Of a DNA stretch of 35,377 nt, positions 1 to 35,377 are shown piece after piece. Positions within the stretch are counted from its first letter, which is position 1. The number at the start of each line of letters is the position of its first letter. A program made the position numbers and the translations under genes. The stretch comes from a virus, in IMG/VR virus record IMGVR_UViG_3300006079_000002, positions 1 through 35,377 of that record; one strand, written 5' to 3'. The notes below the pieces were generated by a model. The model saw nothing but the letters and a program-made list of their open reading frames with translations. It did no database searches and was not told where the DNA came from.

Positions 1-498
1 TACTTCGTCAGGTTTCTGGTCTTTCTTAATAACAACAAGTTCACCTTTCTTTAATTTAGTTCCATCATTGTTAACAACTTTGTATGTACCTTTCTTGAGT
101 TTCTCTTCATTGAGTACTTTACCAAAAGTCTCATTAAGGTCAAGTGTGATTAAATCTTCCATTGTCATTGTTTCCTCTAAATGTTTTTTGAAATTATTTT
201 CTATTAAGTTCTCACTTATATCATATTCATTAGCGTGTTCTTTTAACAACTTTAACGCTATAGCATATGAACCAATTTTACTTTTTCCACCAGGTACTTT
301 TTCCATTAGTCTTTTCAAATTCTTTATTAGAACGTGAAACTTTGAGAACACTTTCTTCTCTTCAGAAGTCTTATTCTTCTTGATTACTTTACCATTTTCA
401 TCAATGATACCCATCTTATATGCGTCCCACTCTTTCCAAGGTTTGGTCAATAACCTTAGAAATTTGAATGCAATAAATGTATCTAGTAAACCACCCAT
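1..498 (-). CDS. Conserved hypothetical protein, 3' end cut by window edge
   Basis: The reading frame opens with ATG at 498 and stays open to base 1, so at least 166 residues are visible and the C-terminus lies outside. An AAGGA ribosome site lies 6 bases upstream, and the gene begins 1 base after the stop of the preceding gene. The start (MGGLLDTFIAFKFL) and the segment KVPGGKSKIGSYA resemble a conserved protein of unknown function that I recall from T4-like cyanophages; that is memory, not a search. The visible part is helical and charged, rich in Lys and Glu, with no membrane segment or catalytic motif. Unlike the genes upstream it lacks the MKxF targeting-like N-terminus. It is probably co-transcribed with the late cluster. 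The function is unknown. Confidence 0.75.
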   Translation of the reverse strand, partial: MGGLLDTFIAFKFLRLLTKPWKEWDAYKMGIIDENGKVIKKNKTSEEKKVFSKFHVLIKNLKRLMEKVPGGKSKIGSYAIALKLLKEHANEYDISENLIENNFKKHLEETMTMEDLITLDLNETFGKVLNEEKLKKGTYKVVNNDGTKLKKGELVVIKKDQKPDEV

Positions 499-499
499 C

Positions 500-868
500 T
501 TATATCCTTGACAATTTGTCCATTACACCTGCATCCCATCTATGACTCAATGCTGAAGGTAGAACATTTAAATACTTTAAAAACGTTAATATTAACAAAT
601 GATATTTCTCTTGTATCTTATGAAGTAAAATTCTAGTGCAGTGGAAACTTCCGAACACATTTATTAGAATAATTAAATGATTCAATATTAATCTTTCTCT
701 CAACTTATTAGTATTTGAATATTGTTTTAATAATCTCTTTATATATTGTATTCTCTTTGCATCTTCAAGGAATTCTTCTGTATCAGAACATTGTGGATTA
801 TCATAGTGTATCGCCATATAAGCCATTATATTACTGTCATCTAGATTTTCAAATGTTCCACCCTTCAT
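500..868 (-). CDS. Conserved hypothetical protein, 122 aa
   Basis: The ATG at 868 follows an AAGGA site (AAGGAATTATAATG), and the stop is 9 bases into the run that leads to the next gene. The protein is mostly helical with a Leu/Ile-rich middle (residues about 45-105), but no clear transmembrane segment, signal peptide or catalytic motif is visible. It does not carry the MKxF N-terminus seen in the genes that precede it in the operon. It resembles small hypothetical proteins of marine T4-like phages, and I cannot assign a function. Its position between the tagged-protein cluster and the truncated conserved gene suggests late expression. Confidence 0.7.
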   Translation of the reverse strand: MKGGTFENLDDSNIMAYMAIHYDNPQCSDTEEFLEDAKRIQYIKRLLKQYSNTNKLRERLILNHLIILINVFGSFHCTRILLHKIQEKYHLLILTFLKYLNVLPSALSHRWDAGVMDKLSRI

Positions 869-877
869 TATAATTCC

Positions 878-1216
878 TTATTTGGTATAGTAAATTTCAA
901 TTGAATCATCTTTATGTGAACTAGAGTCTGATTGCCACTGTGCAAAATATTGTTTAGCACCTACCATTTTAATATGTTTTTTAACTGCAGGAAGTGATTT
1001 CTTTCCTTTAGTGTCTGCATAAGTCTTCTTTGCAGTTTTCTTAAAGGCATCAACTTGTTTTGCAACATCATATTGTACTCCTGATGAAGTATATCCATTT
1101 GAATCGACTCCATCAATAAATGCCGCATAACTATTACGACCTCGTACAGCAAACAATGGTTTAAACTGTTGTCCTTCTGTGACAAAAGATTGTCTTAATT
1201 CTGAAAACTTTTTCAT
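878..1216 (-). CDS. Small putative packaged protein with targeting-like N-terminus, 112 aa
   Basis: It begins MKKFSELRQSFVTEG, which fits the pattern shared by the whole cluster: Met, a basic residue, Phe at position 4, an amphipathic stretch, then Glu. A cut after VTE (residue 14) would match the T4 prohead-protease preference for Glu after a hydrophobic-x pair. The rest is basic and rich in Lys, Ser and Tyr, with no recognised enzyme motif. It starts 3 bases after the stop of the upstream zinc-ribbon gene. The capsid-targeting reading is inferred from the shared N-terminus. The cargo function is unknown. Confidence 0.75.
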   Translation of the reverse strand: MKKFSELRQSFVTEGQQFKPLFAVRGRNSYAAFIDGVDSNGYTSSGVQYDVAKQVDAFKKTAKKTYADTKGKKSLPAVKKHIKMVGAKQYFAQWQSDSSSHKDDSIEIYYTK

Positions 1217-1219
1217 TTA

Positions 1220-1360
1220 TTATTCCTCTTTAAAGGGAGTACCACATCTGGGGCACAATCCATCTTCTTGTGAAGGGCCAGACCAATCACATTTTAAGCA
1301 CTGTTCAGCGTATGCTATCCTTGCTAATTTCTTTTTATTATGTTGTTTTTGTTTTTTCAT
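1220..1360 (-). CDS. 46-aa zinc-ribbon protein
   Basis: This ORF fills the gap between two called genes. It starts at ATG 1360 and ends with tandem TAA codons just before the next ATG. The protein has a Lys-rich helix (residues 1-20) followed by a C-x2-C (C21, C24) and C-x2-C-G (C36, C39) zinc ribbon. The ribbon core, with WSGP between the knuckles and G-x-C-P-x-C-G in the second, closely matches the C-terminus of the upstream 120-aa protein, so the two are paralogous modules. It lacks the MKxF tag, though the basic N-terminus might substitute. The role is unknown; zinc binding is predicted from the four cysteines. Confidence 0.75.
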   Translation of the reverse strand: MKKQKQHNKKKLARIAYAEQCLKCDWSGPSQEDGLCPRCGTPFKEE

Positions 1361-1363
1361 AAT

Positions 1364-1726
1364 TTATTCCTTCATATCATATCCACACTTAGGACATACT
1401 CCATCTTTAGGCATCGGACCTGACCAACTGCACTCAGGACAGTCAACGTCTGCTGTTTCATCAAGTCCCTTTTTCTTTTTCTTATGGTCACTGCCACAAT
1501 CTTCTTTCTTATCTCCTGGCTCAGGTTTCTCGTTATCACCTTCCCAACCAGCATCTATTTCATCATAGAATTTCTTCTTATCAGCTGGAGCTAATTTATC
1601 AGGTTCATCTACACCATACTTCTTTAACGTCTTTCTAAAAAATGCTTGGTAAGCTGCCTTGTCTCCAGTCTTTTCGTCAAGACTCATCTCTCTATTATCT
1701 ATAATGAATTTACTAAAACTTTTCAT
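1364..1726 (-). CDS. Putative packaged protein with C-terminal zinc ribbon, 120 aa
   Basis: The start codon follows a strong site (AGGAG, 6 bases, ATG). The N-terminus MKSFSKFIIDNREMSLDE fits the cluster's targeting-like pattern, with a possible cut after LDE (residue 18). Residues about 25-65 form a short helical module (FFRKTLKKYGV followed by a KKKFYDEID segment) of a kind I recall in several cyanophage proteins. A charged linker leads to a zinc ribbon at C96, C99, C111 and C114 with the WSGP signature, nearly identical in design to the free 46-aa ribbon encoded just downstream. The function is unknown; nucleic-acid binding is a reasonable guess for a ribbon of this type. Confidence 0.75.
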   Translation of the reverse strand: MKSFSKFIIDNREMSLDEKTGDKAAYQAFFRKTLKKYGVDEPDKLAPADKKKFYDEIDAGWEGDNEKPEPGDKKEDCGSDHKKKKKGLDETADVDCPECSWSGPMPKDGVCPKCGYDMKE

Positions 1727-1750
1727 TTTATACTCCTATTATTCGTGTTC

Positions 1751-1921
1751 TTATTTTGGGGTTGGGGGGACGTAACCATTTCTAATGTGGTTTATAAACC
1801 CTCTGTCCTTACTTACAGCTTTACAATACTCTTTATATTCGACACCATCCATCGTCATTATATAATCAAGATCATCATCTGTTAATTCTTCTTTTGATAC
1901 TATTTGTTCAATTTTAGTCAT
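1751..1921 (-). CDS. Hypothetical acidic protein, 56 aa
   Basis: This short ORF starts at ATG 1921, whose A is also the last base of the upstream stop (TAATG overlap), a typical sign of translational coupling. It is acidic in the first half (KEELTDDDLDYI) and ends in PPTPK. It has no motif I recognise and no targeting-like N-terminus. The downstream non-coding stretch to the next gene is only about 24 bases. It is too short for a confident family assignment. Support comes from the coupling, the codon pattern, and the way it fills an otherwise empty gap. Confidence 0.6.
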   Translation of the reverse strand: MTKIEQIVSKEELTDDDLDYIMTMDGVEYKEYCKAVSKDRGFINHIRNGYVPPTPK

Positions 1922-2883
1922 TACCACATATCCTTAGTATTAAGTGTTGCTGGTGCATTGTCAAGAATCCACGAGTATAGTTTAGTCTGCAGTAATATGT
2001 CTTTAACAAACTTACCACCAGGTTTCTTCACCTGCAAATACTTGAAATCTTTAACTGTTACATTTCCCTTCTTAGCACCTTTAATTGGTTTCCCATTCTT
2101 ATCAGTCCATAAGATTGAGTGTTTATTTCCACCCAAAATAACATAGATTCCACCATCAGTTCCAGCAGGTTTATAACTATTACGAGTAATCTTACTCATT
2201 GTTAACGCTGCACCTTCGTGAGTCTGCAATAGAATATCTGCTGGTACTACACGATCTCTTGTAGCGTTTTGTCTAACTGCAACTTCATAATCAGTTAATA
2301 TCCATATGATATGAATGTTTTTAGGATCATATCCAATGTCAACTAATTTTGGTGCAACACCTTCTATCGCTTTAAAATTCTTAGCAGTTATATCAAATAT
2401 GATATTATCTAAAATTCCTTTTCTAGCTTTATCTTTAGAAGTCTTCATCATATTCTCTAAAGTCTTATCTTTAATTTTTAGAGCATCTACAAGAATATGT
2501 AATAAGTATACGTGTTGAGGATTTTTTAAATCTAATTGATCAAGCGTAACGTTCTTCTTAGTCATTTCTTTATCAATCAGTTCTTTATTCTTATCTGTGA
2601 TATTTCTACCGTGCTTCTTTAATATATCAGCAACACTAATCTTACCGTGCTTTGACATCTTCATTGTGAGTTTCTTCCACTCATCTACGTCACGTACTTT
2701 AAACTTATTTCCTTCTAGGAAATTTGATATGGCGAACCCTTTACCTGAACCTGCACCACCAGCTAGAAATATTATCTGACCATAACTTTTTCCACCACCA
2801 ACAATGATTAACTTTTCAATTAATTCTTCTACTTGTTCTGCAAGTACTTTATGTTCTGTAATATAACTATTAAATGATTTCAT
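1921..2883 (-). CDS. P-loop kinase-like putative packaged protein, 320 aa
   Basis: The N-terminus MKSFNSYITE is one of the cleanest matches to the targeting-like consensus, with a predicted cut after ITE (residue 10). A Walker A motif GGAGSGKG lies at residues 42-49 after a hydrophobic strand, followed by a short RDVDEWK segment like the substrate side of small-molecule kinases and zeta-toxin-type kinases. A later strand (IHIIWILTDYEVAV) followed by an Arg-rich stretch resembles the lid region of that superfamily. The kinase fold is well supported; the substrate is unknown. The gene overlaps the previous gene's stop by 4 bases. If packaged, it would act early in the infected cell. Confidence 0.75.
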   Translation of the reverse strand: MKSFNSYITEHKVLAEQVEELIEKLIIVGGGKSYGQIIFLAGGAGSGKGFAISNFLEGNKFKVRDVDEWKKLTMKMSKHGKISVADILKKHGRNITDKNKELIDKEMTKKNVTLDQLDLKNPQHVYLLHILVDALKIKDKTLENMMKTSKDKARKGILDNIIFDITAKNFKAIEGVAPKLVDIGYDPKNIHIIWILTDYEVAVRQNATRDRVVPADILLQTHEGAALTMSKITRNSYKPAGTDGGIYVILGGNKHSILWTDKNGKPIKGAKKGNVTVKDFKYLQVKKPGGKFVKDILLQTKLYSWILDNAPATLNTKDMW

Positions 2884-3941
2884 ATTCTTTCCTTGATTAA
2901 TTTCTTGGAGTACGCAATAATACTATCTACTTTACTAAATCCAATGTGAGTAAATTTCTTGCCTTTCTTAACCAATCTAAACCCATCACCTTTAGGTGGT
3001 GTGTGATGTTTAAATCCCATTACGAACTCACCTTTAATTTTACTTCCAGTAGAGATTAGTTTGCCTTTAAAACGAAGTCCTATTCGGATTCCAACCGATG
3101 ATTTACCATCAACAGTAACTTCATAGTCTCCTTTCTTAGAGAGTGAGACACCTTCTTCAATATTAACTTCTGATTCTGTAACAGTTTCAACTTTCTTTAA
3201 TGCATCCTTAATGATATGGTTCATTTCATCTGATTCATTGGCTTTCTTTAATGCATTCTTAATGATATGTTCATCACTTAAACCTTTAGCAATCTTCTCA
3301 ATCTGCTTAACAGCACCAGAGTAATCACCATCTGATTTACGTGCAATGGCAATTGCCTTTTTCATTTGTGCTCGAGAGAATATTTCAGTTAGTTCAACCG
3401 ATTCAGAAACAATCTTTTTCTTAGCAAAGAAGTCAACTACTTTCTTAGCATCATCAAATGCTACTTCGCCTTTAAAAGTTTTATGATCCATCCACCAGTC
3501 ATCAGATCCAGAGTCATAATATCCAGTGGATACTTGCTTGCCTTTATATGTTACAACACTAATATCAGCTTTTGAATCTTTACCAAATACATAATCACCT
3601 TTCTTAGCAAAGACTTTATCAATTTTGTATTGTTTGCCCTCTACAAGTTCAAGTCCATTAGAGCCTTCAGATTCAATGAACATTGTCTTCATACCTACGA
3701 TTTTCTTTTCCCACTTACCCCCTGCTTTCTTGGCAAGTCCAGGTAATGCCTTCTTGATTGCTTTAATGGCAGTCTTGCCCATTGCACCTTTCTCTTGAGC
3801 ACGCATCATCAAAGAACTAGCAGCCTTGTGTGCTTTCTTTGCCTTTGGGTCTTTAAGTAATTTCTTCATCTGAGAAACAAATGAACCTAAACCACTGTTA
3901 ACTTCGTCTAATTCGAATTTTATTTGTTTGAATGTTTTCAT
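2880..3941 (-). CDS. Lys-rich modular putative packaged protein, 353 aa
   Basis: It starts MKTFKQIKFELDE, with a possible cut after LDE (residue 13). The mature part is very basic: residues about 15-85 are Lys/Ala-rich helices, residues about 100-175 form a beta-rich domain (KGDYVFGKDS, WWMDHKTF), and residues about 185-240 hold a helical module (FSRAQMKKAIAIARK, AVKQIEKIAKGLS) of a type I recall in many cyanophage hypotheticals. A short repeat (HIIKNALKKANES and HIIKDALKKVETV) and a second beta-rich domain follow. No catalytic motif is seen. A TATAAATA late-type box ends 5 bases before the ATG and there is no clear ribosome site, so expression from that box would be leaderless. Confidence 0.75.
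   Translation of the reverse strand: MKTFKQIKFELDEVNSGLGSFVSQMKKLLKDPKAKKAHKAASSLMMRAQEKGAMGKTAIKAIKKALPGLAKKAGGKWEKKIVGMKTMFIESEGSNGLELVEGKQYKIDKVFAKKGDYVFGKDSKADISVVTYKGKQVSTGYYDSGSDDWWMDHKTFKGEVAFDDAKKVVDFFAKKKIVSESVELTEIFSRAQMKKAIAIARKSDGDYSGAVKQIEKIAKGLSDEHIIKNALKKANESDEMNHIIKDALKKVETVTESEVNIEEGVSLSKKGDYEVTVDGKSSVGIRIGLRFKGKLISTGSKIKGEFVMGFKHHTPPKGDGFRLVKKGKKFTHIGFSKVDSIIAYSKKLIKERI
3191..3274 (-). repeat. Tandem imperfect repeat of about 33 bases in the 353-aa gene
   Basis: Copies at 3191-3224 and 3242-3274 differ at only a few positions. They encode the duplicated helix HIIK(N/D)ALKK. This looks like a recent in-frame duplication. Confidence 0.75.
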
Positions 3942-3946
3942 ATATC

Positions 3947-3954
3947 TATTTATA
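3947..3954 (-). promoter_or_regulatory. T4-type late promoter box TATAAATA
   Basis: An exact match to the T4 late -10 box recognised by gp55 sigma. It ends 5 bases before the ATG of the 353-aa gene and overlaps the stop of the upstream gene. Start-site spacing would place transcription at or near the ATG. Confidence 0.55.
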
Positions 3955-4867
3955 CTCTTAATTTTTGATTGGTTGTCTTGAAATTTTTCTTCCTCATTAT
4001 CGTCTTAGCTATAAGGTCGAACTCCTTTGCTTTTTCATCCCAGTGCAGGACAAATGGCATGTTAATGTCTGTTTGTATGTCATTCAATACTGCTTGTGCA
4101 TCATCACCTAATTTTGGTATCTTCTTACCGTGTTTCTTATATGTCTGTTTGAATAGTCTAGTTAACTCGGCAACATTAATCTCTTTGCCATTACGTTTAT
4201 CATTTACACGATCCAAAAAATGACGTGTGAATTCAATGTCGATACCTACCTTTGCAAATATCTTATCAGCAAATTTCTCTACATCATTTAAGTCTGCCTT
4301 AGTCACTTCTTCTACATAAATCTCTTCTGCTAGATTTTCAATCTGAGCTGCCAGTTTATCAATTCTCTTTAATACTGCTAATTGTTTTGCTGATTTAAGC
4401 GTCATCTTAAAAGCGTTATTGAGTAGTTTCAATCTTTCGCGTTTCAAAGTCTTTATCTCAGTCTCGATAAGTTGTATCTCATACTCTTCATAACGTGTCT
4501 TACGATCAAGTACTTTTCTGAGTTCTTTTGGTTTAATTCCCATAATTTCTGCTGCCTTTGCTAGAGCAAGTCCTTTTGGATTAGCCACAAACATACCAGG
4601 TCTATTCTGTGCCTCTGGATTACGATTATATTCTTTCACCATTTGGTGATATAACTTAAGAGCTTTCTTATAATCTTCTGCGTGTAAAGCACGTTTAATC
4701 TTGTGTACCAATTTCTTTGGTAGTAGTCTTTTAATCAATTCTTTTGTCCAAGAGTCACCCCTACTCTTCTCATCTACCTGTTCTCCAGGGGTTACTCCTT
4801 TGTAGTTATCTGTAGTCTCTTTCTTACCTATTTCTAAGTATTCTTTAAAGTTATTTAACTTTTTCAT
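3950..4867 (-). CDS. Putative packaged protein with conserved C-terminal module, 305 aa
   Basis: The N-terminus MKKLNNFKEYLE is a slightly shifted version of the targeting-like pattern. Residues about 40-120 are helical and basic, and about 125-190 are likely coiled coil. Residues about 190-305 form a separate alpha/beta domain with HFLDR (216-220), an RNGKEI turn, an ELTRLFKQTYKKHGK helix, strands around NMPFVLHWD, and a terminal KTIMRKKNF segment. I recall this C-terminal module recurring in marine T4-like phage proteins. Its His/Arg pattern is reminiscent of small RNase or RelE-like folds, but that is speculation. The gene overlaps the upstream nucleotidyltransferase by 4 bases. Confidence 0.7.
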   Translation of the reverse strand: MKKLNNFKEYLEIGKKETTDNYKGVTPGEQVDEKSRGDSWTKELIKRLLPKKLVHKIKRALHAEDYKKALKLYHQMVKEYNRNPEAQNRPGMFVANPKGLALAKAAEIMGIKPKELRKVLDRKTRYEEYEIQLIETEIKTLKRERLKLLNNAFKMTLKSAKQLAVLKRIDKLAAQIENLAEEIYVEEVTKADLNDVEKFADKIFAKVGIDIEFTRHFLDRVNDKRNGKEINVAELTRLFKQTYKKHGKKIPKLGDDAQAVLNDIQTDINMPFVLHWDEKAKEFDLIAKTIMRKKNFKTTNQKLRV

Positions 4868-5448
4868 ACCTTCATCCCTTTACGTACTGCATCATAAATG
4901 TCTTTGGTGTCTTTGTCAGACGCACCTGTAGGCATACCTTTCTTATATGATTCGAAGTCATCACCCTTAGCGTGTTTTCTCATATCTGAACCACTCACTC
5001 CAGCGACTCTAGCACCAGAATTGACTACTTCGAAGTGGTCGAAATTGTATGATTTGCTTGGGTCTTTATGATTAATGTATGGTCTGATAGCTCTCTCAAA
5101 AGCAGCGACTCTATCTCCACCTACAACCATTGTAACATCTTTGAATCCCTTATCAGATAATATCTTCAATACATCGAATGCTGTCTTAACTTTGGTGTTC
5201 TTTACTATATTTGACTTAGGAAAAAACTTCTTCATGTACTTAACTTTAGTATTAAAGTCTAATGGATTCTTCTTTGGATCGTGAGACTGTGATGGAAAAA
5301 TCATAGATTGACCACCCTTCTTTCTACCCAATGCAGTAACGTATTCAATCATCGCTTGATGACCTTTGGTTATTGGGTTGAAGCGACCAAATGTAAACAC
5401 AACTGGTTTAAGTTTCGCTTCTTCTAAATGTCGTATAAATGAATTCAT
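4864..5448 (-). CDS. NMNAT/cytidylyltransferase-like nucleotidyltransferase, putatively packaged
   Basis: After a 10-residue N-terminus (MNSFIRHLEE) the protein enters directly into the first strand of a nucleotidyltransferase fold: VVFTFGRFNPITKGH, with the nucleotide-binding G-x-F-x-P-x4-G-H signature (residues 21-30). A later VSGSDMRK segment corresponds to the ISSTxxR motif that binds the triphosphate. VVGGD (about 107-110) follows the central strand. The family transfers AMP or CMP onto a phosphate, for example nicotinamide mononucleotide in NAD synthesis. The length (194 aa) suits a NadM-like enzyme. The start of the tag coincides with where a normal enzyme would begin, so the tag looks like an addition. 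The substrate is not proven. Confidence 0.8.
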   Translation of the reverse strand: MNSFIRHLEEAKLKPVVFTFGRFNPITKGHQAMIEYVTALGRKKGGQSMIFPSQSHDPKKNPLDFNTKVKYMKKFFPKSNIVKNTKVKTAFDVLKILSDKGFKDVTMVVGGDRVAAFERAIRPYINHKDPSKSYNFDHFEVVNSGARVAGVSGSDMRKHAKGDDFESYKKGMPTGASDKDTKDIYDAVRKGMKV

Positions 5449-5630
5449 TTCTCTTGCTTGATTATCCTATACTTTAGTAATGGTCTATTATTTATTAGAA
5501 TGTCACCCTTATCATTTTTGGTAATAGACTTGACTGTTATTCTCTTATTCTTAAATCTTCCACCCAATATTACATCACCAACTTTAATTGGTACTTTAAT
5601 ATCTTCGAATAATTCTTTGAATGATTTCAT
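5445..5630 (-). CDS. Small SH3-like putative packaged protein, 61 aa
   Basis: It starts MKSFKELFEDIKVPIKVGD, with the cluster's targeting-like N-terminus and an Asp or Glu cut position near residue 9-10. The remaining 50 residues (KVGDVILGGRFKNKRITV, NNRPLLKYRI) form a beta-rich barrel of a type I recall widely in marine myovirus proteins, often fused to other modules. It overlaps the downstream gene by 4 bases and follows the upstream stop by 3. Nucleic-acid or protein binding is plausible, but the function is unknown. Confidence 0.7.
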   Translation of the reverse strand: MKSFKELFEDIKVPIKVGDVILGGRFKNKRITVKSITKNDKGDILINNRPLLKYRIIKQEK

Positions 5631-5633
5631 ATT

Positions 5634-6050
5634 TTATTCTTTAATAGTCTTAGGTTTTCTTTTAGACCCTTTAAGTCTACTCTTCTCTTTCCTACCTTTA
5701 TTGATAGATTCTTTCTCAAATCCAACAATCTTTCCCTTCTTATGGGATGCATCTAAGCCATCACCATTACCGTAAGTACCTTTCTCTCTGTTGTATTTGT
5801 TCAGTTCAGCACGATACTTCTTTCTTTTTGTAGACGACTGGAATTTCTCATACTCGTCTTTATAATCTCTTTTTTCTTTTACATACTCCTCTTTATTTGA
5901 GTAATATGCAGCTATAGCCATTTCTTTTCTTTTCTTCTTTGACTTGCCTTGAAACTGTGGAGCGTCAGAGTCCATGAAATCTTTTATCCAATCTCCTACA
6001 TCAGCTCCAGGAGATAATTTTTCGTTCAAATGTTCTTTAAATGATTTCAT
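5634..6050 (-). CDS. Highly basic putative packaged protein, 138 aa
   Basis: The N-terminus MKSFKEHLNEKLSPG is a textbook example of the cluster's pattern, with a cut expected after LNE (residue 10). Residues about 15-50 hold a module (DWIKDFMDSDAPQFQGKS, KEMAIAAYYS) that I recall in cyanophage proteins. Residues about 70-138 are extremely Lys/Arg-rich and contain YRAELNKYNREKGTYGNGDG and DASHKKGKIVGFE, a second recurring module. The protein's high charge would suit DNA binding inside the head, as for T4 internal proteins. It overlaps the upstream stop by 1 base. The role is unknown. Confidence 0.75.
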   Translation of the reverse strand: MKSFKEHLNEKLSPGADVGDWIKDFMDSDAPQFQGKSKKKRKEMAIAAYYSNKEEYVKEKRDYKDEYEKFQSSTKRKKYRAELNKYNREKGTYGNGDGLDASHKKGKIVGFEKESINKGRKEKSRLKGSKRKPKTIKE

Positions 6051-6376
6051 TATAATTCGTCAAAGTAAAACTTTGCCATTTCTAATTTTGAATATCTTTG
6101 CATACCTTTACCATGACCTGATGGACGCACTTTACCATCGTTTATCATAATATAGTATTTGTATGAAAGTGTTCCACCTACTTTAATAATAGTATATTTG
6201 CCTGATGTCCATTCTGTCTCAGCAGTGAATTTCTTTAAGTCAATAAGTTTCAAATTCTTCTTCGAGACTTCCTTAGACTTTTTCCACTTCAATTTACTTT
6301 TATAAACTTCCATGACAAAGTCGTCAAACTTTTGCTTCACTTTCATGTGTTTGAAATGGTTTCTAAATGATCTCAC
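6050..6376 (-). CDS. Small basic protein with degenerate targeting-like N-terminus, 108 aa
   Basis: It begins MRSFRNHFKHMKVKQ, which keeps the M-basic-S-F start and aromatic spacing but lacks the usual Glu near position 10; the first candidate cut would be after VME (residue about 23). The protein is Lys-rich with a beta segment (GKYTIIKVGGTLSYKYYIMIN) and no motif I can name. The gene overlaps both neighbours by 1-4 bases, which places it firmly in the operon. It could be an exception to the packaged set, or it could use a different processing site. Confidence 0.65.
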   Translation of the reverse strand: MRSFRNHFKHMKVKQKFDDFVMEVYKSKLKWKKSKEVSKKNLKLIDLKKFTAETEWTSGKYTIIKVGGTLSYKYYIMINDGKVRPSGHGKGMQRYSKLEMAKFYFDEL

Positions 6377-6615
6377 TTACGTCTTCTTAATGTATTAGTT
6401 GCCAACATTGAAATGAAATTAATCTTTGCATCACGTAATGCAATCAAAGCTTTTTCTGGTAACTTTTCAATTGAAGCTCTCATTGACTTATACTTAGGTG
6501 ATGATGGATCCATTTTCTTTACTTTATCATATTCCTTACGTAATTGAGCAATCTGCTTTGGTGAAAACGATGCTGCCTCATTAATCTCTTCAGTTAATTC
6601 TTTAAATTTTTTCAT
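6373..6615 (-). CDS. Small putative packaged protein, 80 aa
   Basis: The N-terminus MKKFKELTEEINEAAS carries several Glu positions, with INE (residue 13) the likeliest cut. The remainder is a single helical module (FSPKQIAQLRKEYDKV, KMDPSSPKYKSM, ALRDAKINFISMLATNTLRRRK) that I recall as a recurring unit in cyanophage hypothetical proteins, usually after an MKxF-type start. It overlaps the downstream gene by 4 bases. No enzymatic motif is visible and the function is unknown. Confidence 0.75.
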   Translation of the reverse strand: MKKFKELTEEINEAASFSPKQIAQLRKEYDKVKKMDPSSPKYKSMRASIEKLPEKALIALRDAKINFISMLATNTLRRRK

Positions 6616-6619
6616 TTGG

Positions 6620-7849
6620 TTATCCCCAATTTTTAATTGCGTTGAAATTATTCCTACTAAATTCTAATCTATCTACTAGCTTCACAGCACTGTTAGATAA
6701 CTTATCAATTGCAACAAACCCTTCAGGTCCTGTTACTTTATATCCAGTATCAGTCTTTATGAATGCTGGTATCTTATTTACTTTCTCCATCTTACGAATG
6801 AGAATTAATTTGATGTCTGCTACAGTATCGTGCCACTCTAACGAATATGCGAGTGTACCACCCACTTTACGATTCTTATTAATAATATTAATTAAATCTT
6901 CTAATGCTTTCTTCTTCTTAGCTTTACCCTTCTCTGTCTTTAACTTATCAATCATTGGCTGATAACGTTTTCTTAAGAAGTCAATAAACCCACCAATTGC
7001 TTTCTGTTTACCACTGAATCTCTTTCCTTGTTTGGTTAAGTCATTAATATAGATTTTTAAGTTTGCAGCAATCTCTGTCTTACCAAATAATATTTTTAAA
7101 GCGCCTTTATCTAGAGTATTCAATTCTCTATGTGCTAACTGAATCTTTGCAAGAATTGATTTCATCTCAGACTTAGTCAGCGATGCTGTGCCAGATACAT
7201 CTCTAAAATTAGTATCAGTAAACCATACATCTTTATTCTTCTTTAACCCACTAATATTTATCTTAAATTGTGCAGACAAATCTGCTATAGTATCACCCTT
7301 ATAAGTGGTATGCCATACTACACCAACTTTAGATTTCGTTATTTTCTTGGCGAGAGTAGAGTCTGCTGGGATTGCATATGTAATAGTGTTTGGTGTGAAT
7401 GTCACATACTTACTACCATCAATAGTTTCTTTAGCCAAATCAGATGGTATGAACATGAAGTCACCTTGGATTATTCCTTTGATGTTCATCTTTGGAAATT
7501 CTTTAAGTGCAACTTTAAGTTTTACTGCAAGAGCAGGAGCGTGTCCGTGATTCTTATCTACGTCAGACGCTGTGTAATTAAGTTTTGGTGACTTATTGAA
7601 TACGGCTTTCGTACCAACAAAGAACTTACCATTCTCTGGATTGATACCAGCGACTACTGAGGGGGCGCCATCTACTTTCGCTTGAATGTTCACTGCTTTA
7701 TCAGAATGACCAGTCAATGCATCTGCCAAATCAGTTAGTATCTTCAGTGCTTGTGCTCCACCTTCATACCCAGCATCGAAGATAGCATCCTCAAGATGTT
7801 CTAGGTGGGTCAGTTTTGCTTCACTGATATATTTCTTAAATGTCTTCAT
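6620..7849 (-). CDS. Ligase-like (KxDG) putative packaged protein, 409 aa
   Basis: It begins MKTFKKYISEAKLTHLEHLED, with a predicted cut after ISE (residue 10). I recall homologues in cyanophages annotated only as uncharacterised. The motif spacing resembles covalent nucleotidyltransferases (DNA/RNA ligases): K58-V-D-G (motif I, with K58 as the would-be adenylated lysine), GDFMF near 129-133 (like motif III), VGVVWHTTYKG near 175-185 (like motif IIIa), EGFVA at 376-380 (motif IV), and VKLVDR around 389-394 (motif V). Residues about 230-345 form a helical Lys-rich insert. Ligase or related nucleotidyl transfer is my inference and needs a structural comparison. The 4-base overlap with the upstream gene suggests coupling. 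Confidence 0.7.
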   Translation of the reverse strand: MKTFKKYISEAKLTHLEHLEDAIFDAGYEGGAQALKILTDLADALTGHSDKAVNIQAKVDGAPSVVAGINPENGKFFVGTKAVFNKSPKLNYTASDVDKNHGHAPALAVKLKVALKEFPKMNIKGIIQGDFMFIPSDLAKETIDGSKYVTFTPNTITYAIPADSTLAKKITKSKVGVVWHTTYKGDTIADLSAQFKINISGLKKNKDVWFTDTNFRDVSGTASLTKSEMKSILAKIQLAHRELNTLDKGALKILFGKTEIAANLKIYINDLTKQGKRFSGKQKAIGGFIDFLRKRYQPMIDKLKTEKGKAKKKKALEDLINIINKNRKVGGTLAYSLEWHDTVADIKLILIRKMEKVNKIPAFIKTDTGYKVTGPEGFVAIDKLSNSAVKLVDRLEFSRNNFNAIKNWG

Positions 7850-9138
7850 TTTACTATTGCACTAAAACCTAAACGATTTCTATTTGGGTTTGGTGCTCCT
7901 CCCTGCCATTTAAACTTAAATGAGAAGTTCTTAAATTTCTCTCTCTTGAATGATAATGTCTTAGTTTTAACATCAACGTTCATTTGTAGTAGTGTAATCT
8001 GTTGTGCAACTTTTGTCAACACTTTTGATGCTTCATCTGAATTTAATACTTTAACAATAGAATGTCCCATAGGACCTAATAAGACACCAACTGGTTCTCT
8101 AAGATTGTTATCGTCATATTTCTTCCAAGTATCTCTACCAACATCGTTGCCTAATTCTTTATAGAATCCAGCCAGAAGTTTCTTCAATTCATTAGAATCT
8201 TTACCCTTTAACCAAACATTGAGTGCTTGTACAGACATTCCATTAACTGGAATCTTAGTTACATTACTTAATATCTTAATTGATTTAGTCTGATATATTA
8301 CGTGAGAGTGAACCCAACCTTCCATTATCTTCATCTCAGTCAATACAATTAGAGCGTTCAATAGTTTCTGTTCACCCATCGTGAATGCTTGTAAGAAACT
8401 TGGTTCAGCAATCTTCTCTTTGATTAATAGACTTATATTCTTAATAGAAGTAGGAGAACCACCACCAGATTTGACTGATATAGGATATTTTATTCTACCC
8501 ATTATACCATAAAAATCGACTAATGGTTCATTAATTGCACTTGGGAATATGATTTTTCTAAACCCAATGTTCTTCATAGACCATAAAGCACAACATATCT
8601 CACCAAAGTCATTTGATATAGTACGTAATTCTGCAGGAGTAATTCCACCAGTGGCTGGTGCAATGCTGAATTTTGCACCCTTTGTGGATGATTCCTTTAG
8701 TAATGTTTTTAATAGATTCTTGATAGGAGCAGAGTAAGGAAGAATTTCAATACCTGCTTTAGTTATTTTGATGACTTCTGCTGATGTTAACTCTACACCG
8801 GTTAGACCAGCAAATCTGTCAGGGGCTAAATCTTTAGTCTTGATAGATGAATTCGAACGAGTTTGATTTACGAAGTATGCCTTTCCTAATGAAGATTTAA
8901 TGACATAGGTAGCATATTGTCCTGATATACTGATATCAGCATCAGATACTGTGTATCCATATCTTGAGAAGTAGGCAGCGACATCGTCACCAACAGGGAA
9001 TCTTAGATGCCATCTACCATTCCTTCCGCCAGTATTATAACCGACTTTGGTTCCATGTTTAGATGATAAATCTTTGAGTATTGCCTGTTCGACACTCGCA
9101 GCAGCTGCTTCATTGAAAAAATGTTTAAATCTATCCAT
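7846..9138 (-). CDS. Possible PD-(D/E)xK-type nuclease, putatively packaged, 430 aa
   Basis: This is the first gene after the late promoter and starts MDRFKHFFNEAAAAS, with a cut expected after FNE (residue 10). The central part has a layout like restriction-endonuclease folds: a helix with D178-F-G-E180, a strand ending in E204-P-L-V-D208, and then P-I-S221-V-K223 followed by a Gly-rich turn. The usual second acidic residue of the (D/E)xK pair is Ser here, so the assignment is tentative. The C-terminal third is basic and beta-rich (KNFSFKFKWQGGAPNPNRN). No ribosome site is obvious before the ATG. It could be a delivered nuclease acting on host DNA, or a structural protein. Confidence 0.65.
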   Translation of the reverse strand: MDRFKHFFNEAAAASVEQAILKDLSSKHGTKVGYNTGGRNGRWHLRFPVGDDVAAYFSRYGYTVSDADISISGQYATYVIKSSLGKAYFVNQTRSNSSIKTKDLAPDRFAGLTGVELTSAEVIKITKAGIEILPYSAPIKNLLKTLLKESSTKGAKFSIAPATGGITPAELRTISNDFGEICCALWSMKNIGFRKIIFPSAINEPLVDFYGIMGRIKYPISVKSGGGSPTSIKNISLLIKEKIAEPSFLQAFTMGEQKLLNALIVLTEMKIMEGWVHSHVIYQTKSIKILSNVTKIPVNGMSVQALNVWLKGKDSNELKKLLAGFYKELGNDVGRDTWKKYDDNNLREPVGVLLGPMGHSIVKVLNSDEASKVLTKVAQQITLLQMNVDVKTKTLSFKREKFKNFSFKFKWQGGAPNPNRNRLGFSAIVK

Positions 9139-9166
9139 TAGGAGTCAGTAGTTCATTAATTAGTAA

Positions 9167-9174
9167 TATTTATA
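9167..9174 (-). promoter_or_regulatory. T4-type late promoter box TATAAATA for the left cluster
   Basis: An exact late -10 box 28 bases before the ATG of the 430-aa gene, in a 65-base intergenic gap. It is well placed to drive the whole run of tagged genes from 9138 to 1. Confidence 0.75.
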
Positions 9175-9203
9175 TTTATTATATCAAGACTCTCTCGATA
9201 GAC

Positions 9204-9347
9204 TCATTTATCATTTCTATCGAAAAATACACAATGTACCATTGCATATAACACCATAATGATTGAGGTGATACCTAATACGACAATCCCTATGAGTCCA
9301 AAGAATAGAAATGATACTATGAATATTGTTGCTAAGAAACCTTCCAT
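9204..9347 (-). CDS. 47-aa single-span membrane protein
   Basis: This ORF starts at ATG 9347 and ends TGA at 9204. It is almost entirely hydrophobic from residue 3 to 40 (IFIVSFLFFGLIGIVVLG, then IIMVLYAMVHCVFF), then DRNDK. That is enough for one long or two short inner-membrane spans with a cytoplasmic charged tail. It sits 10 bases downstream of another tiny membrane protein, so the two may form a pair. No homologue is recognised. Superinfection exclusion, lysis control or membrane sensing are possible roles, but none is shown by the sequence. Confidence 0.65.
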   Translation of the reverse strand: MEGFLATIFIVSFLFFGLIGIVVLGITSIIMVLYAMVHCVFFDRNDK

Positions 9348-9357
9348 TATAGTTTCT

Positions 9358-9477
9358 TTATTCTTTATCACTTTCGACTTTTCTATTTCTAGAATAAATA
9401 CTCATTCCAACTAAGATTACCATTGCCATCATATATAACATAGCACTGGCAAGTACAAATTCACTAAATAATTCCAT
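9358..9477 (-). CDS. 39-aa single-span membrane protein
   Basis: It starts at ATG 9477 with a good AGAGG site about 9 bases upstream, and overlaps the end of the 172-aa gene by 14 bases. One transmembrane helix (residues about 8-27: VLASAMLYMMAMVILVGM) is followed by a charged tail, RNRKVESDKE. With the 47-aa protein encoded just downstream it forms a pair of mini membrane proteins at the end of the accessory block. The function is unknown. Confidence 0.65.
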   Translation of the reverse strand: MELFSEFVLASAMLYMMAMVILVGMSIYSRNRKVESDKE

Positions 9478-9982
9478 TTTTTACTACCTCTTTTTTTAAT
9501 ATTTCTAGAAACGTAATGTATTCTTCGTGTTCCTTCCTATGGTGGGTAGACATTGCAAAATCTATTGGGTTATCGTCTTTGTTTATTGGATCCCACCATT
9601 CATGCGCCGTGGCAATAATATTGTGATTCTCCATGTTATCTATAATTACATCAATCATTTTTTTCCTATCTTTAGGATACTTACCTCCTGCGTCTGTCAA
9701 ATAGGTTGGTTTGTTTAATATTTTTTTCACTTGTCTAGCGTCTCTTTCTGCCTGCCTAGCTCTTAAAACAGGGTCAGAGATTTCTTGCTGCACATATTGA
9801 GGGTGCTTCATTTGGTCAGAAGGCACATAGTTATCACTAAACCACCCTGCATCACCACTCTTAAATCCATTTAAATCTTCTTCTAATTTTGCTATTGCTT
9901 CTTCTTCTGTTCCTTTAAAGTTAGTGAAGATAGTTATTTCTAACCTATATGTTTCTTCTTCAATATCATATATTTTTCTCAT
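9464..9982 (-). CDS. Hypothetical protein, 172 aa
   Basis: The start ATG at 9982 follows an AAAGGAGT-type site. The protein is charged and mixed alpha/beta, opening with a strand pair (YRLEITIFTNF) and a helix (EEEAIAKLEEDLNGF). A Trp-rich stretch (HEWWDPINKDDN) and a C-terminal helix follow. There are no signal, membrane or catalytic motifs that I can name. It lies between a thioredoxin gene and two small membrane-protein genes. The function is unknown. Confidence 0.65.
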   Translation of the reverse strand: MRKIYDIEEETYRLEITIFTNFKGTEEEAIAKLEEDLNGFKSGDAGWFSDNYVPSDQMKHPQYVQQEISDPVLRARQAERDARQVKKILNKPTYLTDAGGKYPKDRKKMIDVIIDNMENHNIIATAHEWWDPINKDDNPIDFAMSTHHRKEHEEYITFLEILKKEVVKNGII

Positions 9983-9996
9983 TTTTACTACTCCTT

Positions 9997-10254
9997 TTAT
10001 TCAAATAATTTTAAAAGTTCTACACTAGATTTAGACCCCATCAACACTGTAGGTTCTTCACCTTCACGTTCAAATACTGTTGCTGGAACTCCTCGTAATC
10101 CGTGTTTCTCTGCAAACTTTTTACCCTCATCAGTGTCCACATCTAATGACAGGATATCCCAATTCTCTAAATCCTTAGTTACTGATTCAAAAATTGGTGC
10201 ATACTGTTTACACGGGCCACACCATACTGCACTTACTTTAGTTACTTTATTCAT
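9997..10254 (-). CDS. Thioredoxin-like protein, 85 aa
   Basis: This is a compact thioredoxin fold with the redox motif W11-C12-G-P-C15 and the cis-proline loop GVPAT (P57) opposite it. At 85 aa it is shorter than E. coli thioredoxin (108 aa) because the N-terminal strand-helix is trimmed, as in phage thioredoxins such as T4 NrdC. It would act as a cytoplasmic dithiol reductant, classically for ribonucleotide reductase, although no nrd gene is in the window. Its ATG overlaps the TGA of the upstream 37-aa gene (ATGA coupling). Confidence 0.9.
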   Translation of the reverse strand: MNKVTKVSAVWCGPCKQYAPIFESVTKDLENWDILSLDVDTDEGKKFAEKHGLRGVPATVFEREGEEPTVLMGSKSSVELLKLFE

Positions 10255-10364
10255 TTTACTCCTTCCTTTTTAGATTCTTTTTTCTTATCAAGATGTACAC
10301 GCTTTCTGAACATTGGAGTTCTTACTGCGTGTAATATTTTATTCTTGATTGGTTTCTTTTTCAT
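10251..10364 (-). CDS. 37-aa Lys/Arg-rich protein
   Basis: It starts at ATG 10364, inside the 3' end of the previous gene in another frame, and ends with TGA overlapping the thioredoxin start. The sequence is very basic with an RTPMFRKRV core (residues 15-23), which resembles a family of very short phage proteins with an R-T-P-x-F-R-x-R-V motif that I recall from many tailed phages. Their function is unknown; nucleic-acid binding is an obvious guess from charge. An AGTTAAAT-like leader gives no clear ribosome site, so coupling to the upstream gene is likely. Confidence 0.65.
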   Translation of the reverse strand: MKKKPIKNKILHAVRTPMFRKRVHLDKKKESKKEGVK

Positions 10365-10491
10365 TTATTAATTTAGTTAAATGTTTCACTTTCTCTTCTA
10401 ACTCCAAATGAGCCCTTACTAAGGTTAATAAAACTTCATTAGCTTTTGATGCTGAGAGTTGTTTAAGAGGTGTAGGTTCTGTATAGGTCAT
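10339..10491 (-). CDS. 50-aa helical protein
   Basis: It starts at ATG 10491, overlapping the upstream stop as ATGA, and ends TAA at 10339, 26 bases inside the following gene. After a Pro/Thr start (MTYTEPTPLKQL) it is a single amphipathic helix with a Leu-rich heptad pattern (VLLTLVRAHLELEEKVKHLTKLI), so it probably dimerises. No family is recognised. The nested, overlapping layout supports its reality. Confidence 0.55.
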   Translation of the reverse strand: MTYTEPTPLKQLSASKANEVLLTLVRAHLELEEKVKHLTKLINEKETNQE

Positions 10492-10760
10492 TGAATCTCC
10501 CACTTATAAACAGAACCATTTACTGTTTCAAATGTTACTTGTCGATGGTGAATTGAAAGACCATCATCATCTTTTAAAATCTTTGTGACTGTCTCAGTCT
10601 TATACCACTGAGAACCACCCTCAACAAGTAATACACTGCCTACAGTTGGTTCGTTGATATTATCATCAGAAGAAAATGACTTAGTAATGATTCCATCCTT
10701 AACCATCACTCCAAATGATTGTTCGTTTCCTATTCCATCAATTTTTGTTAGTCTATACAT
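10488..10760 (-). CDS. Hypothetical beta-rich protein, 90 aa
   Basis: It directly abuts the amidotransferase-QueC gene upstream (1-base overlap, TAATG type) and couples to the next gene by ATGA. The protein is predicted to be mainly beta strands (FGVMVKDGIITKSF, VGSVLLVEGG, SVYKWEI) with an acidic central loop. It has no catalytic motif. Its tight link to the queC fusion makes a role beside deazaguanine synthesis conceivable, but nothing in the sequence proves this. Confidence 0.65.
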   Translation of the reverse strand: MYRLTKIDGIGNEQSFGVMVKDGIITKSFSSDDNINEPTVGSVLLVEGGSQWYKTETVTKILKDDDGLSIHHRQVTFETVNGSVYKWEIQ

Positions 10761-12034
10761 TAAAACACTCCATCAATAGATACTCTATTTCTAAAAACAG
10801 GGTCTTTAACTCCGTTTCTCTCAAATGCAGTTTTCCTCATAAAACAAGGAGCACAATTACCACAATGTAGTTTTTCATCAGAATAACAAGACCACGTCAT
10901 CTCAAACGGAACATCTAGACGTATACCTTCTTTAACAATCTCGTGTTTCATAAATGTTGAGATAGGTTGGAGTAATTCAATTTTAACACCATTCTGTGTA
11001 GCATATGGTAGAATGTTATTAAAGAGTCTACCAAATTCTTGTTCATTATCAGGGTATGCACCACTCTCCTCAAGATTACCACCAAATGCAATATATCCAA
11101 ACTCATTGGATTCTGCCCAAGCAGTTAATATTGACAACATCAGTAAATTTCTACCTGATACCCAATCCTCTGCATATTCAGTTCCTGCAATTTTATCCTT
11201 GTGGTAAGTCCCTTCAGTGATTGTTCCTCTCATCACGTTAGGCATTTTAATAAATTCTAAATCAAATCCACCATCTTTTGCAATCTTTTCGATTCTATCT
11301 ACTTCATTTCCCTCTGCAAGACAATCATATAACATATGAACTAACGTAACATCATATCCCTGTTCTTTTAACATGTATGCTACCACTGTGGAATCTAATC
11401 CAGAAGAGGCGCTGACCACAACCTTATTAGACTGTGTTCTTGGTATCTCAACTGTTCTATTATTTCCTCCTACTAAATCAATTTCCATTATACTATAAGG
11501 TGGTAATGCAACACTTGGTGCAAGAATCATATCTGGTGTGGATGCCCAGATTAAATAGTCATCACACTGATAGTAGTAAATAGGTTTGAAGTTCGCTGCT
11601 AAGATTACACCATTCTTACTATGATATGCAAGAGCAAAACTCCCTTTAATTTTTTGTATTTGTGAAAGTGAATCTTCAAACTCCCTAGACTTTATTATTA
11701 ATGGTAATACCATTGAGTCAATTGGTAGGTCTGCAAAGTCTTTATCATTAGCAATAACACCATTGTGGACAATACCATCATATGGTTGTAATATACCTAC
11801 GGCAGTTTCAGACTCCGTTGTGGGAGTTGCTCTGAAATTTCCTAAGACCCTATTACTATTACATATAACCCGTTTGTCTTCCTCACTCATTACATTAGAG
11901 TCATTCCTAACTTCACCATACGGACTAGTTACTTGAAAACCATATCCATCTCTACCACGCTCATTAGCCTTGGTTAATAAATGGTTTTTTACTTCGTCTG
12001 GTACATCACCATACCATCCTACAATTGAACACAT
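10760..12034 (-). CDS. queC: Class II amidotransferase-QueC fusion for 7-deazaguanine synthesis
   Basis: Residues 1 to about 195 are a class II glutamine amidotransferase: the start MCSIVGWYG leaves Cys2 as N-terminal nucleophile, and RGRDGYGF (26-33) and IVHNGVIAN (88-96) fit the glutamine site. Residues about 204-424 are QueC: PP-loop S210-SGLDS, GRNLLMLS (294-301), GGN-LEESGAYPDN, and a zinc site C383, C391, C394, C397. QueC uses ATP and ammonia to turn 7-carboxy-7-deazaguanine (CDG) into the amide (ADG) and then preQ0. The fused domain would supply ammonia from glutamine. Similar fusions are known in Campylobacter phages with 7-amido-7-deazaguanine in DNA. With FolE, QueD and DpdA here, DNA modification is the likely purpose. 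The gene follows an AGGAG site 6 bases from ATG. Confidence 0.92.
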   Translation of the reverse strand: MCSIVGWYGDVPDEVKNHLLTKANERGRDGYGFQVTSPYGEVRNDSNVMSEEDKRVICNSNRVLGNFRATPTTESETAVGILQPYDGIVHNGVIANDKDFADLPIDSMVLPLIIKSREFEDSLSQIQKIKGSFALAYHSKNGVILAANFKPIYYYQCDDYLIWASTPDMILAPSVALPPYSIMEIDLVGGNNRTVEIPRTQSNKVVVSASSGLDSTVVAYMLKEQGYDVTLVHMLYDCLAEGNEVDRIEKIAKDGGFDLEFIKMPNVMRGTITEGTYHKDKIAGTEYAEDWVSGRNLLMLSILTAWAESNEFGYIAFGGNLEESGAYPDNEQEFGRLFNNILPYATQNGVKIELLQPISTFMKHEIVKEGIRLDVPFEMTWSCYSDEKLHCGNCAPCFMRKTAFERNGVKDPVFRNRVSIDGVF

Positions 12035-12043
12035 AATATACTC

Positions 12044-12130
12044 CTATTTACTATACTTGACGATTAATGTTTGTAAGTACTCTTGTAACTCTTTGATAAG
12101 CCCTAATACTTCTTTATTATCTTTTTGAAT
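12044..12130 (-). CDS. Possible 28-aa peptide with ATT start
   Basis: Between gp41 and queC lies an in-frame stretch preceded by the leader AATAGGAGTATATC. It matches the leaders AATAGGAGTATATT (queC) and AATAGGAGTATAAA (120-aa gene) but reads ATT where those have ATG. The peptide has a Leu-heptad helix (EVLGLIKELQEYLQTLI). No ATG, GTG or TTG precedes it in frame. It may use a rare ATT (or the ATC just upstream) as start, or be a decayed gene. Confidence 0.35.
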   Translation of the reverse strand: MQKDNKEVLGLIKELQEYLQTLIVKYSK

Positions 12131-12142
12131 GATATACTCCTA

Positions 12143-13531
12143 TTAAACTTGAAATTTCTTGAATGTGGCTTTCTTATCCTCATTCTTTGATCTATTGAAT
12201 TGTGAAGTCTCGACAACTTGGTCAGGCATCACTAGTTCACTTTGTGCATCTTCTTCTACATTATACCATCTCATCTTCGGTTTGTCAATACCAATTACAA
12301 ATCTTTTATTCTTATTCATATCACCATAACGATTCTTTAATTGTTTAACCATTATCTGATTTAAATCCTCTAATTCTTCTGTAGATATAAGTGCCAACAT
12401 CATATCAGCTGTTGCAGGAAGTCCAAACGATTCACTCGTATCTTCTAATCCAACATCACTATTTGAGTATCCTGAACGTGTGGTCTGTGTTGCTGAGAAT
12501 AGTGGAACGTTATATTCAACTGCTAATCCACGTAACTCTTCTGCAATTGCTTTAACATAGGTGTAACTATTAATACCAGATAACCCACCAGAATATCTTG
12601 CCGAAGCACAAATGTTAAGATAGTCAATAAAGATTATATCAGGAACAAATGACTTCTTCATTTTTAGTTCCTTTAATAACGCTTTAAAATGTCCAGAGTG
12701 TGCTGTTGCAGTTGGATATTCTTTAACAATCAGTTTCCCTTTAGTAGAATCTTTGACTTTATTAATCTTCTTCTCGTATGCAGTTCTCGATAACTTCTCT
12801 AAGTCATTCAACGTTACGTTCAACAAGTTAGCATCAATACGTTCTGCAATTCTCTCCTCAGCCATCTCCATTGTGATATAGAGTACGTTATTACCTTGAG
12901 TTAAACAGTTTGATGCTATATGAGTCATTGCTAGTGTCTTACCAACACCAGGACCTGCTAAGAAGATATTCAATGTCTTCTTTGGTATACCACCCTTAGT
13001 TATCTCATTTAGATAGTCTATATCAAATGGAATACGTTCTTCTTTCCTATGATAGAAGTCGAAACGTTCATCTGCGTTCTCTAAGAAATCGTGACCAATA
13101 TGAGTGTCAAATGATACTGCCAGAGCATCACTTAATAAATCTGGGATTGCTGACTTATTCTGCTTTCCCGTCTTATCATCGATAATAGTAATAGATTCCA
13201 TTATAGCATTATACACTGCCTTATCCCTACAGAATTTTTCTGTGGTATCCAACAACCATTCCATGTCTGAATTCTCATTTTCAAATGATGATATCTCTTC
13301 TACGGCTTGAGTATATTGTGTAGAAGATATATCTTCACGTGCATCCATAGCAATAATCAATGCCTCTTTAGTAGGCCTGTTATTGTACTTATTAATGAAC
13401 TCTCTAATCTCTTCGAAGATAACCTTATCCACACCATCGTGAAAATATTCTGCTTTTAGGAAGTGGGAGGCTCTTCGGGTGTAATCTTCATTAAATATAA
13501 GATTTTGAATTATTGTACTTTCAAGCGTCAA
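12143..13531 (-). CDS. 41: gp41-like replicative DNA helicase
   Basis: A hexameric DnaB-family (SF4) helicase that unwinds the lagging-strand template in the T4-type replisome. Walker A lies at G193-PGVGKT199, and Walker B is the strand DIIFIDYLN with an Asp after the hydrophobic run. The TQTTRSGYS segment corresponds to helicase motif H3, and residues 1 to about 140 form the helical N-terminal domain. The length (462 aa) is close to T4 gp41 (475 aa). Its start overlaps the 83-aa gene by 11 bases, and it lies after uvsX as in T4. gp61 primase is not in the window. Confidence 0.95.
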   Translation of the reverse strand: MTLESTIIQNLIFNEDYTRRASHFLKAEYFHDGVDKVIFEEIREFINKYNNRPTKEALIIAMDAREDISSTQYTQAVEEISSFENENSDMEWLLDTTEKFCRDKAVYNAIMESITIIDDKTGKQNKSAIPDLLSDALAVSFDTHIGHDFLENADERFDFYHRKEERIPFDIDYLNEITKGGIPKKTLNIFLAGPGVGKTLAMTHIASNCLTQGNNVLYITMEMAEERIAERIDANLLNVTLNDLEKLSRTAYEKKINKVKDSTKGKLIVKEYPTATAHSGHFKALLKELKMKKSFVPDIIFIDYLNICASARYSGGLSGINSYTYVKAIAEELRGLAVEYNVPLFSATQTTRSGYSNSDVGLEDTSESFGLPATADMMLALISTEELEDLNQIMVKQLKNRYGDMNKNKRFVIGIDKPKMRWYNVEEDAQSELVMPDQVVETSQFNRSKNEDKKATFKKFQV

Positions 13532-13772
13532 TTATGTCTTCCTCATCAAATAGTTTCAATGTCTCTTTAAATAGTTTCATTATAGTATCATTAACTTCAT
13601 CAGCTACTTCATCTAATGAGACATTATTAGGATTCTCAGTCAATACCATTTCATAAGATAATGCAAGGTTACCAGCACTATCGATATTGTTTTCGTCAAT
13701 ACCTATGTTAGTAACCTCAACTACAGCACCATCAGTTAATCTAACATAAAATTTCTCATCAAATTTATTCAT
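13521..13772 (-). CDS. Hypothetical acidic protein between UvsX and gp41, 83 aa
   Basis: It occupies the position of T4 gene 40, between uvsX and 41, and overlaps both neighbours (8 and 11 bases). Residues 1-35 are beta-rich (KFYVRLTDGAVVEVTNIGI), and the rest is an acidic helical tail (DEVADEVNDTIMKLF, EEDIIDA). It lacks the hydrophobic character of T4 gp40, so identity with that head-initiation protein is not supported. It probably contributes to the recombination/replication unit, with no defined role. Confidence 0.7.
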   Translation of the reverse strand: MNKFDEKFYVRLTDGAVVEVTNIGIDENNIDSAGNLALSYEMVLTENPNNVSLDEVADEVNDTIMKLFKETLKLFDEEDIIDA

Positions 13773-14790
13773 CTTCTTCTTGTACCATTTCAGTCATACC
13801 TAGTGTATATCTTTCTTGAACCCATTTAGGGAAATCAGTTTCTTCGAGGATAGGCAACCAGAACTCTTTCCTATTTGTTTCTGCTGCTCTCCAATTTTTA
13901 TCACCATCTACAGACGGTCTAGTGTACCATCCAACTTTTGGTTTAATCACGTGTCCTGATATCACTGCTACGTCTAACAAACCAGACCACTTATTTATAC
14001 CACCTTCGAAGGTTACTACAATAGGAATCTTACTTTTTTCTCTAACAAATCTTGACTTCTCAATGTTGATATTAAATGAATATCCATTTAACTCTTTGCC
14101 AGTCTTCTCTTGAGAACGTCCAATGATCCAAACGTTATCCGCTGAATACATTACACCAGTACCGCCGGAAACTACTGGTCTAGAGAACATTTCTTGTGTT
14201 TGGTATGTATGATTGACTGCTACTAATGGAATATCCTTAGTGGTCAAATACGGTGTCACCATACGGAATAGACTCTTAATCTGTTTAGCACGAGTCATGT
14301 CTGCAACAGACTTTTCATTCAATGCATCATCAACTTCTTTCTTTGAAGCAAGATTACCAATAGAATCAATAAAGATGAATACCTTATCTTTCTTTCCAAT
14401 CTCCTTCATTTTCTTCATTATATCGAATTTCAATTCTTCGATATCCATTACTGGAGTATGTAATACTCTTTCAGTATTAACACCAAACGCATCGAAATAT
14501 TTCTCTGGGGTGCCGAACTCACTATCATAGAATAAGCAGATAGAGTCTTTATGCCTCTTTAAGAACGCACCCATTAAAAGAATACCAAAGGCAGTCTTAA
14601 AATGTTTCGAAGGACCTGCCAATATCGTCAATCCTGATGTTAATCCACCATCGAGTCTTCCACTCAATGCAACATTGATCATTGGTACTCCTGTAGGAAT
14701 AACGTCCTTATCTTTATATAAAGTTGACTCTGATAGTACTGTACTCTTGATTGCAGCAGCCGCTTGCAATCGTTCAATTAATAAACTCAT
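13765..14790 (-). CDS. uvsX: UvsX recombinase (RecA-like)
   Basis: A strand-exchange protein that coats single-stranded DNA for recombination-dependent replication, with UvsY as loader. The P-loop G59-PSKHFKT66 is the characteristic UvsX form of Walker A, and FIFIDSIGN is the Walker B strand. VNHTYQTQEM, and the SGGTGVMYSADNVWI segment after it, match DNA-binding loops of the family. Length (341 aa) is slightly under T4 UvsX (about 390). An AAGGAGG ribosome site lies just upstream. It is co-transcribed with gp43. Confidence 0.95.
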   Translation of the reverse strand: MSLLIERLQAAAAIKSTVLSESTLYKDKDVIPTGVPMINVALSGRLDGGLTSGLTILAGPSKHFKTAFGILLMGAFLKRHKDSICLFYDSEFGTPEKYFDAFGVNTERVLHTPVMDIEELKFDIMKKMKEIGKKDKVFIFIDSIGNLASKKEVDDALNEKSVADMTRAKQIKSLFRMVTPYLTTKDIPLVAVNHTYQTQEMFSRPVVSGGTGVMYSADNVWIIGRSQEKTGKELNGYSFNINIEKSRFVREKSKIPIVVTFEGGINKWSGLLDVAVISGHVIKPKVGWYTRPSVDGDKNWRAAETNRKEFWLPILEETDFPKWVQERYTLGMTEMVQEEDE

Positions 14791-14799
14791 ATTTCCTCC

Positions 14800-17295
14800 T
14801 TAATTAAAAAAATCTTCTAATGTAGCTGTTACTTCATGTTTCCAATTGATAGCATCTAGAATCGTTTTTAAGGGTTCTAGAAATGTCTTTGAGAACATTA
14901 TATCATAATCCACGTACTTTGTCAAGTCAAATTCGATAGGAATTCCACCTTGAAATGCAATAACATTTTCTTGTATTGTATTTGGTTCTTTTAGATAGAT
15001 AAACTTAATCTTATCACCTTCTTGGATTTGTGATACTGTCTTAAGCAATTTATGTTTTCTAATCAGATTGTTATATAGTAGTGACCCTCTTACGTGAATC
15101 GGAGTTCCTTTAGTATACCCATCACCATTCCTATATTTCTCAAGTCCATTGACTCCTCTAGGGAAGGCAATGTCTTGTGGTTTCTGTTTATTAAATTGCT
15201 CTCTGAAATCTTCAATGTACTCGATAACTGTATCATTGTCCGTATTTAGAATTAACTCAACTACCTTTCTCAACTTGTTACGAACCACTTCAGGAGTACT
15301 AGATTTAACAATCTCAAGACCCATTACTTTCATCTTAGGTTCTGCATATCGTACACCTTCATTGTCATATACATTGAGAGCATAACGTTTCTTTGCTGTC
15401 CAAATTGCTTTATCAGCAATCACTTCACGTTCCATGTACATCTTCTGTTCATATGCATTCATATACTCTGCTAACTCTTCGTAACACTCAGTAATGAATG
15501 GTTCGATTTTCTCTTTAGAAATAGTATCCAAGAAGTTTACAATCTTTGTCTTCTCTTCAGGAGTATTCACTTTATCACCAAATATTCTATTAACAAGATT
15601 ACCTAAACGGAGATAGTTTGAGTCAGTATCGATTGCCACAACATAGTCATAGTTGTCAGTCTTTAACAAGTCATTGAAATAATCATTTAGTTTATTAGCA
15701 ATCCACTTAATAGATAATTGACCAGAAAGGGTGATTGCTTCTGCATTCGCTAAACTGTAATATCTAAAGTATTGATTACCAATTGCACCATATGCTGAGT
15801 TCAATTGAATCTTACGTGCCATCTGAAAGTTGTTATACTTTGCAATATCGTTTCCAACATCTTCACCATCTTCTTTTCTTTGTTGAGCTTCCAACATCTG
15901 TTTCTTGAATACTTTACGTTCCAAGTATAACTTATTCATTAACTCTGGTAAGAATCCACGTTTATTCTTTCTGAACATGTGACCATTGGCTGCTAGAGAA
16001 TACTCACTCTCGTGTGCTGAACTAGTGTCAACTTCTTTATTAACCAAATCATCTACATTGACTTCTAGATAATCATCTACAATAGTCTCAGGTGAAATGT
16101 TATACTGCATTATTAGATGAGGATATAGTGATGCTAAGTCAAACGATACAACCCAATCGTGGAATCCACAGATAGGGTCTTTAACATATGCACCTGCGTA
16201 CTTATCACCACTAGTATGATTTTGTGGTGGGATTACGATATTATCTTTTCTTAGATAATTATAGATGATGGCATCCCAAGTTTTCACTGGAGAGAATACA
16301 TCTTGGAATGTGATGTGAGCATCATATGCCATTGTGAATACTAATTCCATTAGTTTCATCTTATCGTCCAAACGCTGTACAATCTCTACGTCTTTGATAT
16401 TGTATTCAATAAACTTCTGGTAGTTAACTCTAGAAAGATTATGTAGTGAACCCTCTTCCTCATACGACAACTTATGGTCATTTAGTTCCACATATGCAAT
16501 GTGGTCTAGTTTGTAATTCTCTTGTGTTGTGTATGTAAACTTCCTATATAGAGCAAGATAGTCAACTACTGAAACACCAGCGATATCATATTTAATCTGT
16601 TCCTTTCCAAACATCGCCCTGACTTTACGTTCATTAATTCTTTTCCAAGGAGATAGTTCCTTAGCCGTTTTAGGTGAGAATACACGTGCGAATCTATTAA
16701 CGATATATGGAATATCAAATCCTTCTACGTTCCACCCAGTGATAACATTTGGTGTTGTCAGTCTCCATTTGGCTAAGAAGTCTTTGAGTAGTTCAGTCTC
16801 TTTACTGAACTGTCTGTATTCTACATCTTTTCTGTCAGTAGTGAAATCATCTAGACCCCATACAGTATACTTCTTAGTGATACTATCTCTTACTGTGATA
16901 GCATTAATGATTGCTTTAGCCACTTCGGGTTTAGGGAATCCATCTATTGAATCAACTTCGATATCGATATTCCATATACGAATAGAGTCTATATCGAATT
17001 CTACATCACCACTATATCCTTTTGAGATATACTGAAGTTTATAATCGTTCATACCATAGACCTTAAAATTCTCTACAGATTCATATCGCTTCATGAAGTC
17101 TCTAGTCTCATTTATTGATCCAGGTTTTATTGGTTCTACATCATCACCCTCTAAAGTTTTAAATTTACTTTCACTTAAAGATGGGATAAACATCGTTGGA
17201 GAAAAATCAACTTTCTCCTCAAATGGTACTCCATCCTCAACACCCCGTACTGCTACATTATTGCCCAGTACATCTACATTTGTATAAAATTTCAT
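14800..17295 (-). CDS. 43: gp43 family B replicative DNA polymerase
   Basis: A single uninterrupted 831-aa family B polymerase (T4 gp43, 898 aa). The exonuclease domain shows D111-I-E113 (Exo I), GWNVEGFD194 (Exo II) and YNIKD302 (Exo III). The polymerase domain has D386-LASLYP392 (motif A), K495-IQLNSAYG (motif B) and AID556-TD558 (motif C), where Ile replaces the usual Gly before DTD. The C-terminus carries the helical tail that would bind the gp45 clamp. It replicates the genome with gp44/62 and gp45. A -35/-10 pair lies so close to the ATG (6 bases) that its transcript would be leaderless; no ribosome site is seen. Confidence 0.97.
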   Translation of the reverse strand: MKFYTNVDVLGNNVAVRGVEDGVPFEEKVDFSPTMFIPSLSESKFKTLEGDDVEPIKPGSINETRDFMKRYESVENFKVYGMNDYKLQYISKGYSGDVEFDIDSIRIWNIDIEVDSIDGFPKPEVAKAIINAITVRDSITKKYTVWGLDDFTTDRKDVEYRQFSKETELLKDFLAKWRLTTPNVITGWNVEGFDIPYIVNRFARVFSPKTAKELSPWKRINERKVRAMFGKEQIKYDIAGVSVVDYLALYRKFTYTTQENYKLDHIAYVELNDHKLSYEEEGSLHNLSRVNYQKFIEYNIKDVEIVQRLDDKMKLMELVFTMAYDAHITFQDVFSPVKTWDAIIYNYLRKDNIVIPPQNHTSGDKYAGAYVKDPICGFHDWVVSFDLASLYPHLIMQYNISPETIVDDYLEVNVDDLVNKEVDTSSAHESEYSLAANGHMFRKNKRGFLPELMNKLYLERKVFKKQMLEAQQRKEDGEDVGNDIAKYNNFQMARKIQLNSAYGAIGNQYFRYYSLANAEAITLSGQLSIKWIANKLNDYFNDLLKTDNYDYVVAIDTDSNYLRLGNLVNRIFGDKVNTPEEKTKIVNFLDTISKEKIEPFITECYEELAEYMNAYEQKMYMEREVIADKAIWTAKKRYALNVYDNEGVRYAEPKMKVMGLEIVKSSTPEVVRNKLRKVVELILNTDNDTVIEYIEDFREQFNKQKPQDIAFPRGVNGLEKYRNGDGYTKGTPIHVRGSLLYNNLIRKHKLLKTVSQIQEGDKIKFIYLKEPNTIQENVIAFQGGIPIEFDLTKYVDYDIMFSKTFLEPLKTILDAINWKHEVTATLEDFFN

Positions 17296-17301
17296 AGTTA
17301 T

Positions 17302-17330
17302 ATTTTACCACAATTAGAAGAAAGAGTCAA
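17302..17330 (-). promoter_or_regulatory. Putative sigma70-type promoter for gp43
   Basis: TTGACT (17325-17330), a 17-base spacer ending TGG, and TAAAAT (17302-17307). It lies in the 3' end of dpdA; the -10 ends 6 bases before the gp43 ATG. Confidence 0.55.
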
Positions 17331-18567
17331 GTGATTGTGCAGTATTATTTACTTTAGATTTCTGCTCTTGTTTCCATCGTCTAGCCACCTTTGGATTATC
17401 CCAACCACGATTGATAATATTGATACCATCTATAGGGTTATTGAATGCCTCTTTAATCACCATTACGTTATTCCAAATTGGAGTTGGTATTGCTGATTCA
17501 ATAGCAGCATCAATTCCCATATATAACATATCCTCTACCACATCCTTATAGCGTAACATCTGGTATAGATTATGTGATGCTCCTAAAGTATAGAATGGAA
17601 CTGAGTTGGTTAAGAATTCTTTGATGTCTACAATATCTCTACAGATAGGACAAATACAAGGAAGTTTAGCATCATCAGGTACATTACTATAATCAAATCT
17701 ATTAGATAGAGTCAATGAAGTGAATCCAGCAGACTTCTGATATAGAGGTCCTGACTCTTCACTCATAAAGTAGTCACCAAATGCAAACGTTCTAGTAAAA
17801 TAAGAACTGTCATAAGTAATCTGAATATCAACACCGTGTTTGTTTAATTCGTCTTGAACGACTGCAAGATACAACATTACCACTGCTCTACTAATACCAA
17901 ATACGTGATGTACTTTAATTGTATCTTTGTCGTATTCACCATCATTCCACAAGTGGATGATTGTACTTAGAATAGTTTTCATGTTGGCAAGATGACCACC
18001 GTGAGCCCATCCATCTAATGGATATTGCTTCATTGCATTATACCAAGGGATTACACTATTCATGTTACTGCCTTGTACAACATTCATCACAGTAGTGTTA
18101 TCACGTGTTCTATTATCAAGATAGTACTGTGCTGATACTTTCGTTAAATCTAATCTATCATTAAATGTTAATACAGGAGAATTCTTATCTTTTATTTTTC
18201 TCTCAGCACCTGGTCTATCTAGAATTGGGAAGATGTCACCATTGGCTTCAGAGAATTTAAGTGCAACTTCATTGCCATAATTCTTTTCACTGATTACACC
18301 TGTAGCCAATTGATAACCACCTGAGTCAATAAACACTTGGGTATCAGGACTACATCCCATCTTCTCTCTGAAGTTATCTAATTTATAGTGATGTGCTGCT
18401 GATAGTAATACGTATGGATGTTTGAAATAACCCTCTGTAGTACTATCGAAGAATCTTGCAGACTTAGTGAATGCTGGTGATTTTGCTTTTAATTCTTCAT
18501 CTGTATTTCCGTACAAGTACGAAGAAAATGTTCCTGCTAACGCAGGGTAGTATATCGCTCTTTTCAT
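17314..18567 (-). CDS. dpdA: DpdA-type DNA guanine transglycosylase
   Basis: A TIM-barrel enzyme of the tRNA-guanine transglycosylase (TGT) superfamily. The motif D81-SGGYQ86 corresponds to the catalytic D-S-G-G-F-Q of TGT. D253 in TYDSSYFTRTF corresponds to the nucleophile region, and the zinc site is C304-x-C306-x2-C309 with H332. Divergent members called DpdA exchange guanine for 7-deazaguanine bases in DNA. Linkage with folE, queD and a queC fusion, inside a phage replication operon, favours this over tRNA queuosine. At 417 aa it is longer than bacterial TGT (about 375). The incoming base (preQ0, amide or other) cannot be read from sequence. It starts after folE with an 18-base gap. Confidence 0.88.
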   Translation of the reverse strand: MKRAIYYPALAGTFSSYLYGNTDEELKAKSPAFTKSARFFDSTTEGYFKHPYVLLSAAHHYKLDNFREKMGCSPDTQVFIDSGGYQLATGVISEKNYGNEVALKFSEANGDIFPILDRPGAERKIKDKNSPVLTFNDRLDLTKVSAQYYLDNRTRDNTTVMNVVQGSNMNSVIPWYNAMKQYPLDGWAHGGHLANMKTILSTIIHLWNDGEYDKDTIKVHHVFGISRAVVMLYLAVVQDELNKHGVDIQITYDSSYFTRTFAFGDYFMSEESGPLYQKSAGFTSLTLSNRFDYSNVPDDAKLPCICPICRDIVDIKEFLTNSVPFYTLGASHNLYQMLRYKDVVEDMLYMGIDAAIESAIPTPIWNNVMVIKEAFNNPIDGINIINRGWDNPKVARRWKQEQKSKVNNTAQSLDSFF

Positions 18568-18585
18568 TATATAATTTTTCCTATA

Positions 18586-19260
18586 TTAACATTTGTTTGC
18601 AATGGCCATGAATTCTGCACGAACTTCTGGAACCTCAATAAATAATCCACCTAATTTACTTGTAATAGTACTTGAATTTATATCTTCTACTCCACGAGTC
18701 TTAACGCAGAAGTGTTCAGCATCAATCATTACTGCAACATTAGGTGTTCCAAGAATGTATGCTAATGCGTGATAGATTTGTTCAGTCAATCTCTCTTGAA
18801 TCTGTGGTCTTCTACTGAAGTATTCGACTATACGATTCATCTTAGATAAACCAAGTACTTTATCATCAGGGATGTATGCTACTGTAGCATTCCCTGTAAT
18901 GGTTACAATATGATGTTCACAGTTGCTCATTACGGTAATGTTTCTCTCAACAACCATTGTATCATATTTCATTTTGTTTTGAACTGTTGTACACTTAGGA
19001 AAGTGGTCTGGATTGAGTCCCCAAAAGAACTCTTTAACAAACATCTTTGCTACTCTCTTTGGTGTATCTTCTAATGAGTCATCGCTCATATCTAATCCCA
19101 ATGTACTCAATATGTCAAACATGTTTTCTTCTATTAAGGCAATCTTAACTTCATCTGACGTATCATCTTTAATCATTGGTGTTTCTAAACCAATATCTAA
19201 TAGATGTTGGTGTACTTGTTGACCCAGAACAGGGTCAGTTTTATGTGGACTAAAAGCCAT
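18586..19260 (-). CDS. folE: GTP cyclohydrolase I
   Basis: It converts GTP to 7,8-dihydroneopterin triphosphate, the entry step of 7-deazaguanine (and folate) synthesis. The zinc ligands C114, H117 and C185 are present in SNCEHHIVTI and EHFCVKTRG; the GLSKMNRIV and RRPQIQERLTEQI motifs are close to the E. coli enzyme. At 224 aa it matches the E. coli FolE length (222). The start follows AAGGAG, and a strong promoter lies 57 bases upstream. The likely chain is FolE, then QueD, (QueE, not seen here), QueC, and DpdA. Confidence 0.96.
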   Translation of the reverse strand: MAFSPHKTDPVLGQQVHQHLLDIGLETPMIKDDTSDEVKIALIEENMFDILSTLGLDMSDDSLEDTPKRVAKMFVKEFFWGLNPDHFPKCTTVQNKMKYDTMVVERNITVMSNCEHHIVTITGNATVAYIPDDKVLGLSKMNRIVEYFSRRPQIQERLTEQIYHALAYILGTPNVAVMIDAEHFCVKTRGVEDINSSTITSKLGGLFIEVPEVRAEFMAIANKC

Positions 19261-19317
19261 TATATATTCTCCTTTTATACCTAATATATTTATTTAGGTT
19301 TTTTACACTGTTGCTTA

Positions 19318-19346
19318 ATTATACCACAAACGCTGTAGTTTGTCAA
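19318..19346 (-). promoter_or_regulatory. Consensus sigma70 promoter for folE
   Basis: Perfect TTGACA (19341-19346), 17-base spacer, TGG-TATAAT (19318-19323). The -35 contains the TGA stop of the upstream 58-aa gene. Likely an early promoter for folE, dpdA and gp43. Confidence 0.85.
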
Positions 19347-19519
19347 GAACTATTTTTTAAAATTCTCTGTTCCTTGATTCTGTTTTTGATATCGTCTTTA
19401 GAGGAATATCGTTCAGTCTTAGGTTTAGGTTTTGTTGATTTTATTCTTTCGAATATAGGGTAATTATCATCTTCATAATCATCAATATTAATATTGGTAA
19501 AATTCATCTTTCTATTCAT
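19343..19519 (-). CDS. 58-aa charged hypothetical protein
   Basis: The ORF starts at ATG 19519, 3 bases after the queD stop, with a second in-frame ATG at residue 5. It ends in a TGA embedded in the -35 box of the folE promoter. The first part is acidic (NINIDDYEDDNYPIF), the second strongly basic (KSTKPKPKTERYSSKDDIKNRIKEQR), so it may be an intrinsically disordered binding protein. No family is recognised. Support comes from tight placement after queD and from filling the gap. Confidence 0.6.
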   Translation of the reverse strand: MNRKMNFTNINIDDYEDDNYPIFERIKSTKPKPKTERYSSKDDIKNRIKEQRILKNSS

Positions 19520-19522
19520 ATA

Positions 19523-20119
19523 CTATACTTGTTGTTCGGGTTCCTTATATACAATACTATCGCCATTGAGAAGATTTTTCATCATATCTCTATCTGACCA
19601 TTCGTCTCTAATAGCATCACTAAAGACTATATCAGAAATTTTGATAGCTCCGTTGTCAAAATCATTATATGCATCGTCTTTAAAACACTCGGCATATCCG
19701 GTACGTGTTTCGTGGACTACAACACTATGCAGTATTATATTTTCATCTTCACCATTATGAAACTCAGACTTAGATAAAAACTCATCTACTAGAACAAAGA
19801 ATACTCTGCTCATTTGTTCTGCCGATGGAGACACTGGAAGTGATATCCATCTTGCTGAAAACTTTTTGATTGCTGCTATGTATTCTGGATCGTCTTTATC
19901 CCAAAACTGTGTGGAATGATCCCAAGAATCTATTACATCTTTAATGCCCTGCTTCATTATTCCAAAGTCTAGTACCATACCAGCTTTATCTAATTTGCGG
20001 GATTTGAAGAGTACTTCAATCTCATATGAGTGTCCGTGAATTGAATATTTACATCTTTCTGAATAACAATTTCTAACAACGTGTGCATTTTCGAACTTAA
20101 ACATTTTACGAATTATCAT
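19523..20119 (-). CDS. queD: QueD-like 6-carboxytetrahydropterin synthase
   Basis: It belongs to the 6-pyruvoyl-tetrahydropterin synthase/QueD family, which makes 6-carboxy-5,6,7,8-tetrahydropterin from dihydroneopterin triphosphate. The zinc histidines are H13 (FENAHVV), H28 and H30 (IHGHSY), and the catalytic cysteine would be C23. The usual QueD spacing is C-x3-H-G-H; here it is C-x4-H-G-H. MVLDFG and VVHETRTGYAE fit the substrate and catalytic Asp/Glu/His segments. At 198 aa it is longer than bacterial QueD (about 120), with an insert at residues about 75-115. It sits behind its own promoter, 34 bases upstream. Confidence 0.9.
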   Translation of the reverse strand: MIIRKMFKFENAHVVRNCYSERCKYSIHGHSYEIEVLFKSRKLDKAGMVLDFGIMKQGIKDVIDSWDHSTQFWDKDDPEYIAAIKKFSARWISLPVSPSAEQMSRVFFVLVDEFLSKSEFHNGEDENIILHSVVVHETRTGYAECFKDDAYNDFDNGAIKISDIVFSDAIRDEWSDRDMMKNLLNGDSIVYKEPEQQV

Positions 20120-20153
20120 TAATTTACCTTTATTTGTATATTATAGTTTAACT

Positions 20154-20182
20154 ATTATAACACATTTCCAATTAAAAGTCAA
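20154..20182 (-). promoter_or_regulatory. Sigma70-type promoter for queD
   Basis: TTGACT (20177-20182), 17-base spacer ending TGT, TATAAT (20154-20159). It sits right after the stop of the coiled-coil gene upstream. Confidence 0.8.
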
Positions 20183-20190
20183 GTACTTTT

Positions 20191-20601
20191 TTAACCACGA
20201 GTAACTGCAAGTACTTTATTTATTTGTTCTTTTACTATTACTTCTCTATTCGGCCAATAGATGTATTCCTTATCCTTATTCTTTAATAGATTATGTAACA
20301 AGGGCAATATCATCTTTTCAATCTCTACCAATTTAGAGTTTACTTCTATCTCCACTTCTACCTTACGAGCGTCAAGTTCATCACGGTCTGATTGTTGTGA
20401 CTGGACAAGAGCATCAATCTTATTAGTTAGGAGTTGTAATTCATTCGAGAATTCACGATCCATACCTTCACTAACTGTTCTAACAATCTCGCTAGTCTCT
20501 TGGTTATGGGTTTCGTATTCTGTTTCATCTACTGCCTCAAATCCAAAGTCATAGTTACTATCAAATTCTATATGACCATATTGAGTTTCCATTCCCGCCA
20601 T
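20191..20601 (-). CDS. Coiled-coil hypothetical protein, 136 aa
   Basis: The first ATG follows a GGAG site (about 6 bases). The acidic N-terminus (residues 1-40) leads into a long coiled coil, residues about 45-115, and a C-terminal segment YIYWPNREVIVKEQINKVL that looks ordered and conserved. It is in the regA to queD interval, 11 bases after regA. I recognise no family. It could be a structural partner or a regulator in replication. Confidence 0.65.
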   Translation of the reverse strand: MAGMETQYGHIEFDSNYDFGFEAVDETEYETHNQETSEIVRTVSEGMDREFSNELQLLTNKIDALVQSQQSDRDELDARKVEVEIEVNSKLVEIEKMILPLLHNLLKNKDKEYIYWPNREVIVKEQINKVLAVTRG

Positions 20602-20612
20602 TTCTATCTCCG

Positions 20613-21020
20613 TTAATTCGTATTACCTATATTGTATTTTGGTGTAAGATTCCAACTCTCTTTTTCACGGAATGGTAAAATCTTAAATTGATTGATTGCA
20701 CTTTTTGGTAATGCTTTATCTGAGTCTAACATCTTTAGTAGTCCCCATTCTTCGAGTAAATGCACTATAGCATTTCTTCTCTCAATGTCACTTTCTGTAA
20801 TGTTGACAGACTTTCCGTCTATGCCGAATAATTCCTTAAAATGAACGATGTAGTATTTACCCTGCTTGTGTAAGATATGACAGGACTGATATAGTGTATT
20901 GTTCTTTCTAGACGCTACACCCATTCTTGTCAGAGTTTCCTTAATTTTTAAGAAATCATCATCTTCCTCAATAGTTACTTCAATCATATCATCAGGAGAC
21001 CACTTTATTATGTTATCCAT
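20613..21020 (-). CDS. regA: RegA translational repressor
   Basis: An RNA-binding protein that blocks translation of many early T4 mRNAs by occupying the start region. From M15 or so onwards it matches T4 RegA closely: FLKIKETLTRMGVA, TLYQSCHILHKQGKYYIVHFKE, RRNAIVHLLEEWGL and LTPKYNIGN. Compared with T4 (122 aa) it has about 11 extra N-terminal residues. I chose ATG 21020 over GTG 21029 because an AAGGG site is better spaced for it. It follows gp62 as in T4, overlapping by 8 bases. Confidence 0.93.
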   Translation of the reverse strand: MDNIIKWSPDDMIEVTIEEDDDFLKIKETLTRMGVASRKNNTLYQSCHILHKQGKYYIVHFKELFGIDGKSVNITESDIERRNAIVHLLEEWGLLKMLDSDKALPKSAINQFKILPFREKESWNLTPKYNIGNTN

Positions 21021-21402
21021 GTTTCCCACCCTTTCTCAAACGATATTTTAAATATTCAATCTCACTATCTGATAACAATTCAGAGACTTGTTGAGCCTTT
21101 TCATTGCTATAGTTATAGTACTTCTTTATGATATTTATAACATCGTCTTTTTGGGGTTTCGTCCACTTTGCAAATCTTTTCTTTGGTCTAATTGAATGGA
21201 TATAGAAATCATACTGTAACAGTTTATCTATACTTGGTCGCATATTCATTTCATTGACAAGATATACATTCTCTTGAAAATAAGATAAACTACGATTAAT
21301 AATAAACGGTGGATATGCTTTCTCTTCCAACTCATCAGAACGTAATAGATGGGCTTTCTTAAAATTAATGTCTGTTAAATACTCACCCAGCTTTGCCATC
21401 AT
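21013..21402 (-). CDS. 62: gp62 clamp-loader small subunit
   Basis: gp62 pairs with gp44 to load the gp45 clamp. At 129 aa it is shorter than T4 gp62 (187 aa), like the cyanophage version. Recognisable segments are YLTDINFKKAHLLRSDE, PPFIINRSLSYF, PKKRFAKWTKPQ and IIKKYYNYSNEKAQQVSELLS. Position between gp44 and regA supports the call, although a thioredoxin-like gene is inserted upstream. It starts 20 bases inside that gene. Confidence 0.88.
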   Translation of the reverse strand: MMAKLGEYLTDINFKKAHLLRSDELEEKAYPPFIINRSLSYFQENVYLVNEMNMRPSIDKLLQYDFYIHSIRPKKRFAKWTKPQKDDVINIIKKYYNYSNEKAQQVSELLSDSEIEYLKYRLRKGGKHG

Positions 21403-21781
21403 CTACCTCAGGTGATGGTGTAAATGTTGCGTCAAAATCTAAGTCACCATTGTAAATTGATACCATCTTATTTAACTCATCAGTAATAATATTCATTGGA
21501 GCAGCTCCCTCTCTAATCGTTAAGCGGCCTTTAATGAAGAAATATCCCACTGGAGTTCTCAATGGTGGGAATGGTATATTATGTCTATCATCACCATCAA
21601 TGGTGATTGTGTAGAAATCGATAGTATCTTTAAATTCATTTTCGGATAGTGGTGTTATTAGATTATCTATAACGTGTTTACAAGCACTACAGTTCTTACT
21701 GATAAAGTATATACCTGTTATCTTTTTATTGATGTTATTCCTAAAGGCTAATGCCTCACTATATGATATCTCTCTAATCAT
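21383..21781 (-). CDS. Thioredoxin-like protein inserted between gp44 and gp62, 132 aa
   Basis: A thioredoxin-like fold: an IYFISKNCSACKHV strand-active-site segment with C31-S-A-C34, then a cis-proline loop LRTPVGYFF (P77). The acidic C-terminal tail (FTPSPEVDDG) has no family I know. In T4 gp44 and gp62 are adjacent, so this gene is an insertion in a conserved order. It overlaps gp44 (4 bases) and gp62 (20 bases). The active site C-S-A-C is not the C-G-P-C of true thioredoxin, so it may have another redox partner. Possibly it links redox state to clamp loading; that is inference. Confidence 0.8.
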   Translation of the reverse strand: MIREISYSEALAFRNNINKKITGIYFISKNCSACKHVIDNLITPLSENEFKDTIDFYTITIDGDDRHNIPFPPLRTPVGYFFIKGRLTIREGAAPMNIITDELNKMVSIYNGDLDFDATFTPSPEVDDGKAG

Positions 21782-22722
21782 TTAAACTCACTCTCCATCA
21801 TAATTTCAGTTAAACAAGAAACAAGATTAATCTCTTGGTCAGCGACAAACGCTGCCTTGTATTGGTAGTCTGCTAGAATCAAAACTGTTTGAGGAATACT
21901 CTCAGGTTTCAAGAAGTCATACATACCATCATATATCTTACGAATGATACTGATAGGGTCGTTGTCTATATTCAGTGCAACCCACTTTCTCATATCTGTA
22001 AATTGTTTCTTTTTAAGATTGCCTATAAGACTATCGATATTAGCATTCGATATTTGAGACAATACTCCTGCATCTATTATACCAGAAGATGAGTGTCTTT
22101 GCAACTCATTTAACATTCTCCTATAGTCAGGGAAATGTTTCTTAATCATCTCTGCTAGTACAGCCTTGTTCTCTATTTGGATTTGCTCTACATCAAGAAT
22201 AGTAATTAATCTATTCATGAATTGTCCCATTAGTTCAGGTTGATTCTTTTTAGATACCTGAAAATCAATTACACTAGTACGAGAATGAATAGGGTCGATA
22301 AGACGATTCTTAAAATTACAAGTTAAGATAAACCTACAGTTATTACTAAACTCTTCAATGAATCCACGTAATGCTGGTTGTGTACTATTTGGATTGAGAT
22401 AATCAGCCTCATCTAATATGACAACTTTGATTCCACCCGATAGACTTACAGTTGATGCAAAGTTCTTAATCTTATTGCGTAGTACATCGATTCCTGATTC
22501 TTCTGAACCATTTATCAAAATGTAGTCAGCTTCCAACTCATTACATAATGCTCTAGCGACTGTAGTCTTTCCAGAACCTGCAGAACCAGAAAGTAATAGA
22601 TTAGGAATCTCTTTATTGTCTACAAACTCTTGGAACGTACTCTTAATGTCTTTTGGTAGAATGCATTCCGATATTGTTTTTGGTCTGTACTTTTCGACCC
22701 ATAGAAATTGTTCTCTACTCAT
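21778..22722 (-). CDS. 44: gp44 clamp-loader ATPase
   Basis: An AAA+ ATPase of the RFC/gp44 family, with which gp62 loads gp45 on primer-template DNA. Walker A is G46-SAGSGKT53, Walker B is VVILDEAD (D-E-A-D), and a sensor/arginine region is present at DPIHSRTSVIDF. The N-terminal WVEKYRPKTI motif is typical of clamp loaders. Length 314 aa compares with 319 in T4. It directly follows gp45 with a 1-base gap. Confidence 0.95.
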   Translation of the reverse strand: MSREQFLWVEKYRPKTISECILPKDIKSTFQEFVDNKEIPNLLLSGSAGSGKTTVARALCNELEADYILINGSEESGIDVLRNKIKNFASTVSLSGGIKVVILDEADYLNPNSTQPALRGFIEEFSNNCRFILTCNFKNRLIDPIHSRTSVIDFQVSKKNQPELMGQFMNRLITILDVEQIQIENKAVLAEMIKKHFPDYRRMLNELQRHSSSGIIDAGVLSQISNANIDSLIGNLKKKQFTDMRKWVALNIDNDPISIIRKIYDGMYDFLKPESIPQTVLILADYQYKAAFVADQEINLVSCLTEIMMESEFK

Positions 22723-22723
22723 T

Positions 22724-23404
22724 CTATTGCTCGAATGTTGAATCTGGCTCTAGAGCAATCCAATATTCCAACGCTTCAGTCTTATGTGTAAAGTGACTAA
22801 TAAATTTAGACGAAATCTCTAAGTCGTAATCACCCTTAAGGATTTTCATGTTCTCAACCTTAAAGAAGAATTTGAACGTAGCACCATTAGAACCATCAAC
22901 AGACAATTCACGCGAGTACGTATTACTTGTTGGTGAGTTCTTATCAAGTACTTCTGCTACCACTGATTCACCATCAGAACGGATACAGAAATCAGGCAAC
23001 ATATAAACTGCTGCTGCTCTCAATAACTTATCATAGTTTGCGGCAGACAAAGTCACTGACACTTCTGCTGGTGGCATAGTAATATCCTTCTCAGGTTTGA
23101 CGATGATTGACTCATCAGCATAGTAATAAAGAGTTTTACCACCACCAACCGAAGAATCTGTAATAGTCATGTACTGTGTATCAAAATCAATATCGGGATT
23201 TTGAAACAGTGATATACCACTTAAGAATTCTTTTAAATCATAAACACAAAAGTCTTGAGGGAATGAATCCCCTACAGTTGCTTTTGCTAAAATATTTTTC
23301 TGTACTGAAATAGTTTTAATTACGTCTCCACTATACTGGGCAATCGATTGATTGATTCCAGAAAAGTTTTCTAATATTCCAATAGTCTTTTTATCAAGTT
23401 TCAT
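22724..23404 (-). CDS. 45: gp45 sliding clamp
   Basis: A trimeric sliding clamp that holds gp43 on DNA and activates late transcription through gp55/gp33. At 226 aa it equals the T4 size (228). The sequence shows the duplicated clamp fold (KATVGDSFPQDFCVYDLKEFLS, then LSAANYDKLLRAAAVYM) and a C-terminal LEYWIALEPD. A strong GGAGG site precedes the ATG. The gene has its own leader of about 130 bases after a terminator. Confidence 0.92.
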   Translation of the reverse strand: MKLDKKTIGILENFSGINQSIAQYSGDVIKTISVQKNILAKATVGDSFPQDFCVYDLKEFLSGISLFQNPDIDFDTQYMTITDSSVGGGKTLYYYADESIIVKPEKDITMPPAEVSVTLSAANYDKLLRAAAVYMLPDFCIRSDGESVVAEVLDKNSPTSNTYSRELSVDGSNGATFKFFFKVENMKILKGDYDLEISSKFISHFTHKTEALEYWIALEPDSTFEQ

Positions 23405-23439
23405 TTCACTTCCTCCATTATTTACATTATTTACATTAT

Positions 23440-23469
23440 CTTATACGTTATACTTATAACGAATTTCAA
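23440..23469 (-). promoter_or_regulatory. Possible weak promoter for gp45
   Basis: TTGAAA (23464-23469), 18-base spacer, TATAAG (23440-23445). It is weaker than the others and lies between the cobS terminator and gp45. Confidence 0.4.
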
Positions 23470-23488
23470 TTATTTTAATTCTTATTTT

Positions 23489-23514
23489 AAAAATGGTGGA
23501 GATTAATCCACCAT
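23489..23514 (-). terminator. Intrinsic terminator after the CobS-like gene
   Basis: An 8-bp stem ATGGTGGA/TCCACCAT with a 6-base loop, followed on the minus strand by about five T. It separates the CobT/CobS unit from gp45. Confidence 0.6.
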
Positions 23515-23535
23515 CAATTAGTCAGAATTGTTTTT

Positions 23536-24711
23536 CTAGAGTGAACATTCCTCAGAAGCAACTGCCGCCACAGTCTCCTCTACAGTACTAGTACCTTCAC
23601 CATCAAGGTTAGCATCAATCTTTTCGTATAAGTCACGGAAAGATGCTTTAGTATCATCATCAAAGCGTTCAGTACCCATAGCAATTGACTTTTCTTTATT
23701 GTTAAAGATTGAAAAAGTTTTAACAATATCAACAAGACGGCGAGTAGAAATCACTTCGTCAATTCCACCATCCTCGAAAGTCTTACGGATGATATAACCC
23801 CAACGAACAAGATTATCAACAAATGCTTCCTCATCCTTTCCAACCTTTTTAACCAATGACTTCATTACAGCATTCAAGATTTTCTTCTCATTAGGTTCAG
23901 ATGGATATTCCTGGTAAAATGTTGCAGGGAATCGGTCAAGGAAAGCTTCATTCAAAATATTCGTTCCAACGAAACGTCCATCATCTGACCCTTTACCTTT
24001 TGTATTGGCAGTAGCAATAACAGTGAACCCTTCTGCTGGAAGTACTTGCTCGTTAATCTTTTTCAAGAAAACACCTTGTCCTTCTAACACACTCTGAAGT
24101 GTCATCACTTTGTGTGAAGCCAAATCAATTTCGTCAAGAAGTAAGACAGAACCACGTCGCATTGCCTCAACGACAGGTCCGTCTTGCCATACTGTCTCAC
24201 CATTCAACAAACGAAAACCACCAATCAAATCATCCTCATCAGTTTCAACTGTAAAGTTAACTCGAATAAGTTCACGATTAAGATTGGCACACGCTTGACG
24301 AATTCCCATCGTTTTACCATTACCTGATAGACCTGTGATAAATACGGGATAGAATTTTCTAGATTTAATTACCGTTTCAAGGTCTCGGTAGTTACCCCAC
24401 TTAATGAAAGTAGGGTCTTTTGGTGGAATATAAGAAACAACAGTGGATACTGTCTTCTGAACAGACCCCACAACTTTTTCAACCACTTCAGAAACTGCAG
24501 TACTAACTTTCATCACCACCGTTTCATCTAACTTAGCAGGAATGTTGTACACTCCTCGACTAACTTTATTATCAGTATTCCAGATTTCTCCAGGGATTAA
24601 GTATTCATAATCTCCACTGATTTTTATCATCTGTTTGTTGGTAACCTGTAAAGTACCAAATGTTTCCATTGCTGCTGTAGCAAAAGTATTTAAATCAACT
24701 CTAATAGCCAT
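23536..24711 (-). CDS. cobS: CobS/MoxR-like AAA+ ATPase
   Basis: The open frame begins at 24744, but the ATG at 24711 (MAIRVDLN) has the ribosome site GGAG about 9 bases upstream, so I start there (391 aa). Motifs are Walker A in FITGLSGNGKT, Walker B in SVLLLDEIDLAS and a sensor in VIATANTKGKG; FLDRFPATFYQEYPSEPN fits the MoxR family. In cobalamin synthesis CobS works with CobT; MoxR-type ATPases act as chaperones with VWA partners. A CobT-like VWA protein is encoded immediately upstream. Cobalt insertion is unlikely because no CobN is present; the pair may remodel a phage or host complex. Confidence 0.85.
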   Translation of the reverse strand: MAIRVDLNTFATAAMETFGTLQVTNKQMIKISGDYEYLIPGEIWNTDNKVSRGVYNIPAKLDETVVMKVSTAVSEVVEKVVGSVQKTVSTVVSYIPPKDPTFIKWGNYRDLETVIKSRKFYPVFITGLSGNGKTMGIRQACANLNRELIRVNFTVETDEDDLIGGFRLLNGETVWQDGPVVEAMRRGSVLLLDEIDLASHKVMTLQSVLEGQGVFLKKINEQVLPAEGFTVIATANTKGKGSDDGRFVGTNILNEAFLDRFPATFYQEYPSEPNEKKILNAVMKSLVKKVGKDEEAFVDNLVRWGYIIRKTFEDGGIDEVISTRRLVDIVKTFSIFNNKEKSIAMGTERFDDDTKASFRDLYEKIDANLDGEGTSTVEETVAAVASEECSL

Positions 24712-24779
24712 ATAATATATCTCCATAATAAAAAAAAACATCAAATTTGAGTCTAGAAAAACAACTCATCACACTACGT

Positions 24780-24808
24780 ATTATACACGAGACTTCACAT
24801 AAAGTCAA
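24780..24808 (-). promoter_or_regulatory. Sigma70-type promoter for cobS-like gene
   Basis: TTGACT (24803-24808), 17-base spacer, TATAAT (24780-24785), about 70 bases before the chosen start. Confidence 0.8.
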
Positions 24809-24839
24809 GTGATTTCTCACTTATTTTCGAAAGAAAGTT

Positions 24840-26981
24840 TTATGCAACCATATCAACAAATCGAGAAAGTAGAACTTTGCTCACACGCTTGCCTTTGGCA
24901 AACTTCTTAAATGCAGTAGTCATTGCACCGCGCTTAGCGTCTTCCTTAATTGTTAATTCTTCAGTGCTGGTATCTAAATCCTTTCCACCTTTAATCAAAT
25001 AGAACTCTGAATATCCTGTCCCATCAGCAGTAGTAAAGCCATTTTTCTTAAGTTCTTTACGACCTTCAGCAACGTTATCCCAACTTTTCCAACGAGGCAT
25101 CTGTTTAGTATTAGCAAGAATAAAGAATCCAACTGCCTCTGCTCCGGTACGTTCACGTAGGAACATTAATAAATCATCAGTCATATTCCAAGCATCAATC
25201 TTACGTGTAACTTTGGTAGTTGGGTCGCGTAGATAAATATCTGTACGATAACCATTGAAACTAACATTACAATCTCTAGCGCCATCATAATAGTAACTGT
25301 TACCATCAGTGTCACCATCAGTAAGGAAAATGGTGTGAATCTTTTCAACACCTGTCTCACTTCGGAATCTATTAACCATATCGATTGAAACCATAATTGC
25401 TTCATTCAATGGTGTAGAACCCATACGATAACCCTCAGGAACAGTAGTGTAAGCCCAATATGGAAGCAGATTAATGTTTTCTCTGCTCATCATACCACCT
25501 AAGAAATAGAAGTATTTACACATTGAATTGAACTGTTTAGTATTCATTTTGTGACTGAAGAACTGAATCAAACTCAATTTCTTTCCAACTAGAATATTTG
25601 AAGAACCTTTTTTATCAAACTCAAAAGGTGATGGGTCAGACATACCGTTTGTAAATGCATAGACTTCAAATGGGATACCAACCTTACGAGCAAACATTAC
25701 TAAGTTTAGTGTCTGTTTAATCGTTCCGAAAATATTGTCATACATTGAACCCGACCAATCAACATACATTATTAGTCCGTGGTTCTTACCATCTTTAACA
25801 GTAGAAATACGTTTGAAGATATCCTCATTGTATTTGTAAGAGTGCATCTTATTTGTATCTAGAGTACCAGTTTTTGAGATATTGGTTCGAAGATGAGCAG
25901 TCGCTGCTTTTTTCATTTCAAATTCTTTTACAAGATAATTCACAGTTGGAATTGAATCTTTTTTGAACTTGTTATATGATGTATTGTATGCTTCCATCAC
26001 ATCTGAATTATTTCGTTCAACATAACCATCACCAACATTTCTGTCACCATCACTAGTAGTATCATAGTGATCACTCATATCTTTTAGAACTTTACTATAA
26101 GGGATTTTAACTTTATCCTCATCAACCTTTGGTAGGTCAATATAAAGATTATCCCGTCCACTAGTGTCAGTCATACCTTCGACTGTTTCATCAAAGTTGG
26201 ATTGAGTGTGTGATTTAGGGTCTATCTCTTGCTCAGACGCTTTACCAGCATCCTCACCATCCTCACCCTCGTCATCATCCCCATCACTATCTCCTTCACC
26301 ATCACTATCGATATTTCTAGAATCATTGGTAACTTCAGAACCATCATCGTAATCTAAATCATTATCACCATCGCCATCTTCTACATCAAAGATATCATTA
26401 ACAATATCCATTTCATTTTGTTCTTCTTTAGCATATTCATAAATCATTTTGGCGGCAACAACGACTTCGTCCCAAGTATCTGCTTTAGCAACCATATCAA
26501 CCATTTCAGTTTCGAAACCATCAAATACGACACCAGCACGATAACCTGCTTTAAAGTGAATATTAATTTTATCAATTAATGGATAATCATTAATATCTTT
26601 ACCACGAAGACCAAAGAAATCTTTATCCATTAAGTCAGTGTATAGATTATAGAACCCACGAACCATCCCTGGATATGCAATACGAACTTTCTTTTCAATT
26701 CGTGCATCCTCAACAACATTTAAGTATGAGTGAAACCCTGAAGTTTCCTCCACTGCTTTTTTCCAACCATCTGCCGGAGTGAAAAGTGCGTGACCAATCT
26801 CATGACCAATCAGACCATCATATACAACAACTCCCATCTCTTCCCATTTAGGAAGAGTTAGAACCCTATTCTTCACATCAAATGATGCAGTAGAAACATT
26901 TTTGTGTTCAACAGACAAATCTTCTGTTGCCATTAATTTAGCAAGCGAAGACTTGGATTCAAACGATATAACATTAGACAT
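24840..26981 (-). CDS. cobT: CobT-like VWA protein with HEXXH motif, 713 aa
   Basis: A large partner of the CobS-like ATPase. Residues about 40-100 hold a zincin-like H60-E-I-G-H64 with acidic residues downstream (NVVEDARIE, about 88-96). A strongly acidic, disordered linker occupies about 195-255. A von Willebrand A domain spans about 400-600 with the MIDAS motif D408-W-S-G-S412, T523 in GSTPLNEA and TDGDTDG at 554-560. In CobS/CobT and MoxR/VWA systems the VWA subunit presents substrates to the ATPase. The HEXXH suggests metal binding or peptidase activity, which is not proven. It has its own promoter and ends 32 bases before the cobS promoter. Confidence 0.82.
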   Translation of the reverse strand: MSNVISFESKSSLAKLMATEDLSVEHKNVSTASFDVKNRVLTLPKWEEMGVVVYDGLIGHEIGHALFTPADGWKKAVEETSGFHSYLNVVEDARIEKKVRIAYPGMVRGFYNLYTDLMDKDFFGLRGKDINDYPLIDKINIHFKAGYRAGVVFDGFETEMVDMVAKADTWDEVVVAAKMIYEYAKEEQNEMDIVNDIFDVEDGDGDNDLDYDDGSEVTNDSRNIDSDGEGDSDGDDDEGEDGEDAGKASEQEIDPKSHTQSNFDETVEGMTDTSGRDNLYIDLPKVDEDKVKIPYSKVLKDMSDHYDTTSDGDRNVGDGYVERNNSDVMEAYNTSYNKFKKDSIPTVNYLVKEFEMKKAATAHLRTNISKTGTLDTNKMHSYKYNEDIFKRISTVKDGKNHGLIMYVDWSGSMYDNIFGTIKQTLNLVMFARKVGIPFEVYAFTNGMSDPSPFEFDKKGSSNILVGKKLSLIQFFSHKMNTKQFNSMCKYFYFLGGMMSRENINLLPYWAYTTVPEGYRMGSTPLNEAIMVSIDMVNRFRSETGVEKIHTIFLTDGDTDGNSYYYDGARDCNVSFNGYRTDIYLRDPTTKVTRKIDAWNMTDDLLMFLRERTGAEAVGFFILANTKQMPRWKSWDNVAEGRKELKKNGFTTADGTGYSEFYLIKGGKDLDTSTEELTIKEDAKRGAMTTAFKKFAKGKRVSKVLLSRFVDMVA

Positions 26982-27014
26982 ATTTTACCTCTCTTTTTAT
27001 CAACTTATGTACAT

Positions 27015-27043
27015 ATTATACCATAAATACGAGGCCTATGTAA
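27015..27043 (-). promoter_or_regulatory. Sigma70-type promoter for cobT-like gene
   Basis: TTACAT (27038-27043), 17-base spacer ending TGG, TATAAT (27015-27020), 33 bases before the ATG. Confidence 0.75.
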
Positions 27044-27059
27044 GTATTTTCAAAAATAA

Positions 27060-28769
27060 TTACAAAATAGTTGAAAAATTCTTCTGTTTCTTGACTCTAA
27101 GTAGTTTGTCGAACTTGGATTCAATCTCTGCTCCCTTGTGTGATATCACGAATGTATTTGTTTCTTTTCCTAATGTCCTAAGTATTGCTAAGAAGTCATC
27201 TATCCCAGTTTGGTCTAATGACGAATCGAATACTTCATCTAGAATAAGTAAATTACAGTTAGTTGAATTCCTCAACTTAGCGACTTCTCTCCAAGTAAAT
27301 AAGAGTGCTAAATCAATACGTAACTTCTCACCCTCACTAAATGATGCATAGGAGAATTCGTCACGATATCTCGATTTAATAATCTCAGTGAAGTTTTCAT
27401 CTAGACTGAATGATACTGAGAAATTCATCGCTGACAAATATTTGTTTATCAGTTTGTTCATTGCTGGCAGATAGTTTCTAATGATTCTAGTCTTGATGCC
27501 AGTATCTTTTAACATTGATGCAACTATAAGGTGGTGTTGTTGTATTTCCAATAGTTCATACTTATTATTACTTAACTTATCCAATAACACATTCAATCTA
27601 TTCAACTCTGAGTCATCCATCAGTTCCACATCAGCTGCTAGAATGATATTAATCTCATTATGTAGTTTAGTGATATACTTGTTGATAGCACTGATAGAAT
27701 TATTATTCCTTGATATCTTACTCTCAATATCACCTATATCATATCTAACTGTTTCTATTGAGTCAACTCTCTCTTCTATTTTAGTGAGTTCTTTCCCCAA
27801 TGTTGACATTGCAGTTTCGAGTTCTGTCATCTTATCTTCTCTAGTCATTAACATTGTATCTTTATGTTCTTCTAGAATTCCTTGTGAACAAGTTGGACAA
27901 TGTTGATTAGTGTTGAAAAATAATATCTCCTTCTGTAGACTATTTTTAGATGAGGTGAACTTAGCTCTGAATTTAGATAACTTAGAACGTCTATCATTGA
28001 CAGTAGACTCATCAGTAATACTACCAGCCATCTTATCAATATCAGAACGATATCTATCAATCGTTTCTGTAATAGTCTCTATTGATTTTTGATTCCCAAC
28101 AATATCTACATTAATCTCTGTTATCCTATTCTCATCCTTGTTCCTCAGATTCTCCAGATTCTTCTTTTGCATTCCAATCTTTTCTTCTGTTAGTTTGACA
28201 TCGTAACTATTATCTTTTATATCATCCTTTAAATTAGATAGACGGTCCTTGTTGATGTCATTCATTACTGAGAATATCTGTATACCTAATAACTCTTCAA
28301 TAATAGACCTACGTTGTGGTGCAGGTAATCTCATGAACGGAACGAATGACCCTGAACCAAGTACCACAATTTGTCTAAATGAACTCTCATTCATTTTCAG
28401 AATATGTTGTTCTAGATTCAATTGATAGTCCTTAGTCTTAGCATCTTGGTCTTTCAATTCACCATCGACAAATATATCAAACACAGCTGGCTTAATTCCT
28501 CTTACCACTTTATACTGAGTATTGTTTACTTTAAACTCTAACTCAACCACACAATGTTTTTTGTTTATCGTGTTGACCAACTGACCAAGTTTAATTTTTC
28601 TAAAGGCTTTACCAAACATTGCAAACGATAACGCATCTAACATAGTAGACTTACCAGCACCATTAGTACCCACAATCAAAGTAGTGGAATGATCAGCTAG
28701 ATTCATTTCAGTAAATTGTTTACCTGTGGATAGAAAGTTACGCCATTTTATTTTCTCAAATTTAATGAT
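27060..28769 (-). CDS. 46: gp46 recombination endonuclease ATPase subunit (SbcC/Rad50-like)
   Basis: With gp47 it resects DNA ends for recombination-dependent replication. It has Walker A VGTNGAGKST near the N-terminus, a long coiled coil with zinc hook C-P-T-C, the ABC signature YASFSEGEKLRIDLALL and Walker B LLILDEVFD. The first ATG in frame is 28706 (548 aa), but homology begins earlier: IIKFEKIKWRNFLSTG matches the SbcC/gp46 first strand. Upstream there is an AGGAG (28777-28781) and no ATG, GTG or TTG in this frame. I therefore place the start at ATC 28769 (or ATT 28766), a rare codon, giving about 569 aa (T4 560). A sequencing error is an alternative. Confidence 0.85.
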   Translation of the reverse strand: MIKFEKIKWRNFLSTGKQFTEMNLADHSTTLIVGTNGAGKSTMLDALSFAMFGKAFRKIKLGQLVNTINKKHCVVELEFKVNNTQYKVVRGIKPAVFDIFVDGELKDQDAKTKDYQLNLEQHILKMNESSFRQIVVLGSGSFVPFMRLPAPQRRSIIEELLGIQIFSVMNDINKDRLSNLKDDIKDNSYDVKLTEEKIGMQKKNLENLRNKDENRITEINVDIVGNQKSIETITETIDRYRSDIDKMAGSITDESTVNDRRSKLSKFRAKFTSSKNSLQKEILFFNTNQHCPTCSQGILEEHKDTMLMTREDKMTELETAMSTLGKELTKIEERVDSIETVRYDIGDIESKISRNNNSISAINKYITKLHNEINIILAADVELMDDSELNRLNVLLDKLSNNKYELLEIQQHHLIVASMLKDTGIKTRIIRNYLPAMNKLINKYLSAMNFSVSFSLDENFTEIIKSRYRDEFSYASFSEGEKLRIDLALLFTWREVAKLRNSTNCNLLILDEVFDSSLDQTGIDDFLAILRTLGKETNTFVISHKGAEIESKFDKLLRVKKQKNFSTIL

Positions 28770-28779
28770 AACACTTCTC

Positions 28780-29043
28780 CTATGTTATTTTATTATTGAC
28801 TGTACCAATAGCACACGATACAAACGATTTTGCTTTGGCACCTAAAGAGTTAAATCCCTTCATAGGATACCCCAACTTTGACAACGTGGTTGCTACTTCA
28901 TCTCTTTTTGATTCATTAATATCAATATCGATTATACCTTCTTCTACATTCACATCAGCAATTGCATCAAATGTCTCTTGTAGTTTTTTAGTGATGGAAC
29001 TGGCACAACCTCCACATTTAATGTTTTCTACTCTAATTTGCAT
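28780..29043 (-). CDS. HMA-domain protein inserted between gp47 and gp46, 87 aa
   Basis: A heavy-metal-associated (HMA) ferredoxin-like domain: the metal site C10-G-G-C13 lies in IKCGGCASSI, a match to the M-x-C-x2-C loop of copper chaperones, with Lys in place of Met-Thr before the first Cys. The TLSKLGYP segment is also typical. The final 20 residues are an extra tail. In T4 gp47 and gp46 are close neighbours, so this gene is an insertion. Its leader (AACATAGGAGAAGT) is identical to the one before gp46. It may bind metal, traffic copper, or have become a structural adaptor. Confidence 0.85.
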   Translation of the reverse strand: MQIRVENIKCGGCASSITKKLQETFDAIADVNVEEGIIDIDINESKRDEVATTLSKLGYPMKGFNSLGAKAKSFVSCAIGTVNNKIT

Positions 29044-29051
29044 TACTTCTC

Positions 29052-30101
29052 CTATGTTATATTAATTGCTTCAATGTATAATTCTTGTAGAATCTTCTTG
29101 ACCACTTCATTATCAACCTTATCAAGTTCAGTAGAATCTACATACTTGCTAAGTGCAGTTAACGTGTCCTCAGTAGTGATTATATCGTCATCATCGTCAT
29201 CTAACGTGAAATCTTCTATTATCATTAACTCACTAGAGATCGTGTCTAATTCATCAATTAAACGGTCGTACTGCTTATAATTAGTCTTCTCAATCACTAC
29301 CAATTTAACTATCCTACCTTCATACTCACTCATATCGAGCATATCTATCTCTTTAGAGTCATCATAGAATATCTTATGGTGTAGTCTATCACAATTCTGT
29401 ATAAATGTCAAGTCTAATGTTTCAGTATCGAATAGATGGAATCCACGAGGGTCATTAAAGTCTGCCCAGTTAATCTCATATGGTGAACCTAAGTAATAGA
29501 CCTGACCATTATCAGACTTGTGATGATAGTGACCGCTCATAACCATGTCATATTTCTTTAAAAAGTCTGTAGTCCTAGACTGATACCTAGAAGTCACTCC
29601 TCTATACATCTCAAATCCAGTCAAATCAAAGTGACCAAATGCAATAGTAGATTTACTAGACTTAATAAAATCTAGTATCTCTTCTTCATTCTCATCATTA
29701 ATCCAAGGGATAATATCAATAGGTAAGTCATCGAATATATGTGTTTGGGGTTTACTATATGATATGATAGGTGAATCGTCATACGTATCAAACAACTCAT
29801 TCACAGAGTTAACAGAAATTAAATTCTTGTAGAACGTATCGTGGTTGCCTACCACTGTATGAACAGTAATACCCATCTCTTCTAACGGAGCAATGAATCT
29901 GTTTCTCATTTCATAAAGAGTGTTGATGTTGACGTTCTTTCGATTGTCCATCAAATCACCACAATGTACAACTACTTTAATATCATTCTCTAATAGATAT
30001 GGGAAGAATTGTTCCTCATAGAATTTATAAAAATAGTCAGAGAAAACACTATTATTATTCCTTGCACCAAAGTGCGTGTCAGTTATTATTGCTATCTTCA
30101 T
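29052..30101 (-). CDS. 47: gp47 recombination nuclease subunit (Mre11/SbcD-like)
   Basis: A metallophosphoesterase nuclease partner of gp46. It has D8-T-H10, GDLMDNR, GNHD and SGHYHHKS, the canonical metal-binding motifs of Mre11/SbcD. At 349 aa it is close to T4 gp47 (339). It overlaps gp55 by 4 bases (ATGA). With gp46 it processes ends during replication and repair, and in T4 also degrades host DNA. Confidence 0.95.
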   Translation of the reverse strand: MKIAIITDTHFGARNNNSVFSDYFYKFYEEQFFPYLLENDIKVVVHCGDLMDNRKNVNINTLYEMRNRFIAPLEEMGITVHTVVGNHDTFYKNLISVNSVNELFDTYDDSPIISYSKPQTHIFDDLPIDIIPWINDENEEEILDFIKSSKSTIAFGHFDLTGFEMYRGVTSRYQSRTTDFLKKYDMVMSGHYHHKSDNGQVYYLGSPYEINWADFNDPRGFHLFDTETLDLTFIQNCDRLHHKIFYDDSKEIDMLDMSEYEGRIVKLVVIEKTNYKQYDRLIDELDTISSELMIIEDFTLDDDDDDIITTEDTLTALSKYVDSTELDKVDNEVVKKILQELYIEAINIT

Positions 30102-30679
30102 TTGTCTTTCTTATCATCATCCATGAATTTCTCAAGGGCTTTCTTCTTCTTCGCTTTTGCTTTCTTAGCAGCCTCCTTCTCATCCATGTCAATTATGAAC
30201 GCCATATAGTCATTGTATATTCCTGTGTTCTCTTGATAGAAATCTTTACCAACATCTTGTTCTTGTAAGGACGCTAATGCATCGAAACCCCCATTGATAG
30301 CGAAATGCTTATACTTAACGTACTGTTGTTTCTTCTCCTTCTGTATTCGTCTTAAGAACGCGTAATATATTATCTGAGTGAAATAAGCGAATGGATTCTG
30401 AGACTTCTCTGGATTGAAGTTATGCATGTAGGCAAGACAGTTTTCAATGCCGTCTGATATCATATCATCTTTATAAGTGTAGTTAATAAAATTAGGTCGA
30501 TACGATAATCTGGTTGCAATCTGTAAGAAACATTTTGCAATGTAATTCGGAATGGTAGGTTTCTTCACCTCTGCTTCCTTAGCGACATCACATAGTTCTT
30601 TATAATCTATTAGTGCTTTTAAAAAATCTTTATTGTTAATGTAGTGCCTACTACTTTTTGTTGCGTCTTCAAGTTTCAT
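30098..30679 (-). CDS. 55: gp55 late sigma factor
   Basis: A sigma factor for late transcription, which recognises TATAAATA boxes with the gp45 clamp. At 193 aa it resembles T4 gp55 (185). Segments ISDGIENCLAYMHNF, NPFAYFTQIIYYAFLRRIQKEKKQQY match sigma region 2 and the gp55 family. The C-terminal 40 residues are very Lys-rich. Its target boxes occur in this window at 3947, 9167 and 34359. A strong sigma70 promoter lies 39 bases upstream. Confidence 0.92.
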   Translation of the reverse strand: MKLEDATKSSRHYINNKDFLKALIDYKELCDVAKEAEVKKPTIPNYIAKCFLQIATRLSYRPNFINYTYKDDMISDGIENCLAYMHNFNPEKSQNPFAYFTQIIYYAFLRRIQKEKKQQYVKYKHFAINGGFDALASLQEQDVGKDFYQENTGIYNDYMAFIIDMDEKEAAKKAKAKKKKALEKFMDDDKKDK

Positions 30680-30718
30680 TTATACTCCTAGAAAATTATT
30701 AAATACTTATTAGAAACA

Positions 30719-30747
30719 ATTATAACACATATCATGACAAATGTCAA
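30719..30747 (-). promoter_or_regulatory. Sigma70-type promoter for gp55
   Basis: TTGACA (30742-30747), 17-base spacer ending TGT, TATAAT (30719-30724). Likely expresses gp55, gp47, HMA and gp46. Confidence 0.85.
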
Positions 30748-30778
30748 GAGGAAATGCAATAAAAAAAGAAATAAAATA

Positions 30779-31002
30779 CTGAACGAACGAAGTGAGTGAA
30801 GTTGGCATCGAACGAAGTGAGATGACAATTCCTAAGATACTACTAGATGTTATTAGGGCGTAGATGTATCCAAAAAGATTATAGATATATTAATTACATT
30901 TAGTTCTAGTAACATTTCTAGTAGACTTATTTCAGTCGTTTCACTCCTCATAAACAACTCACTTCGTTCGTTGTTCTTCCCTCTCTCACTTCGTTCGTTC
31001 AG
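30779..31002. repeat. Three-tier nested palindrome
   Basis: Outer arms 30779-30796 and 30985-31002 are an exact 18-base inverted repeat. Middle arms 30809-30821 and 30958-30970 are an exact 13-base inverted repeat (CGAACGAAGTGAG) with the same core as the outer arms. Inner arms 30840-30852 and 30910-30924 pair over 13 bases with a 2-base bulge. Loops between tiers are 12/14 and 18/33 bases. A T-rich tail lies beyond the outer arm on the minus strand. No transposase or other coding evidence is inside. It could be a structured RNA, a replication origin, a large terminator or a mobile element. Confidence 0.8.
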
Positions 31003-31322
31003 TCAGTTGGGTTAGTTATTTTTATTAGTTATTTATTAATACTTTATTAGTAATTTACTACTAGCGATACTGTTTATAAGAGACAGGTAACGGATCCTGT
31101 TTGCCACTGAATGTTAATTCATTCATCTCTAATGGACTTCTCCTCACGGGTATGTCCTGACACGATTAATTTTAATTATCTATCCACTTACACGGTGGCA
31201 TCAAATTACAGTCCTCAATTCAGTATGTTCTATGTCGAATAATATAGACTGCTCACTTCACTTTCGCTACTATCCTTGTTGGTATAATCAAGGCAGAAAT
31301 CATTATATGTAATTATTTGGTA
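31003..31322. other. Intergenic region with possible folded RNA and tiny ORF
   Basis: Bases 31015-31060 are very AT-rich (about 90%). On the minus strand a GGACT/AGTCC stem (31210-31214 with 31134-31138) would enclose a CCAC/GTGG hairpin (31184-31198) and a CC-GUGA-GG hairpin (31142-31149) with a GNRA loop. A 21-codon ORF, ATG 31126 to TAG 31061 (MNELTFSGKQDPLPVSYKQYR), follows GGAG by 16 bases or so. I did not recognise any known RNA family. The stems are short, so the fold is only suggestive. Confidence 0.35.
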
Positions 31323-31484
31323 TTATCTAGTTATTATAACTGCCTTATATGTTAAAGGCACTCCAGTACTTTTGCTTTCATAGTACTGATTCAATCTCTT
31401 GTTTGCATCAAAGATTCTTAATCGTGCTTTTCTAGCTTGTTTCTGTGTATCAGTTAAATCTTTTAAAGGTTTGTCTTTCATCAT
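31323..31484 (-). CDS. 53-aa basic protein
   Basis: The ORF starts at ATG 31484, with GGAG a few bases upstream, and ends TAA at 31323. It is basic and helical (KDLTDTQKQARKARLRIFDANKRLNQYY), with a short C-terminal strand (PLTYKAVIITR). No family is recognised. It is the first gene after a consensus promoter (31563-31591) and a 5' leader hairpin. Confidence 0.65.
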   Translation of the reverse strand: MMKDKPLKDLTDTQKQARKARLRIFDANKRLNQYYESKSTGVPLTYKAVIITR

Positions 31485-31517
31485 ACACTCCAATTAAATA
31501 AATAGTTTGACAACATT

Positions 31518-31554
31518 CCGGTTGCGGTATCCCATCCCTATATGTGACCACCGA
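31518..31554 (-). promoter_or_regulatory. Leader hairpin upstream of the 53-aa gene
   Basis: UCGGU pairs with ACCGG and an inner GGU with ACC, separated by a GCA bulge, with an 18-base loop rich in G. It lies in the predicted 5' leader, about 10 bases after the likely start site. Regulatory function is a guess. Confidence 0.3.
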
Positions 31555-31562
31555 TTACTCAT

Positions 31563-31591
31563 ATTATACATTATACTTATGTAAAAGTCAA
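31563..31591 (-). promoter_or_regulatory. Sigma70-type promoter for the 53-aa gene
   Basis: TTGACT (31586-31591), 17-base spacer, TATAAT (31563-31568). It lies just after the stop of the 99-aa gene. Confidence 0.8.
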
Positions 31592-31596
31592 GTAAT

Positions 31597-31896
31597 TTAT
31601 ACAATTATTTTTTGAGAGGGTGGTAGTTCAATTGAACCAAATATCTTACTGTAGTTGTTTTTCACATCACCCTGCACTGTTACTACAATGATAACGACTT
31701 CCTTACGGAATTCGAAATCACCGTCCTCTGAGTATGGCATGAATGGAAAAAATCCAACACTCATTGTACCATCACCTTGTTTTGTAGGAGCAATACCCAC
31801 TGGGTCTTTGCATATATAATGAGTGTCAGTCTCTGTCACTTGTGCAACGAATTCTTCACCATTAATCAACTTTACTAATCTTACGTTTTCAATCAT
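31597..31896 (-). CDS. Conserved small beta-rich protein, 99 aa
   Basis: It starts 4 bases inside the uvsW stop (ATGA overlap). The sequence opens VRLVKLINGEEFVAQVTET and continues with strands around THYICKDPVGIAP, SVGFFPFMPYSEDG and EVVIIVVTVQGD. This matches a conserved protein of marine T4-like phages that I recall, probably a small barrel like Sm/LSM folds. The function is unknown. The tight linkage to uvsW suggests a role in recombination or RNA handling. Confidence 0.7.
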   Translation of the reverse strand: MIENVRLVKLINGEEFVAQVTETDTHYICKDPVGIAPTKQGDGTMSVGFFPFMPYSEDGDFEFRKEVVIIVVTVQGDVKNNYSKIFGSIELPPSQKIIV

Positions 31897-33392
31897 CTTA
31901 TTTCCACCTTATGTATTTTGTAATCAAACTGTTCACTATTATAAATCTTTATTCTTTCAAAGAAATGTTTTAGAGTAAAGTTCTTATGTTTTTTCCAATG
32001 TATATCATCAGCAATATCGTATAATGTTGCGTGGTCTTTTACATCACTCTTTCTCAATCCCCTACCAATACTTTGCAAGTTACGTATGCGACTCTTTGAT
32101 GGAGAAGCAAATATGATATTGTGTAGATTCTTAATATTAATTCCAGTACTGAACGTACCATAACTTGCAATAATTATAGCATCATTTTCTTTCTCAGTAA
32201 TCTCTCTCACCAACTCTCTGTCTTTAGTTTTCGTCTCACCAGATACAAAAAATATCTTTCTATTTGTATCTTTCAATTCTTCTGTTATTAACTTATGAAG
32301 AATCTTACCATGTTTAGCTACCATCTGAAACAGTACAAGAGTATTACCCTCTTGAGTTACTGCAAGATTCTTTATAAATTTATTCCTTTTCTTATTCGAT
32401 ATAAGGAATAGAATTTCTTCTTGATAGGTCAGATTCTTATAAGCTCTTCGTATATTCTCTTCATATTCTAGTACAACACAATGAATAGACAATGATGAAA
32501 TTTTCTTTTCATCCATCAATTGCTTTGTTGTGATTACTTTATACACAGGTCCGAACAATCCCTCTAGTACAAGTCTATGTGTGGTTGTACCATCTAGAGT
32601 TCCAGTAGTTCCAAACTTGTATGGGCAGTCGACCATCTTAGTAGCTATACTAGTAAGAGACTTAGACTTAAATCCGTGAGCCTCATCACCAATCAAAACA
32701 TTAAAAGATTTGAAAAACATTTTCTTCATTTTATATATACTCTGCCAAGTCGAAATTATAACTTTTTTTGTAGGATCGTTCTTATCGTGTCCAGCATATA
32801 CTCGGTGACATTTATCTTCTGCACTCCATCCGTTGTGAGTAGAGTAATCAGCGAAGTCATAATACATCTGTTCAACTAATTGAGTAGTAGGAACAATGAT
32901 TAATATTTGTTTATCGCTTGGGATGATTTGTTCGTACCATCTAATGAGAGTGTATATCATTAGAGACTTTCCAGACGATGTTGGTGATAGAAGTAATGCT
33001 CTATTATCTGATATTGCACGAGTCACACCATCTATTTGATAGTCGTGATGTGTGATAGGTTTGTTGTTTGAATGTGGATTTAACCACTTTACGAATTCAG
33101 CTATTTCATCTTTATCTGCTTCTATCGGATTAAATCCATTTTCATACGAAAAAGAGTAGTTACCTTGCCTTGCGAACTTCTCAACATACTTATGTAGACC
33201 AGCATATAATGCTCCAGTGTATGAGTTTAGGAGTCTTATCTTCCCATCCCATTGCTTAGTTCTGAAAGATGGCATAAATCGATGCCCAGGAACTTGGAAT
33301 GTGAAAAAGTCTGAAGCTTCAGCCAATATACTTTGCTCTGCTTCAACTCTTAAAAATACATCATCAAACTTTCTAATTACTATATCACTCAT
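31893..33392 (-). CDS. uvsW: UvsW DNA/RNA helicase
   Basis: A superfamily 2 helicase that remodels recombination intermediates, branched DNA and R-loops. Walker A S136-PTSSGKS143, the DEAH box at 236-239, a TGTLDGTTTHR motif III-like region and QSIGRGLRKSD (motif VI) are visible. Residues 1-110 form the UvsW N-terminal domain (QVPGHRFMPSFRTKQWDGK). At 499 aa it matches T4 UvsW (503). It follows uvsY by 3 bases. T4 UvsW helps switch from R-loop to recombination replication. Confidence 0.95.
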   Translation of the reverse strand: MSDIVIRKFDDVFLRVEAEQSILAEASDFFTFQVPGHRFMPSFRTKQWDGKIRLLNSYTGALYAGLHKYVEKFARQGNYSFSYENGFNPIEADKDEIAEFVKWLNPHSNNKPITHHDYQIDGVTRAISDNRALLLSPTSSGKSLMIYTLIRWYEQIIPSDKQILIIVPTTQLVEQMYYDFADYSTHNGWSAEDKCHRVYAGHDKNDPTKKVIISTWQSIYKMKKMFFKSFNVLIGDEAHGFKSKSLTSIATKMVDCPYKFGTTGTLDGTTTHRLVLEGLFGPVYKVITTKQLMDEKKISSLSIHCVVLEYEENIRRAYKNLTYQEEILFLISNKKRNKFIKNLAVTQEGNTLVLFQMVAKHGKILHKLITEELKDTNRKIFFVSGETKTKDRELVREITEKENDAIIIASYGTFSTGINIKNLHNIIFASPSKSRIRNLQSIGRGLRKSDVKDHATLYDIADDIHWKKHKNFTLKHFFERIKIYNSEQFDYKIHKVEIR

Positions 33393-33395
33393 ATT

Positions 33396-33821
33396 TTATA
33401 ATACACCATTTTGAAATTTCTGCCACTCAATCGCATTTCTGATATCCCAATTTCTTGATGATATCGTCTTAATAATCTTCTCAAGATACTCGATTTTCTC
33501 TTTCTCTATTACCATTTTAAATTCAATGGCTTGGTATTCCTTATCACTTTCTATATATATTTTGATTTCAGACTTTGAAATTTCATAGTCTGGCCAATTC
33601 TCATAATCCTCTGGGTCACCACGACCAATGTAATAATTATATTTTTGCATGTACGTACGCTTCTTCTCTTGCTCCAAACGTTTGAACGTCAAGATTTCAC
33701 CGACAAGTAATTTCAAATACTTGTTGTGTAGAAGGGGGCTTTTTAAGGATTCTGTATCAAGGTTGTTATGATCATATTTAAGATCTTCATCAACCATTTC
33801 CATTATTTTTTCAATTTTCAT
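33396..33821 (-). CDS. uvsY: UvsY recombination mediator
   Basis: It loads UvsX onto DNA coated with single-strand binding protein. At 141 aa (T4 137) it shows LLHNKYLKLLVGEILTFKRLEQEKKR in the middle and ISSRNWDIRNAIEWQKFQNG at the C-terminus, matching the UvsY oligomerisation and family signature. A TATAAT box ends 7 bases before the ATG and there is no ribosome site, so a leaderless mRNA is likely. It precedes uvsW, as in T4. Confidence 0.92.
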   Translation of the reverse strand: MKIEKIMEMVDEDLKYDHNNLDTESLKSPLLHNKYLKLLVGEILTFKRLEQEKKRTYMQKYNYYIGRGDPEDYENWPDYEISKSEIKIYIESDKEYQAIEFKMVIEKEKIEYLEKIIKTISSRNWDIRNAIEWQKFQNGVL

Positions 33822-33828
33822 TTAACAC

Positions 33829-33857
33829 ATTATAACACAATTCAAAGGGAATGTCAA
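33829..33857 (-). promoter_or_regulatory. Consensus sigma70 promoter for uvsY
   Basis: Perfect TTGACA (33852-33857), 17-base spacer ending TGT, TATAAT (33829-33834). It is 7 bases from the ATG. Confidence 0.85.
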
Positions 33858-33875
33858 GTCTTTTTTAAGTCTTTT

Positions 33876-34352
33876 TTAAAATTTATTAAACTCAAAGTGT
33901 GAATAGTCAAAGTCAACGTTACAAGTAATTGGTTCACCTTCACTAGATACATTAAATCCAACATCACCTATGGTGATAGGATATAAGTCAAAAAACGTTA
34001 CTGACATATTATAGTTCTTATTATTTGTAAGGATGGTTAGAACACCATCAGAATACCACTCATCTAATTTAGAGTCGTATTTGTTTGGATTTTGAATAGA
34101 TAGCATCCAATTATACAATTCTTTATAGTTATTAAAATCTTCGTCAACAATGAAGTCGAGAGCGAGTGGTGCAAAATTCAAGTCATCACCTGGAACGTTA
34201 AAGTTCAAATGTGGATTAGGTAATGGAACACTGCCTAATGTTATTGTAGGTAAGTCTGCATCCTGTAAGAAGTACGTCACGTTAGGTAGCTTCCGAATTT
34301 CGAATTTGAAATTGGAAGGTGTCCCTGGATTTAAGTTATTTGGTTCTTTCAT
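33876..34352 (-). CDS. Tail-tube-fold (gp19-like) structural protein, 158 aa
   Basis: Several elements match the gp19/tail-tube layout: an opening strand FKFEIRKLP, a second strand YFLQDADLP, a Pro-Gly-Asp turn (VPGDDLNFAPL), strands then FIVDEDFNNYKELYNWM (T4 gp19 has a similar V-x-D-E-x-x-N-helix region), and a closing strand pair FDLYPITIGDVGF and CNVDFDYSHFEF. At 158 aa it is close to T4 gp19 (163). It may be gp19 itself or one of the tube-initiator proteins that share this fold. The late box 6 bases before the ATG and location after gp23 support a virion protein. Confidence 0.65.
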   Translation of the reverse strand: MKEPNNLNPGTPSNFKFEIRKLPNVTYFLQDADLPTITLGSVPLPNPHLNFNVPGDDLNFAPLALDFIVDEDFNNYKELYNWMLSIQNPNKYDSKLDEWYSDGVLTILTNNKNYNMSVTFFDLYPITIGDVGFNVSSEGEPITCNVDFDYSHFEFNKF

Positions 34353-34358
34353 ATATTA

Positions 34359-34366
34359 TATTTATA
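34359..34366 (-). promoter_or_regulatory. T4-type late promoter box TATAAATA
   Basis: An exact late box between the gp23 terminator and the tube-like gene; it ends 6 bases before the ATG, so the transcript would be nearly leaderless. Confidence 0.7.
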
Positions 34367-34370
34367 CATG

Positions 34371-34398
34371 AAAAAAGGACTCCGAAGAGTCCTTTTAT
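34371..34398 (-). terminator. Intrinsic terminator after gp23
   Basis: An 8-bp stem AAGGACTC/GAGTCCTT with a UUCG tetraloop, followed by six T on the minus strand. It lies about 20 bases after the gp23 stop. Confidence 0.9.
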
Positions 34399-34417
34399 TA
34401 TCATTACTTAGTACTTA

Positions 34418-35377
34418 TTACAGATTAGCTACTGTAAATGTACGGAAGTAAGGGTTGTCACCTGCCGAGCCAGAAGCAAACGGGTTGTGCTGTACAGCAT
34501 AACGAGTCTTGAATCCGATACGTGGCTGGAAGTCATTCTCACCAATGCTCTTCATCATTTGTAATGGAACATATGGACAATAGAAGATACCAGCATCATA
34601 TGCATTAGAACCTTTAAAGCCAACAGTGATGTAATCAGAAGAAGCATATTGGTCAACAAAGACTTTATACTTACCACCAAGAACACCAGCGAACGTACCT
34701 TTAGTGAAATCAGAACTGATTGAACCAGTTGAGACACCCATACCAGCTGGCATATCAAGTCCAACAGTCATATCTAGAACAGACGCAACATTTGGAGATA
34801 CAATCAACCAGTTACCCATACCACGACCAGTCTGTAGACCAATTGTGTTAGCTTCCTTGTTGATTTGTAGTAACATACCTTTCACTTTCTCAGCAGCCCA
34901 ACGACCATCTGAATCAGCAACAAAGTCATATGCACCAGCAGTAGCACCAGGTTTTGCTTGTGAGTTAATTGTAAGAACAATCTCACGATTAATTTCATTC
35001 AAGATTTCAGCAGATAAGATATTAGCTAATTCAGTCTCGGCATCTAAACCGTGAATTGCTTTTAAATCTTGTGCTAATTCAGTTGAATACTTAGCTTTCA
35101 ATGCTCTAGAACCAGCTGTTACACTAGTTTTCTCAATTGAGAATGACATTTCAGCATAGTCTCCACCTGCCGCTGCACCCAAACCTGCTGGATGAGCTTC
35201 AGAACCTAATATCTCTGCTGCACCAGTAGCCATATCACCAGAATGAGTTTCATCTGGAGCTGCTGCTGCACCACCTAAACCTGAAAGTGCTTCAGTAGGT
35301 GATACTTCTTGACCTTGCTCGTGACCATACCAAGTCTTCATAGCGAAGATAAGTCCAGTAGGACCTGTCATCGGTTG
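34418..35377 (-). CDS. 23: gp23 major capsid protein, 5' end cut by window edge
   Basis: The frame is open to base 35377, so 319 residues of the C-terminal part are seen. It begins QPMTGPTGLIFAMKTWYG, the segment that follows the mature start in T4 gp23. Other familiar parts are AAAGGDYAEMSFSIEKTSVTAGSRALKAKYS, LDAETELANILSAEI, GRGMGNWLIVSPNVAS and a C-terminus with NPFASG. It forms the HK97-fold capsid lattice after gp21 removes its N-terminal propeptide. The ATG at 35371 is internal; the missing N-terminus is likely 100 or more residues. A strong terminator follows. Confidence 0.97.
   Translation of the reverse strand, partial: QPMTGPTGLIFAMKTWYGHEQGQEVSPTEALSGLGGAAAAPDETHSGDMATGAAEILGSEAHPAGLGAAAGGDYAEMSFSIEKTSVTAGSRALKAKYSTELAQDLKAIHGLDAETELANILSAEILNEINREIVLTINSQAKPGATAGAYDFVADSDGRWAAEKVKGMLLQINKEANTIGLQTGRGMGNWLIVSPNVASVLDMTVGLDMPAGMGVSTGSISSDFTKGTFAGVLGGKYKVFVDQYASSDYITVGFKGSNAYDAGIFYCPYVPLQMMKSIGENDFQPRIGFKTRYAVQHNPFASGSAGDNPYFRTFTVANL

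Follow-up and report, generated by a model that had tools for sequence, protein, structure and literature searches.

The internal proteins IPI, IPII and IPIII of phage T4 and their capsid targeting sequence (CTS) are said to have been described by Mullaney and Black in 1996. Genetics of T4 IPIII has established that its first 10 residues are enough for targeting, residues 4 and 7 serving targeting and residues 8 and 10 serving processing, and that an Asp at position 10 stops processing while leaving targeting intact (PMC9026906). An enzyme, the ADP-ribosyltransferase Alt, is also packed in the T4 head and then ejected (PMC9026906). In several studies of cyanophage virions, enzymes such as cytidylyltransferases and kinases turned up in the particles and it was left undecided whether these are cargo or contamination, the authors of the S-CREM2 study noting possible contamination by co-purification on CsCl; in the parts of these published studies available to us no targeting signal is reported. 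Here we analyzed a stretch of viral DNA of 35,377 nucleotides (the window), in which a cluster of 14 minus-strand genes (878-9138, Table 1) is very probably a late operon in which a marine phage of the T4-like, Kyanoviridae-type group encodes CTS-addressed cargo in the manner of T4 but extended to large enzymes.

Table 1. Features of the tagged cargo operon and the head gene at the window edge.
Feature	Coordinates	Strand	Basis
Late-promoter-like box TATAAATA of cargo operon	9167..9174	-	Sequence; conserved in 7 related loci
Tagged protein, 430 aa, MDRFKHFFNEAAA, no family	7846..9138	-	DFYG...ISVKSGGG motif, PD-(D/E)xK nuclease-like (weak)
Tagged DUF6267 protein, 409 aa, MKTFKKYISEA	6620..7849	-	PF19782 E=2e-108
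Tagged small basic protein, 80 aa, MKKFKELTEEINE	6373..6615	-	ORF and N-terminus
Tagged protein, 108 aa, GTG start, MRSFRNHFKH, position 10 without acid	6050..6376	-	ORF and N-terminus
Tagged basic protein, 138 aa, MKSFKEHLNEK	5634..6050	-	ORF and N-terminus
Tagged small basic protein, 61 aa, MKSFKELFED	5445..5630	-	ORF and N-terminus
Tagged cytidylyltransferase/NMNAT-like protein, 194 aa, MNSFIRHLEEAK	4864..5448	-	PF01467 E=8e-7; phrog_3041/395
Tagged protein, 305 aa, MKKLNNFKEYLE, shifted tag (protein 5)	3950..4867	-	Fused to cytidylyltransferase in L003
Tagged Lys-rich protein, 353 aa, MKTFKQIKFELDE	2880..3941	-	ORF and N-terminus
Tagged P-loop protein, 320 aa, MKSFNSYITE	1921..2883	-	GGAGSGKG Walker A; phrog_5268
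Small gene, untagged, within cluster	1751..1921	-	ORF
Tagged acidic zinc-ribbon-like protein, 120 aa, MKSFSKFIID, Asp at 10	1364..1726	-	ORF and N-terminus
Small zinc-ribbon-like gene, untagged, within cluster	1220..1360	-	ORF
Tagged basic protein, 112 aa, MKKFSELRQSFVTE	878..1216	-	ORF and N-terminus
Major capsid protein gp23, 5' part truncated by window edge	34418..35377	-	PF07068 E=2e-100

On twelve of the 14 genes, whose products are mostly unrelated, the tag takes the form M-[K/R/N/D]-x-F-x-x-[F/Y/H/L]-[I/L]-x-E or a looser variant, the strict pattern being found in six of the 12 tags and a partial one in the rest, and the remaining called genes of the window, outside the cluster, are all without it. 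Enrichment within the window was evident for tagged genes inside versus outside the cluster (Fisher p = 6e-9), for F/Y at position 4 (11 of 12 tagged against 2 of 33 other genes, p = 9e-8) and for [L/I]-x-E in residues 5-18 (8/12 against 5/33, p = 0.002), these p-values being partly circular since the tag itself defined the cluster. An earlier note on this DNA, covering 500-9138, had described a consecutive run of 11-12 tagged genes (878-9138), usually with a Glu near the N-terminus. The tag is indeed real on 12 genes, but the run is broken by two untagged genes (1220-1360 and 1751-1921), and gene 500-868, which falls within the coordinates of the note, is an untagged, conserved gene of T4-like phages. 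A cleavage-type site is present in eight tags, while several lack a good one: no (L/I)xE was found within the first 18 residues in 4 of the 12, and weak tags include MRSFRNHFKH, MKKFSELRQS and MKTFKQIKFE. It could be argued that these N-termini look alike because A-rich codons following the ATG act as a translation signal, or by compositional accident, and that no peptide signal is involved, as the genome is AT-rich and AAA is the most frequent codon at tag positions 2 and 5. We consider this extremely improbable, because it is the amino acids that are conserved: F4 is encoded by both TTT and TTC and E10 by both GAA and GAG, third positions being free, and the codons at position 7 vary (TTT/TTC, TAT, CAT, TTA). 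Also, neighbouring genes which are just as AT-rich are without the tag, and S-CREM2, with 48% G+C, carries it too.

Conservation of the window tags falls on the T4 CTS determinants position for position, and in the full-length alignment of the 7846-9138 family M1, F4 and E10 are invariant while the rest of the N-terminus is variable. As non-circular tests, a profile built from the window tags alone was run on the T4 genome and on the S-CREM2 proteins, and tagged ORFs were counted by strand in 80 related loci. In the T4 genome the profile placed ipI, ipIII and ipII at ranks 2-4 (p about 1e-6), which, along with the coincidence of the determinants, supports the tag being a T4-type CTS; Alt was missed by this search. 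The literature searched gave no report of T4 61.1 being a virion protein. Among the 219 proteins of S-CREM2 the top four were all virion proteins detected by mass spectrometry, and they include three tagged enzymes, a SAM hydrolase (MKDFDSFLEE), a kinase (MKRFDAFLTE) and a cytidylyltransferase (gp154, MKNFSSFLTE). Tagged cytidylyltransferases homologous to that of the window have been reported in the virions of four cyanophages, namely S-CREM2, S-SM1 (MKKFSAFLNEA), S-SCSM1 (MKSFLQFLKEA) and S-SZBM1 (shifted tag), and in S-SCSM1 the majority of the syntenic block (genes 89-97) is annotated as virion proteins. The tag is not the sole route into the virion, because some virion proteins encoded in the syntenic block lack it (S-SCSM1_90, 92 and 93; S-SZBM1_139). 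One may propose instead that the tag docks elsewhere, for instance on the replisome, the host membrane or a transcription complex of the phage, the proteins being ordinary late cytoplasmic enzymes; short amphipathic N-termini serve docking of many kinds, and certain tagged proteins, S-CREM2 gp175 (weak tag) and S-SCSM1_30, are unreported in published virions. Such docking appears very unlikely given the position-by-position match to the T4 determinants, the fact that tag and virion detection go together in S-CREM2, the tag on a core-slot gene adjoining gp21 (described below) and its absence from all replication genes of the window.

In the 80 related loci, which were fetched by DUF6267 patterns that include the window's own tag peptide, tagged ORFs numbered 130 on the coding strand and 3 on the opposite one. 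A tagged block is also carried by the cultured relatives Methylophilales phage Melnitz and Pelagibacter phage HTVC008M. The tag is spread across about 30 protein families in these phages, and the cargo set varies between close relatives; when the operon was compared with isolate phages by megablast, nothing matched. In relative L003 the cytidylyltransferase and protein 5 are fused under a single tag, while in the window they are separate and each is tagged, which points to one tag per polypeptide; in relative L006 protein 5 is separate and bears a full tag. As the window ends inside gp23, the gp22, gp21 and core genes of this phage are expected to lie past its edge. A gp21-type S77 prohead protease is present in the close relative G006, as well as in G009 and G010, and the gene order in G006 is gp20 portal, a tagged 148-aa gene, gp21 (PF03420), gp22 and gp23, such that the tag also occurs in the gp67/68 prohead-core slot, on the gene adjoining the protease. 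The late box at 9167 which had been proposed to head the cluster is indeed present: TATAAATA boxes in the window alone are at chance level (5 found against 5.3 expected), but in all 7 related loci checked such a box precedes the first tagged gene by 34-42 nt.

Furthermore, 11 of the 12 cargo bodies are basic once the tag is removed, with a median pI of 9.7 against 5.3 for other genes (p = 8e-6). The cytidylyltransferase scored 29.7 bits with PF01467 (curated cut-off 21) and the DUF6267 protein 363 bits with PF19782 (curated cut-off 27); when ten tagged cargo families of relatives were compared with Pfam, an HD_4 protein alone scored above cut-off. KxDG, EGxV and K motifs are invariant in the DUF6267 alignments and are faintly suggestive of a nucleotidyltransferase/ligase, and the motif of the 7846-9138 product gives a similarly faint hint of a PD-(D/E)xK nuclease. 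PDB sequence searches with cargo proteins, including these two, found nothing, and hhalign of the DUF6267 profile with T4 RnlB and T4 DNA ligase was negative; no profile, PDB or fold match was obtained for the ligase/nucleotidyltransferase link. Since fold searches with the AlphaFold models of the DUF6267 protein (pLDDT 70) and the 7846-9138 product (pLDDT 73) returned no significant PDB match, the nuclease and ligase readings are drawn from motifs only. The tagged proteins might also be structural or scaffold parts of the head which are degraded or trapped at maturation and never delivered, for the core-slot gene has the same tag, and both the 2880-3941 product and L040_14716 of a relative resemble multi-site core polypeptides in their repeated LxE motifs. 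This seems unlikely, as several members are enzyme-like (PF01467, HD_4, P-loop, and the SAM hydrolase and kinase of S-CREM2) and the set differs among close relatives, unlike core structural genes. Combined together, the T4 determinants, the profile matches in T4 and S-CREM2, the virion cytidylyltransferases, the tagged core-slot gene, the basic bodies and the late box support a T4-type tag on head cargo.

For this phage itself we infer, by analogy with T4, that the cargo is packaged, cleaved and injected. During assembly the amphipathic tag, with its aromatic residues 4 and 7, would dock the protein on the prohead scaffolding core, a gp21-type protease would then cut after the Glu of (L/I)-x-E and leave mature, mostly basic proteins free in the head, and the DNA would be packaged around them, so that they could be ejected with the genome into a new host. 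The delivered set would consist of small proteins and enzymes: a nucleotidyltransferase (perhaps NAD-related), a P-loop protein and possibly a nuclease and a ligase. Following the example of T4 IPI, IPIII and Alt, we hypothesize that their purpose is immediate shielding of the injected genome and host takeover; for the host, the outcome is probably injection of a whole protein kit together with the phage DNA. We somewhat favour the wider view that in Kyanoviridae-type marine phages the T4-type CTS is a general export label, and that an exchangeable cargo operon of a dozen genes is injected as a repair, counter-defence and takeover kit. The contents envisaged for such a kit are enzymes of nucleic-acid and NAD metabolism, basic proteins and, in one relative, an alarmone-hydrolase-like HD protein. 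A ten-residue label under T4 assembly rules would account for many of the enzymes found in cyanophage virions. If true, the proteins delivered at infection by marine T4-like phages would be predictable from sequence alone, the label making the injected proteome of uncultured phages directly readable. It would also open up an abundant supply of as yet unstudied proteins that are injected to counter host defences. The earlier note had held such cargo to be undescribed for this kind of phage; as far as the literature was searched this is correct for the tag and the mechanism, while cytidylyltransferases and kinases in cyanophage virions were already reported, unexplained.

Large payloads of ejection proteins processed by a prohead protease are also described for giant phages such as SPN3US and phiKZ, which belong to a different phage group from the window phage. 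With T4 IPI, IPII and IPIII the window shares the ten-residue N-terminal tag (aromatic residues at 4 and 7, hydrophobic at 8, Glu at 10), basic cargo, a gp21-type protease, seen here in relatives, and a late-type promoter box. However, the T4 proteins are encoded by three small scattered genes, whereas the window has twelve tagged genes in one operon, located after the helicase gene in a cyanophage-type gene order, and their products reach 430 aa and include enzyme-like domains. T4 Alt is comparable as a packaged enzyme; no ADP-ribosyltransferase was identified in the window. In cargo the window resembles S-SM1, S-SZBM1, S-SCSM1 and S-CREM2, which have a homologous cytidylyltransferase, a syntenic block and the same tag, their enzyme being detected in virions by mass spectrometry; the DUF6267 protein is untagged in the cyanophage cases inspected but tagged in the window.

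The window, a virus record of 35 kb, follows a T4-like gene order with gp23 at its right edge (PF07068 match), inside which it ends; uvsW, gp47/46, sliding clamp, clamp loader, DNA polymerase, uvsX, helicase and then the tagged block come after it, the names being assigned in part by sequence inspection. The tag (Met, then a residue that is charged or polar, any residue, Phe and an amphipathic segment) was indeed found on 12 genes, but the run of eleven or twelve consecutive genes described in the earlier note is not unbroken, as the tag opens 12 of the 14 genes between 9138 and 878. F or Y occupied position 4 in 11 of 12 tagged genes against 2 of 33 other window genes, and [L/I]-x-E lay within residues 5-18 in 8/12 against 5/33. 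Conservation is at the amino-acid and not the nucleotide level, the codons of position 7 switching among F, Y, H and L and third positions being free. With the first 14 residues removed, the cargo bodies had a pI near 9.7 or above in 11 of 12 cases, against a median of 5.3 for other window genes (p = 8e-6); the internal proteins of T4 have been characterised as basic (PMC9026906). As to the cluster beginning at a TATAAATA late box, the number of such boxes in the window was unremarkable by itself, but in every one of the seven relatives inspected, the first tagged gene had one 34-42 nt upstream.

The tag was also proposed to resemble the capsid targeting sequence (CTS) of T4 internal proteins. 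In T4, the first 10 residues of IPIII are enough for incorporation, residues 4 and 7 govern targeting and 8 and 10 processing, and Asp at position 10 blocks processing while targeting is kept (PMC9026906). The positions conserved among window tags are these same determinants, 4, 7, 8 and 10, and two tags carry Asp at position 10 (MKSFSKFIID and MKSFKELFED). The tags of 11 window genes, with no other input, were made into a profile, and a scan of the whole T4 genome with it placed gene 61.1, ipI, ipIII and ipII as the best four ORFs, which supports the resemblance; among 278 genes, a random ranking would put these three internal proteins all within the first four places with a probability of ~1e-6. 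Gene 61.1, which outscored them, may on this profile be an unrecognised T4 head protein.

Features discussed, with coordinates
Genome	Position	Feature	Remark
Window	878-9138	Cargo block	Minus strand
Window	2880-3941	Tagged protein	Repeated internal LxE-type motifs (VELDEI, ELTEI)
Window	3950-4867	Protein 5	
Window	4864-5448	Cytidylyltransferase/NMNAT-like enzyme	PF01467
Window	6620-7849	DUF6267	PF19782; invariant K58-x-D60-G61, E376-G377-x-V379, K390 (alignment)
Window	7846-9138	DFYG...ISVKSGGG protein	Motif kept (alignment)
Window	10760-12034	N-terminal amidotransferase-like part and QueC domain	7-deazaguanine set
Window	17314-18567	Weak archaeosine-transglycosylase-like (possibly DpdA-like) protein	7-deazaguanine set
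Window	18586-19260	FolE	7-deazaguanine set
Window	19523-20119	QueD	7-deazaguanine set
L040 (relative)	13803-14360	Tagged HD_4 protein, 185 aa	E=1e-16; resembles (p)ppGpp hydrolases
L040	14716-16536	Tagged protein	Motifs as in window 2880-3941
T4 (L094, NC_000866)	18966-19130	Gene 61.1, 54 aa	MKTFKEFIKEDMVAG
S-CREM2 (L084)	7704-10313	gp12, annotated Cas9-like, in virions	Minus strand; LRFASFMAEA ~17 residues past annotated start

The tag recurs in related phages: across 80 environmental loci that surround DUF6267, a score of 9 was passed by 130 coding-strand ORFs against 3 on the opposite strand, DUF6267 members, unlike other families, being favoured in this count because one locus-fetching pattern was the window's own MKTFKKYI. 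The passing tags fall on about 31 protein families, and cargo sets differ between close relatives. The cytidylyltransferase and protein 5, separate genes with one tag each in the window, are fused in relative L003 into one 444-aa protein with a single tag; in L006 protein 5 is separate, and its full tag (MKSFKEYIEEG) occupies the place of the L003 fusion's linker. The DUF6267 proteins of L046 and L069 have acquired an additional domain that separates the N-terminal tag from the DUF6267 body, which is preceded by an old-tag remnant such as DSILEAS. The two proteins with repeated LxE-type motifs look as if built for several prohead-protease cuts, and the HD_4 protein is possibly an injected alarmone hydrolase. 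In G006, a contig of the close relative L009, the order is portal gp20, a 148-aa gene starting MKSFKILREDLEE, gp21 (PF03420), gp22 (PF25623) and gp23. In T4 the slot of this gene is filled by gp67 and gp68, prohead core proteins; the tag therefore stands on a synteny-placed prohead core protein in the same kind of phage. On another related contig, G010, a tag-like gene (MKYFSEIRSK, score 8.4) adjoins gp21.

We compared the profile over 219 S-CREM2 proteins with the virion proteome as tabulated in PMC10665884 (Table 3). The top four (cytidylyltransferase gp154, SAM hydrolase gp6, gp136 and kinase gp14) were all virion-detected, as were six of the top seven (p = 8e-4; p = 4e-5 among genes without structural annotation). 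Homologues of the window cytidylyltransferase, 34-39% identical in three phages, are reported in the virions of S-CREM2 (PMC10665884), S-SCSM1, S-SZBM1 and S-SM1 (PMC3037559), with tags MKNFSSFLTEA, MKSFLQFLKEA, MRFRQFIIEA (shifted) and MKKFSAFLNEA, respectively. The untagged DUF6267 homologues S-SZBM1 _141 and S-CREM2 gp87 are absent from the virion lists of those phages. The correspondence is imperfect, since S-SCSM1_30 is tagged yet lacks a virion-protein mark, and S-SCSM1_90, 92 and 93 and S-SZBM1_139 occur in virions but carry no tag. The motif in gp12 suggests that its annotated start codon may be wrong; a short domain after the tag (e.g. LNLKHIGYGRYADPSGNVTHMSKDGKLV) is common to several otherwise different virion proteins (S-CREM2 gp12 and gp14, S-SCSM1_91, S-SM1 190).

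The identified cargo comprises the cytidylyltransferase, DUF6267 and a P-loop protein (phrog_5268). The invariant motifs of DUF6267 recall ligase-type nucleotidyltransferases, and that of 7846-9138 a PD-(D/E)xK nuclease; both readings are leads only, because profile, PDB and fold searches gave them no support. The 7-deazaguanine genes suggest phage DNA modified with 7-deazaguanine. T4 DNA meets modification-dependent restriction, and, speculatively, the DNA of this phage, if modified by the encoded pathway, may face the same. T4 IPI blocks a restriction enzyme, and T4 depends on IPIII when its host is one particular wild strain of E. coli (PMC9391042). By analogy with these two proteins, early counter-defence and takeover would be the likeliest purpose of the cargo.

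The earlier note took such scale and variety of cargo as not known to be described for this kind of phage. A full-text search of open-access literature for capsid targeting and cyanophage returned only the T4 review PMC9026906. The principle of the tag is already known from T4, whose CTS has been suggested to let T4-like phages carry various proteins (PMC9026906). What appears new is the tag in Kyanoviridae-type phages, its use across an extended operon encoding large proteins, and its ability to explain cyanophage virion enzymes whose status had been left open.

Follow-up and report, generated by a model that had tools for sequence, protein, structure and literature searches.

A predicted 7-deazaguanine DNA modification pathway within the replication block of a T4-like phage, and a polymerase-like C-terminal peptide on its candidate transglycosylase

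We identified four 7-deazaguanine genes among the core replication genes of a T4-like phage, a virus of bacteria represented here by a genome fragment. The stretch of DNA analysed, hereafter the window, is the entire IMG/VR record of 35,377 bases. At one end it encodes the major capsid protein (gp23) and a tail tube protein, and it also has genes for UvsW, a late sigma factor of the gp55 type, gp46/gp47, gp45, gp44, gp62, RegA, gp43, UvsX, and gp41. The four genes of the set, all on the minus strand, encode QueD, FolE, an amidotransferase-QueC fusion (Gat-QueC), and a DpdA-type guanine transglycosylase (Table 1). QueD, FolE, and DpdA lie directly before gp43 and Gat-QueC directly after gp41, and the FolE-DpdA-gp43-uvsX run has gaps of only 9-18 bases. 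A first-pass annotation had described this set among gp43, uvsX, and gp41, and all four genes are indeed there, as judged by Pfam, PHROGs, and NCBIfam profiles and, for DpdA, by motifs, profiles, and structure.

Table 1. Features of the modification set and its surroundings (positions within the window)
Feature	Position	Strand	Evidence or remark
Gat-QueC fusion, 424 aa	10760..12034	-	PF06508 7e-44; phrog_10428 1e-88
gp41-type replicative helicase	12143..13531	-	phrog_19 1e-130; TTG start called
Promoter-like site, 12/12	12260..12288	-	within gp41, 226 nt before Gat-QueC
UvsX recombinase	13765..14790	-	phrog_97 6e-91
gp43 DNA polymerase	14800..17295	-	phrog_262 E 0; C-terminus TLEDFFN
DpdA-type guanine transglycosylase, 417 aa	17314..18567	-	TIGR00432 5e-4, motifs, profiles, AlphaFold fold
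C-terminal SLDSFF of DpdA, clamp-binding-like motif	17317..17334	-	same type as gp43 C-terminus
FolE, GTP cyclohydrolase I, 224 aa	18586..19260	-	PF01227 8e-60; NF006824 305 bits vs cut-off 202
Promoter-like site, 12/12	19318..19346	-	58 nt before FolE; heads FolE-DpdA-gp43
QueD, 6-carboxytetrahydropterin synthase, 198 aa, long form	19523..20119	-	PF01242 1e-24; TIGR03367 6e-20 (score below family cut-off)
Promoter-like site, 11/12	20154..20182	-	35 nt before QueD
gp45 sliding clamp, presumed DpdA docking partner	22724..23404	-	PF09116 2e-12

FolE and QueD would together supply the pterin precursor. QueD contains the CxxxxHGH motif, and its nearest solved structure is 7v0f (E 2e-68). Gat-QueC has an N-terminal class-II glutaminase with Cys2, a PP-loop (SxGLDS), and a four-Cys zinc site. 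Its match to phrog_10428, the amidotransferase-QueC family, spans residues 16-411, and it is collinear with the Gat-QueC of phage 9g, with Cys2 and the zinc cysteines invariant in the alignment. The glutaminase Cys2 is what would be expected of a fusion that makes its own ammonia from glutamine, as had been proposed.

DpdA is the sole member of the four left unnamed by the family libraries. It has no Pfam or PHROGs match, and its best NCBIfam match, to the archaeal TGT family TgtA, falls below the cut-off. The catalytic aspartates are D81 in DSGGYQ and D253 in YDSS, and the zinc site is formed by C304/C306/C309 and H332 (CxCxxC...H). These residues are kept in all or nearly all of 15 relatives, and both Asp motifs and the CxCxxC are in register with E. 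coli Tgt, the register extending up to CxCxxC. An AlphaFold model built on 15 aligned proteins, the one from the window and its relatives from viral contigs, reached a pLDDT of 79 and a pTM of 0.83 and has the TIM-barrel TGT fold. Foldseek ranks two tRNA-guanine transglycosylases first among PDB structures (1e-7), and VIA-align superposes it on human TGT with a Z of 23.8 over 311 residues (rmsd 4.0).

A fold and active site shared with tRNA TGTs would also suit a tRNA enzyme that raises the queuosine or archaeosine content of tRNA in the infected cell, a role we consider highly unlikely. In profile comparisons the protein is nearer to phage DpdA2 (E 8e-6, probability 84%) and DpdA1 (E 2.7e-5, probability 74%) than to E. 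coli Tgt (E 0.02), the last being a single sequence where the two DpdA sides are profiles. Its gene lies in the gp43 operon, it ends in a polymerase-type clamp tail, described below, and the 9g DpdA failed to complement delta-tgt (PMC6884629). From this context and kinship we infer that the substrate is DNA, and the DpdA-type exchange enzyme of the first-pass annotation is upheld by the fold, the catalytic motifs, the zinc site, and the profile comparisons.

Within its own group, the window's DpdA pairs with that of relative L046 (45% identity, well supported), and a second clade of T4-like phages stands alongside. The only named phages matched by tblastn were Pseudomonas phages of the PA5oct and Peetri types, as unannotated proteins; this search gave no nt-1 or KVP40 match and, among matches at E 1e-5, no 9g-type phage. 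A search of Campylobacter phage CP220, run without a positive control, likewise gave no match. A model of the nt-1 DpdA2 was found by fold (E 6e-8), and no bacterial or archaeal contig in the genome collection carries this DpdA. The sequences suggest a new, distant DpdA branch, a remote relative of DpdA2 that is best treated as separate. A 2023 paper in Nucleic Acids Research reportedly describes further subfamilies, DpdA3 and DpdA4.

Neither QueE nor QueF is recognizable within the window, in agreement with the earlier reading. For QueE, tblastn with two phage QueEs and the E. coli QueE found none there. A Pfam Radical_SAM search of the window also gave no match, but it missed the true QueE of relative L004 and was therefore not trusted, tblastn being used instead; the phage QueEs of these relatives carry an insert between the cysteines. 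Among the best 80 matches, there was no QueE from the sampling series 33000486xx. In five relatives (L004, L031, L032, L041, and L044), QueE heads the gene cluster. Of the relatives with long contigs, the closest (64 kb) has QueE some 27 kb away from FolE-DpdA, with RegA and a primase-like protein nearby, and in KVP40 the gene is distant from the other pathway genes (PMC8056088). Because QueE can be encoded either beside the set or this far away, its absence from a 35-kb fragment is uninformative and not evidence of a missing step. The proposal that CDG is made elsewhere holds in the sense that its maker lies outside the window; the lack of QueE in the fragment says little more. A remnant pathway, non-functional without QueE, would also fit a window in which this gene was not found, but it is the least probable of the readings we weighed: the record covers only a fragment of the genome, all four enzymes retain key catalytic or metal-binding motifs, and the nearest long relative does have QueE, beside regA.

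The identity of the end product turns on Gat-QueC, whose nearest named proteins (36-39% identity) come largely from 9g-like phages; the 9g-like proteins, labeled 'archaeosine synthase', match it at 37-39%. Gat fusions in archaea and 9g are of the archaeosine-forming type (PMC6884629). When expressed alone in E. coli, the 9g DpdA puts preQ0 in DNA; together with the 9g Gat-QueC, it yields dG+ in plasmid DNA at about 9-18% of G, with little or no dPreQ0, and this dG+ confers partial EcoRI resistance (PMC6884629). Because the closest named Gat-QueC is 9g-like and the 9g pair gives dG+, we predict dG+ as a more likely end product of the window's set than preQ0 or the amide, a prediction that rests on approximately 38% Gat-QueC identity. 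The first-pass annotation had favored preQ0 or the amide as the incoming base. DpdA could still bring in preQ0, with the finished base more likely being dG+.

A less favored possibility is that Gat-QueC is a mere preQ0 or ADG synthase with its own ammonia supply and that DpdA inserts one of these as the final base. The insertion of preQ0 by the 9g DpdA alone is consistent with this, as are the relatives in which this locus encodes a plain QueC (L034, L035, L037, L038, and L040), which should make preQ0. The archaeosine-forming character of Gat fusions and the near absence of dPreQ0 once the 9g Gat-QueC was supplied argue for dG+ instead. Since, among relatives of the L004 type, this one locus holds Gat-QueC in L004, L005, and L008 and plain QueC in the five named above, the last step of the pathway appears to have been exchanged between close phages.

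The placement of the set in the replication block is real and recurrent, and is not unique to this phage. In T4-like relatives, a set of QueE-PRT-QueD-FolE-DpdA-(Gat-)QueC lies beside gp44/gp45/gp62, between gp44 and gp62 in four (L031, L032, L041, and L044) and before gp45 in L004. DpdA2 sets with the same pathway genes occur in the T4-type phages KVP40, nt-1, Acidovorax phage ACP17, Stenotrophomonas phage Marzo, Xanthomonas phage X1, and Synechococcus phage BUCT-ZZ01, and three of these also adjoin replication genes: the set lies between a recombination protein and a primase-helicase in ACP17, next to a primase-helicase in X1, and between a recombinase and a helicase in Marzo. Instead of the Gat-QueC seen in the window, the DpdA2 sets examined have plain QueC, QueF, or ArcS-like proteins, and a glycosyltransferase gene is often adjacent. 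In CP220, which has T4-like replication genes, QueC adjoins the DNA polymerase and FolE lies between the clamp and gp41, although this QueC is not a Gat fusion; dADG replaces G in this phage, according to work cited in PMC8306585. The dG+ pathway of 9g (FolE, QueD, QueE, Gat-QueC, and DpdA1) has the same enzymes as the window, including the fusion at 38% identity, and adjoins sliding clamp and DNA polymerase genes. It differs in belonging to a siphovirus with a beta-type clamp, in having QueE where the 35-kb fragment has none, and in its DpdA1, which resembles the window's DpdA only distantly by profile comparison (E 3e-5).

Promoter-like sites also lie before genes of the set. Across the whole window, five perfect sigma-70 matches (12/12, spacing 17) were found against 0.05 expected, all on the minus strand, with one before FolE and another before Gat-QueC; these are consensus matches, not proof of promoters. 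T4 late-promoter TATAAATA sites were also considered and set aside, with five in the window, the number expected by chance. The first-pass annotation had taken the dispersal of the set among replication genes as a sign of co-regulation with DNA synthesis, and the near-consensus sites before QueD, FolE, and Gat-QueC and the tight FolE-DpdA-gp43 run are in keeping with that. Most of its account carries over (the set, the fusion, the exchange, the external CDG, and the tie to DNA synthesis). The end product is more likely dG+, however, the missing QueE says little in a fragment, and the annotation overlooked a likely physical link, the clamp-binding-like C-terminus of DpdA.

DpdA ends in AQSLDSFF and the gp43 of the same phage in ATLEDFFN; in relative L046 the corresponding ends are SLEGFF and TLEGFF. 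The ends of T4 gp43 (ASLDFLFG) and gp55 (SLDFLYEAND) both fit this hydrophobic-acidic tail. In T4, gp43, gp55, and gp33 all bind gp45 through their C-termini, which can be swapped for one another (PMC2988020). The AlphaFold model shows the DpdA tail (residues 409-417) as an extension of low confidence. Applied to 2,009 distinct genes, a strict tail pattern, first chosen after viewing the window and a few relatives, has about 30 matches. These are gp43s and DpdAs together with a glycosyltransferase encoded beside DpdA in BUCT-ZZ01, an ArcS-like DUF5591 protein of nt-1, and one ORF of 79 residues. The last residues of Gat-QueC, SIDGVF, fit only a looser pattern that is also met by about 12 unrelated genes of nearly 2,000, so no clamp role is claimed for them.

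A scan of viral contigs for DpdA2 served as a separate test, in which the proteins were found by core motifs and not by the tail; its seeds were seven named DpdA2s already seen beforehand. The tail is present in 60 of 79 DpdA2s, and most of the remainder carry near-variants (INLEELF, SLEEMF, and DTLELF). It is found in none of 255 base-synthesis enzymes (0/74 FolE, 0/63 QueD, 0/63 QueE, and 0/55 phosphoribosyltransferases), in 3/74 glycosyltransferases, and in 6/1,139 unassigned genes. When counted by clusters at 80% identity, the contrast is 15/22 for DpdA2 versus 0/72. The fifth tail residue (F or L/M) is of the same type in DpdA and in the gp43 of the same phage for all 15 pairs scored, which leave out those with an end deviating from the motif (L180, L137, pf16, nt-1, and KVP40); the Fisher p of 3e-4 is only nominal because the paired phages are related. 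The clamp-type peptide seems to sit on enzymes acting on DNA (DpdA, some glycosyltransferases, and the nt-1 ArcS-like protein) and not on the makers of the free base.

Alternatively, DpdA may be an ordinary soluble enzyme that modifies DNA anywhere and at any time, with its gene position reflecting early expression only and its C-terminal peptide unused. Many relatives keep the gene set without the tail, which is missing or degenerate in most sister-clade (L004-type) DpdAs (SAASLF in L004, AELSFK in L031, GLGI in L034, and also L037-L044) and absent from the KVP40, nt-1, and pf16 DpdA2s; it is therefore not essential to the family. The 9g DpdA and Gat-QueC also act on E. coli plasmid DNA without a phage clamp (PMC6884629). 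Against this, the tail recurs strongly and specifically within the DpdA2 family and agrees with the gp43 of the phage that carries it, and we regard a purely soluble DpdA as unlikely. The comparisons point to a DpdA that is probably tethered to gp45 by its tail on newly made DNA.

There is a precedent in the T4 alpha-glucosyltransferase, a DNA-modifying enzyme that binds gp45, the same type of clamp, and for which action from the clamp soon after synthesis has been suggested, although clamp binding is reportedly not the main determinant of its share of modification (PMC13216743). This enzyme differs from DpdA in its glucosyl-hmC chemistry and in having no SLxxFF-type C-terminus. The 9g-type DpdA1s, unlike the window's DpdA, end in QELF, which all 18/18 loci inspected conserve and which none of their other genes has; as it is unlike the end of those phages' polymerase, it is treated as a lead. 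No paper among those searched links DpdA to the sliding clamp, and the word 'clamp' is absent from the main DpdA paper, so we present the clamp tail on DpdA as a provisionally new point.

We favor, with a probability of roughly 0.7, a DNA 7-deazaguanine pathway integrated in the replication block of a T4-type phage, with DpdA on gp45 and dG+ as the likely product. CDG would come from a QueE encoded elsewhere in the phage or supplied by the host. Gat-QueC would convert it to preQ0 and then, with ammonia from glutamine, carry it towards the formamidine of archaeosine (G+). DpdA would replace guanine in the phage DNA with the 7-deazaguanine; the final base would most likely be dG+, a modification that would block host restriction enzymes. 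The tail, the same hydrophobic-acidic peptide by which T4-type polymerases grip gp45, would probably hold DpdA on the clamp, where it could modify new DNA close behind the fork, soon after synthesis.

It is likely, in our judgment, that in T4-type phages the DNA transglycosylases are clients of the sliding clamp, with a polymerase-like C-terminal peptide tying the exchange of guanine for 7-deazaguanine to the replisome. This bears on how 7-deazaguanine phages modify their DNA before restriction cuts it and on the coupling of base exchange to replication. It also names likely DpdAs among proteins left unassigned by Pfam and PHROGs, and the clamp tail could help to tell enzymes acting at the DNA level from those acting at the base level in modification clusters of unknown type.

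The clamp-type tail, a C-terminal hydrophobic-acidic peptide, also occurs on proteins other than DpdA. In the phage nt-1 it is carried by an ArcS-like DUF5591 protein, while the DpdA2 of that phage has no tail, and it is likewise present on glycosyltransferase-like enzymes of the BUCT-ZZ01 type, including those of L173, L202 and L215. Two further tailed proteins are encoded near DpdA2 in the viral loci L142 and L204; searches of Pfam and PHROGs gave no match for either, and both are candidates for further DNA-acting enzymes. The 9g-type DpdA1 has a conserved QELF/QDLF-type C-terminal tail in all 18 loci examined (among L073-L117), where no other gene carries it. This tail loosely resembles bacterial beta-clamp peptides, and a beta-type clamp gene adjoins DpdA1 genes in these loci.

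Among DpdA relatives, PA5oct EST35_0316 keeps the DSGG motif and lacks the CxCxxC zinc site. BUCT-ZZ01 DpdA2 belongs to phrog_10773, to which PHROGs assigns no function; DpdA2-like is a name that can be given to this family. In another compared locus, L010, the stretch that interrupts Gat-QueC in frame may be an intein or an insert of another kind.

Coordinates of features in the compared phage loci
Feature	Location	Details
ArcS-like DUF5591 protein, nt-1 VPFG_00169	L127:2504-3184	C-terminus NSLANFF
Tailed protein	L142:6782-7804	340 aa
Tailed protein	L204:4089-4985	298 aa
DpdA relative, PA5oct EST35_0316	L024:9968-11590	annotated hypothetical
DpdA2, BUCT-ZZ01	L023:19114-20364	phrog_10773
Glycosyltransferase-like gene beside DpdA	L125:5272-6300	
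Same	L128:2812-3972	
Same	L023:17778-19121	
Same	L046:11518-12594	
Same	L024:11590-12651	
Gat-QueC	L010:10001-11761	616-aa open frame; reading interrupted by ~480 bases in frame
Genes 3' of FolE-DpdA	L046:11168-13564	short PTPS-like, glycosyltransferase-like and radical-SAM/SPASM proteins

A glycosyltransferase-like gene adjoins DpdA in most DpdA2 loci (L137-L215, e.g., L156 and L173), and likewise in ACP17, X1, BUCT-ZZ01, PA5oct and L046, the relative whose DpdA pairs with that of the window; Pfam support is weak for several of these genes. The L046 protein is akin to that of PA5oct, and the genes downstream of FolE-DpdA in L046 may serve further base decoration. The adjoining glycosyltransferase-like genes suggest that the DNA of these phages contains glycosylated 7-deazaguanine.
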